Source: Polyangium mundeleinium (GTDB lineage Bacteria > Myxococcota_A > Polyangia > Polyangiales > Polyangiaceae). From it: a stretch of 64,000 bases of DNA. The position numbers and the translations under genes were made by a program. The stretch spans positions 8,278,501 through 8,342,500 of the forward strand of contig NZ_JAQNDO010000001.1 of NCBI RefSeq assembly GCF_028369105.1. The letters run 5' to 3'. Below are positions 1 through 64,000 of the stretch, piece after piece (position 1 is the first letter of the stretch; each line of letters opens with the position of its first letter). The notes beneath the pieces are model-generated. The model was not told the DNA's origin and did not search any database. It worked only from the letters and a program-made list of their open reading frames with translations.

Positions 1-98
1 TCTCGAGCTCGGCGGACAACGTCGATTGTGACGTCGCGAGCTCGCGGCCGCGCGACGCCGCGGAGGCGAACACGGGCTTCCGATGCTGCGCCGATTGA
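1..98 (+). CDS. C-terminal end of a SUMF1-fold protein (5' truncated by window)
   Basis: Only the last 31 codons are present, read in the frame beginning at base 3 and ending at TGA 96-98. The visible peptide ends NTGFRCCAD and closely parallels the C-terminus of the next gene, which has NTGFRCC followed by TGGS, so this is a tandem paralogue of the SUMF1 (formylglycine-generating-enzyme-like, C-type-lectin fold) family. Its stop lies inside the next gene, a 16-nt overlap that suggests one transcript. Nothing can be said about its N-terminus. Confidence 0.72.
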   Translation, partial: SSSADNVDCDVASSRPRDAAEANTGFRCCAD

Positions 99-886
99 TC
101 CTCGCCGCCTCGGCGCTCGGGCTCGTCGCCGCGGCCCTTGGCTGCGAGGGCGGAACGGAAGCGAGCGGCGGGACGACGGGCACGTTCGTCGACGACGCGG
201 GCGCCTTGACGTGCCCGGACGTACCCGGGACGCCGCCCATGATCGCGCTCGGCGGCTGGGACGGCCGGGCGTATTGCATCGACACGATCGAGGTGACGAA
301 CGCACATTATGCCGCGTGGCTGGAGACGTCTCCAGACACGAGCGGACAGCGCCCCGATTGCGCCGGGAATGCGACGTTCGTGCCTTCGTCAGGGGCGCCG
401 CCGAAGAACGACTATCCCGTGGTGAATGTCGATTTCTGCGACGCGGTCGCCTTCTGCGCGGCCTTCGGCAAGCGCCTCTGCGGGCGCATCACCGGCGGGC
501 CCACGCCTTATTTCGGGCACGACGACCCCGCGCAGAGCCAGTGGCACAGCGCCTGCACGCACGGCGGTGAGATGCCCTTCCCGTACGGCTCGACCTACGA
601 TCCGAATGCGTGCAATGGCGGCGATGCCAAATACGGAGCCCCCCTCGTCGCGTTCGTGCTCCCGGGCTGCGGGGGCGGTTCGGAGGGGCTCGTCGACATG
701 AGCGGCAACGTATGGGAATGGGAAGACGCGTGTATTCAGGGCGACGGCGGCGTCCCCGAATGCCGGCGGCGCGGCGGATCGTTTTCGAGCTCGGCGAAAT
801 ACATGAGCTGCGACGCGAGGAGCTCTCGGCCCATCGATGCGGCCGAGGACAACACGGGCTTCCGTTGCTGCACGGGGGGCTCGTGA
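83..886 (+). CDS. SUMF1-domain lipoprotein (FGE-sulfatase-like fold)
   Basis: 267 aa. The N-terminus MLRRLILAASALGLVAAALGC is a signal peptide with a lipobox (AALGC), so the protein is probably membrane-anchored outside the cytoplasm. The body is a SUMF1 domain: a GGWDGRAYCIDTIEVTNAHY opening, KRLCGRITGG, the hallmark SGNVWEWEDAC near residue 212, and GFRCC at the end. True formylglycine-generating enzymes carry two active-site cysteines after the GGS(F/W) segment; here that stretch reads GGSFSSSAKYMSC, so catalysis is doubtful and a binding or structural role is more likely. It follows a truncated paralogue and its TGA overlaps the next gene's GTG, indicating translational coupling. Confidence 0.85.
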   Translation: MLRRLILAASALGLVAAALGCEGGTEASGGTTGTFVDDAGALTCPDVPGTPPMIALGGWDGRAYCIDTIEVTNAHYAAWLETSPDTSGQRPDCAGNATFVPSSGAPPKNDYPVVNVDFCDAVAFCAAFGKRLCGRITGGPTPYFGHDDPAQSQWHSACTHGGEMPFPYGSTYDPNACNGGDAKYGAPLVAFVLPGCGGGSEGLVDMSGNVWEWEDACIQGDGGVPECRRRGGSFSSSAKYMSCDARSSRPIDAAEDNTGFRCCTGGS

Positions 887-1875
887 ACCGGGCCGCCCTT
901 CCGATCGTCCTTGCCTGTGTCGCCGGGTGTGGCGGCGGAGGAGGGAGCCTGCCTCCACACGCATGGGCCACGCGGCCCGCGCCACCTCCCGCGACGCAAG
1001 GCGAGCGGACGAACACGGGGTCGAGCGACGCGGAGGACGACGACAAGTCCGCCTGGCGGCCCGGTCGATTCATGACGCAGGCCGTCGGGCTCGTGACGGG
1101 CGCCGCGCAACGATTCGAGCGGCAATCACGCTTCGGCTTCGACGAGGACGCCTCCTGCGTGCTCGGCGCATTCCTCGAAAATGGCCGCGAGGTGTCGGTC
1201 ACGCGCCCGCTCCGGGCCGGGGTGCGTTACGTGATTCTCGGCGGCGGCTCGGACGGCGTCGAGGATCTCGATCTCGCCGTGGAGAGCCCCGAAGGCAAGG
1301 TCATCGCGGCCGATACGATGGACGACGCGCAGCCGGTCGTCGAGCTCACGCCGCCCGTGGACGGCAAATACCGCATTCGCCTGGCGAACGCGAGAAAAGG
1401 CGAAGGCGGCGGGTTCGGCGTCGTCGCCATCATGCGGGAGGGCGGCCAGTCGATCTCGGTGCGTCGTTTCGTCGACTCGTTCGGCCAGACCCTCTCGAAC
1501 GCGGCGCGCGCCTCGCACCTCGTCGCGCGGAAGATGGAGGGCTCGCAGGGCCTCGCGTTCCACGCCGACGGCGAGTGGTCGTTCTTCGGGACGATCCTCG
1601 CCGAGGAAGAGGGCATCCAGACGGGCGGGCTCGAGCTCGAAGCGCCGCTCAGCGTGGTCCTCGCGGGCGCCGATGGTCGGACCGATGACATCAATCTGGA
1701 GGTCCTCGACGTGACGACGAACGAGATCGCCGGCCGCGACGAGGCCGAGGACGCGTCGCCCGTCGTCGCGCTCAAACCCACGAAAGGGCACACGTACAAG
1801 GTCTCGGTGACGAACGTGAAGGGCCGTGGGCCCTCGCTCGTGGCGATGCTCATCCTCGACCTCGACGTCCCGTGA
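883..1875 (+). CDS. two-repeat lipoprotein, PPC-like beta domains
   Basis: 330 aa from the GTG at 883, which overlaps the previous stop (GTGA). This start gives a lipoprotein signal, MNRAALPIVLACVAGC, followed by a Gly/Pro-rich linker. Two related beta-rich segments follow, roughly residues 95-190 and 225-330: each has a V-x-L-x-GG/GAD core, then D(L/I)(D/N)L.V, an acidic DxAxPVV segment, and Y(R/K)(I/V).(L/V).N. This resembles bacterial pre-peptidase C-terminal domains, usually accessory domains of secreted proteins. No catalytic motif is visible. The internal duplication and PPC-like assignment come from reading the sequence, not from a profile search. Confidence 0.75.
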   Translation: MNRAALPIVLACVAGCGGGGGSLPPHAWATRPAPPPATQGERTNTGSSDAEDDDKSAWRPGRFMTQAVGLVTGAAQRFERQSRFGFDEDASCVLGAFLENGREVSVTRPLRAGVRYVILGGGSDGVEDLDLAVESPEGKVIAADTMDDAQPVVELTPPVDGKYRIRLANARKGEGGGFGVVAIMREGGQSISVRRFVDSFGQTLSNAARASHLVARKMEGSQGLAFHADGEWSFFGTILAEEEGIQTGGLELEAPLSVVLAGADGRTDDINLEVLDVTTNEIAGRDEAEDASPVVALKPTKGHTYKVSVTNVKGRGPSLVAMLILDLDVP

Positions 1876-1957
1876 CGAGCGGCGCGGCTCGGGGTATAGC
1901 TTGCCCCGCCGTGGCGCCGGGAAGACGACCGCGCCGCCCACGCGTCTGACGTGCCGC

Positions 1958-3100
1958 ATGTCGCCCCTGCTCGTTTCTTTGATCCGCCGCGCCGCTCCGG
2001 CGCTCCTCGCCTCGGCCCTCGCCGCGTGCTCGTCCCCCGAGACCAGCGAGAACGACGTCGCCCCAGGCGCCTCGTCGCTCCCCTCCCCGTCCGCTTCGGC
2101 CGCCGCGCCTGCGCCGGGCGTCAAGGAGCCCGAGCCGCCGCCCGCGCCGAAGGTATTCGCGCCCCTGCCGCCGCTGCCGGAGGAAGAGCTGTATCCGGAC
2201 ACGATCGAGGAGCAACGTGAGGCGCTCTTCCGGCGCATGGTGTCGATGCTCCACGTCACGGACGAGCAAATGGCGGCGGTGCGCGCCATTTTCGAGCGCT
2301 CGCCGGTGCTCGGCCAGGGCAATCCCAAGGTCACGAAACACCCGATGACCCGCAAGGAATGCCGCGAGGCGCGGAACACGGCCGGGGGATTCGAGCAGGA
2401 CGAACCGGCCTGCAGCGCGCCGTTCATGACGCCAATCTACGACGCGCTCGCGGGCGAAAAGGAGGCGGACGCGCGCGTCTGCATCGATCGGTACGAATTC
2501 CCTGGTATCCCGTGCGAGCACCCGGTCACGGGCCCGACCGCAAAGGAGGCGGCCGAGCTCTGCTCGGCAATCGGCAAGCGGCTCTGCGACGCCCACGAAT
2601 GGGAGGGCGCGTGTGCCGGGGCCGTCCACGCGCCGGAGCAGGAGTATTCGTTCGGCAAGGCGCGCAAAGAATCGAAGGATCTGCACAACCGAGATCGAGA
2701 GATCGTCTGGGCGTACGGTCGCGGGAAGGACCATTCGAAGTGCGCGACGAAGAGCCGCAAGACGAAAGGGTGCACGTCGAGCGGATGGAAGCGTTGCGGG
2801 ACGAACACGTTCCCGGCCGGCTCGTTCCCGGAGTGCAAGAGCCCGTTCGGCGTGTACGATCAGCATGGAAACGTGGCTGAGCACATGAACTTGCCACTCC
2901 GCCCCGAAGAGATGACGAGCCGCGGGGGCACGGGACAGACCGAGATGAAAGGGAGCTGGTTCATCTTCTCGGACTTCGAGGCCCACCCGGACGATTGCCG
3001 GTGGCGCGCGCCCGACTGGCACGGGACCCGCGTGACGGATCCCAACAGCCACGGCAATTACCATCTCGGTTTCCGTTGCTGCAAATCGGTCGGGAAATGA
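1958..3100 (+). CDS. SUMF1-like lipoprotein
   Basis: 380 aa starting at MSPLLVSLIRRAAPALL; the signal ends at ALAACSS, a lipobox cysteine. Frame upstream of this ATG is open but gives no signal peptide, so this start is preferred. After a Pro/Ala-rich spacer the protein has an N-terminal helical region and then a SUMF1-like domain: RVCIDRYEFPGIP, KRLCDAHEWEGAC, VYDQHGNVAEHM (the SGNVWEW position) and a final LGFRCCKS. A longer insertion with DPNSHGNYH precedes the end. FGE catalytic cysteines are not evident. The sequence ggggtatagc about 65 bases upstream could hold a promoter -10. Confidence 0.82.
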   Translation: MSPLLVSLIRRAAPALLASALAACSSPETSENDVAPGASSLPSPSASAAAPAPGVKEPEPPPAPKVFAPLPPLPEEELYPDTIEEQREALFRRMVSMLHVTDEQMAAVRAIFERSPVLGQGNPKVTKHPMTRKECREARNTAGGFEQDEPACSAPFMTPIYDALAGEKEADARVCIDRYEFPGIPCEHPVTGPTAKEAAELCSAIGKRLCDAHEWEGACAGAVHAPEQEYSFGKARKESKDLHNRDREIVWAYGRGKDHSKCATKSRKTKGCTSSGWKRCGTNTFPAGSFPECKSPFGVYDQHGNVAEHMNLPLRPEEMTSRGGTGQTEMKGSWFIFSDFEAHPDDCRWRAPDWHGTRVTDPNSHGNYHLGFRCCKSVGK

Positions 3101-3127
3101 CCGAGCGGCCGTGCTATAGCCCACAAC

Positions 3128-3817
3128 ATGCGCATCGTGATCACTGGAGCGAACCGAGGCATCGGCCTGGAGCTCGCCCGTAGGTATCTGGAGCGGGGCG
3201 ACCACGTGGACGCCGGCGTCCGAAACCCCGAAACCGCCCGCGAGCTCGTCGCGCTCGGAAAAGACGCGGGCGGGCGGCTGCGCGTCTTCGCCTGCGACGT
3301 CGCGGACGATACGAGCGTGCGCGCGTTCGCCGCCGCGATCGGCGACGTGGTGGTGGACGTGCTCATCAACAACGCGGGCGTCATGGGCAAATGGCTCTCG
3401 CTCGCGGACCTCGATTTCGCGGACGTGACGCGGACCTTCGATACGAACGCCGTGGGGTCGCTGCGCGTCGCGTCAGCACTGCTCCCGCACCTCCGGCGAA
3501 GCTCGGTGCGCAAGGTCGTGAACATGTCGAGCCGCATGGGCTCCATCGCCGAGAACACGGATGGCGGGGCGTACGCCTATCGCATGTCGAAGGCGGCGCT
3601 GAACATGGCGACCAAGTCGATGTCCATCGACCTCCGCGGCGAGGATTTCACGGTGATCTCCCTCCACCCCGACTGGGTGAAGACCGATATGGGCGGGCCG
3701 AACGCGCCGACGTCCGTCGAGGCGTCGGTGGCCGGCATCGTCGCGCTCGTCGATCGCCTCTCCCGCGCCGATTCGGGCGGCTTCTTTCATTTCCGCGGCG
3801 ATACGATTCCCTGGTGA
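3128..3817 (+). CDS. SDR-family NAD(P)-dependent oxidoreductase
   Basis: 229 aa classical short-chain dehydrogenase/reductase. The N-terminal Rossmann motif is TGANRGIG (residues 7-14), followed by CDVADD, the NNAG motif, and the active site with MSSRMGS and YRMSK (YxxxK). All catalytic Ser/Tyr/Lys positions are present, so it should reduce or oxidise a small substrate with NAD(P)H. The overall pattern resembles the C-factor/CsgA-like subgroup of myxobacteria, but the substrate cannot be assigned from sequence. It begins 27 bases after the lipoprotein gene, and its TGA abuts the stop of the convergent next gene. A tatagc box 10-15 bases before the ATG may be a -10. Confidence 0.9.
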   Translation: MRIVITGANRGIGLELARRYLERGDHVDAGVRNPETARELVALGKDAGGRLRVFACDVADDTSVRAFAAAIGDVVVDVLINNAGVMGKWLSLADLDFADVTRTFDTNAVGSLRVASALLPHLRRSSVRKVVNMSSRMGSIAENTDGGAYAYRMSKAALNMATKSMSIDLRGEDFTVISLHPDWVKTDMGGPNAPTSVEASVAGIVALVDRLSRADSGGFFHFRGDTIPW

Positions 3818-6784
3818 TCACTCCGGGGCGGCGCCCGTGAACAGATCCAGGAGCGTGACATCCACGCTCGCCGCGACGCCGAACTGCAAGGCGTGCGCGC
3901 CCGGCATGCTGAGCCCGGACTCCCACGCGCGGAGCCCAGGCCGGAAGACGCCATACACGCCGAGATTGAAGGGGCTGTCGAACAGGCCCGCGCGCAGGTA
4001 CACGCCGGGCGAGAGCAACGTGAGGACCTGCGCCCCGGGCAAACGGCCGTTCTGCGCGACGTCGTATTGCAGGTAGGCCGCCGGATCGATCAACGAGACG
4101 AACGCGCCGAGGTTGTAATCGCCGCGCCCGGTCGCGAAATCGAGGCCGATCGGCATGGTCAGGGTCGGCGCGACGAAGTGGGGCACGCTCCCGCGCTCGG
4201 TGGTGGTTCCGTAGGTGCCGAAGCGCAGCTCGCCGCCGACGAACATGCCGGGGAACGCGCCGAGCGAAATCGTGGTGACGCCGGGCAGGTTTTTCCGTCG
4301 CCAGCCGCCGATGGGCATGGCAGCCGCGTCGAGGGCCTCGGCGATCCGCGCAGGGTCGGACTCGAAGGCAATGGTCGCAAAGAGGCCGCTGTGGCGTGCA
4401 ATGGCATCGAGGGGTCGGCACGGCCCCTTCCCCGCGGCGCAGAGCTTTTTGCATGCCTCGTCCGTGCACATGCGCGTGAGGTCGGCGCGCGCGGCCGCGA
4501 CGACCCGCGCGACGACCCTGCCCCAGTCCTCGGCGAGCGCCGCCTCGAGGGTCTCGAGGCTCGCCGCGAGGCGCAAAAGCTCGACCCGCGCCGCGGCGAA
4601 GATCGGCGTGATCTCGCCGGGCGAGCAGGTCGCGGCCTTGCAGAGGCCCGGGAACGAGACGGCCTCGGAGAACTGCTCGCCGGCCGCGACGAAGGCGACG
4701 GCGAGATCGAGCGACGCGCGGGCGAGGACGACCGCGGCGCGCTGGAGCGCGATGGAATGGGTTTGGCTGGCCAATCGTGAGGTGTCGCGGGCGTAGCCTT
4801 CAAGGGCCCGCACGATCTCGCCGATCTTCTTTCCGTCGACGTCGACGCCGATCTGAAGGGCCGGCGGGCTCACGAGCTTGGGATCGAGCGGCGCGCGCAG
4901 CGCCTCGGCGGCGGCGCGGTAGGCCTCGAACGCCGTGAGCACGGCGCTCCAGCGGGTGCCGATCTCGGCCGCGGGAAACCGCACGAAATTCGACCACCGC
5001 ACGATCGTCGAGAGTTTTTCGAGGGGCGCGGTGGCTTCGAGCGTCGAAAGGAGCGCGGCATCGACGTCCCCGGCGACGGCCGGGTTTTTCTGGTGGCATG
5101 CGCGGGATCCGGTCGCGTCGGGGCGTTCGGAGAATGCGGGGCAATCGTTCCGGGAAAAACCCCGGCCGACGAGGGTGAAACACGCGGGGGACGTGGTGAG
5201 CGCGGCGAGCAGGAGCGCCTCGGTCTCCTCGGCCCGGCCGGGCCGGGTTTGGCGGACGAGCTCGCCGTACTCCTGGAAGACATGCGGGAGAGAAGCGGCG
5301 CAGGCCGCGATTTCGAGGCGCTGGCTGAAGAGGCGCCGGGGCCCGCCGCGCAGGACACGATATCCGTTCGCGCCGTCGAGCTCGTCGCCGAAATGGGAGA
5401 GGCTCAGGGCCGCATTCGCGCCGGTCGAGAGGTCCGAGACGAGCTTCGACGCAGCCCCGCGCAGCCGCACTTCCGCGCCGCAAGCGAGCCGCCGCTGGAC
5501 GCGGGTCTCGCAGGTGAAACGATCGGCGTCGGTGGCTTCGCAGACACCTGGGGCCGAGGCGTCCTCGGCACACGCGAAAAGGGTGCCGCCGAGGTTCACG
5601 TCCGCCCACAACGAGGCGCCGATGCCGAGGCCGAGCGCGACGCCGGGCCAGCTCTTCACGTCGGAGGCGACGGCGCCCCGGAGCGCGCCGAGCAGGCTCT
5701 CGCCGCCGCCATATTGCGCAAAATCGAGGCGGCGCGTGGAGAGCGCGCAGGTCGTGGGCAACCAGAAACCGCGAATCTCCCGGTAGGAATCACCCTGCGC
5801 GCCGGAGGGCGTCATCGCGGGGCCACAAGCGTCTTCGTGCAATCGCTCGAGGAACCACACGAGCGCCTCACGCCGGGCTCGGTCGCCCACGAAGCTCGCG
5901 AGCGCGCGGACGCCGACGTCGAGCGTGGCAGCCGTGAACGCGGCCACTTCGAGACCGGTATGCTGCACGGTGAAGACCCGCGTCGCCGCCGCGGGGACGT
6001 CCAGAAGGGGGAATGTGCGGGCGAGGAGCGGATCGGCCTCGCCCATCTCGGCGAGGGAAAGCACGGTCCGATCCGCGAGGACGACCCGGAGCGGCTCGAA
6101 TTTGCGCGCCACGTATCGGGCGACGGCCTCGACGGAACGTTGATCCGCGATGACGGCCGCATTCGCGAGGGCGGGCGCCGAAAAGGCGCAAAGGTTGACC
6201 GGCGACGACGCCGTGTCCCCCCCGGCGCAAAGCTCGGCGCAAAGCTCGGTGCGCAGGCTGGCGAGGCTGCGCGCGGGCTCGTCGAGCCTCCCCGCGACGT
6301 CCCTCCGCGCGGCGTCTTCAATGGCCTTCCGCTCGCGTTTCACCGGCTCCAAGGCCGCGATCGTGCGCCCGTCGAAGGGCTTCGCGGCCACCTCTTGCTC
6401 GAGCTTCTTTTGCCGCGCTTCGACGGCCTCGATTCCTTTTCGCTGGGCCACGAGGCGCGCCGCGGCCTTTTCGAGCGCGGCCTTCGGATCCTCGCCCGCC
6501 GGCGCCGCGCAGGAGGCCCGCAAGACGCGGGCGAGCGACGTGAGCGATTCGACGCGGCCGACGTGGACCTGAATCGGATCTCCCGCTTCGCCCTGGGGCG
6601 CCGTCGCCATCGCGGCGGACGTCGTCACGGGAGGCGCAGCAGGCGCCGGGGTCGTGCTCGGCGCAGGCTGATCCGAGGGGACGACGACGGGCGTGACCTG
6701 TCCGGCGCCCGCGTCTCGGAGCAAGACCAAGCCCGAAAGCGCGAGCCCGAATCCGACGATCGAATGTTTGGTCCTCGTCCTCAT
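3818..6784 (-). CDS. large exported protein with C-terminal barrel-like region
   Basis: 988 aa from MRTRTKHSIVGFGLALSGL; a signal peptide ends near DAGAGQ and a Pro/Thr/Ala spacer follows. Reading could start 41 codons upstream, but that would bury the signal and overlap the neighbouring protease gene. Residues about 100-250 are rich in charged helix, including KEKAAARL-type coiled-coil character. The last 110 residues have alternating GLDFATGRGDYNLGAFVSLI and AGLFDSPFNLGVYGVFRPGL patterns typical of outer-membrane beta strands. No known enzymatic domain is recognised. It lies 19 nt downstream of the trypsin-like protease and is probably cotranscribed with it. Confidence 0.78.
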   Translation of the reverse strand: MRTRTKHSIVGFGLALSGLVLLRDAGAGQVTPVVVPSDQPAPSTTPAPAAPPVTTSAAMATAPQGEAGDPIQVHVGRVESLTSLARVLRASCAAPAGEDPKAALEKAAARLVAQRKGIEAVEARQKKLEQEVAAKPFDGRTIAALEPVKRERKAIEDAARRDVAGRLDEPARSLASLRTELCAELCAGGDTASSPVNLCAFSAPALANAAVIADQRSVEAVARYVARKFEPLRVVLADRTVLSLAEMGEADPLLARTFPLLDVPAAATRVFTVQHTGLEVAAFTAATLDVGVRALASFVGDRARREALVWFLERLHEDACGPAMTPSGAQGDSYREIRGFWLPTTCALSTRRLDFAQYGGGESLLGALRGAVASDVKSWPGVALGLGIGASLWADVNLGGTLFACAEDASAPGVCEATDADRFTCETRVQRRLACGAEVRLRGAASKLVSDLSTGANAALSLSHFGDELDGANGYRVLRGGPRRLFSQRLEIAACAASLPHVFQEYGELVRQTRPGRAEETEALLLAALTTSPACFTLVGRGFSRNDCPAFSERPDATGSRACHQKNPAVAGDVDAALLSTLEATAPLEKLSTIVRWSNFVRFPAAEIGTRWSAVLTAFEAYRAAAEALRAPLDPKLVSPPALQIGVDVDGKKIGEIVRALEGYARDTSRLASQTHSIALQRAAVVLARASLDLAVAFVAAGEQFSEAVSFPGLCKAATCSPGEITPIFAAARVELLRLAASLETLEAALAEDWGRVVARVVAAARADLTRMCTDEACKKLCAAGKGPCRPLDAIARHSGLFATIAFESDPARIAEALDAAAMPIGGWRRKNLPGVTTISLGAFPGMFVGGELRFGTYGTTTERGSVPHFVAPTLTMPIGLDFATGRGDYNLGAFVSLIDPAAYLQYDVAQNGRLPGAQVLTLLSPGVYLRAGLFDSPFNLGVYGVFRPGLRAWESGLSMPGAHALQFGVAASVDVTLLDLFTGAAPE

Positions 6785-6803
6785 GGCGTCTCTTTGCAAG
6801 CAA

Positions 6804-7445
6804 TCAAGCACAGCCCATCGCGGCTTCCATGCTGGCGAGCACCGAAGGGGCAGCGAGGGTTTGGGCCCGGCCACCTCCGTTCGGGGAAGGCCCGAGGTAA
6901 ATGCCAACGACTGCGGTGGGCTGGCCTTCGCCGACGACGGCGACCACGGGCCCGCCGCTCATACCGATGCGGCCCTGGCGATCGAGCAAGACCTTGCCCT
7001 CGCTCGGCCGCGCCCGCGCCGGCACGACCGCAGGCGGGCGCGGCGCCTCGTTGCCGAGCGGATACCCCCAGATCTGGCCCGCCACGGATGCGTCGAGCGT
7101 GGCCATGCGCAGTTCGCTCGTACACCGCGCGTTCACGCGGACGATGGCCACGTCGTCGGCCGCGACGCCGCCCGACGGATACGCGACGGCGACGGCCTCG
7201 AGCTCGACCCAGCGCCCGCCGGCGAGGACGCGGACCGAGACCTCCGCGGGCGCCGCGCCGTCCGCGAGCGCGACGACGTGCCGGGCCGTGACGATCGACG
7301 AGAGCCAGTCCGCGATGAAGAACCCGGTCCCCGACGCCGCCCAGGTCTTGCCGAAGCGCGCGCGGACCCGCACGACGGGGCGGTCGAGGCAAGGCTCGGC
7401 CGGATCCACGGCGGCAACCCGGAGCTTCTGCGCGACGAGGCTCAT
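6804..7445 (-). CDS. trypsin-like serine protease domain protein
   Basis: 213 aa from MSLVAQKLRVAAVD. It carries the chymotrypsin/trypsin-fold triad in order: His in IVTARHVV, Asp in ADDVAIVRV and Ser in GMSGGPVVAVVG. A GTGFFIADWL strand precedes the His, as in HtrA/DegP-type peptidases, but there is no PDZ domain and no clear signal peptide at the chosen start. Upstream in-frame sequence contains other Met codons, so the N-terminus is uncertain. It directly precedes the large exported protein gene and may process or regulate it; that link is inferred from adjacency only. Confidence 0.8.
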   Translation of the reverse strand: MSLVAQKLRVAAVDPAEPCLDRPVVRVRARFGKTWAASGTGFFIADWLSSIVTARHVVALADGAAPAEVSVRVLAGGRWVELEAVAVAYPSGGVAADDVAIVRVNARCTSELRMATLDASVAGQIWGYPLGNEAPRPPAVVPARARPSEGKVLLDRQGRIGMSGGPVVAVVGEGQPTAVVGIYLGPSPNGGGRAQTLAAPSVLASMEAAMGCA

Positions 7446-7576
7446 GGGCCCCACCCCCGAACGCGGGCGCCTTCCTGAGAGGGAGTGCGAAGCAAGGCGT
7501 GGAGCACGCCTCATCTTAACGCGCCTCGATGCGGAAAGCGCGTCTGCTGTGAACGGCGGTGGTGGTGGGCCGGCCT

Positions 7577-9142
7577 TCATCGCGGGGCCGGATAGGCCAC
7601 GAGGAGCTCGGGCGGGATCCGGCGCTCCTCGGCGATGATGCCATAGGTCTCGGCCGTCTTGCGCGGCGTGCGGTTCTTCTGCGGATCGTCTGCGTCGACC
7701 GCATAGAGCCCGAAGCGCCGGCTCATGCCGTGATTCCACTCATAATCGTCGACGAGGCTCCAGAAGAAGTACCCGCGCAGATCGATTCCTTCTTGCACCG
7801 CGCGGCTCGCCCAGGCGAGGTGACGGACGAGGAAGCTCGGGCCCGCGTCCTCGTCGTCGAGAGGGTGATCGAGTCCATTTCCCGTGATATAGAGGGGCAA
7901 ACCATACGTTCGATAAGCGAGCTCGAGCATCTCGTAGAGGCCCCGCGGATCCTCTTGGCCCAGGCGCACGTCCTGCGGATCAAATGTGCCGAGCGGCGTG
8001 AACTCCTGCAACATGGGGCCGCTCGTGCCCCGCACCGTGGCGCGTGTTCCATAATTGACGCCGAGCCAATCCATGCGACCCTCCAGATCGGCGCGCTTCG
8101 CGCTCTTGCCCGCGAGCTCCGCGTCGAGCTCCCCCTTCGCGACCGCGTCGAGGTAGGCCAGATTGTACAGGTAAAACATGTTCTCGGCCGCCTTCACGTC
8201 GAGCGAGCTCGTCGGGTCGGCCGGGGACGCCGGGGTCATTGCATAGACGAGGCCGACGTCGGCGGTGATTCCGTCGCCGTCGGCGTCGGCCGTGTCGTTC
8301 GCCTTCACTTCGTCGTACATGCGCGCGTGCGCCTCGACGAGCGCGACGAACACCTCTTTGGCGGCGCTCGACGGGTGCACCACCGCCGGCGGATGGCTGC
8401 GCTCGGCGCTCGGCGCGAGGTACCCCGCGAGGAGGACGGTGAATGGCTCGTCCAGCGTGGCCCAGCGATCGACGTCCGCGCCGAACTCGCGCGCGACGAA
8501 CCCCGCGTACTTGGCGATCTCCGCGACCGTTCGCTCCCGATCGAGCCATCCCCGCGGCGAACACGCGGCGAGATTCAGGTGGCACCCGACGCCGTCATGA
8601 ACCCACGCAGGGAGCGTACCATGATGCAGGGTGACGATCGGGGACATGCCACGCACCCGGAGCCCATTCAGCATTGCATGGTAATGCGCGAGCGCCGCCT
8701 CGTTCGCGACAGACCGCAACGATTCATACCCGCTGATGCCATCGGTCGAGTTGGGAAAGATGCGGCTCCACTCGATGCTGAAGCGGAATGCACCATTGTG
8801 GAGATCTCCCCGCGCTCGGTCGAGATCCATCTCGTGGAGCTCCCAGAAGCCTGGGCCGACGACAGCGGGGTCCTGCCCGGACAGGTATGCCATGGGAGAG
8901 ATCTTCGTCGCGGGGGAAGTGACAAACGCATACCAATCGGATCCGTTATCGACGCAACCGTCGAGGCCGGGCGTCGGGCAGCCCATGTCGGCCTGGAACC
9001 CGCCGATCGCGGTCCCGAAGAGAAATCCCTCGGGAAACGAGAGATCCTCGGCCACCTCGGGGACCTCGGTCACCGGAGGGTCCTCCCCGCACGCGGCCAG
9101 CAAACACGTCATCGATATGGCGAGGCGGACATCGGTTCTCAT
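7577..9142 (-). CDS. GH1 beta-glycosidase-like lipoprotein with altered nucleophile
   Basis: 521 aa from MRTDVRLAISMTCLLAACGE, a lipoprotein signal (LLAAC). The fold is glycoside hydrolase family 1: FPEGFLFGTAIGGFQAD at the start, FRFSIEWSRIFP, TLHHGTLPAWVHD, and GYFFWSLVDDYEWNHG near the end. The acid/base region is TLDEPF (Glu about residue 232) where the family usually has TxNEP. The nucleophile region reads YITGNGLDHP instead of YITENG: codon 7880-7882 encodes Gly where the catalytic Glu belongs. Retaining hydrolysis is therefore unlikely, and a binding or transglycosylation-like role is possible. An alternative ATG lies 6 codons upstream. Confidence 0.9.
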   Translation of the reverse strand: MRTDVRLAISMTCLLAACGEDPPVTEVPEVAEDLSFPEGFLFGTAIGGFQADMGCPTPGLDGCVDNGSDWYAFVTSPATKISPMAYLSGQDPAVVGPGFWELHEMDLDRARGDLHNGAFRFSIEWSRIFPNSTDGISGYESLRSVANEAALAHYHAMLNGLRVRGMSPIVTLHHGTLPAWVHDGVGCHLNLAACSPRGWLDRERTVAEIAKYAGFVAREFGADVDRWATLDEPFTVLLAGYLAPSAERSHPPAVVHPSSAAKEVFVALVEAHARMYDEVKANDTADADGDGITADVGLVYAMTPASPADPTSSLDVKAAENMFYLYNLAYLDAVAKGELDAELAGKSAKRADLEGRMDWLGVNYGTRATVRGTSGPMLQEFTPLGTFDPQDVRLGQEDPRGLYEMLELAYRTYGLPLYITGNGLDHPLDDEDAGPSFLVRHLAWASRAVQEGIDLRGYFFWSLVDDYEWNHGMSRRFGLYAVDADDPQKNRTPRKTAETYGIIAEERRIPPELLVAYPAPR

Positions 9143-9226
9143 GAAGGCGAAACCTAACATGAAACGGAAAAACCGCTGGGTGAGGGAATTCGGAAAAACG
9201 GCGTATGATCCAGCCCCGACGAACCC

Positions 9227-9964
9227 TCACACAATCGAACGTCCACCGTCCACGGCGAGCACCTGGCCCGTCACGAAGTGGTTTTTCGCAAAAAACAACA
9301 CCACGCGCGCCACGTCGGCAGGGTCGCCGATCCGCCCGAGCGGTATCTTCCGGCGCAACCGCTCACGCCGCTCGTCGTCGACGTCGGCCGGCGGAAGGAC
9401 CGTGCCCGGCGAAACCACGTTCACGCGCACGTCGGGCGCGAGCGCGAGCGCGAGGCCCTGCATGGCCGAGACGAGCGCGGCCTTCGAGATCGAATAAGGA
9501 ATGTAATGCTTGAAGGGCCGATCGGCGCTGACGCAGCCGATCGCCACGACAGCTCCCCGCGCAGCCCGGAGCTCCGCCGCGAGCGCGAGCGTGAGCAGAT
9601 AAGGCGCCGTCGCGTTCAAGGCCATCGCGCGATCCCAGGCGCCCGCGTCGAGCTCGTCGGGAGAGACGCGCTCGAAATTGGCGGCATTGTGCACGAGGAG
9701 GTCGAGTTTGCCCGCGCCGAACCGGCGCGCCCGCGCGGCGAGGCTGCTCACCCCCGTTCGATCCGAGAGATCCGCCCGGCAAAGCTCGACGCGCGCGCCC
9801 CGCGAAAGGAAGTGCTCCCGCGCCTCACGCGCGCTCTCCTCGCTCGCCGCATAATGAATGAGGACTTCGTATCCGTCGTCGACGAGCGCCTCCACGATCG
9901 TCCGCCCCACACGCACCGCGCCCCCCGTGACGAGCGCGATACGCCCGTGCTGCTGCTCGCTCAT
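9227..9964 (-). CDS. pteridine-reductase-like SDR oxidoreductase
   Basis: 245 aa SDR with the pteridine-reductase style glycine motif TGGAVRVGR (instead of TGxxxGIG), LLVHNAANF at the NNAG position, and YSISKAAL as YxxxK. These match the FolM/PTR1 branch, which reduces dihydropterins (dihydromonapterin, dihydrobiopterin or dihydrofolate) with NADPH. The C-terminus [13 protein letters not shown] is the usual SDR ending. It is a single gene, divergent from the FKBP gene 157 bases away. Family placement is fairly secure; the exact pterin substrate is inferred. Confidence 0.85.
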
Positions 9965-10121
9965 GCGAAGATCCTACCCCGCCCGCGAGCCCGCCGCGCG
10001 CCCGGTGTTGCGCGAGGTCGGAAAAAGACACCTCGTTCGTCGAAGCGCGCGCTCGATTCGCTTGACGAGCGCCCCGCCGATCGGTCGAATACCGGCCGAC
10101 CCCGGGAGAGGAGATATCGAC

Positions 10122-10454
10122 ATGGCGACCGGTGACCTCGAAATCGAGACGCTCCGCGAAGGAAACGGCGCAGTGGCCCAGGCTGGAAACACGGTCCATG
10201 TGCACTACGTGGGCACACTCACTGACGGCAAGAAGTTCGACAGCTCCCGCGACCGGGGCAGCCCCTTCAAGTTCCAGCTCGGCGGCGGGCAGGTGATCAA
10301 GGGCTGGGACCAGGGCGTGGCCGGCATGAAGGTGGGCGAGTTGCGGAAGCTGACGATCCCGGGGCACCTGGCCTACGGGAAGCGCGGGTACCCGGGGCTC
10401 ATCCCGCCGGACGCGACGCTCGTCTTCGAGGTCGAGCTGATCAACGTGACCTGA
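10122..10454 (+). CDS. FKBP-type peptidyl-prolyl cis-trans isomerase
   Basis: 110 aa, the size of a single minimal FKBP domain. The ATG is preceded by a strong Shine-Dalgarno (GGGAGAGGAG, 8-9 nt). Family motifs are clear: [37 protein letters not shown] and [15 protein letters not shown], then [13 protein letters not shown]. It has no signal peptide, so it should act in the cytoplasm as a prolyl isomerase or chaperone. It ends 13 nt before the convergent stop of the large kinase gene. Confidence 0.95.
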
Positions 10455-10467
10455 AGCCAAGCGCGCA

Positions 10468-13400
10468 TCATTGCTGCAGGCCGAGCCGGCCGTGATCGAC
10501 GCGTAGATTCGAAAGGGTCCGCGCGACCACGTCCGCCAGAGGCCGGCCCCGGGGGATGACCTCGCCTTCCACGTCCCCCGGACGATCAAACGACCACACG
10601 AGCACCGATCCCGCCGCATCCCAGGGCACGAACCGCGTGCGTCCCCGGAGCGGCATGCTGCCCACGATCTCGCGGCGCCCGACGTCGAGCGCCGCGACGC
10701 GATCGGCCGAGAGCAGGAGCATGGAGCGGCCGTCGGGCGCGACGGAGACGTCCTCCCATACGGTCGCGCCCGAAGCTTCGAGCAAGCGCTCGGGGCCGCG
10801 CGCGCGAAGGACGACGACGCCCGAGTCGTCGGCATACACGAGCTCGCCTGGCAGAAGGCCGTCGCCGAAGGCCGTCGCGCGCGGGCTCGCATACCCGAGG
10901 ACCCGAACCGCGGACGTCGCCTCGTCGATCCGCGCGAGCGCGCCGGAGCTCAGCGCGATCCACAGGCCCGCGCCCATCCCGCCACGCGCCGCGCTCAGGC
11001 GCACGTCGTACACGTAGCCGTCCGCCGAGGCGATGACGCGGGGCGCAGCAGGCGCGGCGCTGTCGAGGGGCGTCGCCACGAGCGCGCCGTCGAGGCGCTG
11101 CATGAAGAGCGTGCGGCAAGCCTCGTCGACGGCGAGGACGAGGCCCGGCTCGCGCGGGATCTTGCCGATGGTGGCGCCGCTGCGGGCGTCGAACACGTGC
11201 CACGCCTCGCCCTCGGGCGCCCACGCGGCGACGCGGCCGTCCTGGCAACGGCGAAGGAGGTTGCCCTTGCGGCCGAGCTCGCGTTTGCCGTCGGCCACAC
11301 GGTAGAAGCGGACTTCCTCGTCGAGCTGGAACGCGATGACGTCGCTGCTCTCGCGGACCACGGCGCGCACCGAGCTCGTCGACGAGGGCGCAGGGTCGTC
11401 GCCGCCGCGGAAACGCACGAGCGGATCGATCGCGCCGCCGGCGCCGGAGAGGAGGACGAGGTCGCCCGTGACGACGTGGCCGCTCTCCAGGCGATGGCCG
11501 CCGAGGAGATCCCGCGGGCCGATGGGGACACGCGCAAACGCAGGGACCTCGTCGGGCGAGGTGATGGGCGCGGGGCGCTTGGGGCGCGGCGCAGGTGAGC
11601 AAGGCGCGCCTTGGGGCAGAGCGTCGCCGGGCGCGCGGCGGCCGGGGCGGAGGTAGTGGAACCCGCCGACGATCGCCTTGTCGGGGCCGGTGGGGTCGGT
11701 GCCGCACACCGCGAGATCGAGGCCGCCTTCGTCCCAGCGGAGGAACGAGGGCGCCTCCACGCTGGGGCCTCGAAAGAGAGGCGTATCGGGCCGCGCCGGA
11801 TCGAGGATCTCGAAGGCGCCATGCTCGGCGAGGGCGAGCAAAGGCTCGCGCGGGCCGAAGCGAGCGAGCACAGCCGCGCTCGTCGGCTTGATCTCGGTGA
11901 GGTTGCCGTCGCCCGGCCGCCAGACCACGAGCTTCGATCCGGACGCGGCCGCGACGAGGGACCCGTCCGGCGAGACGTCGAGCACGATGCCCTGGAACGG
12001 GTGCGTGTCGACCTCGCCCGAGCGGCGGAGGTCCCAGCGGAGGAGGCCGTTCTCCGAGGCACACGCGAGCACGGGCGCCGCATCCGCGACCTCGAGCGCG
12101 CCCGTGCAACGACGCGGCGCGATGGCCGCGAGCATGACCTCGCCGTCGGGACGCAGCCGGAAGATCCGCACCTCGCCGGTGACCGATCGCGTCGCGAGCG
12201 CGGTGTCGAAGGGGAGCGGGACACGCTCGACGAACGGCGCGTCATGAGGGCGCACGACGAGCGTGCGCGGATGCAGCTCCGAGGAACCAGGCGTGTCCGG
12301 GTGGTCGGTCGGCGCGGCGTTGTAGAAGGGGTCGTACCGGAGATCGACGACGACGAGGCGCGTGGATCCCTGCGTCGCGACGAGCCACCGATCGTCCCAG
12401 GGGAACGAGGGATTCGTCGAGGGTTCGAGCGTGAGGAACTGGGCGCGCGGCAGGCCCGTGCCCGCGCGGAGCAGATCGAGCGGGAGGGCCGGATCCTCGG
12501 CGCCGAACTCGATGGCCTCGGCGATCCAGGCCGCGCGATGGTACGGGTCGTCGACGCGGCGCGATCGGAAGAGGACCTCGGCGACGTACGCGCGCTCCTC
12601 GGCCTCGACACGCGCCCGCTCGGCGCGCGCTTGCCGGTCGTCGATCGCGCGCTTGCCCACGACGGCGAAGGCGAGCAAGGCGAAGAGGAGCACGATCGAC
12701 GCGCCCTTCCGCATCGTTCGCCGCCGCGCGAGGCGATGGCTCTCGGCGACGAGCTGACGTTCGAGCGTGGTCAGCGACGCGCGCGTCCACGCGGGCCTGC
12801 GCAGGACTTCCTCGAAGAGCGAGCCAGTAAGTAAAAAATCCGGGTGCGCGGCCGCCCGATCCCAGGCGGTCGCCGCCTCGCGGAGCCGTTCGAGCAAGAC
12901 GAGCCGCTCGGCCTCACGGCTGCGGACCTGCTCGATCCGCGGGAGCACGGCGATCGAAGGGTGCGAGAGCTCGACGCGGCCGTCGCGCCGCCGGAGGAGG
13001 CCCTCGCGTTCGAGGCGCGTGAGCACGCGCCGTACGAGCGCCGTGTCCTCGCCGAGGACCGAGACGAGCTCCTCCTCGTCCCAGCGGACGGGCTTGTGAT
13101 CGGTCGTCGAGAGCCGCAACACGGCCTCGATCGCGACCTCACGCTGCGCGTCGTCGAGCGAGACGAAGAGTTTCTCGGCGTGCATCGCGAGCGCGCCGAC
13201 GAGCCCGCCGAGCGCGCGCCACGTCTCCGCGGAGAGCACGCGGCCCGCGCGCGCGCCTGCCTCCAGGGCGCGTTTGCCCCACAACGCGGCGAGCGCGAGC
13301 GCGATGAGTGGCAACCGATCATCCGCGCCGCGGAGCTCGCGCTGCACGTCGGCGACGATCGCGTCCGCGCCGATCATCCGGGCGCCCGCGATCCGCGCCG

Positions 13401-15012
13401 GCCCCGTCACGATGTCGTGCACGACCGCGGCCGGCGGAGGCCCTACGAAGCGGAGCGCGGCGCGCAGGGACGCAAAGGGCGCCGCGGGATCCGCGAGGCC
13501 CGCGGCGTGTTTTTCGCCGAGCGCGGAGAGCACGCGCAGGCCCGGCCGCTGGCCGCCCTCCGCGAGATCCGCGAGGAGCCGAGCGAGCCGCGTGTTCGTG
13601 CCTTCCGGCGCGGAGAGCGCCTCTTCGAGCGGATCGACAAGCAACACGAGCCCGACGGGCGAGCTCGCCGCATGCTGCGTGATCTCCGCCGAGGACGCGC
13701 CCACGAGCGCCGGGGCGACGGCGCCGAGCGCCGCGTCGAGCGCGTGATCGGGATCCTCGCCGGGACGAACGGCCACCGCGATCCAGTCGTCCTTGCCGTC
13801 GACCGCGGCGCGCGCGAGGTGCGGGACGAGGCCGGCCCACGCGAGCGACGATTTCCCCGCCCCGCGTGGCCCGTACAGCACCACCACGGGCTCGAACGCG
13901 AGCTCGCGGCCGAGGCGCGCGACGTCGTCGTCCCGGCCGAAGAGCTGCCCCTCGGCCTCCTTCGGCAGCGGCAAAAGGCCTGCGTACGGCGGATCCATCA
14001 CGCCGAACGGCCGCTCCCACGCCTCGTCGAAGAGCGCCGCGAGTTTGCCCGGGGTGACCCCTCGTTGCAGCGGATCCACGGACAGGAGGCGCACGAGCAG
14101 CGCCACGAGCCCACGCGGCAGACCGGCCGGATCGACCGCGAGATCCCGCAGATGGCCGCGGAGCGTCGCGTCGCGCAGATCGGACCACCACGCGCTCATC
14201 GCGGCGGCATCGGAGAGCTCCATCGGCTCGTCGGCGACGTCCTCGTACGGCATGCGCCCCGTCGCGAGCTTCACGATCGTCGCGGCAAGGGCGTACGCGT
14301 CGGCCGCGGGCGTGGGCTCGGCGAGCTCGAGGATCTCGGGCGCCATGTACCCCGGCGTGCCCACGACGGCGCGCCCCGAGCTCTGCGCGCGCGTCGGGTG
14401 CGACGATCGCTCGTCCTGCGCCGCGACGAACGCCGCCGTCTCGAGCCCCGCGGCATCCCCGCCCCCGAAGGCCGGCGGCGTGATCTCGGGCGCCTTCGAT
14501 CCAGCCCGCCGCGAGATCCCGAAGTCGAGCACCTTGAGCGCGCCGTCGTTCGAGACGAACAGGTTCGCCGGCTTCAGATCCAGGTGCACGACGCCCCGCA
14601 CATGGATCACGTCGAGCGCCGCGGCCGTCGCGCGTGCCCAGCCGAGCACGCGCCGCCAGGGGACGCGCTTTCGATCGCGCAGCACGTCCGCGAGGTTCTT
14701 GCCCTCGAGCAGCTCCATCGCGACGAACGGGATCACCTCGGGCGCCCGAAGCACACCCGCGGCGTAGATCGTCACGAGGGAGGGATGCCGGAACGAGGCG
14801 AGGAGCTTCGCCTCCTCGGCCCAGTGCGCGGCGTCGTAGGCCGTTCGCTGCAGGAGCTTCAGCGCGACCGTGCGCAGCGGCACGCCGTCCGGCAGGAGCT
14901 CCTCAGCCCGCCAGACGTCGCCGAACCCGCCACGACCGAGCCGCTCGAGGAGCAAGAACCGGCCGTCGAGGAGCTCCCCCGGCGCGTAGTCCCGCGGCGC
15001 TTTGGCGCTCAT
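10468..15012 (-). CDS. Ser/Thr kinase - STAND-type NTPase - TM - beta-propeller protein
   Basis: 1514 aa multidomain signalling protein. Residues 17-330 are a Hanks kinase: GRGGFGDV, VALKLL lysine, HLDLKPAN (HRD changed to HLD, catalytic Asp kept), DFGISR and GTPGYMAPE. Residues about 355-740 hold an NTPase with P-loop LYGPRGAGKSSLAWAGL (about 379-395), VGLVLLVDPLEEAL as a Walker B-like strand and helical arrays, the pattern of STAND ATPases. A single transmembrane helix (GASIVLLFALLAFAVVG, about 770) follows. The remaining 700 residues are beta-strand repeats resembling a WD40-like propeller. The outside face may sense a ligand while kinase and NTPase stay cytoplasmic. It is the last gene of a three-gene minus-strand unit. 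Confidence 0.88.
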   Translation of the reverse strand: MSAKAPRDYAPGELLDGRFLLLERLGRGGFGDVWRAEELLPDGVPLRTVALKLLQRTAYDAAHWAEEAKLLASFRHPSLVTIYAAGVLRAPEVIPFVAMELLEGKNLADVLRDRKRVPWRRVLGWARATAAALDVIHVRGVVHLDLKPANLFVSNDGALKVLDFGISRRAGSKAPEITPPAFGGGDAAGLETAAFVAAQDERSSHPTRAQSSGRAVVGTPGYMAPEILELAEPTPAADAYALAATIVKLATGRMPYEDVADEPMELSDAAAMSAWWSDLRDATLRGHLRDLAVDPAGLPRGLVALLVRLLSVDPLQRGVTPGKLAALFDEAWERPFGVMDPPYAGLLPLPKEAEGQLFGRDDDVARLGRELAFEPVVVLYGPRGAGKSSLAWAGLVPHLARAAVDGKDDWIAVAVRPGEDPDHALDAALGAVAPALVGASSAEITQHAASSPVGLVLLVDPLEEALSAPEGTNTRLARLLADLAEGGQRPGLRVLSALGEKHAAGLADPAAPFASLRAALRFVGPPPAAVVHDIVTGPARIAGARMIGADAIVADVQRELRGADDRLPLIALALAALWGKRALEAGARAGRVLSAETWRALGGLVGALAMHAEKLFVSLDDAQREVAIEAVLRLSTTDHKPVRWDEEELVSVLGEDTALVRRVLTRLEREGLLRRRDGRVELSHPSIAVLPRIEQVRSREAERLVLLERLREAATAWDRAAAHPDFLLTGSLFEEVLRRPAWTRASLTTLERQLVAESHRLARRRTMRKGASIVLLFALLAFAVVGKRAIDDRQARAERARVEAEERAYVAEVLFRSRRVDDPYHRAAWIAEAIEFGAEDPALPLDLLRAGTGLPRAQFLTLEPSTNPSFPWDDRWLVATQGSTRLVVVDLRYDPFYNAAPTDHPDTPGSSELHPRTLVVRPHDAPFVERVPLPFDTALATRSVTGEVRIFRLRPDGEVMLAAIAPRRCTGALEVADAAPVLACASENGLLRWDLRRSGEVDTHPFQGIVLDVSPDGSLVAAASGSKLVVWRPGDGNLTEIKPTSAAVLARFGPREPLLALAEHGAFEILDPARPDTPLFRGPSVEAPSFLRWDEGGLDLAVCGTDPTGPDKAIVGGFHYLRPGRRAPGDALPQGAPCSPAPRPKRPAPITSPDEVPAFARVPIGPRDLLGGHRLESGHVVTGDLVLLSGAGGAIDPLVRFRGGDDPAPSSTSSVRAVVRESSDVIAFQLDEEVRFYRVADGKRELGRKGNLLRRCQDGRVAAWAPEGEAWHVFDARSGATIGKIPREPGLVLAVDEACRTLFMQRLDGALVATPLDSAAPAAPRVIASADGYVYDVRLSAARGGMGAGLWIALSSGALARIDEATSAVRVLGYASPRATAFGDGLLPGELVYADDSGVVVLRARGPERLLEASGATVWEDVSVAPDGRSMLLLSADRVAALDVGRREIVGSMPLRGRTRFVPWDAAGSVLVWSFDRPGDVEGEVIPRGRPLADVVARTLSNLRVDHGRLGLQQ

Positions 15013-15061
15013 GCGCCGACGAGGCTACCACGACCGCCCGCGAAGGCGTGGCGCGGCGCGG

Positions 15062-15304
15062 CTACGAGGGGAGCTTGCCCTGCGCGAACGCCTCAGCCTG
15101 CGCCATGGCGATCTCGGCTTCCTCGTGGAGCTCGTCCGCTTTGACCGGCTCCTTGCCCTCTTGCTCGGCCTCCCAGCTGAAGCCGCGCCGCTCTCCCGGA
15201 GCCTCGGGTTTCCACGTGAGCTTGAGCTTGTAACCGTTCAGCTCGGCCACGTAGGTCCCGTCGTGCTCTCTCTGCCAGATCGAGACATTCGCATGAAGCC
15301 GCAT
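15062..15304 (-). CDS. 80-aa hypothetical protein between two kinases
   Basis: 80 aa, no recognised domain. The first half is beta-rich (MRLHANVSIWQREHDG, YVAELNGYKLKLTW) and the second half is an acidic amphipathic helix (ADELHEEAEIAMAQAEAF). No signal peptide or TM segment. A GAGGTAGGG sequence lies just upstream of the ATG. It begins 40 nt after the upstream kinase ends and stops 49 nt before the downstream kinase starts, so it is probably cotranscribed. It could be an adaptor or substrate for these kinases, but only the position supports that. Confidence 0.65.
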   Translation of the reverse strand: MRLHANVSIWQREHDGTYVAELNGYKLKLTWKPEAPGERRGFSWEAEQEGKEPVKADELHEEAEIAMAQAEAFAQGKLPS

Positions 15305-15344
15305 CCCTACCTCGTCCTCGTCTCGTGATGGCCGCCCGCGCGTC

Positions 15345-18300
15345 TCAAGAAGACCGTTCCATCACGATCCGCAAGAGGGGCGGGAGCCTTCGCACGTCGC
15401 CCGGCACCTTGATGGAGGGGCCGCCGACCACCGAGCTCATGACGCACGTCCCGGCGCGCGGCAGGTGTTCCATCCAGTACACGTCGAACTTGTCCTCGTG
15501 CGCGACGCGCCGCAAGAAAGGTTCGAGCGGCAGCACGAGCCCCTCACGCCACCGCGCCAGGTACGTCACGTTCGCGAGCCGCATCGGGCTGTTCAGCCCG
15601 AGCCGCCGCCGCGTGCCCGTGTTGAACGGGCCCGTGTGGTCGATGAACTCGACGGTCTGCAGATCGCCATACAGATCCGGCTCCGTCTTCTCGACCGTGA
15701 CGAGCGTCCACGCGCAGAGCGGCCTTAGCGCCCGGAGGAGCGTGCGCGTCATCTGCTCGAACTCGGGCAGATCGGCCGCCGCGCGGGCCTCGTTGTAGTG
15801 GCCGTGCGCGAAGCTGTTGCGCTCGACCTGCATCAGGTTCGAGAGCGTCTCGAACGTCTGGTTCTGCGAGAGCCGGACGCCGAGCACGTCACGCACGAGC
15901 GCGCCGATCGGATCGTCGCGCCCTTCAAAACCCTTCGCCGCGGCCCGCGCGATCTCGCGCCAGGTCCCGAGCGCGAAGCCGTCGCGCGAGCCGTGCCGCT
16001 TGTAGAGCTCGACCATCGCGTCGAACCCCGGCGCGACCTCGCTGCCGCCCTCGGCCGGCCGCCGCGCGAAGTACGCGGAGAGCAGCACGGTCGCGATGAA
16101 CCGCCACGTGCCTTCGAGCACGTCGAAGAGCATCTTCACGCGCTCGATCGCGCTCGACGCGGCGATCGCGGCGTGCACGCGCCCCGAGATCGGATAGGGC
16201 AGGCCGCCGCTCAACGCCGAGAGCACCCCGTGCGGATCGGCGCACTCGCGCGCGAGCTCCTGCGCCCGCGTCTGCACGTCGCCGTGCAGCACCTCCCACG
16301 AGAGCGTGCGCGGCAGCTCCACCTTGCCGTCGAGGATCGGCGGCCGCGCGTGCCAGTCGCACTGCACCGCGCTGCCGAGCGCGACCGCGTCGACCTTCCG
16401 CGTCACGCACGCCGCCACCACGCCCGGCGCCATCGGCGCGACGAACGCGGCCTGCCCCGCGTGCGTCGCCGCCACGGCCGCGAGCTCCTTCTCCAGCGCC
16501 GCGACCACGTGCGGCCCCACCGCTTCGAGCGCCTTCTGCTCCTCGATCGCGAAAAGCAGCGTCGTCCGCTTCGTGTCGATCGACGCGCCGAGCACCTCTT
16601 GCACGCTCGACACCCGCGCGCCCGGCACGCTCGAACGCAGCGCCGCGACCGCCTGCCCCGACGTCTCCGAGAATGCGCTCATCGCGTGCAGCGCGAGCTC
16701 GAGCTCGCGCCCCGCGTCGCTCCCGTCACCCGAGAGCGTCCAGTACCCGCAGGCGAACGACCGCCCATCGACCGCCGTGCGCGCCGACGCGGCCCACGCG
16801 CGCCCCTTCTCCGCGACCTCCGCGGCCTCGCCGGCCACGAGGACCACGGCCGTCTCCTCGACGAGCCCCACCGCGACGCTCGACGACGCGCGATGGATCG
16901 CCACCGCCGCGAGCGCCCCCGCCGGATACTCCGCGCCGCCCGCGCGCACCGCCGACGGCTGCGCCTTCACGAGCAGGAGCGCGCCGCTGCGCTTGCGCTG
17001 CAGGAACGACGCGATCTCCTGTTCGAGCCCCGCGCGCCCGAGCAGACCCGTCGTCGCGTCCACGGTCCCCGCGGGCACGGTCGGCGTCACGTAACGCCGA
17101 TCCACCATCGTCGCCCGCATGCCTCCGACCTGCACGAACGTCCCGTGGACGAGCGCCGCCTCCTCCCCTCGCGCGAGCGAGTGCGCGCCGACCTGCACCG
17201 GCACGCTGCACTCGGTGCGCCGCCGCAGCCACCAGCGCACGCCGTCGTGCCGCAGCGTCACGGCGAGGCGCGAAGCCACGTCCGGGTAGACGAGCTCGTT
17301 GCGCTCGTCGCCCACGCGCTCGACGCGCCCGAGCCGCAGCACGCCCACCGGCGAAAGCCGTAGCTCGAACAAGCCGCCGTCCCGCGTCTCCACGCGCAGC
17401 CGATCCGGCGCGTTCACCTCGCCGCGCCAGAGCGAGAACGCGGGCGATGCGCTCAACCACAACGTCGCGCCTCCCACGGTGTACGTGCGGAGCTCCGCGC
17501 CGGGCGCCTCCGCGCCGCTGTCGCTCTTCTCGCGTGGCGCCTCGACGTCGCCCGGCGCGGTCGGTCCCGGCCTCATGTTCATCGGCGTATCCGCATCCAG
17601 GGTCGGGAGCGACGGGCGTGCCGGCGCCGGCTCGACGCGCATCGAGCCGGCGCCTTGCGAGCGCTCGAGATCCGGCACGGCCTCGAGCAAGGCCGTGAGA
17701 AACTCCTCGGCCGCGGAAAACCTCTCGCCCCGATCGCGCGTCATCGCGCGCCGCACCACGCGATGCAGCGCCTCTGGCAGCCCCGGCACGAGCGTCCCGA
17801 GATCAGGTGGATCTCGATGGCAGATGGCGATGACGAGTCGCGCGAACGTCGGCTCCGAGAACGGCGGCGCGCCGGCGAGCGCCTCGTACAGGATCGCGCC
17901 CATCGACCAGATGTCCGTGCGTGGATCGATGTCGTCGAGCGCCTCGATCTGCTCGGGCGACATGTAGAACGGCGTCCCGACCGGCGTCCCGACCCGCGTC
18001 AGCGGATCCTGCGCGGACAGGCTCGACGCCGCTACGAGCTCGGCCTCGCTGCCGAGCACCTTCGAGAGACCGAAGTCGACGATCTTGACGTGCGTCTTTC
18101 CGTCATCGGCGTCGACGAGGAAGACGTTCTGCGGCTTCAGATCACGATGCACCACGCCGGCCGCGTGCGCGCGCCGGAGCCCGCGCAGCGCCTGGGCCGC
18201 GATCGCCGCGGCTTGCGGCACGTTCATCCGACCGAGACGCCGCAGGCGCGTCGCGAGATCCTCGCCTTGCAAGAGCTCCATCACGAGGAACGGCTCGCCT

Positions 18301-18629
18301 GCCTCCGTCTCTCCCGTGTCGAAGATCTGCACGATGTGCGCGCTCTCGATCGCCGACACCGCGCGCGCCTCGCGGTGGAAACGCGCCCGCACCGATGCAT
18401 CCGCGCCTGCCGGCGTACGGAGGAACTTGAGGGCGACGCGCTTGCCGATCGCGACGTTCTGCGCCTCGTAGACGCTCCCCATCCCGCCGCGCCCGATCAG
18501 GCGCAGGACCCTGTACTTCCCGGCGGCAAGCGTGCCGATTCGAGGGTCCGTCCCGCTGCTCTCCGCGCCCGTCACACGTAGGCCCGTCCCTGCGCGGCTC
18601 CGTGCCGCCACTCTGTATCGGGCCACCAT
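15345..18629 (-). CDS. Ser/Thr kinase with FHA-like and degenerate GGDEF-like regions
   Basis: 1094 aa from the first ATG; a GTG at 18575 (18 codons later, just before the kinase) is an alternative start. Residues about 38-330 are a full Hanks kinase: GRGGMGSV, VALKFL, HRDLKPQN, DFGLSK, GTPFYMSPEQ. A Pro-rich spacer leads to a beta-rich segment (about 385-510, LRLGRVERVGDE, WWLRRRTECSV) that looks FHA-like. Near residue 523 the segment DATTGLLGRAGLEQEIASFL matches the opening of diguanylate cyclase domains, but no GG(D/E)EF is present. The C-terminal 350 residues are conserved-looking helix (NSFAHGHYNEARA) with no recognised family. No transmembrane helix. First gene of the unit. Confidence 0.87.
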   Translation of the reverse strand: MVARYRVAARSRAGTGLRVTGAESSGTDPRIGTLAAGKYRVLRLIGRGGMGSVYEAQNVAIGKRVALKFLRTPAGADASVRARFHREARAVSAIESAHIVQIFDTGETEAGEPFLVMELLQGEDLATRLRRLGRMNVPQAAAIAAQALRGLRRAHAAGVVHRDLKPQNVFLVDADDGKTHVKIVDFGLSKVLGSEAELVAASSLSAQDPLTRVGTPVGTPFYMSPEQIEALDDIDPRTDIWSMGAILYEALAGAPPFSEPTFARLVIAICHRDPPDLGTLVPGLPEALHRVVRRAMTRDRGERFSAAEEFLTALLEAVPDLERSQGAGSMRVEPAPARPSLPTLDADTPMNMRPGPTAPGDVEAPREKSDSGAEAPGAELRTYTVGGATLWLSASPAFSLWRGEVNAPDRLRVETRDGGLFELRLSPVGVLRLGRVERVGDERNELVYPDVASRLAVTLRHDGVRWWLRRRTECSVPVQVGAHSLARGEEAALVHGTFVQVGGMRATMVDRRYVTPTVPAGTVDATTGLLGRAGLEQEIASFLQRKRSGALLLVKAQPSAVRAGGAEYPAGALAAVAIHRASSSVAVGLVEETAVVLVAGEAAEVAEKGRAWAASARTAVDGRSFACGYWTLSGDGSDAGRELELALHAMSAFSETSGQAVAALRSSVPGARVSSVQEVLGASIDTKRTTLLFAIEEQKALEAVGPHVVAALEKELAAVAATHAGQAAFVAPMAPGVVAACVTRKVDAVALGSAVQCDWHARPPILDGKVELPRTLSWEVLHGDVQTRAQELARECADPHGVLSALSGGLPYPISGRVHAAIAASSAIERVKMLFDVLEGTWRFIATVLLSAYFARRPAEGGSEVAPGFDAMVELYKRHGSRDGFALGTWREIARAAAKGFEGRDDPIGALVRDVLGVRLSQNQTFETLSNLMQVERNSFAHGHYNEARAAADLPEFEQMTRTLLRALRPLCAWTLVTVEKTEPDLYGDLQTVEFIDHTGPFNTGTRRRLGLNSPMRLANVTYLARWREGLVLPLEPFLRRVAHEDKFDVYWMEHLPRAGTCVMSSVVGGPSIKVPGDVRRLPPLLRIVMERSS

Positions 18630-18908
18630 CGCCCGGAGAGGTCAACGGTCATTCACCATCGCCCGCGATCGGGCCGACGATCTCCCGGGATCTGCGGGGC
18701 GCCCGTGAAGCTTTCCGGTACCTCTCCGTCTGACGCCAGCGCTCGCCGGGGGGCGGAAAGTGCCTTGGGTGCGCGAGCGTTCGTGGGGCGCCGAACGAGA
18801 CACCGCTTCCCGGCATCTCCCTTGCGGATCCGGGCGTCGGGTCCGGTATTCTCGCGGTCAAGGCGGCGAGAAGGGAACGCGCACGCCGCACACGCTGTCA
18901 GGAGCCGT

Positions 18909-19220
18909 ATGGGAGACACGCACAAGGATTTGGTCTTCTCGATCCCCCTGCCTGGAGGTCGTGTCGCGCGGGTGCCGATCGACGTGCTCGAGCAATACGT
19001 CGACCCGACCGCCCGGCTCGCGCACGGCGCCGAGTCCGAGGAAGAAGACGTGACCGCGCACTCGATGTCGGTCGACCCCACGACCGGCGCCAGCGTCTGG
19101 CACACCGACTGGGAGCTCGGGCAATGCGATTACAAGGACGAGAACGGCTATCCGCAGTCCGCCTACGCATGGCACCGCCACCCGCTCGGCAACGAGTACA
19201 CCGAAATCTACCAGAAGTGA
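18909..19220 (+). CDS. small hypothetical protein
   Basis: 103 aa starting MGDTHKDLVFSIPLPGGRV, chosen because AGGAG lies 5 nt before this ATG; the frame is open further upstream but shows no coding character. Two parts are visible: a short regular N-terminal segment (VPIDVLEQYVDPTARLAHG) and an aromatic C-terminal part (WHTDWELGQCDY, YAWHRHPLGNEY). No signal, TM segment or known domain. It is translationally coupled to the next gene (GTGA overlap) and begins a run of plus-strand genes for exported and signalling proteins. The 279 bases before it separate it from the divergent kinase gene; I see no clear promoter there. Confidence 0.72.
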   Translation: MGDTHKDLVFSIPLPGGRVARVPIDVLEQYVDPTARLAHGAESEEEDVTAHSMSVDPTTGASVWHTDWELGQCDYKDENGYPQSAYAWHRHPLGNEYTEIYQK

Positions 19221-20482
19221 GCTCGACCCCTCGCTCCCCCGAGCCTCGCCGGCCAGGGCGCCTGCTGCGCGTGGCGCTCGGCGCTTCCTTCCTCGTCCCG
19301 CTCGTATTTCCTGCCTGCCTCACGCCGGGGTATCCGCTGGCCCCGAGCGGGCAGGTCGACATCCGCGTCCACGTCGCGGGCTCCCTCTTCGCGGCGGACA
19401 CGCTCGACGAAGCCGGAAAGCCCGTCCTGCCTCGCCAGCAGCCCTTCGAGACCGGCGTCACCTTGTTCCTCGCGGAGGGCGGCGCGCCGGCGTACGGCGG
19501 GTTCGTCACGGTACGCGTCGACCCGCCCGAGGCCCTCGTCCTCGGTCCCTACCCGAAGGAGTCCGACCCCACGTGCCAGGAGATCGAGGGCGCGTTCCGA
19601 TGCACTGCGTCGAGCGAAGGGTACGCGCGCTTCGTCGTCTCCTCGCAGAGCGACTGGTCCGGGAGCGCGACGCTCATCGTGAACTGGGCCGAACAGATGA
19701 AGGAAAAGGACATCCAGATCCTGCCGGCCGGCCTGCCCGACTCCGCCACGAACTTCACGATGCTCGTCGCAGGCCTCGACGAGTCGCTCGACGGCGCGCG
19801 CGTCCTGCCGACCTTCCTCGCGCTCAAGTGCACCGTGGGCCCGCTGCCCGATGATTTGGGCTCCAAGTGGCGGCCCGGCGCCATCCGCTCTCGCGAGGCG
19901 TTCGTCCGCGCCACGCCGCCCTCGAACGCGCCCGGCGTCGTGGAAAACGCGCCCGTCATCGTCGAGTCCCTCTTCAGCGAGGCCGCCCTCTCCGCCACGT
20001 CCGATTGCGCCGAACGCAAGACGCGCCTGCGGGTCCTGCTCGGCTCGACGGGCGAGAGCGAGCGCTTCTTCCTCTGCTTCAGCGACATCGGCGGCGAGGC
20101 CGACTTCGCGGTCACCTCGGGCCAGAAGCAGCTCGATCCCGGCCCGTCGGTCCTCGTCGATCCGGAGCCGCGCCTGCTCCGCGTCCGCGCGCTGCAGAGC
20201 GTCGTCGGCACCGGCGCCGGCGGCGAGGTCGATCTCTTCGAGGTCAGCGCCTTCGACGTGAACCGCGTCCGCATCGTCATGCCCGTCGATCTCCGCATCG
20301 AGGGCAACGAGTACCTCTCCATCGGCCAGGCCAGCGTGACGCTCGACAAGGAGCCGAACCCCGCGACCGTCATCTCCGCCACGCCCAACTACCCCGGCAC
20401 GGCCCGCCTCCACGTCACGCCGCGGCTCCTCTCGAGCCCCGACTGCGCCTCCGATCCGATCAGCGTCGTCGAAGCGCCCTGA
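19217..20482 (+). CDS. exported beta-rich protein, probable lipoprotein
   Basis: 421 aa from GTG 19217, whose last two bases are in the previous stop. The N-terminus has a signal-like hydrophobic run, LLRVALGASFLVPLVFPAC, with a possible (non-canonical FPAC) lipobox cysteine. The mature part is mostly beta-strand, with Ig/Big-like patterns: VDIRVHVAGSLFAAD, YARFVVSSQSDWSGSATLIV and YPGTARLHVTP at the end. Paired cysteines (CQEIEGAFRC, CAERKT...FFLC, SPDC) suggest disulfides. Function unknown. It sits 25 nt before another exported protein gene and may be its surface partner. Confidence 0.75.
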   Translation: MSSTPRSPEPRRPGRLLRVALGASFLVPLVFPACLTPGYPLAPSGQVDIRVHVAGSLFAADTLDEAGKPVLPRQQPFETGVTLFLAEGGAPAYGGFVTVRVDPPEALVLGPYPKESDPTCQEIEGAFRCTASSEGYARFVVSSQSDWSGSATLIVNWAEQMKEKDIQILPAGLPDSATNFTMLVAGLDESLDGARVLPTFLALKCTVGPLPDDLGSKWRPGAIRSREAFVRATPPSNAPGVVENAPVIVESLFSEAALSATSDCAERKTRLRVLLGSTGESERFFLCFSDIGGEADFAVTSGQKQLDPGPSVLVDPEPRLLRVRALQSVVGTGAGGEVDLFEVSAFDVNRVRIVMPVDLRIEGNEYLSIGQASVTLDKEPNPATVISATPNYPGTARLHVTPRLLSSPDCASDPISVVEAP

Positions 20483-20507
20483 CCCTCGCACCGCCTCCAC
20501 CCGAGCG

Positions 20508-22850
20508 ATGACCCCCATGCGACAAGCCCCCCTCGCCGCCTCTCGCGTCCCCGACGAAAGCGCCTCGCGTGCCCGCCCTTCCCGCGCGTCGCTGCTCCGT
20601 TTCCTCGCGCTCTTCGGCGTCGCAGCATCGCTCTCGCTCGCGGGCCCCGTCGCCGCGCAGAGCGAGGACGACGACACGGGCGGCGGCGACGACGGCTCCG
20701 ACGCGCCCGAGCCCACGACGACGCGCGTCAACACGCCCACGGGCTCGGCGCCGATGCCCGCGGATTTCAGCGGCAGCTTGCAGATCGTGCGGGGCCCGGC
20801 GACCGCGAACGGCGGCGCCACGCCGGGGACGGCGCCCGAGATCTTCCCCGAGGCGAGCCGCGTCTTCATGAGCGTCCGCGACACCGACCCCGTCCCGATC
20901 GAGACGGCGCGCCGCGGCGGCGCGTGGCTCTGCTCCACGGGGCAGTGCTCAACGACGCTCGGCGACGCCGGCCAGAGCCGCATCGGCGACGACATGCTCC
21001 GCTCGATCAAGCTCCAAACGCCCACGCTCCCCTTGCCGCTCACGATCTGGGGACGCCTCGACGAACAGGGCCGGCGCACGCTCGACTTCGACCCCGTCCT
21101 CCTCGGCCGCAGGGACTACCGCCACGTCTGCGCCTATCCGCCCGTCGCGCCGAACGACAAACCCGGGCCGCGCAAGGTCGAAAAGGCCCCGCTTTGCCGC
21201 GACGACGTCCCGGTCCCGCCCCTGCCCGACTCGGCCGAGGTCCTGCTCGGCATGCAGTGGCCCAAGCAGTCCGAGATGGCCGACTTCCGCTACCTCGCCA
21301 TCGTCGATAGCTGCGGCAACGCCCGCGTCCAGCCCTTCCAGCGCACCTTCACCGTGCCCGTCTTCGAGGTCGCCTCCGGCGGCTGCGGCAAGGCCGACGG
21401 CAAGGTTCTTCGCATCTTCCCGAGCGGCGGCTGGCTCCGCGTCACCGCGTTCAACCTCGACAACACCGCCGCCGGCACCGTCGTCAACGCCACCTACCGC
21501 GTCTCGGTCCCGCCGCTGGAGAACCTCGTCGAGTCGAACCCGGCGCGCATGCTCTTCCCCGATCCGCAGCTCGAGGACCTCAAGGTCGACTGCGGCCCCG
21601 CCATGCGCAGGTCCTCCGGCCTGCCGTCCGCGCCGCCCTCGAGTCCCTCCGCGCCCCCGCCCGGCGTGATGCCCAAACGGGCCGCCGCCGCGCCTCTGCC
21701 CGACGCCGCGCCGAAAGCTGCGCCGAAGGACGACGCGCCGGAGGACGCCACGCCTCGCGCGCCGGAAGCTGCCGATCTCGCGCCGCGCGCGGCCCCGCAG
21801 CCCGGGGACAAACCCGCTGTCACGGCCTCCGCGAAAAAGCCTGCGCCGAAGGCATCCCCCGTCGCGCCCAAGCCCTCGCCGATGGGGCCGCCGCGGCCGT
21901 CGCTCCCGATGAAGGCCACGGCGCCCGCGGGCCCCGGGCCGCAGCCGCTCGCGCACATGTCGCTCGTCATCGCGCCCGAGCCGCTCCGGCAAGGGGTTTG
22001 TCGCGTCCGCCTCTCCGGCTCGACCAAGGGCCGCCTCGTCGCCCCGCTCGCGCTCTACGTCTCGCTCACGCGCACCGATCGCACCTCGAACGGCGTGCCG
22101 ATCGAGCTCTTGAACGATCACAAGTGGATCGTCACGCCCAACACGGCCGAGTTCCAGCTCCCGCCCCTCGCGGAGAACTTCGACGGCGACTCGCGCCTCC
22201 GGCTCGCGGTCTACAGCGATCCTTTGAACACCGACGGAAAGGTCGTCCTCGTCTCCGACGCCACGCGCGTCGCGGCCTCCTTGCGCTCGGGCGGCGAGGC
22301 CACCCCCGAGGCCGCGCGCAGGCTCATCGGCTCGGCCACCATCCACTCCGTCCCGCTCTGCGGCGAGTCGAACTTCGAGACCCTCGAAGCCGCCGGGAGC
22401 TGCCTCCGCGCCTACCTCACGATCCCGGCCATGCTGGCCACGCTCCAGATCACGCGCGCGCCCTGGCTGGAACGACCCCTCGTCACGCGCAGCGTCCTCA
22501 GCGCCGTCGGCGTCGCCCTCGCCGTCGACAGCTATGACCCCGTCCGGCGCCGCGCCTTCCCCATCGCCGGCCAGCTCGGCGGCTCCATCCAGCAGCTCGG
22601 CGACGGCCGCGTGGGCCTGCTCGGCTACCTCGGCGTCGCCCCCACCATCCCCGTCCTCGGCGACGGAGGCAACACCACCTCGTTTGGCTTCCTCGCCGGC
22701 CTCGGCCTCTCCTACATCACGAACGAGAGCGGCCCCGACGAAGGCCTCAAGCCCGCGGCTTTCCTCTCCGTCGTCGTTCAGGTCGGACAGGCCACACCCC
22801 AGGTTTCGGGCTCCAGCCGGGCTGTGTTCGGCACTTACCAGGGGGAGTGA
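20508..22850 (+). CDS. large exported protein with Pro/Ala linker and C-terminal barrel-like region
   Basis: 780 aa (a second Met at codon 4 is an equally good start). A signal peptide LRFLALFGVAASLSLAGPVAAQ is followed by an acidic Asp/Gly stretch. Residues about 60-360 are a compact region with several cysteines (WLCSTGQC, VDSCGNA, SGGCGKADG). Residues about 370-480 form a low-complexity Pro/Ala/Lys linker. The C-terminal third has strand patterns (RLRLAVYSD, GRVGLLGYLGVAPTIPV, FGFLAGLGLSYIT) compatible with a small membrane beta-barrel. The long Pro/Ala linker could span the periplasm. No enzyme motif recognised. It precedes a membrane-anchored kinase gene by 63 nt. Confidence 0.75.
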   Translation: MTPMRQAPLAASRVPDESASRARPSRASLLRFLALFGVAASLSLAGPVAAQSEDDDTGGGDDGSDAPEPTTTRVNTPTGSAPMPADFSGSLQIVRGPATANGGATPGTAPEIFPEASRVFMSVRDTDPVPIETARRGGAWLCSTGQCSTTLGDAGQSRIGDDMLRSIKLQTPTLPLPLTIWGRLDEQGRRTLDFDPVLLGRRDYRHVCAYPPVAPNDKPGPRKVEKAPLCRDDVPVPPLPDSAEVLLGMQWPKQSEMADFRYLAIVDSCGNARVQPFQRTFTVPVFEVASGGCGKADGKVLRIFPSGGWLRVTAFNLDNTAAGTVVNATYRVSVPPLENLVESNPARMLFPDPQLEDLKVDCGPAMRRSSGLPSAPPSSPSAPPPGVMPKRAAAAPLPDAAPKAAPKDDAPEDATPRAPEAADLAPRAAPQPGDKPAVTASAKKPAPKASPVAPKPSPMGPPRPSLPMKATAPAGPGPQPLAHMSLVIAPEPLRQGVCRVRLSGSTKGRLVAPLALYVSLTRTDRTSNGVPIELLNDHKWIVTPNTAEFQLPPLAENFDGDSRLRLAVYSDPLNTDGKVVLVSDATRVAASLRSGGEATPEAARRLIGSATIHSVPLCGESNFETLEAAGSCLRAYLTIPAMLATLQITRAPWLERPLVTRSVLSAVGVALAVDSYDPVRRRAFPIAGQLGGSIQQLGDGRVGLLGYLGVAPTIPVLGDGGNTTSFGFLAGLGLSYITNESGPDEGLKPAAFLSVVVQVGQATPQVSGSSRAVFGTYQGE

Positions 22851-22913
22851 TAAGCTCGTGGACCAGGGCCGCCGCCCCTCCCCGTACCCCGACCCCAGCT
22901 TCGCCAGCACCAC

Positions 22914-24182
22914 GTGAACGAAGGAGACCTCGTCGCCGGACGGTACCGACTCCTCCGCCCCATCGGACGGGGCGCGATGGGCACCGTATGGGCCGGCCGG
23001 CACGAGCTGCTCGGGCGTGACTTCGCCCTCAAGTTCGCGAGCCTGCCGCTCCGCGCAGGCCCCGAGACGCGCGCGCGGTTCCTCCGCGAAGCGCAGGCCA
23101 TCGGCCGCCTCCGCCATCCCAACGTCGTCGACGTCGCGGACTTCGGCGAGGTCGCACCGGGCGGCGGCCTCTACCTCGCGATGGAGCTGCTCGAAGGCCA
23201 GTCGCTCGCCGCGCGCATCGAAGAGCAAGGCGCGCTCCGCCCCGCCGAGGCCGTCGCGGTCGCGGCCGAGATCGCGCGTGGGCTCGCCGCCGCGCACACC
23301 GCCGGCATTGTGCATCGCGACATCAAGCCCGAGAACATTTTCCTCGCCCGTGGGATGCGCGGCGGTTTGGTCCCCAAGCTCCTCGACTTCGGCATCAGCA
23401 AGCAGCAGCAAGCCGACGAGACCCCCTCCACGCTGAACGGCGTGCCCTTCGGCACCCCCGCGTACATGAGCCCCGAGCAGGCCCTCGGCGAGCTCGACGT
23501 CGATCACCGCTCCGACGTGTGGTCGCTCGGCGTCGTGCTGCACGAGATGATCGCCGGGAAGCACCCGTTCGTCGCGCCGAACTACCAGGCGCTCATGACG
23601 AAGATCGCCGAGTCGCCCGCCGCGCCGCTCGACACGTCGGTGCCCCAGGTCGTGCGCGGCATCGTGACGAAGTGCCTCCAGAAAAACCCCGCCGATCGGT
23701 ACGCCGACGCCGACGCCCTCGCGACGGCGCTCGAAGACGCGCTCGGCAGGCTCGGTCCTTCGGGGGACGTCGCGATCGAGCGCCCGCGCGCCTTGCCTTC
23801 GTTGCGCCCGCCCGCGAGCGCCGACACCACACACGCCTCTCCCTCGAAGCGTGGCCCCGCGCTCGTCGCTGCCGTCATTGCGGCGGCCCTGCTCGCGGGT
23901 CTCGCCGCGGTCGGGCTCGGCGGAAGACGCGACGACGCCGAGCCCCCTGCGCCTTCACCTCCTCCGAGCGCGCCGAAGGCCGAGGCCCTCCCCACGCCGC
24001 AACAAACCGCGCTCCCGACCGCGGCTCCAAGCGCTGCGCCCACGACCACGACGACGCACGCGCCCGGGACGCCGCGCACCGCCAACACCGTGACGCACAC
24101 GCCTTCGGGATCGACCTCGGGAAAGGCCTCGGGTCCTGCGGGGAAACGCCCCACGACGAACGTCAACGACCCGGGTTTCTGA
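22914..24182 (+). CDS. membrane-anchored Ser/Thr protein kinase (PknB-like)
   Basis: 422 aa from a GTG start. Kinase domain residues about 10-275 with all motifs: IGRGAMGTVWAG, FALKF lysine, HRDIKPENIF, DFGISK and GTPAYMSPEQ, ending NPADRYADADAL. A Pro/Ser spacer then leads to one transmembrane helix (ALVAAVIAAALLAGLAAVGL, about 315-335) and a Pro/Ala/Thr-rich extracytoplasmic tail with no domain. It should phosphorylate cytoplasmic proteins in response to an envelope cue. It lies between the exported-protein pair and a TPR/lipoprotein pair, all on the plus strand, so these may be one signalling and surface module. Confidence 0.93.
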   Translation: MNEGDLVAGRYRLLRPIGRGAMGTVWAGRHELLGRDFALKFASLPLRAGPETRARFLREAQAIGRLRHPNVVDVADFGEVAPGGGLYLAMELLEGQSLAARIEEQGALRPAEAVAVAAEIARGLAAAHTAGIVHRDIKPENIFLARGMRGGLVPKLLDFGISKQQQADETPSTLNGVPFGTPAYMSPEQALGELDVDHRSDVWSLGVVLHEMIAGKHPFVAPNYQALMTKIAESPAAPLDTSVPQVVRGIVTKCLQKNPADRYADADALATALEDALGRLGPSGDVAIERPRALPSLRPPASADTTHASPSKRGPALVAAVIAAALLAGLAAVGLGGRRDDAEPPAPSPPPSAPKAEALPTPQQTALPTAAPSAAPTTTTTHAPGTPRTANTVTHTPSGSTSGKASGPAGKRPTTNVNDPGF

Positions 24183-24240
24183 GGCCCACGCGACCCCGAC
24201 CCGAGGCGAAGCGTGGTACCATCTTGGCCGAGGATCCGTT

Positions 24241-25194
24241 TTGCGTCGGTTTCACTCTCAGGCAGCCTGCGTGGGGATCGCCTTGCTCGCTGGCACCTCG
24301 TGGCCGACGGGTGTGTGGGCGGACGAAGCTCCCACGGCCGCGGAGCTGAAGGAGGCGCGCGAGCAGTTCACGCGGGGGCGGCAGCTCGAAGACGAGGGCA
24401 AATTCGCCGAGGCGCTCGTGCTGTTTCAGCGCGTGGGTCACGTGAAGATGACCCCGCAGGTGCGCTTCCACCTCGCGCTCTGCCTGGAGCACCTCGGCAA
24501 GCTGGCCGAGGCGCTGGAGACGTTCCGGATCGCCGCCCGTGAAGCGACCCCCAGCGCACCGAACGTCGTGACCGAAGCGAACCAGCACGTCGAAGCGCTC
24601 GAGAGGCGCGTGCCGACGCTGACGGTCGTGGTCGAGAACGCGAGCCCGGGGGACGAGATCTCGCTGGAGGGTCGGCGGCGCGTCACCGCGGGGTCCGCGC
24701 TTCGGATGGATCCGGGAGGGTACACCCTCACGTTGCGGCGGGACGGCGCGGTCGTGAGCGAGCAACGCGTCACGCTCGAAGAGGGCAAGAGCTTGCGGGT
24801 CGAGCTCTCGGCCACGGGGGGCGGGGGCGGCGGGCACGCGCCGGGCTCGATCCAGCGAACGCTCGGCTGGACTGCCGTCGGCGTCTCGGCGGCGTCGCTC
24901 GTGACCATGGGCGTGTTCATCGGCCTGCGCGCGGACCGGCTCGCGACGGTCGAGGCCGCCTGTCCGACGCACATCGGCTGTGATCCCGCGGTCGCGCCGA
25001 TCGCGAACGAGGGCGCGACCTACGCGACGCTCGTCAACGTGTTTGCCGGGCTCACGGGGGCGGCCGCCGTCGCGGGCGTCGCGCTCTTGCTCACAGCGCC
25101 GGCGCCTGCTGCGAGCGCGCCACGCGCGACCTTGCGTTTGACCCCTGTGTTCGCGCCGGGGGTCACCTTTGTATCGGTCGAAGGGAGGTTCTGA
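24241..25194 (+). CDS. TPR / PEGA-like exported protein with TM helices
   Basis: 317 aa from a TTG start; a signal peptide (CVGIALLAGTSWPTGVWA) follows. Residues about 35-115 contain two TPR-like helices (FTRGRQLEDEGKFAEALVLF, LALCLEHLGKLAEALETF). Residues about 120-200 form a PEGA-like beta segment (VENASPGDEISLEGRRRV, LRMDPGGYTLTL). Two hydrophobic helices (TAVGVSAASLVTMGVFIGL, LVNVFAGLTGAAAVAGVALL) surround a CPTHIGC loop. This layout recurs at 59429-60373 in this window. TTG starts are rare, so the exact start is uncertain. The stop overlaps the next start (TGATG). Confidence 0.8.
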   Translation: MRRFHSQAACVGIALLAGTSWPTGVWADEAPTAAELKEAREQFTRGRQLEDEGKFAEALVLFQRVGHVKMTPQVRFHLALCLEHLGKLAEALETFRIAAREATPSAPNVVTEANQHVEALERRVPTLTVVVENASPGDEISLEGRRRVTAGSALRMDPGGYTLTLRRDGAVVSEQRVTLEEGKSLRVELSATGGGGGGHAPGSIQRTLGWTAVGVSAASLVTMGVFIGLRADRLATVEAACPTHIGCDPAVAPIANEGATYATLVNVFAGLTGAAAVAGVALLLTAPAPAASAPRATLRLTPVFAPGVTFVSVEGRF

Positions 25195-25577
25195 TGCTGC
25201 GAACGAGCCACGAGCGCTCTCCGCTGGTGTTCTTCTGCTGTCTGCTCCTCGGCCTCTCTGCGTGCACGTTCCCGGCGATTGATTACGCCGAGCCGGACGA
25301 GAGCGGCGGGGAAGGCCCCGCGTGCCCCGCCACGCCCAAATGTGCGAGCGACGTCGAGACCTGCGCGAAGCAGGCCGCGGGGCAGCGCAACATGTGCGTG
25401 TCGCAGTGCGAAAAAAGCTGGCCGAACGGGAGCAGCTTCGACGGGGATTGCTCGGCGTGCGATTCCGCGCTCGACACCGCCATGAACAACTGCGTCGCGC
25501 AATGCGAGACCTGCAGCGCTGCCGGCGGCTGCACGAACGCGATCGACAGTTGCCGCGCGCTGCTCGGCTTCCCCTGA
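25194..25577 (+). CDS. small Cys-rich lipoprotein
   Basis: 127 aa with a lipoprotein signal (LVFFCCLLLGLSAC) and a mature part containing about 13 cysteines in short C-x(2-6)-C spacings (CSACDSALD, CVAQCETC, CTNAIDSCRALL). Such Cys spacing is common in small disulfide-rich surface proteins of myxobacteria, but no named family is recognised. Its ATG overlaps the TGA of the TPR gene, so the two are coupled and may act together at the surface. Confidence 0.75.
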   Translation: MLRTSHERSPLVFFCCLLLGLSACTFPAIDYAEPDESGGEGPACPATPKCASDVETCAKQAAGQRNMCVSQCEKSWPNGSSFDGDCSACDSALDTAMNNCVAQCETCSAAGGCTNAIDSCRALLGFP

Positions 25578-25871
25578 GGCGCGCCCCACGTCCGCCGGCC
25601 CGCCGCGTCCGTGACGACCGCGTCAACCACGTGTGACGGTCGTGTGTCAATCCCTTTCCGCGCGACAATGAGCGAATTCGGCTCGAACGTCACCGCGTCG
25701 GTCGCGGGAAATAGCCGTATGCACGGAATTATCCTGCAATGGATGGTTTGGCGGAGATGGTCTTTGCAATGACCACCGCTTGAATTGCGGGATTGATGAA
25801 ATAATCTCGAAAAAGAGAAAGCCCCGACGTGCACAGGCACATCGGGGCTCGTCGAACCACACGAAGACGCT
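25578..25871. other. intergenic region between convergent genes
   Basis: 294 bases with no supported gene. It is less GC-rich than its surroundings (for example tgaattgcgggattgatgaaataatctcg at 25770-25810). Apart from the hairpin at 25820-25849 I see no structured element, tRNA or small ORF with coding character. Confidence 0.6.
25820..25849 (-). terminator. Rho-independent terminator of the tonB-exb operon
   Basis: A 12-bp stem with one mismatch: AGCCCCGA (25820-25827) pairs with TCGGGGCT (25842-25849), GTGC with GCAC inside, loop ACAG. Read on the minus strand it is followed by TTTCTCTTTTT, the U-rich tail of an intrinsic terminator, 23 bases after the last exbD stop. Confidence 0.85.
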
Positions 25872-26321
25872 TTACTTCTTCTCTTCGTCTTCGGGGGGCG
25901 TGGTCATCATGCCGAGCACCTTCGCGCCGGCCTGCTTGGCCCCGTCCAACGCGGCGATGAGACGCGCGTAGTTCGCTTTGTCGTCGGCGATGAAGAAGAC
26001 GATCTTGTCGTCCTCCTTCCGCCGTTCGAGCTTCGACTTCAGCTTGTCGACGTATTCTTCGTTCGTGACCTTGTCGTAGTTGATCTTGAATTCACCCTCG
26101 GTCCCGATACGAACCACGAGCTGATCAGGCGGCACTTCCGTGACCGTCTCGACCTTCTCCGTCTCGGGCACGCGTACATCGAGATTCTTCTCGAGCAGCG
26201 GCGTGACGACCATGAAGATGATCAACATCACGAGCACGACGTCGATGAGGGGCGTGACGTTGATGTCCGAGTTCGGCGGATTGGCGGGCTTGATCGCCAC
26301 CCTTCTCGTCTTTCTGCTCAT
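25872..26321 (-). CDS. exbD: ExbD/TolR family biopolymer transport protein (second copy)
   Basis: 149 aa. One N-terminal transmembrane helix contains the essential Asp in NVTPLIDVVLVMLIIFMV, which conducts protons with ExbB. A periplasmic domain follows (LVVRIGTEGEFKINYDKV, VFFIADDKANYARLIAAL) with the usual ExbD/TolR beta-alpha pattern. The C-terminus is acidic and ends EEKK. It lies 20 nt after the first exbD; paired ExbD proteins are known in TonB operons of other groups. Last gene before a strong terminator. Confidence 0.95.
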   Translation of the reverse strand: MSRKTRRVAIKPANPPNSDINVTPLIDVVLVMLIIFMVVTPLLEKNLDVRVPETEKVETVTEVPPDQLVVRIGTEGEFKINYDKVTNEEYVDKLKSKLERRKEDDKIVFFIADDKANYARLIAALDGAKQAGAKVLGMMTTPPEDEEKK

Positions 26322-26341
26322 CTCGTTCGGCTCCGCTGGCT

Positions 26342-26755
26342 CTACTTCTGCTCTTCAACACCGAGGGCCACGCTCTTCGCGCCTGCCTTCCGCGACAGCT
26401 CCATGACCTCGCGCACGTCGCCCACGGTCAGCGTCTGGTCGCCCTTGAGCAGGATCTTCCGCCCCGGCTTCGCGTCGAGGACCGCCTTCAACGCAGGCGT
26501 AAAGCCCTCTTTGTCGTACTCGCTGCTCTCGATGTAGATGTGCTTGTCCGTCGTGACCGAGAGGATGATCGGATCGCTGTCCTTGTTTTCCTCGTCGATC
26601 GACTTGGACTGGGGCAGCTTCACGTCCTTGCCGCGCTGGAGCATGGGCGTGATGACCATGAAGATGATCAGAAGAACAAGGACGACGTCGACGAGCGGCG
26701 TGACGTTGATGTCGTTCTTTACGCTGCCCTTCTTCGGGCCGACTGCCATTCCCAT
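26342..26755 (-). CDS. exbD: ExbD/TolR family biopolymer transport protein (first copy)
   Basis: 137 aa (a start two codons later, MAVGPKKGS, is possible). The TM helix has the conserved Asp: NVTPLVDVVLVLLIIFMVIT. The periplasmic part (IILSVTTDKHIYIESSEYD, ILLKGDQTLTVGDVREVMEL) follows the ExbD pattern and is shorter than in its neighbour. The two copies differ in sequence, so they may form a hetero-dimer in the motor. Downstream of exbB by 87 nt. Confidence 0.95.
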   Translation of the reverse strand: MGMAVGPKKGSVKNDINVTPLVDVVLVLLIIFMVITPMLQRGKDVKLPQSKSIDEENKDSDPIILSVTTDKHIYIESSEYDKEGFTPALKAVLDAKPGRKILLKGDQTLTVGDVREVMELSRKAGAKSVALGVEEQK

Positions 26756-26842
26756 GAGAACACCTACTCCCTCTCAGGGGTCGCCCTCGCCAGAGCCGCG
26801 CGCGCCGGAAAAGGCGCGCCCGCTCCACGAGGGCGGGCTTTT

Positions 26843-27553
26843 CTAGGCCGCGGCCTCGCTCTCCTCGCCCTCTTCCTCCTCTTCGCGCGGCCCCTCGGCG
26901 AGGCGACGCGCGACCAGATCGAGGAACTCGTTCGAGGACTCGGAGATGTCGACCGCACGCGCGTCGACCCAGCCGGCGAGGAAGTTGAACGCCATGACGG
27001 CGGGAATCGCGACGAGCAGACCGAAGGCCGTCGTGATGAGCGCCTCGGCGATACCGGCGGAGACCGTCCCGAGACCACCGGAACCGCTCGCGGCCATCTT
27101 CTCGAAGGCGGTGACGATACCCATGACGGTACCGAGCAGACCGACGAACGGCGCCGTGGAGCCGACCGTCGCCAACCAGCCGTGGCCACGCTTCAGGACC
27201 GCGAGCTCACGGGCCTGCTGACGCTCGAGGGCGCGCGCGACGGACTCGAAGCAGAGGTCCTTCTCGCCGTGAACCGAGCCCTTGTAGGCCACGAGGCCCG
27301 CGCGGATCGTGCGGCCGAGGTAGCCGATATCCTTGCCGAACTTGGCGTCCGCCGCAGCGTCGAGATCGCCGTTCGCCAGGAGGGAGGCCATCTTCGCAGC
27401 GAACACCTTCGAGTCGGACATCGACTTGAAAGACATCACGAGCCTCTCGCCCAGGACGAGGAGGGACGTGAGGCTCATGACGCCCATCACGATCACGACC
27501 AGGCGGGCAAAAAGCCCCATTTCACGCCAAAGTCCACTCAGTGAAAAATCCAT
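26843..27553 (-). CDS. exbB: MotA/TolQ/ExbB proton channel protein
   Basis: 236 aa from MDFSLSGLWREMG. Three hydrophobic helices are visible: FARLVVIVMGVMSLTSLLVL near the N-terminus, then GWLATVGSTAPFVGLLGTVM and LITTAFGLLVAIPAVMAFNF, the paired helices that hold the conserved Thr/Gly/Pro proton path. The long cytoplasmic loop lies between helix 1 and 2. The C-terminus is a run of Glu. With ExbD it forms the proton-driven motor that energises TonB. It lies 93 nt after tonB. Confidence 0.95.
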   Translation of the reverse strand: MDFSLSGLWREMGLFARLVVIVMGVMSLTSLLVLGERLVMSFKSMSDSKVFAAKMASLLANGDLDAAADAKFGKDIGYLGRTIRAGLVAYKGSVHGEKDLCFESVARALERQQARELAVLKRGHGWLATVGSTAPFVGLLGTVMGIVTAFEKMAASGSGGLGTVSAGIAEALITTAFGLLVAIPAVMAFNFLAGWVDARAVDISESSNEFLDLVARRLAEGPREEEEEGEESEAAA

Positions 27554-27646
27554 GGTTTCGGTCGCGCCTCCCTCGCGCGTTCTCTTGGTGACTCGAGTGT
27601 TCGGTGCTCTGGAGATCGCCCGCACTTCCGTGCGTGGCCCGTGTCT

Positions 27647-28411
27647 TCAGCGGGTGGGCATCACCAGGCGAATCGTAAAGGTGTAGTTGACCCTCTGCGC
27701 TTTGCCGTTGAACATGACCGGCGTATAGCGCTGCGAGGCGAGTGTCCGGAGAACGGCCGCATCCATGTGGGGCAACCCCTTGATGATGGCGCACCCCTCC
27801 ACGCTCCCCGACTCCGTGATCACGCAGCGCGCGATCATGACGCCCTCCACGCGCGCGGCCAGAGCCTCGGACGTGTGGCGAATCTCGGGGCCCGAGACCT
27901 TCGATGGGCGCGTCATTCCCGCCCCGAACGGAATCGTGACGTTCTGCGGCGGCGGGGGCGGAGGTGCCGGATTGCCGAGCACACCACCGACGACGCCACC
28001 AACGACGCCACCGGGCACACCGCCGGGCACGCCGCCGGGCACGCCGCCCTCTTCGCCCTCGCCCTCTTCTTCCTTGGCTTCGGGCTCGGGCTCCTTCTCC
28101 GGTGGCTTCTCCTCCGGTTTGGGCTCCTCTTTCGTCTCGACGATCGTGTCCGGCTTTTTCACCGGCTTCGGTTTCTCGATCGGCTTGACTTTTTTGCCAC
28201 CTGCCGGCGGCGGAGGTGGCGGCGGAGGTGGAGGAGGCGGCGCTGGGGCGACGAACGTCACCTCCGGCAGATCCGTCTTCTTCTCCGCCGGTCTCGTCGT
28301 GATGTACAGGACGAGCGCGAAGATGAGGGCGTGGACTACCACCGACAGCACGGCGCCCGTGCCGAGGCGGCTCTTGGGGATGTTGTCGCGGCCTAGAACC
28401 GAGTCGAACAT
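27647..28411 (-). CDS. tonB: energy transducer TonB
   Basis: 254 aa from MFDSVLGRDNIPKSR. A cytoplasmic tip, one TM helix (GAVLSVVVHALIFALVLYI), a Pro-run and Lys/Pro/Glu-rich periplasmic linker (EKPKPVKKPDT, EEKPPEKEPEPE), then an unusual Gly/Val/Pro repeat (GGVPGGVPGGVPGG), and a C-terminal TonB domain (about 170-254: VMIARCVITESGSVEGCAII, LASQRYTPVMFNGKAQRVNY). It transmits the ExbB/ExbD motor's motion to outer-membrane receptors. First gene of tonB-exbB-exbD-exbD and divergent from the receptor gene, which is its likely client. Confidence 0.93.
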   Translation of the reverse strand: MFDSVLGRDNIPKSRLGTGAVLSVVVHALIFALVLYITTRPAEKKTDLPEVTFVAPAPPPPPPPPPPPPAGGKKVKPIEKPKPVKKPDTIVETKEEPKPEEKPPEKEPEPEAKEEEGEGEEGGVPGGVPGGVPGGVVGGVVGGVLGNPAPPPPPPQNVTIPFGAGMTRPSKVSGPEIRHTSEALAARVEGVMIARCVITESGSVEGCAIIKGLPHMDAAVLRTLASQRYTPVMFNGKAQRVNYTFTIRLVMPTR

Positions 28412-28834
28412 GAGCCTTGAGCCCTGATAGTCGAAATCGTCTGCCGGGGCGAGCCAAAGAAGACGGGGGCCCCGCAATTCTTGCGGTTGGGAGGGAAACG
28501 AATTCTAGAGAGCCCCCCAGCGCCGGGTCCGGGGATGGGTCGTTGCATGTCCTTCCCGGTTCCAGACGCCCTCCGAACGGGGGGTGACGGCGGCAAACCG
28601 CGACACGCGCGAGGGTGCGTCGCGCCCACCTTCGCCGCGCAGTGGCCCGTGAGCGGGGCACGTCAGGGTGCGTCTTGGAACGTCCACGCGGGGGCTCGTC
28701 GGGGGGGTGTGTCCGGGCGTCTCACAGAAAGAGTTACGTGGAGGCCGCAGAAAGTGTTGTTGACGGTCACGGAACATGAGTATAGTCGGCCGCCTTTTCG
28801 ACACTTGGCCCACTTCTGGAGGGATGGAGGGCTC
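28412..28834. other. divergent control region, tonB / TonB-dependent receptor
   Basis: 423 bases between divergent starts with no supported gene; an open plus-strand frame through it lacks coding character. It contains a candidate sigma-70 promoter for the receptor (28760-28786) and GC-rich stretches such as gggggggtgtgtccggg near 28700. I do not recognise a Fur box or other named operator. Confidence 0.55.
28760..28786 (+). promoter_or_regulatory. candidate sigma-70 promoter for TonB-dependent receptor
   Basis: TTGACG at 28760-28765 and TATAGT at 28781-28786, separated by 15 bases (short of the ideal 17). A transcript would start about 28793, giving a leader of about 40 nt with GGAGG at 28826-28830 before the GTG at 28835. 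Called by eye only. Confidence 0.4.
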
Positions 28835-31800
28835 GTGATATTCAGAGACAGACTAGGCCTGTTGGCCGCGATTGTGCCGTCAGTCGTCATGGTCGCCGGA
28901 TCGGCGTATGCAGCCGACGGCGTGATCACCGGCCAGGTGCGTAACGCGGCTACAAAAGCACCCGTTGCGGACGTCGTCATCACAGTGACGTCCCCCGCGC
29001 TGCAGGGTGAGCAGATCGTCGTGACGGATGCGGGGGGTAACTTCCGCGTTCCGCAGTTGGCCCCCGGTGAGGGTTATACCGTTCGCGCAGACAAGGAGCA
29101 GTACAAGCCCTTCTCGCGCGGCGGTATCAAGCTCACCAGCGGCTCGACGATCCGCGTAAACCTGGAGCTTCTGCCGGAGAACATCCAGGCGGGCGAAGAG
29201 ATCGTCGTCGTCGGCAAGCCGCCGGTCATCGACGTCGGCTCCTCGCGCGTCGCGGTGACCATCGACAGCGAGTTCACGCGCCGCGTGGCCGTGAACCCCC
29301 CGGCCGCCAAGGGCGGCGCGACGCGCTCCTTCGAGAGCCTCGCGGCTGTCGCTCCCGGCGCCAACGCCGACGCGTACGGCGTGTCCGTGAACGGCACGTC
29401 GTCGCCCGAGAACGGCTTCATCATCGACGGCGTCTCCGCGAACGACCCGGCGTTCGGCATCCTCGCGGTGCCGCTCTCGGCTGAGTTCGTGAAAGAGGTC
29501 AACGTCATCACGGCGGGTTACCTGCCAGAGTACGGCCGCAGCATCGGCGGCGTCATGGATGTCGTCACGAAGAGCGGCTCGAACGAGTTCCACGGCTCCG
29601 TCTTCGGGGCGATCACGCCCGGCGCGTTCGAGGGTCAGCGTACGCTGATTCCCCGCGCGGGGAACACGATCAACACGAATCCGACGCTCGGCTCGGTTCG
29701 TGACTTCGGCTTCGAGATCGGCGGCCCGATCGTGAAGGACAAGCTCTGGTTCTTCGCGGGCTTCAGCGTGGCGATGCAGCGCTACCGCCTCGAGCGCGTC
29801 TTGAGCAGCCTGAACAACACGCTCGAAGACCGGACGATGCCGGATCCAATGAACCCGAACGGCCCGCAGATCCCGGGCCAGGACGGCGTCGTGGACACGG
29901 CGGTCCCCGTGCTCGACCCGGCGACCGGCTACCAGACTGCGAGTCCGCTCAAGGGCGTCAATCCGCAGATCTACTACGCCGATCAGCAGACGATGCAGTA
30001 CATCGGCAAGCTGACCTGGAACATCAACCAGGACCACAACATCAGCGTGACGGTGTTCGGCGCGCCGTCGACGTCCGGCGGCAACGGCACGTTCGGCTTC
30101 GACGCGCAGGACGGCGGCGTGGCGGTCGGCAACCTGGTCGGCCCGTACAACTCGCTCGCGGGCACGGTCGACCAGTTCAACAACAGCGTCGTGCTCAAGA
30201 GCTCGTCGGCGTTCGCGAACAAGAAGTTCCTGGTCGATGTGACCCTCGGCTGGGTCTACAACAGCATCGCGCAGGGCGCGGCGGACGGTTCGAACGTCAA
30301 CGACATCAACGACCCCACGAAGCTCGCGTACATGCCGGGCATGACGTGGCGCCGCACGACCGGCGGAGCGCACCCGATCAGCGACTTCGAGTCGCTCCCG
30401 GCGACGGCGGCCGCACAATGCGATCCGACGGGCGACGGGCGCTTCGTGAGCAACTTCTGCCCCGTCGCATCGTACCGGACCGGCGGTCCGGGCCTGATGA
30501 ACATCGCCACGAGCAACCGCTACCAGGGCCGCGTCATCGCGACGGCGCTGCTCAACGCGCTCGGGCAGCACGTCATCAAGGCCGGCGTGGACTTCGAGGT
30601 CCTGAACTACACGAACACGAAGGGCTACGGCGGCGGCGTGTTCTTCCGCGAGAGCACGAGCGGCAACTTCGTCGCGGACTTCCGTCGTTACGGGTTCCTG
30701 CAGGGCCCCGACGACGCGGTCAACCTCGACGTGTTCGAGGCGACCTCGACCTCGACGACGGTCGGCGGCTTCATCCAGGACTCGTGGAACATCCTCGACC
30801 GCGTCACGGTGAACCTCGGCGTCCGTTACGACGCGCAGGTCGTGACGGGCAACGACGGCAACGTCGGCATCGCGCTGCCGAACCAGTGGTCGCCGCGTAT
30901 CGGCGCGATCTGGGATCCGACCCGCGAGGGCCGGGCCAAGATCACGGCGAACTTCGCTCGGTTCTACCAGGCGATCACGCTGAACATGGTCGATCGCTCG
31001 TTCCCGGGTGAGCTCGGTCTCCAGAAGAACCGCTCGCTCAACGCGCCGAACTTCAACCCGCCGAAGAACGGCGTCTGCAACCCGCTCGATCCGGTGCAGG
31101 CCCGCGGGCCGGAGTGCAACAGCATCGACAACCTGGCGACGGCGACCCTCGACTACGACCCGAACCAGAAGTACCTCATCACCGGCTCCGATCGTGTCCC
31201 GGTCGATCCGGATCTCAAGCCGCAGTCGTCGGATCAAATCGTCGTCGGCGGCGAGTACGAGATCATCACGGACGCGCGCATCGGCGGCGCTTACACGCGC
31301 CAGTGGCTGAACTACGCCATGGAGGACATGAGCCGCGACGAGGCGTCGACGTACTTCATCGGAAACCCCGGGTACGGCATCGCGAAGGACTTCCCCAAGG
31401 CCACGCGCGACTACGACTCCTTCATGGTGTATTTCCAGAAGGCCTTCTCGAACCAGTGGCTCGCGCAGGTCAACTACACCGTCTCGTGGAACCGCGGTAA
31501 CCTCGCGGGTCTGTTCCGGCCGGAGACGGGCCAGCTCGATCCGAACATCAACTCGGACTTCGACCTGGTCTCGATCCTCGCGAACCGGACGGGCGACCTG
31601 CCCGGTGACCGTCGCCACGTGATCAAGGTGTTCGGCGCCAAGGAGTTCCAGCTCCCGGCGAACGTCACGATCAACCTCGGCCTCGGCTACCTCGGCCGCA
31701 GCGGCACGCCGCTGAACGTCCTCGGCTCGCACGTGCTCTACGGCGACTCCGAGGTGTTCATCCTGCCCCGCGGCGACGGAGGCCGTACGCCCTGGGTCCA

Positions 31801-32128
31801 CAGCATCGACACGAACGTGACGTTCGGCTACCGCTTCTCGAAGGACAGCACGCTGACCGTCGGTGTCGACGTCTTCAACCTGTTCAACTTCCAGCAGGCC
31901 ACGGGCTTCGACCAGAGGTACACCCTGGCGGACGTCCTGCCGATCGCGGAAGGGTCCGAGGCGAACCTCCACGGGAAGAAGGGCGAGGCGCCGACGGATA
32001 CGAGCAAGAAGCTGCTCTACTCCGACGGCTCGGACTTCGATCCGGCGGACGTCAACCCCAACTGGAAGAACCCGACCGCTTATCAGACGCCGCGGCAGAT
32101 CCGCATCAACGCGCGCGTAACCTTCTGA
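28835..32128 (+). CDS. TonB-dependent outer-membrane receptor (carboxypeptidase-regulatory-like N-domain)
   Basis: 1097 aa from GTG 28835, preceded by GGAGG; the signal runs through VMVAGSAYA. Residues about 30-115 are a CarboxypepD_reg-like domain (GVITGQVRNAATKAPVADVV), as in Oar-type receptors of Myxococcus. A plug domain follows (VDVGSSRVAVTID, YGVSVNGTSSPENGFIIDGV, GRSIGGVMDVVTKSGSNEF), and the rest is a 22-stranded barrel pattern ending in RINARVTF with the terminal Phe used for BAM insertion. It imports a large substrate or acts as an adhesin; the ligand is unknown. The next gene starts within the same transcript. Confidence 0.95.
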   Translation: MIFRDRLGLLAAIVPSVVMVAGSAYAADGVITGQVRNAATKAPVADVVITVTSPALQGEQIVVTDAGGNFRVPQLAPGEGYTVRADKEQYKPFSRGGIKLTSGSTIRVNLELLPENIQAGEEIVVVGKPPVIDVGSSRVAVTIDSEFTRRVAVNPPAAKGGATRSFESLAAVAPGANADAYGVSVNGTSSPENGFIIDGVSANDPAFGILAVPLSAEFVKEVNVITAGYLPEYGRSIGGVMDVVTKSGSNEFHGSVFGAITPGAFEGQRTLIPRAGNTINTNPTLGSVRDFGFEIGGPIVKDKLWFFAGFSVAMQRYRLERVLSSLNNTLEDRTMPDPMNPNGPQIPGQDGVVDTAVPVLDPATGYQTASPLKGVNPQIYYADQQTMQYIGKLTWNINQDHNISVTVFGAPSTSGGNGTFGFDAQDGGVAVGNLVGPYNSLAGTVDQFNNSVVLKSSSAFANKKFLVDVTLGWVYNSIAQGAADGSNVNDINDPTKLAYMPGMTWRRTTGGAHPISDFESLPATAAAQCDPTGDGRFVSNFCPVASYRTGGPGLMNIATSNRYQGRVIATALLNALGQHVIKAGVDFEVLNYTNTKGYGGGVFFRESTSGNFVADFRRYGFLQGPDDAVNLDVFEATSTSTTVGGFIQDSWNILDRVTVNLGVRYDAQVVTGNDGNVGIALPNQWSPRIGAIWDPTREGRAKITANFARFYQAITLNMVDRSFPGELGLQKNRSLNAPNFNPPKNGVCNPLDPVQARGPECNSIDNLATATLDYDPNQKYLITGSDRVPVDPDLKPQSSDQIVVGGEYEIITDARIGGAYTRQWLNYAMEDMSRDEASTYFIGNPGYGIAKDFPKATRDYDSFMVYFQKAFSNQWLAQVNYTVSWNRGNLAGLFRPETGQLDPNINSDFDLVSILANRTGDLPGDRRHVIKVFGAKEFQLPANVTINLGLGYLGRSGTPLNVLGSHVLYGDSEVFILPRGDGGRTPWVHSIDTNVTFGYRFSKDSTLTVGVDVFNLFNFQQATGFDQRYTLADVLPIAEGSEANLHGKKGEAPTDTSKKLLYSDGSDFDPADVNPNWKNPTAYQTPRQIRINARVTF

Positions 32129-32154
32129 TGTTTGGAAGGGAAAGGAAGCTCACC

Positions 32155-33045
32155 ATGAAGCACCGAATCCACAGTGTTCTGGTCGGCGCGATGGGGCTCG
32201 CCAGCGCGGCATTCTTCGCGTTCTCCGGGGCCTCTTGCTCGCAGCCGACCATCCAATGCGTCGTCGGGCACGGACCGTACTTCGCGAAGTACCAGTTCGT
32301 GAGCGGTGACGAAGCGTGCCTCGGCCTGAAGGGCGAGGACATCGGCCTGTCGACGTATCTCGCCCCCAACGCGGACAAGTCGCTCGCCGATTACAACGCC
32401 CGCAGCATCGCGATCCAGTCGTCCAAGCTCGGGGCACTCGCTCGCGAGCGTGAGGGCGCGGGGTACGAACTCGGGACGGACAAGCCGTACGCGTTCGGCG
32501 CGTATACGACCAACCCGGACGCGAACAACATCTGCTACACGGCCGGCGCGAACGGCACGGCGGCGATCGCGTCGGCGGACATGAACATCGAGGAGTTCGA
32601 TACGGGCGAGGTGGATGATATGGGCAACCCCGTCATCCTCCCGGCCGAGCACCACCGGCAGGAGTGGAAGAACATCAAGGTGTACGTGACCGCAGCCGTG
32701 CCCGGCACGCAGCTCGTCGGCGACATGCGCTACGAGAACGTGCTGGCCGGATGCTCGGCCGAGTACAAGTTCATCGCGCTCTTCCCGTCGGTGCCCTGCG
32801 ACAAGGACGTCCACGCCGACGACGACAACAACCCGGACACCGACGCCGCCAACGACGACGACGATCCGAGCAAGCCTGACACGCCGATCGGCGTCGAGCC
32901 GGATCCGGATGCCTGCCTGGCCGAGGCCGACCCGTCCAAGGGTCGCGTGTTCGGCTCCGGCATCAACCCGGACTTCCCGGTGCGTTGCGACCCGGAGACG
33001 CTGCACTGCATCCTCTCCGAGGATCCGCTCACCGGCAAGCCGTAG
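32155..33045 (+). CDS. receptor-linked lipoprotein with Asp-rich segment
   Basis: 296 aa from MKHRIHSVLVGAMGLAS; AGGAAG lies 6 nt before this ATG. An upstream ATG at 32128 overlaps the receptor stop but would extend past the signal. The signal ends at FSGASC, a lipobox. The mature protein has scattered cysteines, a compact N-terminal part (VGHGPYFAKYQFVSGDEAC) and, about residues 215-250, an acidic run (DDDNNPDTDAANDDDDP) that could bind calcium. No known family. Its position 26 nt after a TonB-dependent receptor suggests a surface partner, as in SusC/SusD-type pairs, though it is not SusD-like in sequence. Confidence 0.8.
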   Translation: MKHRIHSVLVGAMGLASAAFFAFSGASCSQPTIQCVVGHGPYFAKYQFVSGDEACLGLKGEDIGLSTYLAPNADKSLADYNARSIAIQSSKLGALAREREGAGYELGTDKPYAFGAYTTNPDANNICYTAGANGTAAIASADMNIEEFDTGEVDDMGNPVILPAEHHRQEWKNIKVYVTAAVPGTQLVGDMRYENVLAGCSAEYKFIALFPSVPCDKDVHADDDNNPDTDAANDDDDPSKPDTPIGVEPDPDACLAEADPSKGRVFGSGINPDFPVRCDPETLHCILSEDPLTGKP

Positions 33046-33080
33046 TCTCTCGTCCCCTCCCCCTCCAGAACCGCAACACG

Positions 33081-33116
33081 AGCCTCCCGCCGCGCTTCGC
33101 AGCACGGCGGGGGGCT
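33081..33116 (+). terminator. terminator after receptor-lipoprotein operon
   Basis: A 12-bp stem with one G-U pair: AGCCTCCCGCCG (33081-33092) with CGGCGGGGGGCT (33105-33116), loop of 12 nt. It lies 36 bases after the lipoprotein stop and 25 bases before the stop of the convergent thioredoxin gene; a short T-containing tail (tcgttat) follows on the plus strand. Confidence 0.65.
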
Positions 33117-33141
33117 TCGTTATGCCCTGCCGACGTAGCGA

Positions 33142-34620
33142 TTATCGCTTCGGCGGTGCGCTGCCCTCGCCGAGCGCCTCGGTCAGGCGACGGCGCGCGT
33201 CCGCGAGCGCCGCTTCATTGCGTTGCCCCGGGCCGAGCGCCTCGTGCCCCGCGACCTCCTCGCGCAGCGTGGCGATCTGCCCCTTTCGATCGCCCGTCTT
33301 GGCCTGCAGATCCGCGCGTTGCTTGAGGTACGCGAGCCGCCGCGGCCCATAGGAGAGCGCCACGGCGCGGCCATTCGCCGCGAGCGCGGCGTCGAGTCGC
33401 CCCATCTTCGCGAGCGCGTTCGAGAGCCGCGCCGGCGGATCGTACGACTTCGGCATCTCGCGCTCGCGCTGCTCCAGCATCCGCACGGCTTCCTCGCCGC
33501 GACCGAGCGCCATGTACGAGATCGCCCGGCCGTAATCGTACGTCGCCGCGATCTCGGGCGACTTCGCCTCGGCCGCGGCCTTCTCCATGATCACGAGTCG
33601 TTTTTCGTGCGCCGCGCGCGCGCCGTCCGTGTCGCCGAGCTCGCTCTTCACGCCCGCGAGGATCGCGAGCGCGTCGGCGCGATCGTCGACCGTGGACTCG
33701 GGCGGCGGCGACGCGACGAGCGCTTCGAGCTTCGCGATCGCCTTGCGACGCACGAGATCCTGCGTGGAGCTCTTCGCGAGCCGGCTCGCGCAGCTCAAGA
33801 GAACGGCCGCGAAATCGGCGGGAGCGGCGGCGCCGCGAATCTCGTCCACGTGCTCGGCGCCGAATCGCGCGCAGCCATCGACGTCCCCGCTCCCGGCGAG
33901 CGAGGAGAGCTTTCCGGCGAGCGCGTCGTCGCGGCGAGGCCAGCGCGCGTCGACCTTCGCGAGCAGCTCGTCATAAAGTGCGAGCGCTTTGCGATGATCG
34001 CCGGCCGCGCGCGCGGCGCTCGCTTGCGCCAGCGTGTAGAGCGGATCCGAGGGAGGCGCGGAGGCATCCATCACGCGCACCGCGTCCTCGACGAAGCTGC
34101 GCATCTCGCGCGCCGAGACCGCGCCCGGCAAGTAAGCGACGACGTCGCCTTTCGCGGGATCGATCACGAAGAACGTCGGCCAGAAGCTCATCTTGTATCG
34201 TTCGAGGAATGCGGCGCTCGAAGGGCGATCCGTGTCGATCGCCGCGAACACCACGCGATCGGCGAGCGGGCGAAGCGCCGGATCGACGAGCACGTAGTTC
34301 TTCATGCTGAGGCACGTGTGGCACCATGGCGCCCACGCATCCACGAAGAGCGCCTTCTTCTCGGCGCGCGCGCGCGCCATCGCGCCGTCGAGGTCGTCCT
34401 CGATGAACACGAGCGGCGGAGCGACCGCGTCCTTTCCGGCGGACGCGCCATCCGGCTTCGTGGGCTCGCCTGATTTCGTGGCGCCGTTCGTCCCGGCCGC
34501 GCCGTTCGTGGGGCCGACCTCGGCCGTGGTGGGTGCGTCGGGGCCGGGCGGCGGGGCGGCCCCGCATCCGGCGGCGAGGGCGACGAGGAGCGCTGGGAAC
34601 AGGGAGCGAGGTCGGGCCAT
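33142..34620 (-). CDS. thioredoxin-domain TPR lipoprotein
   Basis: 492 aa from MARPRSLFPALLVALAAGC, a lipoprotein signal. After a Pro/Thr/Gly spacer, residues about 70-190 are a thioredoxin fold with redox motif WCHTC (99-103), FVDAWAPWC before it and FWPTFFVID (cis-Pro) after it. The remaining 300 residues are TPR-like helices (ARAAGDHRKALALYDELLAK, RLSNALAKMGRLDAALAANG). It should reduce disulfides or transfer electrons outside the cytoplasm, like DsbD-C or TlpA-type proteins, with TPRs for partner binding. The longer open frame upstream (to 35697) is not coding, since it crosses the plus-strand genes. Confidence 0.88.
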   Translation of the reverse strand: MARPRSLFPALLVALAAGCGAAPPPGPDAPTTAEVGPTNGAAGTNGATKSGEPTKPDGASAGKDAVAPPLVFIEDDLDGAMARARAEKKALFVDAWAPWCHTCLSMKNYVLVDPALRPLADRVVFAAIDTDRPSSAAFLERYKMSFWPTFFVIDPAKGDVVAYLPGAVSAREMRSFVEDAVRVMDASAPPSDPLYTLAQASAARAAGDHRKALALYDELLAKVDARWPRRDDALAGKLSSLAGSGDVDGCARFGAEHVDEIRGAAAPADFAAVLLSCASRLAKSSTQDLVRRKAIAKLEALVASPPPESTVDDRADALAILAGVKSELGDTDGARAAHEKRLVIMEKAAAEAKSPEIAATYDYGRAISYMALGRGEEAVRMLEQREREMPKSYDPPARLSNALAKMGRLDAALAANGRAVALSYGPRRLAYLKQRADLQAKTGDRKGQIATLREEVAGHEALGPGQRNEAALADARRRLTEALGEGSAPPKR

Positions 34621-34707
34621 GACGCCGAGTGTAGTGCCGGGCGGGCGCGTTCGCCCGAACGAGAGCGTGCTCGCCCCGGCGACGGATTGCGTTATGGTGG
34701 AGCCTTC

Positions 34708-35397
34708 ATGAGCGAGCTCGAGGGCCGCTGCGGGAGTTGTGCGGCGTTCATGCGCCCGCGCGAGGATTCGCGCCTCGGGCGCGTGGGGGACTGCGCGCTC
34801 GAGATTTATCCCTCGCCGATCCGGCAGACGTCGACGTGCTCGCGATACCGACCGAAGGGCGCCCCGGCGCCGCCGCCTCCGCCGCGAGCGGCGGGCGAGC
34901 CTCGAAGGGCGCGCTCTTCGGCGATCGAGCCGCGGCGGCGCGACGCGGAGGCCACGCGGCCTTCGCCGTCCGGGACCACGCAGGGCGCGCGGGCCGTGAA
35001 TGCGGGCCCCTCGCTGCCCAGGGAGATCGACATCGACATGGATATCGACGAGTTCAGGCGGGTCTTGCGCGAGGTGCTTTCGGAGGAGCTTGGCCTCGGC
35101 CGCTCGGAGATGGGCGCGCGCTGGCAAGGCGGCGAGATCGTCTTGAAGCCGGGCAAGACCGGCACGGCGGAGAAGCGCATCCCGCTCGACACGTTCTTTC
35201 ACAAGATCGTGATGGTCCGGGACAAACTCCGCCTGCTCGAGGCCAAGCTCAACGCGCACGACGGGCTGCCCGACGCGGACAAGGTGCAGCTCCAGGCGTA
35301 CATCACAGCCTGTTATGGCTCGCTCACGACGTTCAACGTCCTCTTCGCGGATCGCGAGGATTGGTTCACCGGCGCGGGCAAGGACGGCGACGGCTGA
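34708..35397 (+). CDS. Cys4 N-domain protein of unknown function
   Basis: 229 aa from MSELEGRCGSCAAFM, with GGTGGAG 6 nt upstream. The first 45 residues hold four cysteines in a C-x2-C ... C ... C arrangement (RCGSCAAF, GDCALE, STCSRY), which could bind zinc or an Fe-S cluster. A Pro/Arg-rich spacer follows, then a soluble C-terminal domain from about residue 105 (DIDEFRRVLREVLSEELGLG, RIPLDTFFHKIVMVRDKLRL, YITACYGSLTTFNVLF). Domain family not recognised, though the same Cys4 plus C-domain plan is familiar from other myxobacterial proteins. It is divergent from the thioredoxin gene by 87 bases. Confidence 0.78.
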   Translation: MSELEGRCGSCAAFMRPREDSRLGRVGDCALEIYPSPIRQTSTCSRYRPKGAPAPPPPPRAAGEPRRARSSAIEPRRRDAEATRPSPSGTTQGARAVNAGPSLPREIDIDMDIDEFRRVLREVLSEELGLGRSEMGARWQGGEIVLKPGKTGTAEKRIPLDTFFHKIVMVRDKLRLLEAKLNAHDGLPDADKVQLQAYITACYGSLTTFNVLFADREDWFTGAGKDGDG

Positions 35398-35416
35398 CGG
35401 ACATCGAGAGGGACCG

Positions 35417-35818
35417 ATGAAACGCTTTGCTTCTTCGTTCTCATGTGTGCTGGTCCTCCTCGCGGGCGCTTGCGCGAGCGAGGTGGACCCTGCGGATTCG
35501 GAGCCGACGGGAGACGCCGCGGGGGGCCCCTCGTGGAGCGGCCCGCTCGAAGCGCCCGTGCTCGAGGACGTGATCCCGATGTCGAAGGTCCTCCGCGTTC
35601 GCTGGAGCCTGGTTTCGCCCTGCGAAGAGGTCGAAGCCGAGCGACGCACCGATGCGGACACGTTCGCGCTCGCCTTCACCGCGGAGGGCACGGACACCGA
35701 TCACGTCGACGAGGGCGCGAACGAGGATCAGGCCTACACGTACCGGCTGCGTTGCGTGCGCGGCGAGGAGACGTCGGCCTTTTCGAACACGCTCTCGGCG
35801 AATCCGTTCATCGAGTGA
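35417..35818 (+). CDS. small lipoprotein, fibronectin-III-like
   Basis: 133 aa from MKRFASSFSCVLVLLAGAC, a lipoprotein signal. The mature part is one beta-sandwich-like domain: LEDVIPMSKVLRVRWSLVS, then FALAFTAEGT and QAYTYRLRCVRG with SAFSNTLSA near the end, the pattern of a fibronectin type III module. It follows the Cys4 protein by 19 nt. The stop overlaps by 11 nt the stop of the convergent membrane-protein gene. Confidence 0.75.
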   Translation: MKRFASSFSCVLVLLAGACASEVDPADSEPTGDAAGGPSWSGPLEAPVLEDVIPMSKVLRVRWSLVSPCEEVEAERRTDADTFALAFTAEGTDTDHVDEGANEDQAYTYRLRCVRGEETSAFSNTLSANPFIE

Positions 35819-37055
35819 CTTCGTTCATCGCGACGGCGGCCGGGGCGTCCCCGGCTGCACGCTCGCGCGCGCGTTTGCGGGCGGAGGCGCGGGTCCCCGG
35901 GTGCGCCATGTCGCCGAGCGCGCGGCGGAGCGCCGCGGCCCAGTACGCGGCGAGCGCTGCGTCGTCCGTGAGGAAGACGTCCATCGGCCCGTGATCGCTG
36001 TTGATCTCCACGGCCACGAGGTCGTCGCGCCGAGGCGTCGACACGCCGCGGACCTCCTCCATCGCGATCGCCGCGCCGAGGCGCCCTTCCGGCAGCAGAT
36101 CCACGGCCCCCGTGCGGCTCACCCACGGGGCGATGACGAAACGATCACGGCCGGCCCAGAAAAGCGGTGCGGACAGGGCGCGGTAGCGAGCCCCGAAACG
36201 CGCCACGCTCACGAACGCGTACCCGGTGAGCGTCACGAGCGCGGCGGCCGCCGCGAAGCCGATCGTCAGGTTGCGATCCCCCGCGTGGAAGGCGCGCGCC
36301 GTCTGGAGCCACAGGCCGAGCGCGACGGCAAGCAGGATCGAACCGAGGGCGGTGTTGCGGCGGGCGTTCGTCCGCGGGCCCTGGTTCTCGTGATCCCGCA
36401 GCACGAGGCGCTCTCCTTCGAGACGCAGGGCAAACCGCGCGAGCTTGCCGGCGGGCAACACGGGCTCTTCAGGCTGGGCGTCCGGCTCGGCGGGCGGGGG
36501 GAGCGTCGTGCCCTCGGCATCGAGCGGCGCGGCGAAGGCGCGGGCGAGCGGCGTCGCGGCCCGAACGACACGGGCGCGCGCGCGCTCTCCGTCGAGATCG
36601 ACCGCGGCCGCGACGAGCATGCGGCGCGGGGCGGCGTTTTCGTCCGCGCGTTCGAGCTCGACCCAGGCCGCGGCGAGCGTGCGGCGGTTCGTGCACGAGG
36701 TCGTGTCACAGCAGGGACGTTCCTCGGTGGTCACGACCAACCGGGCCACGCGGGCGGCGGTCGGGCGCTCCCCTTCGGCGAGGCGGAGCGGGGCGATGCG
36801 GACGTCGGCGCCGCCGAGGGTGCCGCGGATCCAGACCGGCGCTTCGGGATCGGGCCCGTGGCGGCTCGACACGCTGCCGAGAGGCGGCGCGGCGCGCAGG
36901 AGGAAGGGCGCCGAGGGTGGGAGGCGTTCGAGGGCGGCGGCGGCTGCGCCGGGGGCCACGAGGGCGTCGAGGGCAGGCTCGGACGTCTCGGCGCCGAGGG
37001 CGGACAGCGCGCGCGATACGTCCGCATCGAGCTCCGTTCGGGGGTGGAGCGGCAT
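35808..37055 (-). CDS. membrane protein with two C-terminal-half TM helices
   Basis: 415 aa from MPLHPRTELDADVSRALS. The N-terminal 220 residues are a soluble domain with an odd cysteine cluster (ERPCCDTTSCTNRRT). Two adjacent TM helices follow (LGSILLAVALGLWL, TIGFAAAAALVTLTGYAFVSV), and a C-terminal 120-residue domain (RYRALSAPLFWAGRDRFVIA, DVFLTDDAALAAYWAAALRR). The placement of a TM pair between two soluble domains resembles E3-ligase-like or DUF3592-type membrane proteins, but no family is certain. It lies 70 nt downstream of the matrixin gene on the same strand. Confidence 0.72.
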   Translation of the reverse strand: MPLHPRTELDADVSRALSALGAETSEPALDALVAPGAAAAALERLPPSAPFLLRAAPPLGSVSSRHGPDPEAPVWIRGTLGGADVRIAPLRLAEGERPTAARVARLVVTTEERPCCDTTSCTNRRTLAAAWVELERADENAAPRRMLVAAAVDLDGERARARVVRAATPLARAFAAPLDAEGTTLPPPAEPDAQPEEPVLPAGKLARFALRLEGERLVLRDHENQGPRTNARRNTALGSILLAVALGLWLQTARAFHAGDRNLTIGFAAAAALVTLTGYAFVSVARFGARYRALSAPLFWAGRDRFVIAPWVSRTGAVDLLPEGRLGAAIAMEEVRGVSTPRRDDLVAVEINSDHGPMDVFLTDDAALAAYWAAALRRALGDMAHPGTRASARKRARERAAGDAPAAVAMNEVTR

Positions 37056-37125
37056 GGCTGGCGAGCCATGCCAGGGATCGGGAGAGGCGTAAAGTGTTGG
37101 AATTGGTGACGTTCGGGGGGGCGGC

Positions 37126-38226
37126 TCAGCGCCGGCGGCGCCGGCGGGTGATCGCGGCGAGGCCGAGGCCCAGGGCGGCGAGGGCGCCGACCTTGCCGTG
37201 CTTGCCCTCGACGGAGCAGCCGCAGCCGCCGGGGTCCTCGATCCGGGGGCCCTCGGGCTCCTCTTCTTCCCAGCCGCCTCCGCCCGCGCCGGAGCCGCCG
37301 GGGCATTCGATGGGGCACGATTTCGAGCAGAGGTTGCAGAGGCAGCCCGCATACGCCTCATAGGCCTCGACGCCGTCCGGAAATTGCATCTTGCAGGCGT
37401 CGAGGCAGGCCTTGTAGTCGGCGGGGGTCTTGGCGACGGGGCAGGAGATTTCGCAGTTGTAGATGCCGATGCATTGGCCATTGCAGCCAGTGGCGAGCGC
37501 CTTGCATTCGGTCTTCGCGGCGTTCACGGTGCAAGCGCTGCAGCTCGGGATGCCGGAGCCGGGGGGATAGAGGGTACAGACGCCGTCGATGTCGTCCTGC
37601 TCGATGCTCGCGATGGCATTGCCGCCGTCGTAGAAGGGTTCCATCGTCGAGCCCGTGACGTCGGTATGGCCGAGGCCGAGAAAATGGCCCTGCTCGTGCG
37701 TAGCAATGGAGAGCGTATCGACGGGGCTGCCTCCCATGCAATTGCCGTTCGGGTTCGTGGCGGTGTCGTACCAGCAGAACCCGACGTTGTTGAAGACGAT
37801 GTCCGCGTCGGAGATGATCTGATTGCCGTCGCCGTCGGGCGACCATACCGGCAGCGTGACGCCGATGACCGAATCCACCGGTCCGAGCTCCAGCGGCCAG
37901 TTGTCTGGCCTGTTGATCCACATCAGGACGTTCTTGTTGTCGTTCGAATTCCACGTCCCGTCCGGCAGATCCCCGAGGAGCTGCGTCGCGAAATCGGTGC
38001 ACTCGGGGGCCGCCCAGGCGCCGAACCCGTCGACGAGCCGCTGCTGCGCAGTCGCGGCGATCTCGGGCGGGAACGTGGACGCATTGACGTAGAACTTGAC
38101 CGGGAGAATCCCCCATACCGGATACGGCGGGCCTTCGAGGCCCGTCCAGGCGCGCGCCTCGGTCGGCGCGGAGAGGATCCCGGCAGCAAATGCGGCGAGG
38201 AGGGCGGCCTTTCGGAGGGTTTTCAT
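37126..38226 (-). CDS. matrixin-family metalloprotease with MYXO-CTERM-like tail
   Basis: 366 aa exported zinc protease. Signal peptide MKTLRKAALLAAFAAGILSA. The zinc motif HEQGHFLGLGH (about 176-186) matches HExxHxxGxxH, followed by the Met-turn STMEPF. An N-terminal pro-like or substrate region (WGILPVKFYVNAST) precedes it. After the catalytic domain comes a Cys-rich segment (SCSACTVN, CNLCSKSC). The C-terminus has GGCGCSVEG, a hydrophobic helix and poly-Arg (RRRRRR), a variant of the MYXO-CTERM sorting signal that retains proteins at the cell surface. It starts 1 nt after the upstream gene's stop, so they are one operon. Confidence 0.92.
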   Translation of the reverse strand: MKTLRKAALLAAFAAGILSAPTEARAWTGLEGPPYPVWGILPVKFYVNASTFPPEIAATAQQRLVDGFGAWAAPECTDFATQLLGDLPDGTWNSNDNKNVLMWINRPDNWPLELGPVDSVIGVTLPVWSPDGDGNQIISDADIVFNNVGFCWYDTATNPNGNCMGGSPVDTLSIATHEQGHFLGLGHTDVTGSTMEPFYDGGNAIASIEQDDIDGVCTLYPPGSGIPSCSACTVNAAKTECKALATGCNGQCIGIYNCEISCPVAKTPADYKACLDACKMQFPDGVEAYEAYAGCLCNLCSKSCPIECPGGSGAGGGGWEEEEPEGPRIEDPGGCGCSVEGKHGKVGALAALGLGLAAITRRRRRR

Positions 38227-38227
38227 T

Positions 38228-38776
38228 TCATTTTCCTCCGGCGAGGCGGACCACGTCCGTCATGAGAGATTCGACCGGCTCGGGCTGCTCCACGTGCCCC
38301 GAGGGCTCGAGCTTCTTGCCGACGTAACGGACGAGCTCGACGCCGTCGAGCTCGCGACGCGCCATTCCCTTGGCATCCACGTGGTACACGGAGAGCGCGA
38401 GCGCCGTGAAATACATTTTTCCTTTCTCGTCGCGACGCAGAAATACCACCGCGTCCTCCCCCGCCTTGAGCGCGGCGTCACCGAGGACCTTCTGCGTCTT
38501 GCCCCGGTGTGTCCCGCCGAACTGCTGGACGACGACACGTCCCTCGACTTTCCCCTTGAGGGGCTGCACCACGTCGAGCTCGGTGCGGGTCACGAGGCCC
38601 CGGCCATCCTCGGATTCGTCCGTGACCGCTCTCCTCACACGCACGCGGACCACGAGGTCCGAGCGGTTAACGAGCTCCTCACGCGAAAGGAAGAGCATGG
38701 TCGTCGCGTCCGCCACGGCGCTGACGCCGAGCAGGACGATGGCCGCGAGCGCGGCCAAATACTTTCTGAAGCTCAT
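38228..38776 (-). CDS. exported protein coupled to the matrixin
   Basis: 182 aa from MSFRKYLAALAAIVLLG, preceded by GAGGAGG, giving a signal peptide ending at ADA. The mature domain opens TTMLFLSREELVNRSDLVVR and continues with RTELDVVQPLKGKVEGRVVV and AVVFLRRDEKG. I recognise the same pattern (TxM..L..EELV..AD.IV.G, then LKG and FL) in proteins encoded next to matrixins in other delta-proteobacteria. The function is unknown; its single-base spacing to the protease gene supports a joint role, such as an inhibitor or partner. Confidence 0.8.
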   Translation of the reverse strand: MSFRKYLAALAAIVLLGVSAVADATTMLFLSREELVNRSDLVVRVRVRRAVTDESEDGRGLVTRTELDVVQPLKGKVEGRVVVQQFGGTHRGKTQKVLGDAALKAGEDAVVFLRRDEKGKMYFTALALSVYHVDAKGMARRELDGVELVRYVGKKLEPSGHVEQPEPVESLMTDVVRLAGGK

Positions 38777-39015
38777 GAAGTGCCTCCTCGATCCGGGCCG
38801 CTTCGGCCTTTCGTTCCACCATGCCAAGCGTCGCTCGGCGTGTAAAGCGACCCCCACGCGCAGGGCCGCCCGTGTCCAGCGATGATCCAAATTTGATTTC
38901 CGACTGGAAAGTCAGCGCGCCCAGCGCGTCTCCGTCACGACGAAAATGGCTGGCGTTTCGAGCCCCGCAGGCTACCTCCGGCGTGTACCTTTCGGGCCTC
39001 TCTGAGGAGTCATCC

Positions 39016-39777
39016 ATGAAACGAGCTTCGTTGCGATCGTTCGGCCTCGCCTCCCTCTTCATCGTGGGCACCACGATGGCCGCTTGCGGGACGGACACCA
39101 CGGGACTGTTTGCCTCCGGCGGGGAAGCAGCCGGCGCCTCGGGCGGCGCAGGCGGACAGGGTGGCGCAGGCAACGGCGGCTCGGGTCAAGGCGGCGCAGG
39201 CAACGGCGGCTCGGGTCAAGGCGGCGCAGGCAACGGCGGCTCGGGTCAAGGCGGCGCAGGCAACGGCGGCTCCGGTCAAGGTGGCGCAGGCAACGGCCCG
39301 TCGAGTTCGTCGAGCAGCAGCATGCAAAGCTCGTCGTCCGGGCCGATGCCCCCGCCCGTCATGGTCGCGTGTGGCGACGTGGCCTGTCCCGTCCAGGGCC
39401 AGGGCGCCTGCTGCTGGGACGAATACGAGCTCAGCGACCCGCCCCAGGGTGAGTGCGTGAGCGGCCCGGACGACAACGACAACTGCAACACGGAAGCCGG
39501 CCAGTCGGGCTTCGAGTCGCGCATCGAATGCCAGCTCCCCGAGCACTGCCCCGCCGGCACCGTCTGCTGCGGCGACCTCACGCAGACGCAAAACGGCAAC
39601 TGGTATCCGCTCCTCCGCTGCGCCGCCACCTGTGCGTACCCCCAGCAGCGCGTCCTCTGCGACCCGCAAGCCCCCGACACGGACTGCCCCGTGGTCCAGA
39701 CCAACCAGGGGCAGGTGCAGACGACCTGCCAGCCGAGCACGATCCTCCCGGACGGCTACAACATCTGCCGTCCCTGA
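39016..39777 (+). CDS. lipoprotein with decapeptide repeats and Cys-rich domain
   Basis: 253 aa from MKRASLRSFGLASLFIVG, with a GAGGAG Shine-Dalgarno; lipobox MAAC. Residues about 49-94 are a Gly/Ala/Asn linker made of a 10-residue unit GGAGNGGSGQ repeated four times, then a Ser-run (SSSSSSS). The C-terminal 150 residues have about 14 cysteines (GDVACPVQGQGACCWD, CPAGTVCCGD), a disulfide-rich surface domain also seen in other myxobacterial lipoproteins. No known enzymatic motif. The Gly/Ser linker probably holds the domain away from the membrane. It is divergent from the protease operon. Confidence 0.8.
   Translation: MKRASLRSFGLASLFIVGTTMAACGTDTTGLFASGGEAAGASGGAGGQGGAGNGGSGQGGAGNGGSGQGGAGNGGSGQGGAGNGGSGQGGAGNGPSSSSSSSMQSSSSGPMPPPVMVACGDVACPVQGQGACCWDEYELSDPPQGECVSGPDDNDNCNTEAGQSGFESRIECQLPEHCPAGTVCCGDLTQTQNGNWYPLLRCAATCAYPQQRVLCDPQAPDTDCPVVQTNQGQVQTTCQPSTILPDGYNICRP
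39161..39297 (+). repeat. tandem 30-bp repeat, about 4.5 units
   Basis: Four units of about ggcggcgcaggcaacggcggctcgggtcaag (39161-39280, first and last differing by 1-2 bases) and a partial fifth. Each unit is 10 codons, so the reading frame of the lipoprotein is kept and copy number could vary by slippage. Confidence 0.9.
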
Positions 39778-39835
39778 ACCCACCCGTGCGCCCCCCCCGG
39801 AGTATGTCGAGTATGGAAACATCGCACATCCCCCA

Positions 39836-39855
39836 ACGTGCACGTCCATGCACGT
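39836..39855. promoter_or_regulatory. inverted repeat upstream of PATAN-like gene
   Basis: ACGTGCA (39836-39842) and TGCACGT (39849-39855) form a perfect 7-bp inverted repeat with a 6-base centre, 58 bases after the upstream stop and about 165 before the next ATG. It could be a weak hairpin or an operator; no regulator is linked to it. Confidence 0.35.
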
Positions 39856-40018
39856 GGCCCGGGGTGCGTTCGCGGGGGGGACCGCGAACTCGTGTTCACG
39901 GGACAAACCCGCGGCGCTCGCGCCGTGCGACGAACGGGGATATCCTAGGACCCGGAAGCGCCCGCTGGACCACGGAGCCAAGCGACCGCCTCCCTCTCGA
40001 GGAGCCCAGGAACCAGCC

Positions 40019-40876
40019 ATGCAGAGTGGAAAGAGTCTGCGCTTGATGCCCGACCCGGCAGGCATCTCCGGCGATCCCGCGGCGGTGATCCCCCTGCTGG
40101 AGGAGATCGAAGCGCTGCCCGAGAGCGCCACCGGCGCGCTCGTCTTCGGCCCCCCGACGCAAGGCACGGTGCTCGTCGAGAACGGTCGGATCTGCTGGGC
40201 CGCGGCATCCGGCATGGAGCGTCGCCTCGCAGAGCTGCTCCGGGCCTACGCGGACGAACCCCCGGAGTCGAAGCGGATCGAGGACGTTTACAAGCGCTGC
40301 AAGCGTGACCAGATCCCGGTCGTCAAAGCGCTCGTCGACAGCGGGCTCGTGTCGCTCGACGGGCTCAAAGAGGTGATCCGGCAGCACACGTCGGAAGCGC
40401 TGATCGCCCTCACACGCGAGCCCCTCCGGGAAGCGCCGAACTGGGCGCCGCACAAGCATCAAGGATACGACGCGAAGTTCACGTTCGATCCGTGTGAGCT
40501 CATCGTGAGCGTAGGCGGCGTCTTCCACCCGGATCTCGCAGGGCGCGCGCGTCTCGACTTCGACGGGCTCTTGCGCTCGGGCGTGTACGCCGTGTCGTTC
40601 GCGCGCGCGCCGCAATCGAACACGCCGGTGCCGATCTACCGCTCCCCGGGCGCGTACTTCACGCTCCGCCAGGTGATGTCGCTCGGCCGGTGGGCGTTCT
40701 CCGCGCTCGACGTATGCAACGCCTACAGCGCACGAGCGAGAATCGCAGCCACCCTCGTCGAGCCAGGCGAGTACCTCGTGGCCTGGCAGTCGCGCGGCGT
40801 GGTGAGCGTGGCGCAGTGCGAAGACTCGATGAGCTTCGCGTTCATCGTGGGCAAACGTGCACGCGCAACTTCCTGA
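40019..40876 (+). CDS. PATAN/DUF4388-like protein of unknown function
   Basis: 285 aa from MQSGKSLRLMPDPAGISG. An ATP-independent effector-type layout: residues about 35-75 have ATGALVFGPPTQGTVLVENG and then RICWAAASGMERRLAELL, which resembles PATAN/DUF4388 domains (a short beta-sheet with a G.V....G.I..A pattern) found in two-component and gliding-motility proteins. The rest is a helix-rich segment (RRLAELLRAYADEPPE, IPVVKALVDSGLVSLDGL) and then a beta-rich end (ELIVSVGGVFHPDL). No catalytic residues seen. Upstream in-frame sequence is not coding. It is followed by the hairpin cluster. Confidence 0.7.
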   Translation: MQSGKSLRLMPDPAGISGDPAAVIPLLEEIEALPESATGALVFGPPTQGTVLVENGRICWAAASGMERRLAELLRAYADEPPESKRIEDVYKRCKRDQIPVVKALVDSGLVSLDGLKEVIRQHTSEALIALTREPLREAPNWAPHKHQGYDAKFTFDPCELIVSVGGVFHPDLAGRARLDFDGLLRSGVYAVSFARAPQSNTPVPIYRSPGAYFTLRQVMSLGRWAFSALDVCNAYSARARIAATLVEPGEYLVAWQSRGVVSVAQCEDSMSFAFIVGKRARATS

Positions 40877-40920
40877 CGCGCAGCTTTTTGACGGATCGGG
40901 GGGAGCTCCACAACGTAGTG

Positions 40921-41022
40921 CCGGGGTTTCACCCCGGACCCGACGAGGGGTTATCCACCCCTCGACCCGGACCAGGGCACGGCCCTGGACCGCTGGTGCA
41001 TCGACCGCGGTGCGGTCGATGC
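40921..41022. repeat. four consecutive intergenic hairpins
   Basis: Between two convergent stops (40876 and 41056): stem 1 CCGGGGT/ACCCCGG (40921-40937), stem 2 CGAGGGGT/ACCCCTCG (40944-40964), stem 3 CCAGGGC/GCCCTGG (40972-40988), stem 4 GCATCGACCGC/GCGGTCGATGC (40998-41022, 11 bp). All are perfect. ggtcgatgc is repeated directly after stem 4 (41023-41031). It could be a bidirectional terminator or a mobile intergenic repeat. Confidence 0.8.
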
Positions 41023-41055
41023 GGTCGATGCAAAGGAGCAGCGGGTCGTGCTGTC

Positions 41056-42663
41056 TCAGGGCGAAGGTTCCAGTTCCAGTTCGAGCTCGGGTGGAACGGG
41101 CTGCGGCGGCAGCGGGACCGAGACGCGCACGCCATCGTGCACCGGGACGACGACCGGCAAGGCCGCACGCTGGGAAGGTGCGTCGCGCTCGGCGACGGTG
41201 CGCGCAGCGACGACGCGTTGCGGCGACAGGGAGTCGTTGAAGAGACAAACGTCGAGGGACGCAGACGTGGGCTTGATGTCACACGCGACGACCGGACGCG
41301 CAGCACGCGTGATCCGCGCGAGGACGCTCTCCTCGTCGGAGCTCGACGGGCCAAGCGAGGCGAGCACGTCGAGCGCGCGCGGATCCCGGTGGTACGCGAG
41401 CATCTTCGCAGCGTGGATGCGCACGACACGCTGGCGCGCGCGCGAAAGCTCGAAAAACGCATCCGGGGGCGCAGACTCGCGGCCCGCTTCGAGGAGGCCG
41501 AGGCGCGGCGGATCGATGCGCATCTCGGTGCCCGGCGCCTTGAGGTGCCATTTGATGGCGCGGCCCGCGGCGAGCGGCCTTCCCCAGTAGAGCCCACGAT
41601 CCGTCGCGCCCACGCGGCGGTTCTGATCGTCGCGGCGAGCAAACGTGACGAGGACGCTGACGTCACGCAGCTGCGTCCCCCCATTGTTCACGACTGAAAG
41701 ATCGAAGTCGTACCCACGTCGCTCCGAAGGGACCACGCGGCCGGAGCCGTCCTCAGGTCGCGACGCGAGCAGGACTTCGAGCACCGGGAGCCCCTCGTTC
41801 CACAAAGGAGACGCGGCGCGCGCACACACACAACGAGGGAGGCGTTGTTCGCCGGAAGGTGCGTCCACGGAAGAAGGCGCGGGAAACGCGGAGCCGAGGC
41901 GCGCGACGAGGAGCGGCACGTTTGGCGCGACGGCCGTGGGCTCGGGGGGTTTGCCGTAACGCTGGAAGAACGAGATGCCGAGCACGGAGAGCGCGGCCAC
42001 GAGCGCGACGAGGAGCGGCGCACGCGCCCACGCAGGGAGCGATGCCTCGGGGACGGGCGGCGCGGGCGGCGGTGCGAAGGGGGCAGTCGCGACAGGGACG
42101 AACCCGAGGCGCTGACAAAGCGCGACCTCGAACGTCTCCGCGAGGCGATCGGAGCCGGGCCCGCCCCAGGTGGCGAATCGCAGGAGCTCCCGCAAAAGGA
42201 GCCAGCAGCCTGACGCAACGACGAGCCCGACCGCGAGCCGACCGAGCAACCCCGTCACGAGCGAAGCAGGCGATACGAGCGCGGCGAGCAGGCCGAGCGG
42301 TCCGGGCAGGATCACGACGGCGAGCGCCGCGTGCCTCCGCGCTTCGTACGCACGGGCGAGGGCCTCGCGTGGATCGTAGGTGAAGCGCGCGAGCGTGAAG
42401 CGCGTGTAGGGCGCGGCGATCGAGGGATCGAGCGCGAGGCAAAGCGCGCGGCCACGCCGGACGAGCCCGCGGATCGCCGTGTACGGCACGCGCATCTCCA
42501 CGGACTCCGCGACGCTGCCCGGCACGAAGCCGCTGCGAAAGCCGGCCGCGCGCACGAGCTCGATCTCGAGGACGTCGTGCAGGAGCGTCAAGCGGACGGC
42601 GCCCACCGCGTTCGCACCTTCGGCCGCGAGGGCGAGGGCTCCAACGGTGAACGTGCCCGCCAT
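41056..42663 (-). CDS. membrane protein, co-transcribed with UvrA-like gene
   Basis: 535 aa with no recognised enzymatic domain. The N-terminal 95 residues are a soluble beta-domain (VGALALAAEGANAVGAVRL, VEMRVPYTAIRGLVRRGRAL). TM helices: AALAVVILPGPLGLLAALVS and LLGRLAVGLVVASGCWLL close together, and RAPLLVALVAALSVLGISF further on. The C-terminal 270 residues are extracytoplasmic, with four cysteines and a beta-like pattern (DFDLSVVNNGGTQLRDVSV, an Ig/COG-type sandwich). It starts 3 nt after the double UvrA gene stops, suggesting one transcript; the functional link is unknown. Confidence 0.75.
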   Translation of the reverse strand: MAGTFTVGALALAAEGANAVGAVRLTLLHDVLEIELVRAAGFRSGFVPGSVAESVEMRVPYTAIRGLVRRGRALCLALDPSIAAPYTRFTLARFTYDPREALARAYEARRHAALAVVILPGPLGLLAALVSPASLVTGLLGRLAVGLVVASGCWLLLRELLRFATWGGPGSDRLAETFEVALCQRLGFVPVATAPFAPPPAPPVPEASLPAWARAPLLVALVAALSVLGISFFQRYGKPPEPTAVAPNVPLLVARLGSAFPAPSSVDAPSGEQRLPRCVCARAASPLWNEGLPVLEVLLASRPEDGSGRVVPSERRGYDFDLSVVNNGGTQLRDVSVLVTFARRDDQNRRVGATDRGLYWGRPLAAGRAIKWHLKAPGTEMRIDPPRLGLLEAGRESAPPDAFFELSRARQRVVRIHAAKMLAYHRDPRALDVLASLGPSSSDEESVLARITRAARPVVACDIKPTSASLDVCLFNDSLSPQRVVAARTVAERDAPSQRAALPVVVPVHDGVRVSVPLPPQPVPPELELELEPSP

Positions 42664-42666
42664 GCG

Positions 42667-45600
42667 TCAAGCCTCCGCCGCAAGGGCCATGTCCGACGCG
42701 GGCCTCTCGAAGAGAGCGCGGAGGACACGTCCAGTCGCAGTCGCGCGCCGCGCCACGACCTCGGGGGATCCTTCGGCCACGACACGACCACCGCCCTTGC
42801 CGCCCTCGGGCCCGAGCTCGATCACGTGATCTGCGGCCGCGATCACGGCGGGGTGATGCTCGATGATCAGGAGCGAGTGGCCACGCTGCACGAGGCGATC
42901 GAGGACGGCCACGAGGCGCGCGACATCGGAGAGGTGCAGGCCTGTGGTGGGCTCGTCGAGCACGTAGAGCGTGGGCTTGGCGCGCGTGCCGCTGCAGAGC
43001 TCGTCCGCCAGCTTGAGCCGTTGCGCCTCGCCGCCCGAGAGCGTGTGCGAGCCCTGGCCGAGCCGCAGATACCCCACACCGAGATCACACATCGTGGCGA
43101 GCGGCTCGCGGATCTTCGGGTGCGCCGCGAAGAGCTCGGCCGCCTCCTCGGCCGTACGGAGCAGGACATCGCCGATCGACATGCCGAGGTAACGTACGTC
43201 GAGCGTGGCTGGCTCGAAACGTGTTCCGCCGCAAGCCTCGCAGGTCGTCACGACGTCGGGCAAGAAAGACATCTCGTGCGAGATGACCCCCTGCCCTTCG
43301 CACGTCTCGCAACGACCGCCCTTCGCCGTGTTGAACGAGAACCGCGCGGGATCGTAGCCGCGCATCTTCGCGTCGGGCGTCGCGGCGAAGAGCTTGCGGA
43401 CCTCGTCCCATACGCCGAGGAAGGTGGCGGGGATGGATCGCGGCGTGCGGCCGATGGGGGATTGATCCACGGCGACGGCGCGCGCGAGCGAAGGCGGCAG
43501 GTGGAGCTTGTCGTGCGGACCGGGATCGGGTCCCGCGAGGCCGAGGGCGCGCCGCACCGCTGGATAAAGCACGTGCCGGACGAGCGTGCTCTTGCCGGAC
43601 CCGGAGACACCTGCGACGACGGTCATGCGTCCGAGCGGAACACGCAGCGCATCCACGCGCAGGTTGTGGGCGCGCGCGCCCTCGATCTCGAGGAACGCGT
43701 CGGCAGGGCCGAGTCGCACGCGGGCCGAGGCGAGCGCGCGCTCCCCGGAGAGGGCCTTCGCGGTGGGCGAGTTTGCCGTGCGTAGCACCTCCGAGGGCGT
43801 CCCCTGGGCCACGATGCGGCCGCCGCCGCGACCCCCGGAGGGACCGAGATCGATGAGGTAATCGGCGGCGCGGATCGTGTCCGCGTCGTGCTCGACCATG
43901 AGCACGGTGCTGCCCATGCCGGCGAGCTTGCGCAGGTTGTCGAGCAGCCGATGCGTGTCGCGCGGGTGCAAGCCGATCGTGGGCTCGTCGAGCACGTAGA
44001 GTGCGCCCGTGAGCCCGCTGCCGAGCTGCGCGGCGAGCCGGAGCCGCTGCATCTCGCCGCCGGAGAGCGTGGCGGCGCGGCGATCGAGCGCGAGGTAGCC
44101 GAGCCCGACCTCCTCGACGAACGCGAGCCGCCGCGCGAGCTCGCGGTGCGGCGCCTCTGCAATGAGCGCGCGCTCTCCGTCGAAGCGGAGCGCCTTCGCC
44201 CAGCGCACGGCCTCGGACACCGAGCGCGCGGTCGCCTCGTGGTATCGGTCTCCCGCGAGGCGCACCGAGCGCGGGACGGGCGCGAGGCGCGAACCGCCGC
44301 AGGCCGTGCACGGCTCGTTCGAGGCATCCGTGAGATCGGCGTCCTCGCTCCCGCCGAGCACGCCCGTCCCCTCGCAGGCCTCGCAGCGGCCTTGCTTGGT
44401 GTTGAACGAGAACCAGCGCGGATCGAGCTCGGGGACGCCCGCGCCGCAGCGAGGGCAGGTGCGCGTGGTGGAGAGGAGCTCTTCCTGGCCCCGCGAATTG
44501 ACGAGCTTGAGCGAGCCCCTGCCGAAGGTGAGCGCGCGGTCGAACGTGGCGCGATCGAGGCCGTCGAGTTTGCCCTCGTGCATCACGAGATCGATCGAGT
44601 GCTCGCGCCGTTTGTCGAGCCGCGGCGGATCATCTGTGCTCACCCGCGTGCCGTCGACGATCGCGTCCGTGATGCCCGCGCGCGCCGCCGCCGTGAAGAC
44701 GTCGAGGTACGTGCCCTTGCGCGCGACGACCGCGGGCGCGAGCAACGTGCGCGCGCCCCGCGTGGCGAGCAGCGCGCGATACACCTCGTCGGGCGCGCGC
44801 GCGGTGATGGGGACGTCGCACGTCGGGCAGTGCGGCTCGCCGACCTTGGCGAAGAGAAGCCGCAGGTAGTGGGCGATCTCCGTGACGGTCGCGACCGTCG
44901 AGTTCGACCCCGAGCGCGTCGTGCGCTGTTCGAGCGCGATTGCAGGCGGCACGCCCGTCACACGATCGACATCGGGACGCGGCATCGACGGGAGGAACTG
45001 ACGCGCGTACGGCGTGAGCGTCTCCAGAAAGCGCCGCTGCCCCTCGGCGAAGACGACATCGAACGCGAGCGTGCTCTTGCCCGAGCCGCTCGGCCCCGTG
45101 ACGACGACGATCTGGCCATGCGGGATCGACGTGCAGACCTCGGCGAGGTTGTGCTCGCGCGCGTGGACGATCTCGATCGCCGACGGCGCGGGCGGATAGG
45201 CCGACGATCCGCGGCGCGACGCATCTCCGTTCGCCTTTCCCTTTCGGCGTGACGACGAGGGCGACGACGAGGGTTTCGCGAGGTGCGTCGCGAGCGCGTG
45301 TCCCGTGCGCGTGTTCGTGCGCGCGACCTCCTCGGGTGTCCCCTCGGCGACGATCTGCCCGCCGTCGCTGCCCGCGCTGGGGCCAAGATCCACGACCCAG
45401 TCGGCGGCCGCGATCACGTCGAGATCGTGATCGACGACGATGACGCTCCCGCCGCCGCGCACCAGGTCCCGCAGGGCCTGGTTGAGCAGCAGCACCTCTT
45501 CTGCGTGCAGGCCCGCGCTCGGCTCGTCGAGCAGGAAGAGCGCGCCCGCCGTCCGTTCGCCGAGGGCGCGCGCGAGCTTGAGCCGCTGCGCCTCGCCGCC

Positions 45601-48051
45601 GGAGAGCGTCGAGAGGGGCTGGCCTAGCGCGAGGTACCCGAGGCCGAGGCGCGCAAGCGGCCCGAGCGCGCGCACGATCGCCGGCTCGCGCGCAAAGACC
45701 TCGAGCGCCTCGTCGATCGACAGCGCGAGCACGTCGGCCACGGAGCGGCCGTCGACCTTGACCTGGAGCACCTCGTCACGGAAACGTTTTCCTTGACAAA
45801 CTGGGCAGGTCAATGAAACGTCGGCGAGGAACTGCATCTCGATCGTCTCGGCGCCCTCCCCTGCGCACGACTCGCACCGACCGAGCGCCACGTTGAACGA
45901 GAAGTGCCCCGCCGTGAGCTGCCGCGCCCCGGCCTCGGGCTCCGCGGCGAACTTCTGGCGGATGCGGTTCCACGCGCTCGTGTACGTCGCGGGGTTGCCA
46001 CGCGAGGTGCGCCCGAGCGGCGCTTGATCGACGAGCGTGACGATCTTGATCCCGCTCGTGCCTTCAATCTTTTTGTGCGCGCCCGCGGGCTCGATGTCCT
46101 TGTAGCCGCGGGCCCGCGCGAGGGCGCGGTAGAGCACGTCCTCCACGAGCGTGCTCTTGCCCGAGCCACTCGCGCCCGTCACGCACACGACCTGCCCGAG
46201 CGGCATGCGCACGCTGACGTCCTTCAAATTATTCGCGCGCGCGCCCACGATGGAGATCGATCCGCGTGGTGCAGGCCGCTCGTCCGCCGAAGCAACACTC
46301 GCCGCGCCTCGCGCGAGGGCGCGCCCCGTTGGCAGATCGGCCCGCCGCGCGAGCTCCGTCGGCGCGCCGTCGAACACCACGCGCCCGCCTTGTTTGCCCG
46401 CGCCGGGCCCGAGCTCGACCACGCGATCCGAGGCCCGGATCACGAGCGGCTCGTGCTCGATGACGACCACCACGTTTCCGCGCGCCGCGAGCTCGCGCAT
46501 CGCCTCGATGAGCGGCGGCACGTCACTCGGATGCAGCCCCACCGTCGGCTCGTCGAGCACGAAGAGCGCGCCCGTCAGCGACGTCCCGAGCGCGCCCGTC
46601 AGCGTCACGCGTTGCGCCTCGCCGCCCGAGAGCGTGCGCGCTTGCCGATCGAGCGTCAGGTACCCGAGCCCCACGCGCTCCAGGTACGAGAGCCGCTGCG
46701 CGAGCTCCTTCCGCGCGATCTCACCCTGCCCCGTCGTCGCCTTCAACCGATCCAGGAGTGCGCGCGCCTCGCGCAATTCGAGCCCGTGCCAGCTCGCGAG
46801 ATCGAGCCCGCCCACGCGGTAGAGCAAGGACTCGGGCGACAGGCGCTTGCCGTCGCAGGTCGCGCATGGATCGTAGGAGCGGTACCGCGCGAGCAGCACG
46901 CGGATGTGCATCTTGTACGTGCGCGTCTCCAGCCACTTGAACCACGCGCGCACGCCCGGGAACTTGCCGCCGTGGAAGCTGCCCTCGCCGTCGAGCACCT
47001 GCGCGCGCTGCGCCTCGGTGAGCTCCTTCCACGGCACGTCGAGCGGGATTCCCTTCTTCTCGCAGAACTTCCGAAGAACCTTCCGCTCCCACGACGTGCT
47101 CGACCCCGTCCACGGCCGGATCGCGCCGCCTTCGAGGGTCTTGTCCTCGTCGGGGATGACCTTGCCCCAGTCGACGCCGATCGTCCGGCCAAACCCCCGG
47201 CATCCGGCGCACGCGCCGATCGGCGACTGGTAGGAGAACAGGCCCGGCCGCGCGGCGTCGAAGCTCCGCGCGCACGACGGGCAGGCGAGCCCACGCGGCA
47301 CGAGCACACGCCGACCCGCCCCATTCGCGCCCGACGCGCCCACGTACAAGGCCACGCCGCCCTCGGCCCGTTGCCACGCCTCCTCGATGGCCGAACCGAG
47401 GCGCCGCGCGTCGCGCGCGCCGATCTTCACGCGATCGACGATCACCTCGACCCCACCACCTGCGCCGAGCGCGTCGCTCGGGCCGACCTCGTCGATGTCG
47501 CGCACCTCGCCGCGCACGAGCAGACGCCGGTAGCCCGCTTCGAGCAGCGTCTCGCGCACGTCGAGCAGCTCCTCGGTGCCGGTCACGGGCACGCGGTACG
47601 TCACGAGCGCGGTCGCGCCGTCGTGGCTCTCGACGGCCTTCGACGCGGCCGTCACCGCGTCGACGCGCGTCGCCGGGATCTGGCACGTCGGGCACACGGG
47701 CGTCGCCTCGCGGGCGAACACGGCCGACAGGTACGGCTCGAGGTCGGCCATCGTGGCCACCGTGGAGCGCGAGCTCTTCACGGGCGCGCGGCGATCGACG
47801 GCCACGCCCGCGGCGACCGGATCGAGCTCGTCGATGGGCGGCCGTTCGAGCCGCTCCAGGAACTGCCGCGCGTAGGGGCTGAAGCTCTCGACGAAGCGCC
47901 GTTGTCCTTCCGAGTAGAGCGTATCGAGCGCGAGGGAGGACTTTCCGGCACCGGACACGCCCGTGAAGCAAACGAGCTGCCCGGGGACGAGCTCGAGGTC
48001 GATCCCCTGGAGGTTGTGGGTACGCGCGCCGCGGATGCGGATGGGTTGCAT
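42667..48051 (-). CDS. uvrA: tandem UvrA-type excinuclease ABC subunit A (double length)
   Basis: 1794 aa, almost twice the usual 940-aa UvrA. It contains four ABC ATPase modules: P-loops GVSGAGKSS (about 31), GASGSGKST (about 627), GPSGSGKST (about 990) and GVSGSGKST (about 1484). Each has its own LSGGE signature (RTLSGGEAQRV, STLSGGEAQRL, ATLSGGEMQRL, HTLSGGEAQRL), and paired CxxC zinc motifs (CPSC/CAGC, CESC/CPVC, CPRC/CEAC, CETC/CEAC). It is two head-to-tail UvrA copies with a Ser/Lys/Arg linker (about 930-955). UvrA finds DNA damage and loads UvrB. Such double UvrA proteins are known, e.g. in chlamydiae. The two halves may form an internal dimer. Confidence 0.95.
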   Translation of the reverse strand: MQPIRIRGARTHNLQGIDLELVPGQLVCFTGVSGAGKSSLALDTLYSEGQRRFVESFSPYARQFLERLERPPIDELDPVAAGVAVDRRAPVKSSRSTVATMADLEPYLSAVFAREATPVCPTCQIPATRVDAVTAASKAVESHDGATALVTYRVPVTGTEELLDVRETLLEAGYRRLLVRGEVRDIDEVGPSDALGAGGGVEVIVDRVKIGARDARRLGSAIEEAWQRAEGGVALYVGASGANGAGRRVLVPRGLACPSCARSFDAARPGLFSYQSPIGACAGCRGFGRTIGVDWGKVIPDEDKTLEGGAIRPWTGSSTSWERKVLRKFCEKKGIPLDVPWKELTEAQRAQVLDGEGSFHGGKFPGVRAWFKWLETRTYKMHIRVLLARYRSYDPCATCDGKRLSPESLLYRVGGLDLASWHGLELREARALLDRLKATTGQGEIARKELAQRLSYLERVGLGYLTLDRQARTLSGGEAQRVTLTGALGTSLTGALFVLDEPTVGLHPSDVPPLIEAMRELAARGNVVVVIEHEPLVIRASDRVVELGPGAGKQGGRVVFDGAPTELARRADLPTGRALARGAASVASADERPAPRGSISIVGARANNLKDVSVRMPLGQVVCVTGASGSGKSTLVEDVLYRALARARGYKDIEPAGAHKKIEGTSGIKIVTLVDQAPLGRTSRGNPATYTSAWNRIRQKFAAEPEAGARQLTAGHFSFNVALGRCESCAGEGAETIEMQFLADVSLTCPVCQGKRFRDEVLQVKVDGRSVADVLALSIDEALEVFAREPAIVRALGPLARLGLGYLALGQPLSTLSGGEAQRLKLARALGERTAGALFLLDEPSAGLHAEEVLLLNQALRDLVRGGGSVIVVDHDLDVIAAADWVVDLGPSAGSDGGQIVAEGTPEEVARTNTRTGHALATHLAKPSSSPSSSRRKGKANGDASRRGSSAYPPAPSAIEIVHAREHNLAEVCTSIPHGQIVVVTGPSGSGKSTLAFDVVFAEGQRRFLETLTPYARQFLPSMPRPDVDRVTGVPPAIALEQRTTRSGSNSTVATVTEIAHYLRLLFAKVGEPHCPTCDVPITARAPDEVYRALLATRGARTLLAPAVVARKGTYLDVFTAAARAGITDAIVDGTRVSTDDPPRLDKRREHSIDLVMHEGKLDGLDRATFDRALTFGRGSLKLVNSRGQEELLSTTRTCPRCGAGVPELDPRWFSFNTKQGRCEACEGTGVLGGSEDADLTDASNEPCTACGGSRLAPVPRSVRLAGDRYHEATARSVSEAVRWAKALRFDGERALIAEAPHRELARRLAFVEEVGLGYLALDRRAATLSGGEMQRLRLAAQLGSGLTGALYVLDEPTIGLHPRDTHRLLDNLRKLAGMGSTVLMVEHDADTIRAADYLIDLGPSGGRGGGRIVAQGTPSEVLRTANSPTAKALSGERALASARVRLGPADAFLEIEGARAHNLRVDALRVPLGRMTVVAGVSGSGKSTLVRHVLYPAVRRALGLAGPDPGPHDKLHLPPSLARAVAVDQSPIGRTPRSIPATFLGVWDEVRKLFAATPDAKMRGYDPARFSFNTAKGGRCETCEGQGVISHEMSFLPDVVTTCEACGGTRFEPATLDVRYLGMSIGDVLLRTAEEAAELFAAHPKIREPLATMCDLGVGYLRLGQGSHTLSGGEAQRLKLADELCSGTRAKPTLYVLDEPTTGLHLSDVARLVAVLDRLVQRGHSLLIIEHHPAVIAAADHVIELGPEGGKGGGRVVAEGSPEVVARRATATGRVLRALFERPASDMALAAEA

Positions 48052-48264
48052 GGCTTCGCTCTCAGCGGTGAGGGGTGATGCGGAGACGACTCGGACCGAA
48101 GCGCGGGCGTACTAGCACGGCGCGCGGGTTTGTCGCGGAACGGTTGCTCGTCGACCTATGGACGCAGGACGCACGGCGCGCTAGCCCTACGCTGGCGTCT
48201 GCCTGGAGAGCGGCTCTTCGGGCGGTGCTTGGCCGTAGCGACAGCGATCAAGGGTGTCAACCAC

Positions 48265-48741
48265 GTGAGCGGGAAAGAAGCGAGCGACGAGAAGCTCATC
48301 GTGCGAAACCGGAGGGCCGGCTTCGAGTACGAGCTCGGCGAGCGCTTCGAAGCCGGCCTCGTGCTCATCGGCAGCGAGGTCAAGATGCTGCGCGACGGAA
48401 AGGCCGACCTCTCCGACGCGTGGTGCACGATCACGAACGGCGAGGCATTCCTGCACGGCATGCTGATCCCGGAGATGCCGGGCGCCGCGTTCGGACACGT
48501 CGCGAAGCGGACGCGCAAGCTCCTCTTGCACGACACGGAGATCGATCAGATCCGCAAGGCCGTGGAGCGCGAGGGCATGACGGTCGCCGCCACGCGGCTC
48601 TACTTCAAGAAGGGTCGCGCGAAGGTCGAGCTCGCGCTGGCGAAGGGCAAGAAGCAGGCGGACAAACGCGAGACGGTCAAGCAACGCGAGGCCGAGCGTG
48701 AAGCCCGTGCCGCGATGGGCCGGGGCCGCCGGGGGGAGTGA
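48265..48741 (+). CDS. smpB: SsrA-binding protein SmpB
   Basis: 158 aa from a GTG giving MSGKEASDEKLIVRNRRAGF; the frame extends upstream but that part is not SmpB. SmpB hallmarks are present: FEAGLVLIGSEVKMLRDGKA, LSDAWCTITNGEAFLHGM and the basic C-terminus (RLYFKKGRAKVELALAKGKK, DKRETVKQREAEREAR). It binds tmRNA and guides it into stalled ribosomes for trans-translation. I find no tmRNA gene in the window. Divergent from uvrA across 213 bases. Confidence 0.95.
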   Translation: MSGKEASDEKLIVRNRRAGFEYELGERFEAGLVLIGSEVKMLRDGKADLSDAWCTITNGEAFLHGMLIPEMPGAAFGHVAKRTRKLLLHDTEIDQIRKAVEREGMTVAATRLYFKKGRAKVELALAKGKKQADKRETVKQREAEREARAAMGRGRRGE

Positions 48742-48743
48742 AC

Positions 48744-49031
48744 ATGCCGCACATGAAGCTCCTGAAGGGTGGCTCGGCCGATCTCGTGGCCCTCGACGGC
48801 GATCGGGTGAGCCTTCGATCGACCGAAGCCTTCGCGCCGGGAGCGCCGCTCGCCGGCCACCTGGAGACGACCTCGCTCGTGCGCGTGAAGGTGCATCGCT
48901 GCCGAAAGCAGGACGACGCCTTCCTGGTCGAAGGCCGCCTCGTCGACGCGACACGAGCCCTTCGCGAGGAGCTCTCCGCCCTGCTCGCTTCGTCGGCCGG
49001 CGGGAGCTCGGGCGACGCGGGTTCGCCGTAA
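48744..49031 (+). CDS. small hypothetical protein, PilZ-like character
   Basis: 95 aa from MPHMKLLKGGSADLVALDG, 6 nt after GGGGGGAG; a GTG at 48738 that overlaps the SmpB stop is the alternative. Beta-rich: VSLRSTEAFAPGAPLAGHL, VRVKVHRCRKQDDAFLVEGR and a helix (ATRALREELSALL). The order of strands and the final helix resembles PilZ domains, but the RxxxR and DxSxxG motifs that bind c-di-GMP are not visible. So this is only a weak fold impression. Cotranscribed with smpB. Confidence 0.6.
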   Translation: MPHMKLLKGGSADLVALDGDRVSLRSTEAFAPGAPLAGHLETTSLVRVKVHRCRKQDDAFLVEGRLVDATRALREELSALLASSAGGSSGDAGSP

Positions 49032-49249
49032 ACGTCGCCGCTCCATCCTGGATCAACGCCGTCGCCATGCGCCTCGGGTCGGGGTTTTTCGCGCCCACCG
49101 CGCGGATGTATTCCAGACCCATGAACAAATGTAAAGCCGTTTAGCGATCGAACGTTGAATGGCGCCGAAATGTGTGGCGTTTTTCGGGCCTTGCGCGCCT
49201 CGGCTGCCGGCATTGCCCGATCCGACGGGCCCCCCTAGGCTGGGAAGGC

Positions 49250-50773
49250 ATGAAGATCACGTCGCGCCCCCGGGTCATCATTCGCCGTTGCCCCACCTAC
49301 GACGTCGAGCAGATCCGCCGGATCATTCAGGAGGGGCTCGAGGAGCTGGATCTCCGGCCGCACGGCCGCACGCTGGTCAAGCCGAACTGCGTGGCGTCGG
49401 GCCCGTCGTTCCCGCACGCGTACACGCGGCCTGAGTTCTTGGAGGGCGTGCTGCGCGCCTTGCAGGACCGGGACGACGGCCGCGTCCGGGAGCTCGCCCT
49501 GGGCGAGCGTTGCGGCATCACCCTCCCCACGCGCACGACGTTCGAGGGCGCGGAGTACTACCCGATGCTCAAGCGCACGGGCGTGAAGCACTACCACTTC
49601 GAGGAGGAGCCGCAGGTCGAGATCCGGCTCACCCACAAGGAGCGGCTGCGCGACTACGTCTTCACGCCCGAGCCCGTCGCGAAGGCCGACTTCTTCGTCA
49701 ACTGCCCCAAGTTCAAGAGCCACCCCTGGACCACCGTGACGTTCTCCATGAAGAACTACATCGGCATCCAGGACGATCGGCACCGCCTCATCGACCACGA
49801 CCACCGGCTCGACGAGAAGATCGCGGACCTGCAGTACATCGTTCAGCCGCAGTTCATCGCGATCGACGCGATCGTGGCCGGCGAAGGCCGGATGCTCACG
49901 CCCATCCCGCGCAAGCTCGGGCTCATCATCATGGGCAACTCGCAGGCCGCGTTCGACGCGCTCTGCTGCAACATCATCGGCGTCGATCCGTACACGGTCG
50001 ACCACCTCCGCCTCGCCTCCGAGCGTGGCTTCGGCTCGCTCGACCTCAGCTCGATGGACATCAGCGGCGACGTGACGCTCGAAGAAGCGCAGGCGATGGC
50101 CAAGGGCTTCAAGGTGGGCCTCGTGCGCGTCGAGAAGTACTTCGAGGGCTCGCACATCACGGCGTACGCCGGCCCGCCGCCGGAGCCGGAGCGCACGGAC
50201 TACTGCTGGGGCGGCTGTCCGGGCGCGCTCGAAGAGGCCATCGAGATCCTTCGTCTCTACGACGATCAGTGCGACGAGAAGATGCCGCGCATGCACATCG
50301 TCTTCGGGGCCTACGAAGGGAAGATCGACGCGAAGCCGGGCGAGCGTGTCGTGTTCATCGGCGACTGCGCGACGTGGTCGGGGGATCTCCACGGCCGCCT
50401 CGTGCGCGTCGAGAGCCTCTACAAAGACCGCGCGGAGAAGGACCCGTACCACGCCAAGCACGACGACATCTTCGCGAAGATGGTCCACGTGATCCGCAAG
50501 TTCGCGACCAGCGATCCGACCGAGCCGCTGCGCCTCGAAGGTTGCCCCGTCAGCGTGGCCGAGCAGGTGCTCACGCTCGTCGAGCTCGGCAAGACGAAGA
50601 ACCCGTACCTCTCGCCCTCCGAGGCCATACGCTTCAGCAAGGGCTACCTCGGTTGGCAAGGCAAGGCGCTCATGAAGCGCATCTCGGGCACGCCCTACCA
50701 GATCCACGGCCCCTGCGAGCGCGGGCAAGCCGCACCCGAGGTCTCTCCGCCTACGCTTCCGGACGCAGAATAA
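49250..50773 (+). CDS. DUF362-domain protein
   Basis: 507 aa from MKITSRPRVIIRRCPTYD. DUF362 pattern: LVKPNCVASGPSFPHAYT, RELALGERCGITLPTRTTF, DYVFTPEPVAKADFFVNCPK, SMKNYIGIQDDRHRLIDHDH, LQYIVQPQFIAIDAIVAGEG and GNSQAAFDALCCNIIGVDP. Most DUF362 proteins also carry a 4Fe-4S ferredoxin module (CxxCxxCxxxC); I do not see one. Instead there is CWGGCPGALEEAIEIL and a C-terminal domain (about 350-500). Likely a redox or cofactor-related enzyme, function unknown. It overlaps by 23 nt the stop of the convergent YceI-like gene. Confidence 0.85.
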   Translation: MKITSRPRVIIRRCPTYDVEQIRRIIQEGLEELDLRPHGRTLVKPNCVASGPSFPHAYTRPEFLEGVLRALQDRDDGRVRELALGERCGITLPTRTTFEGAEYYPMLKRTGVKHYHFEEEPQVEIRLTHKERLRDYVFTPEPVAKADFFVNCPKFKSHPWTTVTFSMKNYIGIQDDRHRLIDHDHRLDEKIADLQYIVQPQFIAIDAIVAGEGRMLTPIPRKLGLIIMGNSQAAFDALCCNIIGVDPYTVDHLRLASERGFGSLDLSSMDISGDVTLEEAQAMAKGFKVGLVRVEKYFEGSHITAYAGPPPEPERTDYCWGGCPGALEEAIEILRLYDDQCDEKMPRMHIVFGAYEGKIDAKPGERVVFIGDCATWSGDLHGRLVRVESLYKDRAEKDPYHAKHDDIFAKMVHVIRKFATSDPTEPLRLEGCPVSVAEQVLTLVELGKTKNPYLSPSEAIRFSKGYLGWQGKALMKRISGTPYQIHGPCERGQAAPEVSPPTLPDAE

Positions 50774-51296
50774 CGTCGAACAACACCTCGACGTCGTCGC
50801 GGACACGGAACGCGCCGAGTGGCCCCTTCACCTCGCGAAGGCCGAGCCGCTTCATCGACAGCTCCGCGCGCCCCGAGACACGCGTGCGATCCGCTTCCTC
50901 CGTCACGCGTAACGAGACCGGCAGCGAGATCCGGCCACTCGAAACCTCGACCGTCACCTCCGCGCGCTCCCGCGACGTGCCCTTCGCGCGGACGCGTACC
51001 TCCTTCGTCCCCGGGAACACCTCGTCGCGGATCTTCCGCTCGATGTCCGATCGATCCGAGGTCGAGAGTGCCGACGTGTCGACGCGCTCTCCATGAAGCG
51101 TCCCCACGACCTGCAGCGCGGCGACCGGCACGACGAGCTCCGCGGAAAACCCCTCGCCTTCGAGCGTCGCGCGGCCGCTGAACGCGGAGGCCGCGAGCTC
51201 GAGATCGTGCGCCAGCCGCGCCAGCATCCCACTGGCACGGGTGTGGACGAGAAGCTTGGAGGACGAACGATCGACGATCAGCTCGGATGCACTCAC
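50751..51296 (-). CDS. YceI-like domain protein
   Basis: 181 aa from a GTG whose bases overlap the upstream stop (GTGA); a second GTG at 51305 is possible. The fold is YceI-like: ASELIVDRSSSKLLVHTRAS, MLARLAHDLELAASAFSGRA (AHDL motif), STSDRSDIERKIRDEVFPG and LGLREVKGPLGAFRVRDDVE. YceI proteins bind isoprenoid-type lipids. It has no signal peptide, unlike periplasmic YceI, so it may sit in the cytoplasm. Last gene of the ABC-like operon. Confidence 0.83.
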   Translation of the reverse strand: MSASELIVDRSSSKLLVHTRASGMLARLAHDLELAASAFSGRATLEGEGFSAELVVPVAALQVVGTLHGERVDTSALSTSDRSDIERKIRDEVFPGTKEVRVRAKGTSRERAEVTVEVSSGRISLPVSLRVTEEADRTRVSGRAELSMKRLGLREVKGPLGAFRVRDDVEVLFDVILRPEA

Positions 51297-52027
51297 TCGC
51301 GACACCTCAGCGCGGCGACCACGGGAAGCAGCATCGCCATGAGCAGGAGAGCCACGGAGCTCTGCGGTTGGGACAGCCCGAGCGGGCCCTCACCGCCGAG
51401 CAAGCCGCGTCCGTGCGCGCGTGGCAGGAGGGCCGCAAAGAGGCCCGCGCCGCTGCCGAAGAGGAAGTCGAGGACGAGCGGCACGAGGCGACCCCGGCCC
51501 CGTTCGAGGAACGTCGCGCCAAACGCGAACCAGCCGGCATACGCCGCGCCGACGAGGGCGCCGATCCAGCCGCTCGTGAAGACATCCCGCGCGAACGGCG
51601 GCGCCGCGGCCGACTGCGCGGACGCGACCGCGACGATGGCGAGCAACGCGCCGCTCACGGCCGAAGCGAGCACGAGCGCCACGCCGATCCCGAGCGCGAC
51701 GTCGCGACGCGAAGCACCGTACCGCGCGAGGGGCCAGGCGGCATCACGCAGCTTCGCGCGATCACACGCGCGCGCGGCGAGCGCGAAGCAGAAGAGCGGG
51801 ACGACGAGGCGGAACGTCGCGGCGAGGGAACGATCGACCGCGCCTGCGGTGGTCACGCGGCGCTCGATGAGCCCGCCGGCGAACGCGAGCGCGAGCGCGA
51901 GGATCGTGGTGAGCACGACGCCACGCCCCGCGAGCCTGCGAGCGCCCATCGCGGCCCCGAGCGAAACACCCCCGAAGGCGCCCGCGCCACGAGGCAACGT
52001 GGCCTCTGGTCGATGCTGCGACGTCAT
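51293..52027 (-). CDS. membrane protein, ABC-permease-like (component B)
   Basis: 244 aa with about six TM helices: GVVLTTILALALAFAGGLI, LAATFRLVVPLFCFALAARA, VALGIGVALVLASAVSGALL, SGWIGALVGAAYAGWFAFGA, LVPLVLDFLFGSGAGLFAAL and VALLLMAMLLPVVAAL. Short loops and LARYGASRRDVALGI between helices recall ABC-2 permeases. The ATG overlaps the stop of the upstream ATPase-like gene (ATGA). It is probably one half of a membrane complex with the 257-aa protein two genes upstream. Confidence 0.8.
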   Translation of the reverse strand: MTSQHRPEATLPRGAGAFGGVSLGAAMGARRLAGRGVVLTTILALALAFAGGLIERRVTTAGAVDRSLAATFRLVVPLFCFALAARACDRAKLRDAAWPLARYGASRRDVALGIGVALVLASAVSGALLAIVAVASAQSAAAPPFARDVFTSGWIGALVGAAYAGWFAFGATFLERGRGRLVPLVLDFLFGSGAGLFAALLPRAHGRGLLGGEGPLGLSQPQSSVALLLMAMLLPVVAALRCRE

Positions 52028-53226
52028 GCTCCTCCCCGTGGCTCGCCTGAATCCCCCGGCTCGCCCGGCTTTTTGTCGTTCGTGACGGCAGGCGCTTCCG
52101 CAGCCGGCGCCTCGTTCGGCACGGCCGAAAGCTCCTGCGGCGCGACGGGCGCGAGCGCACCTGGCACCCGCGCGCTCCTCGCCGCCGGGAGCGCGACCGG
52201 CCGCCTCTGCGCGAGCCCCGCGGCGCGGCGGAACGTGAGCAACGCCTCGGCCGCAGCGCGCACCTGGACGATGCCGGGCGACGCCGGCGCGACGGCTTCG
52301 ATCACGACGCCGGCCTCCACCGCTGCGTCCGTGAGCGCGAGCGCGCAAGCGTCGAGGTCAGCCCCGGACAAACGCAGCTCCGCGGCGCGCGGATACGGCC
52401 CCTCGGCCTCGCTCCACGCGACGGCCCGCACCTCCGTTCGATCGGCGAGCAAACGAGCGAGCGCGCGCACCGGCGCTCGTTCGCTCGTATCGTCCGCGGG
52501 ACGCACCCACGCGACGAGCGCGGGCTCGCCGCCGGGCATGGGCTCCGCGGCGTCGGCCTCTCCGAGCACGAGCCCTTTGTGCAGCACGAGGACACGATCC
52601 CCGAGCGCGCGCGCATCCGCTGGCGAGGACGTCGTCACGACGACACACGCGCCGCCGAGCGCGAGCTCGCGAATCCGCTCGCGCACGAGGCCGAGCAGGT
52701 TGAGCGCGACGTCGGAGAGCGGCTCGTGCAGCGCAACGAGCAGCGGCGACGGCGTGGAGAGCGCGAGCGCGAGCTCCACCGCGCGCGCCTCGGCGAACGA
52801 GAGCGAGCGCGGCTCCCGGCGCGCGAGGTGACCGAGGCCGAAGGGATCGAGCACATCGCCGGCGCGCGTCGTCGACTCGCCACGCGCCCCCCGCGCGAGC
52901 GCGACGGACGCCTCGACCGTGCGCGCGTCCGGCAGCGCGGGCTCCGCGGCGAGCGCGCCGATCCGAGCCCGCAGCAAAGGCGAACGCGCGGGGGATTGTC
53001 CTTCGACCAGGACGCGCCCCTGCAAAGGAGCACGTGCTCCCGTCATCACCTCGGAGAGCGCGAGCGTCCCATCCTCGGGCGCACCCACGACCGCAAACAC
53101 CCCTGCGCCGAGCGCGAGGCTCACACCCGTCAGGCTCCCGCGTGAAGCGCCGCGCGGCGCTGCGGCGTCACGCGCATGGACGGCTTCGAGCAAGAGCCGC
53201 GGCGGCAACGGACGCGGCATCGTCAT
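52024..53226 (-). CDS. degenerate ABC-ATPase-like protein
   Basis: 400 aa from MTMPRPLPPRLLLEAVHARD. The N-terminal 240 residues align by eye to an ABC transporter ATPase: VSLALGAGVFAVVGAPEDGT at Walker A, SLSFAEARAVELALAL at the LSGGQ helix, LLVALHEPLS at Walker B, and VVTTSSPADARALGDRVLVL at the H-loop. The key residues have changed: Walker A Lys is absent (GAPEDGTL), the signature is LSFAE, Walker B Asp is His, and the H-loop His is Ser. ATP hydrolysis is unlikely. A C-terminal extension (about 270-400) is Ala/Pro-rich. Operon position between two permease-like genes, each overlapping by 4 nt. Confidence 0.82.
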   Translation of the reverse strand: MTMPRPLPPRLLLEAVHARDAAAPRGASRGSLTGVSLALGAGVFAVVGAPEDGTLALSEVMTGARAPLQGRVLVEGQSPARSPLLRARIGALAAEPALPDARTVEASVALARGARGESTTRAGDVLDPFGLGHLARREPRSLSFAEARAVELALALSTPSPLLVALHEPLSDVALNLLGLVRERIRELALGGACVVVTTSSPADARALGDRVLVLHKGLVLGEADAAEPMPGGEPALVAWVRPADDTSERAPVRALARLLADRTEVRAVAWSEAEGPYPRAAELRLSGADLDACALALTDAAVEAGVVIEAVAPASPGIVQVRAAAEALLTFRRAAGLAQRRPVALPAARSARVPGALAPVAPQELSAVPNEAPAAEAPAVTNDKKPGEPGDSGEPRGGA

Positions 53227-53996
53227 GTCCCTGCTCCGCGTCCAGCGTCGACGAGAAGCGAGAGGAGCGCGGAGAGCGCGCCCGGAACCGAGTACGAGCC
53301 GCGCCCCGCGAGCTCGGCGAGCATCCACGGAACGATCACGATCGCCGCAAGGAGAACCCTCCCCCGACGCCCGCCCATGCGCGCGGCGAACGTGGCGATC
53401 GTCCCGAGCGTGGCCCCTGCGATCACTGAGAACACGAACAGCCCGAGCGCGAACACGCTCCTGCGCATCGCCATCGCTCCGGAGCTCGACAGCGCCACCG
53501 TGACGAGCGCGAGCCCGACGAGCGGCAGACCGATCGCCCGCGTGATCTGCACCATCGACGCGATCCACCGCACCACGTGGAGGCTCTGCGCGTGCACGCC
53601 GTGCGTCGCCGCGAGCGCCTCGATCCCGGCCTCGCGATCCTCGGCCGTCCGATCGCTCGCTGCCGCGAGCGTCGTCGGGGCCGCGGCCAAGAGCGTGATC
53701 GACGCGGCCCCGAGCCCGACGAGCCCTTCGAGCGGCGCGCTCGTTCCTTCTGTCGCCCGCAGCACGATCGCGAGGATCGCGAACGACGCACCGAGCAGCG
53801 CGCCGCTGGCGAGCCCGATCCGCGAGAGCGTCGTGCGCCCGAGGCGCGCGCGGGACAACGCCACCGCGGCGAACAAACGCCTCCTGCGACGCCCACGAGG
53901 CGGCCCAGGAGGACGGCGCGCGGCAGGCGCACCGGGGAGGCTCGGGGGAGTCGATGTCGTCACGATGGTTACGAGGGTGAACGCGAGGATCCGCAT
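53223..53996 (-). CDS. membrane protein, ABC-permease-like (component A)
   Basis: 257 aa from MRILAFTLVTIVTTST. A basic Arg-rich stretch (ARRPPGPPRGRRRRRL) near residue 30 is followed by about five TM helices: ASGALLGASFAILAIVLRA, GLGAASITLLAAAPTTLA, GLPLVGLALVTVALSS, SVFALGLFVFSVIAGATLG and GRVLLAAIVIVPWMLAELAG. The segment REAGIEALAATHGVHAQSLH between helices 2 and 3 resembles an ABC-2 coupling loop. First gene of the operon and divergent from the vWA lipoprotein gene by 40 bases. The start could lie later in the Thr-rich stretch. Confidence 0.75.
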   Translation of the reverse strand: MRILAFTLVTIVTTSTPPSLPGAPAARRPPGPPRGRRRRRLFAAVALSRARLGRTTLSRIGLASGALLGASFAILAIVLRATEGTSAPLEGLVGLGAASITLLAAAPTTLAAASDRTAEDREAGIEALAATHGVHAQSLHVVRWIASMVQITRAIGLPLVGLALVTVALSSSGAMAMRRSVFALGLFVFSVIAGATLGTIATFAARMGGRRGRVLLAAIVIVPWMLAELAGRGSYSVPGALSALLSLLVDAGRGAGT

Positions 53997-54036
53997 CCCC
54001 GCTGCCCTTTCGCGCGGGCGGCGGCAAGGATATCCT

Positions 54037-56535
54037 GTGCGCAGTCCTGTGCTTGACCTGAAAATCCGCCGGGGGCGATGGGCTTCTGTTCTCGGGCTCT
54101 TGCTAGCGGGGGGTGCGCTCGGCGTCGCCTGCACGCCGGACTCCGACATCGTTCGACCCACGAGCACTTCCAGCAGCGGCACAGGTGGCGCGGGCGGTGA
54201 TGCCGGCGCGGGCGGTGATGCCGGCGCCTCCTCCAGCACGAGCTCGTCGAGCAGCTCGTCGTCGGCCTCGTCCAGCGGGAGCGGCGGCACAGGCGGCGTC
54301 GGTGGTGCCGGCGGCCAGGGAGGCGCAGGCGGCGTCGGCGGTTCCGGCGGCGCGGGCGGAAACCCCGTGAGCCCCTGCCCGCCCGACGCGGATTTCGACG
54401 GCATCTCGGACGACGTCGAGGGCAAGGATCAAGGCGTCGACACCGACGGCGACGGCACGCCCGACTACCTCGACACGGACAGCGACAACGACTCGCTCCC
54501 CGACGCGTTCGAAGGCCAGACGGCCGCGGTTGGCTGTGCGCACCCGCAAAACTCCGACGGCACCGGGCCGCCCGACTTCCGCGACACGGACAGCGACGAC
54601 AACGGCCTACCCGACGCGCTCGAGATCTACCCCGACCAGACGCCCTACGATCCGCAGAAACCCGGGCCAAACCCCGCGGACACCGACGGCGACGGCGTCC
54701 CCGACTACGCCGATCCCGACAACGACGACGACTCGTTGCCGGACACCGTCGAGCTCACGATGGGCGTCGCCGTCAACACGGACGGCGACGCGCTCCCCGA
54801 TCTGTGCGACGCCGACAGCGACAACGACACGCTCGGCGACGCGTTCGAAGGGTTCGCCGATCCCGACGGCGACGGCGTGCCCGCGTTCCGCGATGCCGAC
54901 AGCGACGGCGACGGGCTCTCCGACGCCTGCGAGGCCGGGCCGCTGCACATGGTCGCGGATCCGCCGCCCGACGCCGACAGCGACGGCAAGTACGACTTCC
55001 TCGATCTCGACGCCGACGCCGACGGCATCCTCGACAAGGACGAAGACGTCAATCTCAACTGCTTCCTCGACACGCTCGAGACCGATCGCACGAAGGCCGA
55101 CACGGACGGCGACGGCACCTCCGATCTCATCGAGCGCGAGCTCGGCTCGAACCCGCGGGATCCCTTCGTCACGCCCGGCACGCTCGGCAAGTTCTACTTC
55201 GTGTTGCCCTACCTCGGCGCGCCCTCGCCGGCCGAGAACATCGTTCCGCTTCGTACGAACTTGAACCAGGGCGACGTCGCCTTCCTCGTCGACACGACCG
55301 CGACGATGAGCGGCGAGATCCAGAACCTCAAGAGCAACCTCAGCGCGATCATCACGAAGCTGAAGGCGTCGATCCCCGATCTCGCCGTCGGCATCGCTGG
55401 CTTCGACGACTTCCCGACGGGCACGTACGGCACCACGGGCGTCGATCAACCGTTCTACGTCGCGGGCAGCACGGGCTACGTGAGCACCGCCCTCGCGGAC
55501 AACCTCGCCGCGGTCCTCTCGCTCAACGTGCACGACGGCGGCGACAACCCGGAGTCGCACATCGCCGCGATGCAACGTGCGCTCACGGACGCCTTCCTCC
55601 TCTGGCCCGGCGGTCAGCTCACGCCGGCGGGCGCGCCCGCCGGCCGTTATGGCTCGTTACGCTTCCGCGACGGCGCGCTGCCGATCCTCGTGCCGATCAC
55701 CGACGCTCCGTTCCACAACGGCCGGCGCGCCCTCAACGCGGCCAACCTCCACGACGCTTACGACTTCAACGGCCAGGCCCCCTTCCCCACGCCCACGGTC
55801 GACACGCTCATCGCCGCGATGAAGCAGCGCGGCGCGCGGCTCATCGGCATCTCCTCGTCGAACGGCGTCCGCTCGGGCGGCGATCCGTACGAGGACCTCG
55901 CGTACATCGCCGATCAGACGAGCTCGCTCGTCCCGCCCTCCGCGTTCGGCGGCATGCAGTGCGGCACGGGCCCGAACGGCGCGTTCCTCGTCCCCGACGG
56001 ACCCGCGACCTCGGACAACCCCGGCGGCACCTGCCGCCTCATCTTCGACATCAGCACCGACGGCACCGGGCTCAACGACGTCACGCTCGACAACGGCATC
56101 AAGGCCCTCCTCAAATCGATCCGCTTCGACATCCGCTCCCTCGCCACCGCGAGCCTCGCCGATCCCATCGACGCGGTGGACACGTTCGTCGCGCAAATCT
56201 CGGTCAACGCGTCGGGCGGCGAGGACGCGGCCGAGCCGGGCGTCCCGTGCTTCTCCCTGAACGCGGTCCAGCAGCTCAAGGACGTCTGGTCGGGCGCGAA
56301 GGGCCTCGTCAAGGCGCAGGACGGCGTGAACGAGACCGCCCTCGCGATCGTTCCTGGTCAAAAGGTCTGCTTCAAGATCGTGCCCATCCCGAACACCACG
56401 ATCCCGCAAAATCAGACCGCGCAGATCTTCAAGGCCACGCTCACGGTCAAGGCGCAGAACGGCATCGCGCCCTCGGAGCTCCTGCTCGGCGCGCCCAAGG
56501 AAATCCTCTTCCTCGTCCCGCCCGCGCCGCAGTGA
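54037..56535 (+). CDS. vWA-domain lipoprotein with thrombospondin type 3 repeats
   Basis: 832 aa from GTG 54037, with AAGGA 6 nt upstream; signal ASVLGLLLAGGALGVAC. A Gly/Ala and Ser-run linker (SSSSSSSSASSSGSGG) follows, and then calcium-binding TSP3-type repeats (DTDGDGTPDYLDTDSDNDSL, DADSDGDGLSDACEAG). A von Willebrand A-like domain starts with VAFLVDTTATMSGEIQNLKS (metal-binding DTTATM). It then carries PILVPITDAPFHNG and GARLIGISSSNGVRSGGDPY. Large surface adhesin-like protein, held by lipid. Expression divergent from the ABC-like operon. Confidence 0.9.
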   Translation: MRSPVLDLKIRRGRWASVLGLLLAGGALGVACTPDSDIVRPTSTSSSGTGGAGGDAGAGGDAGASSSTSSSSSSSSASSSGSGGTGGVGGAGGQGGAGGVGGSGGAGGNPVSPCPPDADFDGISDDVEGKDQGVDTDGDGTPDYLDTDSDNDSLPDAFEGQTAAVGCAHPQNSDGTGPPDFRDTDSDDNGLPDALEIYPDQTPYDPQKPGPNPADTDGDGVPDYADPDNDDDSLPDTVELTMGVAVNTDGDALPDLCDADSDNDTLGDAFEGFADPDGDGVPAFRDADSDGDGLSDACEAGPLHMVADPPPDADSDGKYDFLDLDADADGILDKDEDVNLNCFLDTLETDRTKADTDGDGTSDLIERELGSNPRDPFVTPGTLGKFYFVLPYLGAPSPAENIVPLRTNLNQGDVAFLVDTTATMSGEIQNLKSNLSAIITKLKASIPDLAVGIAGFDDFPTGTYGTTGVDQPFYVAGSTGYVSTALADNLAAVLSLNVHDGGDNPESHIAAMQRALTDAFLLWPGGQLTPAGAPAGRYGSLRFRDGALPILVPITDAPFHNGRRALNAANLHDAYDFNGQAPFPTPTVDTLIAAMKQRGARLIGISSSNGVRSGGDPYEDLAYIADQTSSLVPPSAFGGMQCGTGPNGAFLVPDGPATSDNPGGTCRLIFDISTDGTGLNDVTLDNGIKALLKSIRFDIRSLATASLADPIDAVDTFVAQISVNASGGEDAAEPGVPCFSLNAVQQLKDVWSGAKGLVKAQDGVNETALAIVPGQKVCFKIVPIPNTTIPQNQTAQIFKATLTVKAQNGIAPSELLLGAPKEILFLVPPAPQ

Positions 56536-56538
56536 CGC

Positions 56539-57723
56539 TCACCAGGTGGGCTCCTTCTTGCCCTTGCGCTTCTTCTTGCGCTCCTTGTTCCCGATCCCGA
56601 TCTTCCCCCACTCGTACGACACGCGCCGGCGGAACGCGCCGTTGTCATCGCCCCCGTAGACGAAGAGCTCGCGCGGCGTATCCGCCTCACCCACCGTCGG
56701 CTGCCAGAGCTCCGTCGGCACGAACGCCATCGAGACCGGCGCGTCGAAGCGCATGCGCGCCACGACGACCCCGCATCGCGCGTGCCCCGCGGCCTTCGCG
56801 CAGCCGCCGCCGAGCACGAGCTCCTCGTTGCCCAGCGGATGCCACGTCCAGATCCGTTCGACCTCGAACGGATGGTCGGCCTTCCGCTTCTTCACCACCT
56901 CGCGGATCTCCTCCGGCACGAGCAACGCGAGCGCGAGCGCGAGCTGCACCTTCGTGTCCGCGGGGTGGAACGTGAGCGGCGCGCCTCGGCTCACGTTGAG
57001 CACCACCTCGAAGCTGTTCGGCTCGCCCGCGCAGCAGCGGAAGCCCACGTCCGCGCGGCGCAGGTCGGATCGCACGCCGCGGCCGTTCGCGCATCGGCCC
57101 ACGAGCTCGCCTTGCGGCGCGTTCCCTCCGCGTGTCGTCCCGAGGTTCGTCTTGCTCCCGTCGCGCCGCCACTGGCTCGACGTCCACTGCCACACGCCGC
57201 CGTGCAGATCGTGGACGCCGAACGCGCTCTTGCACCCCGCGTTCACGCCGTTCGGCACGAGGTTCCGCATCGAGCCCGTCATGCACGTCGTCGGCTTGTA
57301 CGTGTCGCCGTACGGGTACGCCGCGTTCTGCGGCCCCTTGCACGCGCGCTCCCACTCGAGCTCCGTGCAGAGCCGCTTCTGCTGGGCGGTGCAGAGCTCG
57401 GCCGCCTCGGCCTGCGACACGTTCGTCGTGGGGATCGCGCCGGGCTCGTTCGGGTACGGAAACAGGTCGATGTAGAAGCCGCTCATCACGACCTGCTCGC
57501 CTGCCATCTCCTCGTCGGGGACACGCGGCAGCTTCTCGGGCGGCGTGCCTGCGATGAGCGATCCGGGCGGGATCCAGGCCATGCCCGGCCGCGGATCGGG
57601 CTCGCGAGCCGCCGTCACCCAGGGCGGATCGGCCTCGTCACCCGCGTCGATCGGCTCGGGCGCGAGCCTCTTGCCTTGGCAGCCGATCACGAGCAGGGCC
57701 GCGGCGACGAGGGCCCTCTTCAC
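56539..57723 (-). CDS. SUMF1-like lipoprotein
   Basis: 394 aa from GTG 57723, giving [15 protein letters not shown], a lipoprotein signal. The SUMF1 domain (about 45-230) has [12 protein letters not shown] at the beginning, [31 protein letters not shown] and [13 protein letters not shown] catalytic cysteines are absent. The C-terminal 150 residues form an added beta domain ([20 protein letters not shown]) with a Lys-rich tail ([12 protein letters not shown]). The start overlaps by 4 nt (GTGA) the stop of the NtrC-type regulator, so both come from one transcript. Confidence 0.85.
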
Positions 57724-59210
57724 GTCGGCTCGTGCTCGCGCTCCCGGAGCCCGAGCTCCTTCATCTTGAGCTGCAGGCCCTTGCGCGAGATCTTGAGCAG
57801 CCGCGCCGCGTGCGTCACGTTGCCCTGCGTCTGCTTGAGCGCGCGCACGATCAGGTCTCGTTCGAGCCTGCTCATCGCGGCCTTGACCTGCTCCTTCAGG
57901 CCGTCGGCGATCGACGCCGACTCGCCTTGCTGCGGATCGGGCGACGACGGCGACGGCGCGCGCGTGCCTTCCGCGGAGGCGGGCGCGCTCGCGGCTGCGG
58001 CGGACGACGGCCCCGCGTTCGATCGCACCTCCTCCGAGAGATCTTCGAGCCGGATGCGAGCGCCGTCCGCGAACAGCACCGCGCGCTCGATCACGTTCTC
58101 GAGCTCGCGGATGTTCCCCGGCCAGCCGTACGACGCGAGGCGCTCGAGCGCGTCCGGCTCGACACCCTCGATGCTCTTGCGCAGCCGCGCGTTGAACTTC
58201 GCGATGAAGTACGACACGAGCGGCGGGATGTCGGTCCGGCGCTCGCGCAGCGCGGGCAGCGCGATCGACACCACGTTGAGGCGATAGAACAGATCCTCGC
58301 GGAACGACCCCGCGCCGATCTCGCGCTTCAGATCGCGGTTCGTCGCGGCCACGAGCCGCACGTCGACGCGAATCGTCTTGATGCCGCCCACCCGCTCGAA
58401 CTCGCTCTCCTGGAGCACGCGCAGGAGCTTCACCTGCATCTCGTTCGGGATCTCGCCGATCTCGTCGAGGAAGAGCGTCCCGCCCGAGGCGAGCTCGAAG
58501 CGGCCCGGCTTCGACGCGACCGCGCCCGTGAACGCGCCTCGCTCGTAGCCGAAGAGCTCCGACTCCATCAGATCCTTCGGGATCGCGGCGCAGTTCACCT
58601 TGATGAAGGGCCGATCGCGCCGGCTCGAGTTCTCGTGCAGCGCCCGCGCCACGAGCTCCTTGCCCGTCCCGCTCTCGCCCGTGATGAGCACCGTCGTGGG
58701 CGTGTCCGAGACGCGCTCGATGATCGCGTAGAGGTCGTGGATCGGCTGGCTCTCGCCGATGATGCCGAAGCGCGCCGAGCCCTCGCGCGGGGAGGCGGAG
58801 GCGGCGACGTCGCGCGACGCGTCGGCGCTCGCGAGGTCACGCGTCCGCAGCGCCTTGCGCACCACGAGGCGCACCTCGTGCTGATCGAAGGGCTTCGTGA
58901 TGTAGTCGAAGGCGCCGGTCTTCAGGGCCTCGACGGCGTTGTCGACCGTCCCGTGCGCCGTCAACATGACCACGGGGCGCGTCGGATCGTCCCGCATGGC
59001 GGCGCGGAGCAGATCCATCCCGTCCACCTTGGGCATCCGGAGGTCGGTGATCACGAGGTCGATGTGGTGTTCCTTGAGGAAGGCGAGGGCTTCCTCGCCG
59101 TCCTCGGCGGTGTGCACCTCGTAGCCGTCCCGACCGAGCTGCGCGCTGAGCACGCGGCGCAGGTTGGCCTCGTCGTCCACGACCAGGATCTGCTTCTTTT
59201 CAGGTAGCAC
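57720..59210 (-). CDS. NtrC-family sigma-54-dependent response regulator
   Basis: 496 aa from a GTG start. Receiver domain 8-120 with phospho-acceptor Asp 56 (ITDLRMP) and Lys 106 (ITKPF). Linker, then AAA+ domain with Walker A GESGTGKE (178-185), the sigma-54 contact loop GAFTGA (225-230), Walker [13 protein letters not shown], and RxxNR-type arginines ([10 protein letters not shown]). A Ser/Pro spacer leads to a Fis-type HTH (about 455-490: [20 protein letters not shown]). It activates sigma-54 promoters when phosphorylated. No histidine kinase is adjacent. Confidence 0.95.
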
Positions 59211-59288
59211 GCAGCGAGGTTACCAGAGCCCGGGGCCCGGGGGATCGGCGGCAGGGCCCCGGGATCGGACGGGCCGGGACCGGGCCGT

Positions 59289-59329
59289 GGGCCGGGGGTC
59301 GGGGGGGCCGGAGGGGGGCCAGGACGGGG
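59289..59329 (+). promoter_or_regulatory. G-quadruplex-forming motif
   Basis: Five G-runs on the plus strand: GGG (59289-59291), GGGGG (59294-59298), G7 (59301-59307), G6 (59313-59318), GGGG (59326-59329), with loops of 2, 2, 5 and 7 bases. It lies between the divergent NtrC regulator and the TPR gene, in the probable 5' leader or promoter of the latter. Confidence 0.5.
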
Positions 59330-59428
59330 AAAGAAGCGGGATCGCCGGCATCCTGCTCACCGTGTGCGCGCTTTTTTTCGCGGACGGCAGCACATGCCAT
59401 TATGCTCGGTACGAAGGACGAATACCGC

Positions 59429-60373
59429 ATGTGGGGAACGCGCGCGCAGGGGGTATCTCTGGTCGGGCTTGTCGTCGGGGTGACCCTGGCGACGGGCATG
59501 GCCATGGCCGATGGCTCGCAGAACCCGTTCGCCGGCAAGTGCAACCGAACGGCGACGGATGAGGATGTCGAAGGCGCCAAAGGCGCTCACAAGGCCGCAC
59601 GGCAGTTTTACGAGCGTGGTGAGTACGCTCGAGCGATCCAGTACTGGCGCGATGTCTTCAACCTCGACTGCAACGCGGTCGGCACGCTGCTGAACATCGC
59701 CAACGCATACGAGAAGCTCGGCGATCGGCAGAACGCGATCTTCGCGCTGGAGGCGTACCTCGAACGCGCGCCGGACGCGCCGGACGCGTCGAAGATCCAG
59801 ACGCGCGTGAAGAACCTGAAGGATCTGCAGCAGAGCCAGGTGCCGACGGCCTCCGCATCGGCGACGGTCTCTGCGCCGCCCACGAGCTCGGCGATCCGCC
59901 CCGAGCTCCCGCCGCCTCCCCCCGTCAAACCCTTCGGCATCGCGCCGTGGATCACGGTCGGCGTCGGCGGCGCGGCGCTCATCGCAGGCGCGATCCTCTT
60001 GCCCGTGGGCCTCGGCAACGTATCGGCCGTCCAGAAGGGCAGGGACAACGTCGGTGACCCGACGGGGTGCTTCCGGGTGAACGACCCCGCCAAAGCGACG
60101 AATCCGCTCACGCCAACCCAGGTCCCGGACTCGGGCGGCCAGTGGTTCTGTTACGACAAGGATTCGTACGACCAGGCCGTCCTCGGACAGACGCAGACCC
60201 TCGTCGGCAAGATCGCCCTCGGCGTCGGCGGCGCGGCGGTCGCGGGCGGCCTCGTGTGGGAGCTGCTCTTCAACAAGCCCGTGCCGCAGGACGAGCAGAA
60301 GTCGGGCCGCGTGCACGTCACGCCGAGCGTCGGTCCCGGCATGAGCGGCGTCCTCGTCCACGGTTCGTTTTAA
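59429..60373 (+). CDS. TPR-containing exported membrane protein
   Basis: 314 aa from MWGTRAQGVSLVGLVVG, chosen because GAAGGACG precedes it; an ATG 9 codons upstream lacks a Shine-Dalgarno. Signal through TGMAMADG. TPR-like helices (HKAARQFYERGEYARAIQYW, GTLLNIANAYEKLGDRQNAI) run from about residue 45 to 115. A Pro-rich spacer is followed by a TM helix (ITVGVGGAALIAGAILLPVG), a loop with cysteines (CFRVNDP, FCYDKDS) and a second helix (IALGVGGAAVAGGLVWELLF). The layout resembles the 24241-25194 gene; both may be one myxobacterial family. Confidence 0.82.
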   Translation: MWGTRAQGVSLVGLVVGVTLATGMAMADGSQNPFAGKCNRTATDEDVEGAKGAHKAARQFYERGEYARAIQYWRDVFNLDCNAVGTLLNIANAYEKLGDRQNAIFALEAYLERAPDAPDASKIQTRVKNLKDLQQSQVPTASASATVSAPPTSSAIRPELPPPPPVKPFGIAPWITVGVGGAALIAGAILLPVGLGNVSAVQKGRDNVGDPTGCFRVNDPAKATNPLTPTQVPDSGGQWFCYDKDSYDQAVLGQTQTLVGKIALGVGGAAVAGGLVWELLFNKPVPQDEQKSGRVHVTPSVGPGMSGVLVHGSF

Positions 60374-60379
60374 CGAACC
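60362..60379. terminator. perfect palindrome between convergent genes
   Basis: GGTTCGTT (60362-60369), a TT centre and AACGAACC (60372-60379) form an 8-bp perfect stem that covers the TAA stop of the TPR gene. A second weaker stem, CCCGTT/AACGGG (60378-60383 and 60392-60397), lies next to it and overlaps the stop of the convergent Nudix gene. It may act as a terminator for both genes. Confidence 0.45.
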
Positions 60380-60388
60380 CGTTCGCCC

Positions 60389-61039
60389 TCAAACGGGCTC
60401 TCGATTCCCCCAAGGCATCTCGCGCTCCAGGATCGGCGGCGGCAACGTCGCCCCGATCCCGGCCGCGATCCGCTCGACGAGGTCGTGGAAGATGACCGCG
60501 CTCGCGCCGTAGAGCACGCACGCGTCGAGCCGGAAGTGCGGCATCAGGATCTCCGCGCCCCGCCAGTTCAGCATCACCCCGTACCGCGGCGCCTCCCCGC
60601 GCAGGTACGCGCCGAGCGGCAGCTCGAGCAGACGCGCGATCTCGCCCGAGCACGCCATCGGCGCGAGCCCCTCGCCCACGGCCACGACGTACGGGTGGAT
60701 CAAGTACCGACCGTTGTACGTCGGCGTCGGCGTGAGCTCGCCGAGATGCGTGATCCCCTCCCCGGCGAGCCCCACCTCCTCGTCCATCTCACGCAGCGCG
60801 GTCGCGTAGAGATCCACGTCGCTCGGCTCTCGCTTGCCGCCGGGGAACGCCACCTGGCTCGCGTGCTCGCGTAGCTCCGCCGATCGCAGGATCGCGATCA
60901 CCACCGGATCGGGCGTGAAGCGGATCGGGATCGCGACGGCCGCGGGGCGCGCGTTCGTCTGCAGCATCGAGATCCAGGGGCTCTCCTCCGCCGGCAGACC
61001 GGCGAGGGAGCGGCGAACGTCGTCGGGGGAGAGCCGCAT
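60389..61039 (-). CDS. Nudix hydrolase, CoA diphosphatase type
   Basis: 216 aa from MRLSPDDVRRSLAGLP; a TTG seven codons upstream is an alternative. The Nudix box (ALREMDEEVGLAGE, after AFPGGKREPSDVDLY) is intact in its REUxEExGU part. The segment ILRSAELREHASQVAFPGG matches the extra signature of the NUDT7/CoA pyrophosphatase subgroup, which splits CoA to 3'-phospho-ADP and phosphopantetheine. Substrate prediction rests on this motif. Probably cotranscribed with the SPFH gene, which ends 45 nt upstream. Confidence 0.88.
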   Translation of the reverse strand: MRLSPDDVRRSLAGLPAEESPWISMLQTNARPAAVAIPIRFTPDPVVIAILRSAELREHASQVAFPGGKREPSDVDLYATALREMDEEVGLAGEGITHLGELTPTPTYNGRYLIHPYVVAVGEGLAPMACSGEIARLLELPLGAYLRGEAPRYGVMLNWRGAEILMPHFRLDACVLYGASAVIFHDLVERIAAGIGATLPPPILEREMPWGNREPV

Positions 61040-61084
61040 GCTTCGAGGAGCTTGCCTCAAGGGAGCAGACCAGGCCCGCGGCGG

Positions 61085-62215
61085 TCAATCCTTCTTGGCC
61101 TCGTCGCTCTTCACGAGGCCCGGCAGCACAGCACCCCGCGCGCGGGCCACGTCCATCACCTGATCGAGGCCCGCCGACAGGAACGAGAACAAGCTCCCGT
61201 CGGTCGTCGTCACGTTGACGCGATCGAACGAAGCGCGGAACGCGTTCGCGATCGAGGGCAGCGTCTCGGTCAGCATGATCTCCTGCAGCCGCGCCTCACC
61301 GAGCTCCGGCACACTGCGCTTCTTCGCCTCGATCTCGGCCTCGAGCTCCGCCGCCGCGCGACGCGTCGAAAGCGCGATCCGCGCCTCGGCTTGCTCGGCC
61401 TCTGCTCGCTCGTGGGCGCGCCCGAGCTCCTCCTCGTGGGCCCTCCGCGCGAGGGCCTGCTTGTGCTCGAGCGCTTCCATCTCGCGCTTGCGCTCGGCCG
61501 TGATGCGCGCCTCCTCCTCGGCCATGATCGCGCGCCGCGCGTCCTCGGCCGCTCGCTTGCGCTCGAACGCGAGCCGGTTCTCCTCCACCGCGACCTCCTC
61601 CTTCGCGCGCAGCGCATCGAGCGCGAGCTTCTCGCGGTAGGGCGCCTGCAGCCGCGTGAACACCTCCTGCGAGAGCACCTTCACGTCCTGGATCTCGATC
61701 GTGTCGATCACCACGCCCCAGCCCGTGCTCGTTCCATCCTGCAAACTCCCCTCGCCTGCGAGCACCGGCGCGATCTCGGCCATCAGCGCGGCCGCGACGC
61801 GCTCCTTGCGGTGCGTGAGGCACTCTTCGAGGCGCAGGCCCGCCACGATGCGCCGCGTGGCGCCGACGAACATCTCGCGCAGGATGTCTGTGAGCGCGTG
61901 GTGATCCCGATCGATCATCCGGTAGGCGAGCAGCGGCTCGACGATGCGGTAGACCGCGAGGCCCGTCACCTCCACGCCGGCCTTCTCCAGCGTCACCTGA
62001 TCGGCGCGGAACTGGAGCTTTTGGATGGTGGTGGGGATCAGCGTCACGCTGTCCGACGGCCACTTGAAGACGCTCACGCCTTGGCCCGAGCGCTTCACCT
62101 TCCCGTCGCGGATCAGGATGAGAAACTCGTGCGGCTCTGCGGTGACACGGCCGAAGTTCGGGATCGTTCGCATGCCGGCGTGAGGGAGCAATCGCCGCGC
62201 CAGCGCCGAAATCAC
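61085..62215 (-). CDS. SPFH/band-7 (stomatin-prohibitin-flotillin) protein
   Basis: 376 aa from a GTG (MISALARRLLPHAG); a start at the internal ATG 14 codons later (MRTIPNFGRVT) is possible. The SPFH domain covers about residues 20-190 (FLILIRDGKVKRSGQGVSVF, VTLEKAGVEVTGLAVYRIVE, GVVIDTIEIQDVKVLSQEVF). A long charged coiled-coil follows (EEVAVEENRLAFERKRAAED, ARAHEEELGRAHERAEAEQA) before a short globular end. No clear membrane helix at the N-terminus. SPFH proteins scaffold membrane domains or proteases. Between the cyclase and the Nudix gene. Confidence 0.88.
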   Translation of the reverse strand: MISALARRLLPHAGMRTIPNFGRVTAEPHEFLILIRDGKVKRSGQGVSVFKWPSDSVTLIPTTIQKLQFRADQVTLEKAGVEVTGLAVYRIVEPLLAYRMIDRDHHALTDILREMFVGATRRIVAGLRLEECLTHRKERVAAALMAEIAPVLAGEGSLQDGTSTGWGVVIDTIEIQDVKVLSQEVFTRLQAPYREKLALDALRAKEEVAVEENRLAFERKRAAEDARRAIMAEEEARITAERKREMEALEHKQALARRAHEEELGRAHERAEAEQAEARIALSTRRAAAELEAEIEAKKRSVPELGEARLQEIMLTETLPSIANAFRASFDRVNVTTTDGSLFSFLSAGLDQVMDVARARGAVLPGLVKSDEAKKD

Positions 62216-62302
62216 GCGCAGCCAGCGTGTTTGCGAGGCAGAGGGCCCGCGTCCCGCCCCGCGCCGCGCTCCATTCCGACGCGCGCCGATCCGTTTCGAA
62301 GC

Positions 62303-63937
62303 TCAGGCCGGATCGACGACCGCGTACACCACGATCGGCTCGGCCTTGCCGCGCACCGTCACGGGCGGCATCGGCCGCGCCGTCACGATGTCCTTCACCC
62401 GCTCGTGGGCTGCCTCGCTGAGGAGGATGTCCGTCCCGAGCTCCTTGGTGAGCCCCTCGATCCGCGCCGCCACGTTCACGACGTCGCCGATCACCGTGTA
62501 CTCCATCCGATCGGGGCTCCCCACGCTCCCGGCCACCATCTCGCCCGTGTGCAACCCGATCCCGATGCGCACCGCCGCGCGTCCCTCGGCCACCTCGCGC
62601 TCGTTGAACCGGGCGAGCGCCGCGCGCACCCCGAGCGCCGCGCGGGCCGCGCGTTCGGCGTGATCGGACGCCGGCACGGGCGCGCCGAACACCGCCAGCA
62701 GGCTGTCACCGCCGAACTTGTTGATGAACCCCCCCTCGGCGCGGATCGGCGGGCTCACCGCGGCGAAGTACCGGTTGAGCAGGCTCACGACCTCCACGGG
62801 TGACATCGCCTCCGAGAGCGACGTGAAGCCGCGGATGTCGGCGAAGATCACGGTCGCGCGCACGAGGCTCCCGCCCATGGACACGCCGTGCTTCATCACC
62901 TGCTCGGCGAGCTCGGGCGCCACGTACCGGCCGAACGCGTCGCGCAGCCGCTCGCGCTCCACGAGCCCGTGCGTCATCCGGTTGAAGCCCCGGTACGCCT
63001 CGGCGAACTCGTCCGTCGAGGCCACCACGAGCTCCGCCGACACCTCGCCTCGCTCGACGCGCCGCATCGCCTCGACGAGATCCCCGGCCGACGACGCGAT
63101 GTCGCGCGAGAGCATCGTCGCGAGGAAGAGCGCCAAGCTCGATCCGCCGATCACGAGCAGGAGCACCCACACTTCGAGCGGATCCTCGATCCACCCGAAG
63201 TCGAACATCTGCGCCTTCGCGAGCAGGCGATCGAGCTTGAGCAGCACCGTGTACCCGAGCGCCGCGAGCGGCACGCACGCGACGAACGCGAACACGAAGA
63301 GGAGCTGCGAGCGCATCTTGAGCGGCAGCACCTTGGGCACCGCGTCGCGCACCGCCTCGTCCACGTGCGCGCGGATGTGCGGGAGCACGGGCTTCACGGC
63401 CGACTTCACCGCGAGGTACTCGTAGATCGCGTGGCCCGAGGCGAAGACCACGACCGTCGCGTAGACGAGGGCGAACTGCCACGGCGCGAGGCCGAGCCCG
63501 AGCCGCGCGTTCGCGAGCAAGCAGGCCACCGTCAGACCCATGGCGAGGACCGGCGCGTGCAGGAAGAGCACACGCGCGGCCGTGTAGAGCGGCAGGTTCA
63601 GGGCGCGCGCGAGCGCCGGCGCCGCGAGCGACGTCGCCGAAGGCCCCGGCAGCGCCGCGAAGAACGCGCGGATCGGCGCGACGTGCCGCCCGATCACCAG
63701 GATGTCGGCGATCATCTGCGGCAGCGAGGCCAGCGGCGCGAGCAGACCGAGGACGAGCTGCTTCTGGTAGGCGCTGAAGTCGAGGCCGAACAGGAAAAAA
63801 AGCGCCCCGGTGCCCGTCGCGGCCAGGGAGGCGGTGAGGTAGATCAGGATCAGCCGCCGATGCAAGAGCCGCCCGAGCTCGCCCCAGGCGCGCTCTCCGG
63901 CCGTCTTCTCGGGCGTCGTCGCCAGCGCCTCCGTCAT
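62303..63937 (-). CDS. membrane class III adenylyl cyclase with HAMP linker
   Basis: 544 aa from ATG 63937 (GTG one codon before is also possible), preceded by GGTGGAG. N-terminal membrane half with about six TM helices (LILIYLTASLAATGTGALFF, LVLGLLAPLASLPQMIADIL, VLAMGLTVACLLANARLG, LLVIGGSSLALFLATML). A HAMP-like segment (SRDIASSAGDLVEAMRRVER) follows. The cyclase domain (about 350-540) has metal Asp in FADIRGFTSLSE and in KFGGDSLLAVFG, and MEYTVIGDVVNVAARIEGL with the transition-state Asn/Arg. All catalytic residues are present, so it should make cAMP. Confidence 0.93.
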   Translation of the reverse strand: MTEALATTPEKTAGERAWGELGRLLHRRLILIYLTASLAATGTGALFFLFGLDFSAYQKQLVLGLLAPLASLPQMIADILVIGRHVAPIRAFFAALPGPSATSLAAPALARALNLPLYTAARVLFLHAPVLAMGLTVACLLANARLGLGLAPWQFALVYATVVVFASGHAIYEYLAVKSAVKPVLPHIRAHVDEAVRDAVPKVLPLKMRSQLLFVFAFVACVPLAALGYTVLLKLDRLLAKAQMFDFGWIEDPLEVWVLLLVIGGSSLALFLATMLSRDIASSAGDLVEAMRRVERGEVSAELVVASTDEFAEAYRGFNRMTHGLVERERLRDAFGRYVAPELAEQVMKHGVSMGGSLVRATVIFADIRGFTSLSEAMSPVEVVSLLNRYFAAVSPPIRAEGGFINKFGGDSLLAVFGAPVPASDHAERAARAALGVRAALARFNEREVAEGRAAVRIGIGLHTGEMVAGSVGSPDRMEYTVIGDVVNVAARIEGLTKELGTDILLSEAAHERVKDIVTARPMPPVTVRGKAEPIVVYAVVDPA

Positions 63938-63946
63938 CACTCCACC

Positions 63947-64000
63947 CTATTCCTCGACGGGATCCTTCGGGCGCTCCGCCAGCACCGGCGCCGCGAGCGC
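63947..64000 (-). CDS. 3' end of an upstream gene (truncated by window)
   Basis: Seventeen codons in the minus-strand frame end with PKDPVEE and TAG at 63947-63949, ten bases before the cyclase start. The rest is outside the window. Spacing suggests it belongs to the same operon as the cyclase. Reading frame chosen because it ends next to the cyclase Shine-Dalgarno; identity unknown. Confidence 0.45.
   Translation of the reverse strand, partial: ALAAPVLAERPKDPVEE

Follow-up and report, generated by a model that had tools for sequence, protein, structure and literature searches.

What defines an ABC transporter is transport driven by ATP; each of its ATP sites is composite, with Walker A coming from one NBD and the signature from the other. 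Among described systems, those closest to the locus considered here are NosFY of the NosDFY system, in which NosF has ATPase activity and NosY forms a homodimer, and the ABC-2 exporters of the DrrA/GldA type, which have intact ATP sites. ABC transporters with one degenerate site are well known: in TM287/288, TmrAB and ABCC1, according to an excerpt of PMC7756269, substituted catalytic motifs are kept under selection, the degenerate site still holds ATP, and a second, working site is retained. For LmrA-MD, an ABC exporter lacking its NBD, ion-coupled transport by the membrane domains alone has been reported (excerpt of PMC6155054); LmrA-MD is an engineered truncation of another transporter type, whereas the family described below is natural. 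Among the open-access literature matches listed, none dealt with this operon or with an ABC family devoid of ATP sites.

The stretch of DNA analyzed, 64,000 nucleotides in all and referred to as the window, carries four genes on the minus strand (50751-53996) that encode two membrane proteins (TM-A and TM-B), an ABC-ATPase-like subunit (the pseudo-NBD) and a YceI-like protein (Table 1). The sequence-only reading of this DNA had described 4-nt overlaps throughout; this is correct for two of the three junctions, but TM-B and the YceI-like gene overlap by 13 nt.

Table 1. Cassette features, in window coordinates; residue numbers refer to the pseudo-NBD
Feature	Position	Strand	Description
TM-A	53223..53996	-	257 aa; putatively ABC-2-like polytopic membrane protein; start codon uncertain
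pseudo-NBD	52024..53226	-	predicted ABC-ATPase-fold subunit, 400 aa, with a NosF-like domain at the C terminus and a tail rich in Ala and Pro (~336-400); lacks the catalytic motifs
former Walker A	53059..53085	-	GAPEDGTLA, residues 48-56; Lys replaced by Thr54
former signature motif	52783..52803	-	LSFAEAR, residues 142-148
former Walker B	52720..52740	-	LVALHEP, residues 163-169; Asp replaced by His167, Glu168 retained
former H-loop	52624..52635	-	TTSS, residues 198-201; His replaced by Ser200
TM-B	51293..52027	-	244 aa; predicted type V permease subunit of the NosY/ABCG kind, with six membrane helices as read from the model
YceI-like protein	50751..51305	-	184 aa; visual inspection showed no signal peptide; optional companion

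In Pfam, ABC_tran is the sole family of the window pseudo-NBD (E value of 2.2e-7, above the family cut-off); the NCBIfam models among the matches listed (25 of 67) all score far below their cut-offs. An AlphaFold2 model built without templates (pLDDT 85.7) matched ABC ATPases in Foldseek with E values down to 1.7e-16, and VIA structure comparison gave Z scores of up to 23.4, with NosF at 22.9 over 292 residues. The modeled protein is NosF-like along its length and has the ABC-ATPase fold; the fold agrees with the sequence-only reading, which had proposed it and named structure prediction as one check. The motif losses listed in that reading are all present as stated (GAPEDGTLA, LSFAE, LHEP and, at the H-loop, TTSSP), and in the alignment the Q-loop Gln is replaced by Ala as well. 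With the Walker A Lys, the Walker B Asp, LSGGQ and the H-loop His all missing, the protein would, by its motifs, not be an ABC ATPase in the enzymatic sense.

We set these substitutions against other ABC domains of the same genome, namely 76 stretches over 83 genome places that score above the window protein in an ABC_tran search (13 weaker places were left out); these yielded 90 domain matches, the window protein included, with some domains counted twice in overlapping stretches. The Walker A Lys is present in 84 of the 88 domains that have a residue there. The four exceptions are the window protein and three domains with LSGGNQQ retained, each of which we take to be the second domain of a tandem importer of the RbsA type; one of these domains (L203) has Lys and Asp substituted, its H-loop lying outside the aligned part. 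Only in the window protein are the Lys, Asp, His and signature Gly substituted together, and its motif loss, as judged by alignment with these domains, exceeds chance.

The TM-B model (pLDDT 95.8, pTM 0.91) aligns with NosY at a Z score of 17.6 (218 residues, 3.1 Å) and with ABCG1/ABCG2 at about 14 to 17, and thus, as modeled, TM-B has the type V (NosY-type, ABC-2) membrane fold; in Foldseek, nothing was found with this model at an E value of ≤0.001, the best match being NosY at 0.032. Pfam searches with the window TM-A returned no family at an E value of ≤10, and across the two protein families, no more than 2 of 58 TM-B members and 1 of 57 TM-A members hit any one Pfam family (best E values of ~0.009 and ~0.008, respectively). 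Searched against PDB sequences, the YceI profile found no match, that of TM-B one and that of TM-A two (best E value of 0.026), and comparison of the TM-A and TM-B profiles revealed no clear homology (17%, P of 0.0015). The modeled likeness to NosFY encompasses the NBD with its C-terminal domain and the membrane fold; unlike NosFY, the window cassette has two different TM genes and a dead NBD, and unlike in DrrA/GldA-type exporters, its TM proteins and their relatives fit no Pfam family consistently.

Conservation in other Polyangiales had been proposed as a further check, and it is found. Among 183 genomes of the order, the TM-B profile of this dead cassette is matched in 86 genomes of the window's own family and in two of another family, f5 (one genome, G026, stands on both this list and that of the live cassette described below solely through its live TM-B); the match is missing from at least 20 own-family genomes. 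The order TM-A/NBD/TM-B is present in all 55 loci that hold the three genes (60 were looked at; L048, L058, L071, L075 and L089 each miss one gene at a contig end) and in 15 of 19 further loci. Starts at −4 are found in 53/55 and 44/55 junctions, where the candidate start nearest −4 was chosen; such overlaps arise not infrequently by chance in high-GC DNA, and these counts carry no weight here.

ABC_tran is matched at an E value of ≤1 by 51 of 59 pseudo-NBD family members. Motifs were counted in 75 aligned pseudo-NBD sequences, including that of the window and six from one genus. Three ordinary ABC proteins (the second match of L126 and both matches of L117) were dropped beforehand; L116, L118 and L125 have no NBD profile match and are outside the 75; the partial L048 was omitted from alignment A1. 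In L116, a degenerate NBD is visible by eye between TM-A and TM-B. With the motif register uncertain in the weakest rows (L115 and L120-L122), the Walker A Lys and the H-loop His occur in 0/75 sequences, and at Walker B, Glu is found in 72/75, the Asp is retained in 10/75, and Pro is found in 73/73. The replacement motif GxPxDGT is preserved, with Asp52 in 62/75 (absent in 13) and Gly53 in 63/75, and Glu146 (59/75), Glu168 (72/75) and Ser201 (60/75) are kept elsewhere. Within the pseudo-NBD, the former Walker A, signature, Walker B and H-loop segments lie at the 80th, 74th, 85th and 74th percentiles of conservation, respectively, the Q-loop at the 60th and the D-loop at the 22nd.

Mean pairwise dN/dS over six genomes of the genus is 0.255, 0.243, 0.237 and 0.291 for the four genes; inside the pseudo-NBD, it is 0.175 for the ABC domain, 0.254 for the C-terminal domain and 0.445 for the tail, and the neighboring SmpB (named by eye) and DUF362 genes give 0.133 and 0.217, respectively. 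By these alignments, the motif loss is a conserved state of the family under purifying selection. The sequence-only reading had offered to give way if the protein lacked an ABC-ATPase fold or if orthologues retained the Walker A Lys; the fold is present in the model, and the Lys is present in none of the aligned sequences. A pseudogene or a sequencing error was also considered and is rejected on the strength of dN/dS together with the motif conserved across the 75 sequences.

A cassette with the same gene order and intact ATPases, here called live, occurs in other families of the phylum and was not detected in the window's family; among the 183 genomes of the order, its TM-A is matched in 29, none of them in the window's family or f5. 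Its order is TMA-NBD-TMB in 20/21 loci (for example, L117 at 5283-7992), the remaining locus being broken by a contig end, and a second layout with two different NBDs, NBD1-TMA-NBD2-TMB, was seen in 20/20 loci fetched in the phylum as a selection out of the profile matches. Lys and His are present in 21/21 live NBDs, and every motif is present in 40/40 NBDs of 20 further loci. The live NBD matches DrrA (190 bits) and GldA (173 bits) best, both below cut-off, and the live permeases match ABC2_membrane families just below cut-off. The two cassettes share gene order, the live NBDs rank as the top relatives of the dead one, and a full-length TM-A profile match and a weak TM-B match connect them; they differ in the intact Walker A, Walker B and H-loop of the live one and in its second NBD gene in the 20 NBD1-TMA-NBD2-TMB loci.

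The dead-family profile puts all 21 live-cassette NBDs (111-130 bits) above 83 ABC domain sequences of the window's genome (best, 95.4), a ranking that somewhat favors the live NBDs, which were pieces of up to 235 residues set against domain matches, many of them shorter. Outside its own family, among the matches listed, the window protein finds live-cassette NBDs in G017, G018, G173 and G176; G022 has a live cassette, yet the listed matches there are other ABC proteins. Profile comparison of dead and live NBDs gave an E value of 2.6e-34, with no control comparison against another ABC family. The TM-A profile matches live permease A with 97.2% probability (E value of 3.3e-11, 221 columns), and TM-B gives a weak colinear match to its live counterpart (28.5%, P of 6e-4) in which the invariant Asp187 of TM-B aligns with an invariant Glu; the crossed TM pairs reach 5.8% and 0.9%. 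The match is clear for TM-A, strong for the NBD and weak for TM-B, and the dead cassette may well share descent with the live one. The NBD tree makes the dead clade monophyletic (58/58, support of 1.0); in the two trees built, the live cassette is not placed as its sister, and the dead clade adjoins other ABC branches, presumably ABC-F-like, with support of 0.33-0.84. Profiles, gene order and distribution point to a single loss of the ATPase from an ATP-driven exporter of type V, with the complex retained afterward, a point that the NBD tree does not resolve.

The window YceI-like protein matches Pfam YceI weakly (E value of 0.08; 13.8 bits, with the cut-off at 23.7); of 10 distant matches to the profile of its family, 7 lie above that cut-off. 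By hand comparison of coordinates, the gene follows TM-B on the same strand, at a distance of up to ~0.7 kb, in 22 of the 86 own-family cassette genomes, and it is therefore a local companion; in 21 of the 86, the YceI profile finds nothing at an E value of ≤1e-6. Across the order, this profile matches 132 of the 183 genomes, and 65 of those matched lack the dead cassette. Of 22 fetched loci that carry the YceI-like gene, 21 have a DUF362 gene in the same stretch; this holds for L053 too, where the pair is away from the cassette. Thus, of the conserved four-gene order envisaged earlier, the TM-A/NBD/TM-B part stands and the YceI part does not; nor is a YceI partnership upheld as a core feature.

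We consider it probable, at about 60%, that the cassette is a type V (ABC-2/NosFY-like) complex derived from an ATP-driven exporter, that its ATPase site disappeared in a single event on the branch toward this bacterial family, and that it now acts as an ATP-independent conduit, facilitator or regulator. The computed support consists of the modeled folds of the pseudo-NBD and TM-B, the loss of the motifs in every aligned homologue, purifying selection, the three-gene order and the ATP-competent relative of the same order. A three-gene machine kept in dozens of genomes despite its lost ATP parts therefore probably works without burning ATP, and the earlier proposal of a membrane complex that is not ATP-driven is supported as an inference. 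TM-A and TM-B would pair as a heterodimer on which the pseudo-NBD, which by its motifs would neither bind nor split ATP, may still dock. Transport could draw on the gradient of the substrate itself or on ion coupling, or the complex may instead have a regulatory role; the pseudo-NBD would serve as a clamp or scaffold. The YceI-like protein would be a companion in certain lineages only. In broader terms, this may well be a natural ABC transporter family without any working ATP site, its motor switched off once and the complex kept as an ATP-independent transporter, channel or sensor, with a pocket that has taken on a new conserved role. Such a family, widespread and accompanied in neighboring families by a live relative with the same gene arrangement, amounts to a natural experiment; it raises the questions of what ABC membrane subunits can do without ATP and of how a non-enzymatic ABC fold is used, which live/dead chimeras would make directly testable. 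For dead-cassette genes, an automatic label such as "ABC transporter ATP-binding protein" would be misleading.

The retention of the former Walker A, signature, Walker B and H-loop segments in new form, among the better conserved parts of the protein, would also be expected of a rebuilt pocket in which Asp52, Glu146 and Glu168 bind another ligand or a cation, the pseudo-NBD being a sensor that gates the membrane part of a ligand-gated channel or receptor. The frequencies of these residues and of Ser201 favor this, but they may merely hold the fold or an NBD-NBD contact, and 13/75 sequences do without Asp52; we regard the idea as possible but doubtful. A lipid-handling, four-part complex, with the YceI-like protein passing polyisoprenoid or another lipid to the membrane part, seems unlikely. 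YceI proteins bind isoprenoids, 7 of the 10 distant matches clear the YceI cut-off, and the gene overlaps TM-B in the window and lies near it in the same direction in 22 of the own-family cassette genomes; it is, however, not adjacent in 64/86, its profile is matched in genomes without the dead cassette, and the DUF362 gene accompanies it in 21 of the 22 fetched loci, also away from the cassette.

We rate as quite improbable that the pseudo-NBD is the inactive half of an ABC heterodimer powered by an intact NBD encoded elsewhere. Transporters with one degenerate site are familiar (excerpt of PMC7756269), and the related live operon has two different NBDs, but the dead cassette has one NBD gene per two TM genes, and the pseudo-NBD lacks both Walker A and signature, so both composite sites would be defective. 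The window cassette shares substituted motifs under selection with TM287/288, TmrAB and ABCC1 and, unlike them (excerpt of PMC7756269), seems able neither to keep a second, working site nor to hold ATP at a degenerate one. That the cassette is a decaying relic heading to a pseudogene strikes us as far-fetched: the lost catalytic motifs, the own-family genomes without TM-B and the fast-evolving C-terminal tail point that way, but against them stand dN/dS of 0.24-0.29, presence in 86 own-family and two f5 genomes, the kept order and the conserved replacement motif.

Flanking genes vary by subclade. Some loci are bordered by the DUF362 gene and SmpB (named by eye), those of other subclades by a permease with an FtsX/MacB core, a response regulator and a Ser/Thr kinase, and those of further subclades by a divergent protein of ~800 aa, so that function is not derivable from the neighborhood. 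Elsewhere in the window, at ~45225-45729, there is another ABC-profile match, which might, as a mere guess, be UvrA.

The ABC-like protein of the window (the pseudo-NBD, an ABC-type protein without catalytic motifs) scores above the Pfam ABC_tran cut-off, and the solved chains matching it are ABC ATPases. AlphaFold2, run without templates, predicted a confident ABC fold (pLDDT 85.7); Foldseek and VIA matches of the model were ABC ATPases, and NosF aligned with it across 292 residues, C-terminal domain included (Z 22.9, rmsd 4.7). In the best solved-chain alignment, GAPEDGTLA lies opposite the Walker A sequence GPSGCGKTT, Ala opposite the Q-loop Gln, LSFAE opposite LSGGQ, ALHEP opposite LLDEP, and TS opposite the H-loop TH. 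As a control for motif loss, 76 stretches spanning 83 places of the same genome were used, yielding 90 ABC domain matches, window protein included. The Walker A Lys was present in 84 of the 88 matches with a residue at that position, and the window protein alone had the Lys, Asp, His, and signature Gly all replaced, bearing out the sequence-only reading of an ATPase that has lost all four elements.

Genes of the head-to-tail set in the window
Gene	Position	Strand	Length
TM-A	first gene of 53996-50751	minus	257 aa
ABC-like protein (pseudo-NBD)	second gene within 53996-50751	minus	400 aa
TM-B	third gene within 53996-50751	minus	244 aa
YceI-like protein	fourth gene, ending at 50751	minus	184 aa

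The losses are a family trait. Among 75 aligned pseudo-NBD sequences, the Walker A Lys and the H-loop His are each absent (0/75), while Walker B keeps Asp in 10 and Glu in 72. The P-loop has become GxPxDGT (Asp in 62, Gly in 63, and Thr in 40 of 75), and the former Walker A, signature, Walker B, and H-loop segments are conserved above most of the pseudo-NBD, the Q-loop slightly so and the D-loop not. Within the genus, mean dN/dS was 0.24 to 0.26 for the three core genes and 0.29 for the YceI-like gene; the ABC domain gave 0.175 and the pseudo-NBD tail 0.445. The order TM-A, NBD, TM-B (the dead cassette) was identical in all 55 loci with all three genes found (60 examined) and recurred in 15 of 19 further loci; these loci sit in differing gene neighborhoods. 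The nearest named relatives of the pseudo-NBD are four Polyangium records (87 to 92% identity) and, more distantly, Sorangium cellulosum (50%). From these names, the window's own family (f1) would be Polyangiaceae and its phylum Myxococcota. Run on 183 genomes from the order, the TM-B profile matched 86 of the own family, two from family f5, and, marginally, genome G026, where the match is a live permease; outside the order, among 377 genomes of the phylum, it found only G347, weakly and partially (E 4.5e-5).

G026, from a different family of the order, has a live cassette (locus L117), in which an intact NBD is encoded between two permeases, with the gene order of the dead cassette. Of the 183 genomes from the order, 29 carry relatives of its first permease, and none of the 29 belongs to the own family or to f5; across the phylum, the profile of this permease finds matches in 81 of 377 genomes, again none of them from the own family. 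The live three-gene order was found in 20 of 21 loci, the remaining one being cut by a contig end; all 21 NBDs keep the Walker A Lys and H-loop His, and DEP is invariant. An operon NBD1-TMA-NBD2-TMB was present in 20 of 20 further loci spread over several families within the phylum (L251-L270; e.g., L258 2860-6435), six of these loci belonging to f3, a family of the window's order; its two NBDs differ, and motifs are intact in 40/40.

Sequence comparison leads us to infer that the dead cassette descends from the live one through loss of its ATP site, probably once, since the dead NBDs form a single clade (58/58) in the NBD tree. Scored with the dead-family profile, all 21 live NBDs come out above 83 domain sequences from the window's genome, with piece lengths differing somewhat. 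Profile comparison with the live counterparts linked TM-A (E 3.3e-11, 221 columns), the NBD (E 2.6e-34, 277 columns, with no control ABC family alongside), and, weakly, TM-B (P 6e-4, 223 columns); crossed membrane-subunit pairs gave no match. Against such descent, the NBD tree gives the dead clade no firm sister group, and genome G022 has a live cassette, yet the listed matches of the window protein there are other ABC proteins.

The TM-B model is of high confidence (pLDDT 95.8). Its best Foldseek matches are NosY (probability 1.00 but E 0.03), with which it aligns over 218 residues at 3.1 A (VIA Z 17.6), followed in VIA by ABCG and ABCA membrane domains; as modeled, TM-B has a type V fold. 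Pro77, Gly104, Tyr163, Asp187, Leu209, and Leu227 are invariant in 58/58 sequences, and Asp187 aligns with an invariant Glu of live TM-B in the profile alignment, where the TM-B match itself is weak.

To the modeled folds, motif losses, selection, gene order, and live relatives observed for the dead cassette we would add a function. The pseudo-NBD presumably neither binds nor hydrolyzes ATP, and a partner NBD could hardly rescue the site, because Walker A and signature, both composite-site halves, are lost. Since the membrane subunits are still under selection, the complex likely works without ATP: it would be a conduit or facilitator, or else have a regulatory role, and in either case the pseudo-NBD would serve as its scaffold. 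LmrA offers a precedent for ABC membrane domains functioning without ATP: ion-coupled transport is reported for LmrA truncated to its membrane domain (PMC6155054), although one ion current was reportedly not seen without the NBD. A review of degenerate ABC sites (PMC7756269) describes transporters that combine one altered site, still holding ATP, with one working site. Among the open-access papers listed in our searches, none described an ABC family like the dead cassette, which would represent a type V ABC architecture minus its defining chemistry.

In the 13.25-Mb genome, the TM-A/pseudo-NBD and pseudo-NBD/TM-B junctions are 4-nt overlaps, and TM-B and the YceI-like gene are joined by a 13-nt junction. 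The latter had been proposed as a partner of the complex, a role that lost ground: in 22 of 86 own-family cassette genomes it is co-directional with TM-B and no more than about 0.7 kb away. A YceI-like profile match occurs anywhere in 65 of the 86 and in none of the other 21; seven own-family genomes have the gene without a cassette, and the profile matches 132 of the 183 order genomes, low-scoring matches probably being YceI proteins in general. Given these counts, the gene is an optional companion of the cassette; by transitivity, the YceI-like protein of the window would itself belong to YceI. A DUF362 gene (49250-50773, plus strand) is convergent with it and overlaps its 3' end, and the pair also occurs together in locus L053, whose cassette sits elsewhere. 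Divergent from the operon, 54000-56535 (plus strand, inside open frame 53176-56535) encodes a protein that begins with a Ser/Gly-rich, lipoprotein-like segment and contains recurring Asp-rich motifs, thrombospondin type 3-like by eye.

Subclades of the dead cassette have neighbors of their own. In one, an FtsX/MacB-core permease (L059 4637-6538 and cluster 9, 18 loci), itself without an ABC ATPase domain, lies nearby, accompanied by a response regulator and a Ser/Thr kinase. In another, the region upstream of TM-A encodes a 730-1008 aa protein (L128 9227-11578 and cluster 10, 18 loci); 17/18 of its genes lie on the opposite strand, and Pfam gave a weak sub-cut-off AAA-lid match in two and no match in a third. 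Live cassettes carry a conserved gene directly after TM-B (L117 7961-8656, L231 7263-7919, L243 7082-7768); the L117 frame is common to 15 other live loci, and one such gene has a SpoIIE-phosphatase-like match below cut-off. Directly downstream of the G026 live cassette are GldA/GldF/GldG-like genes (L117 8845-12345) scoring under the curated Gld cut-offs.
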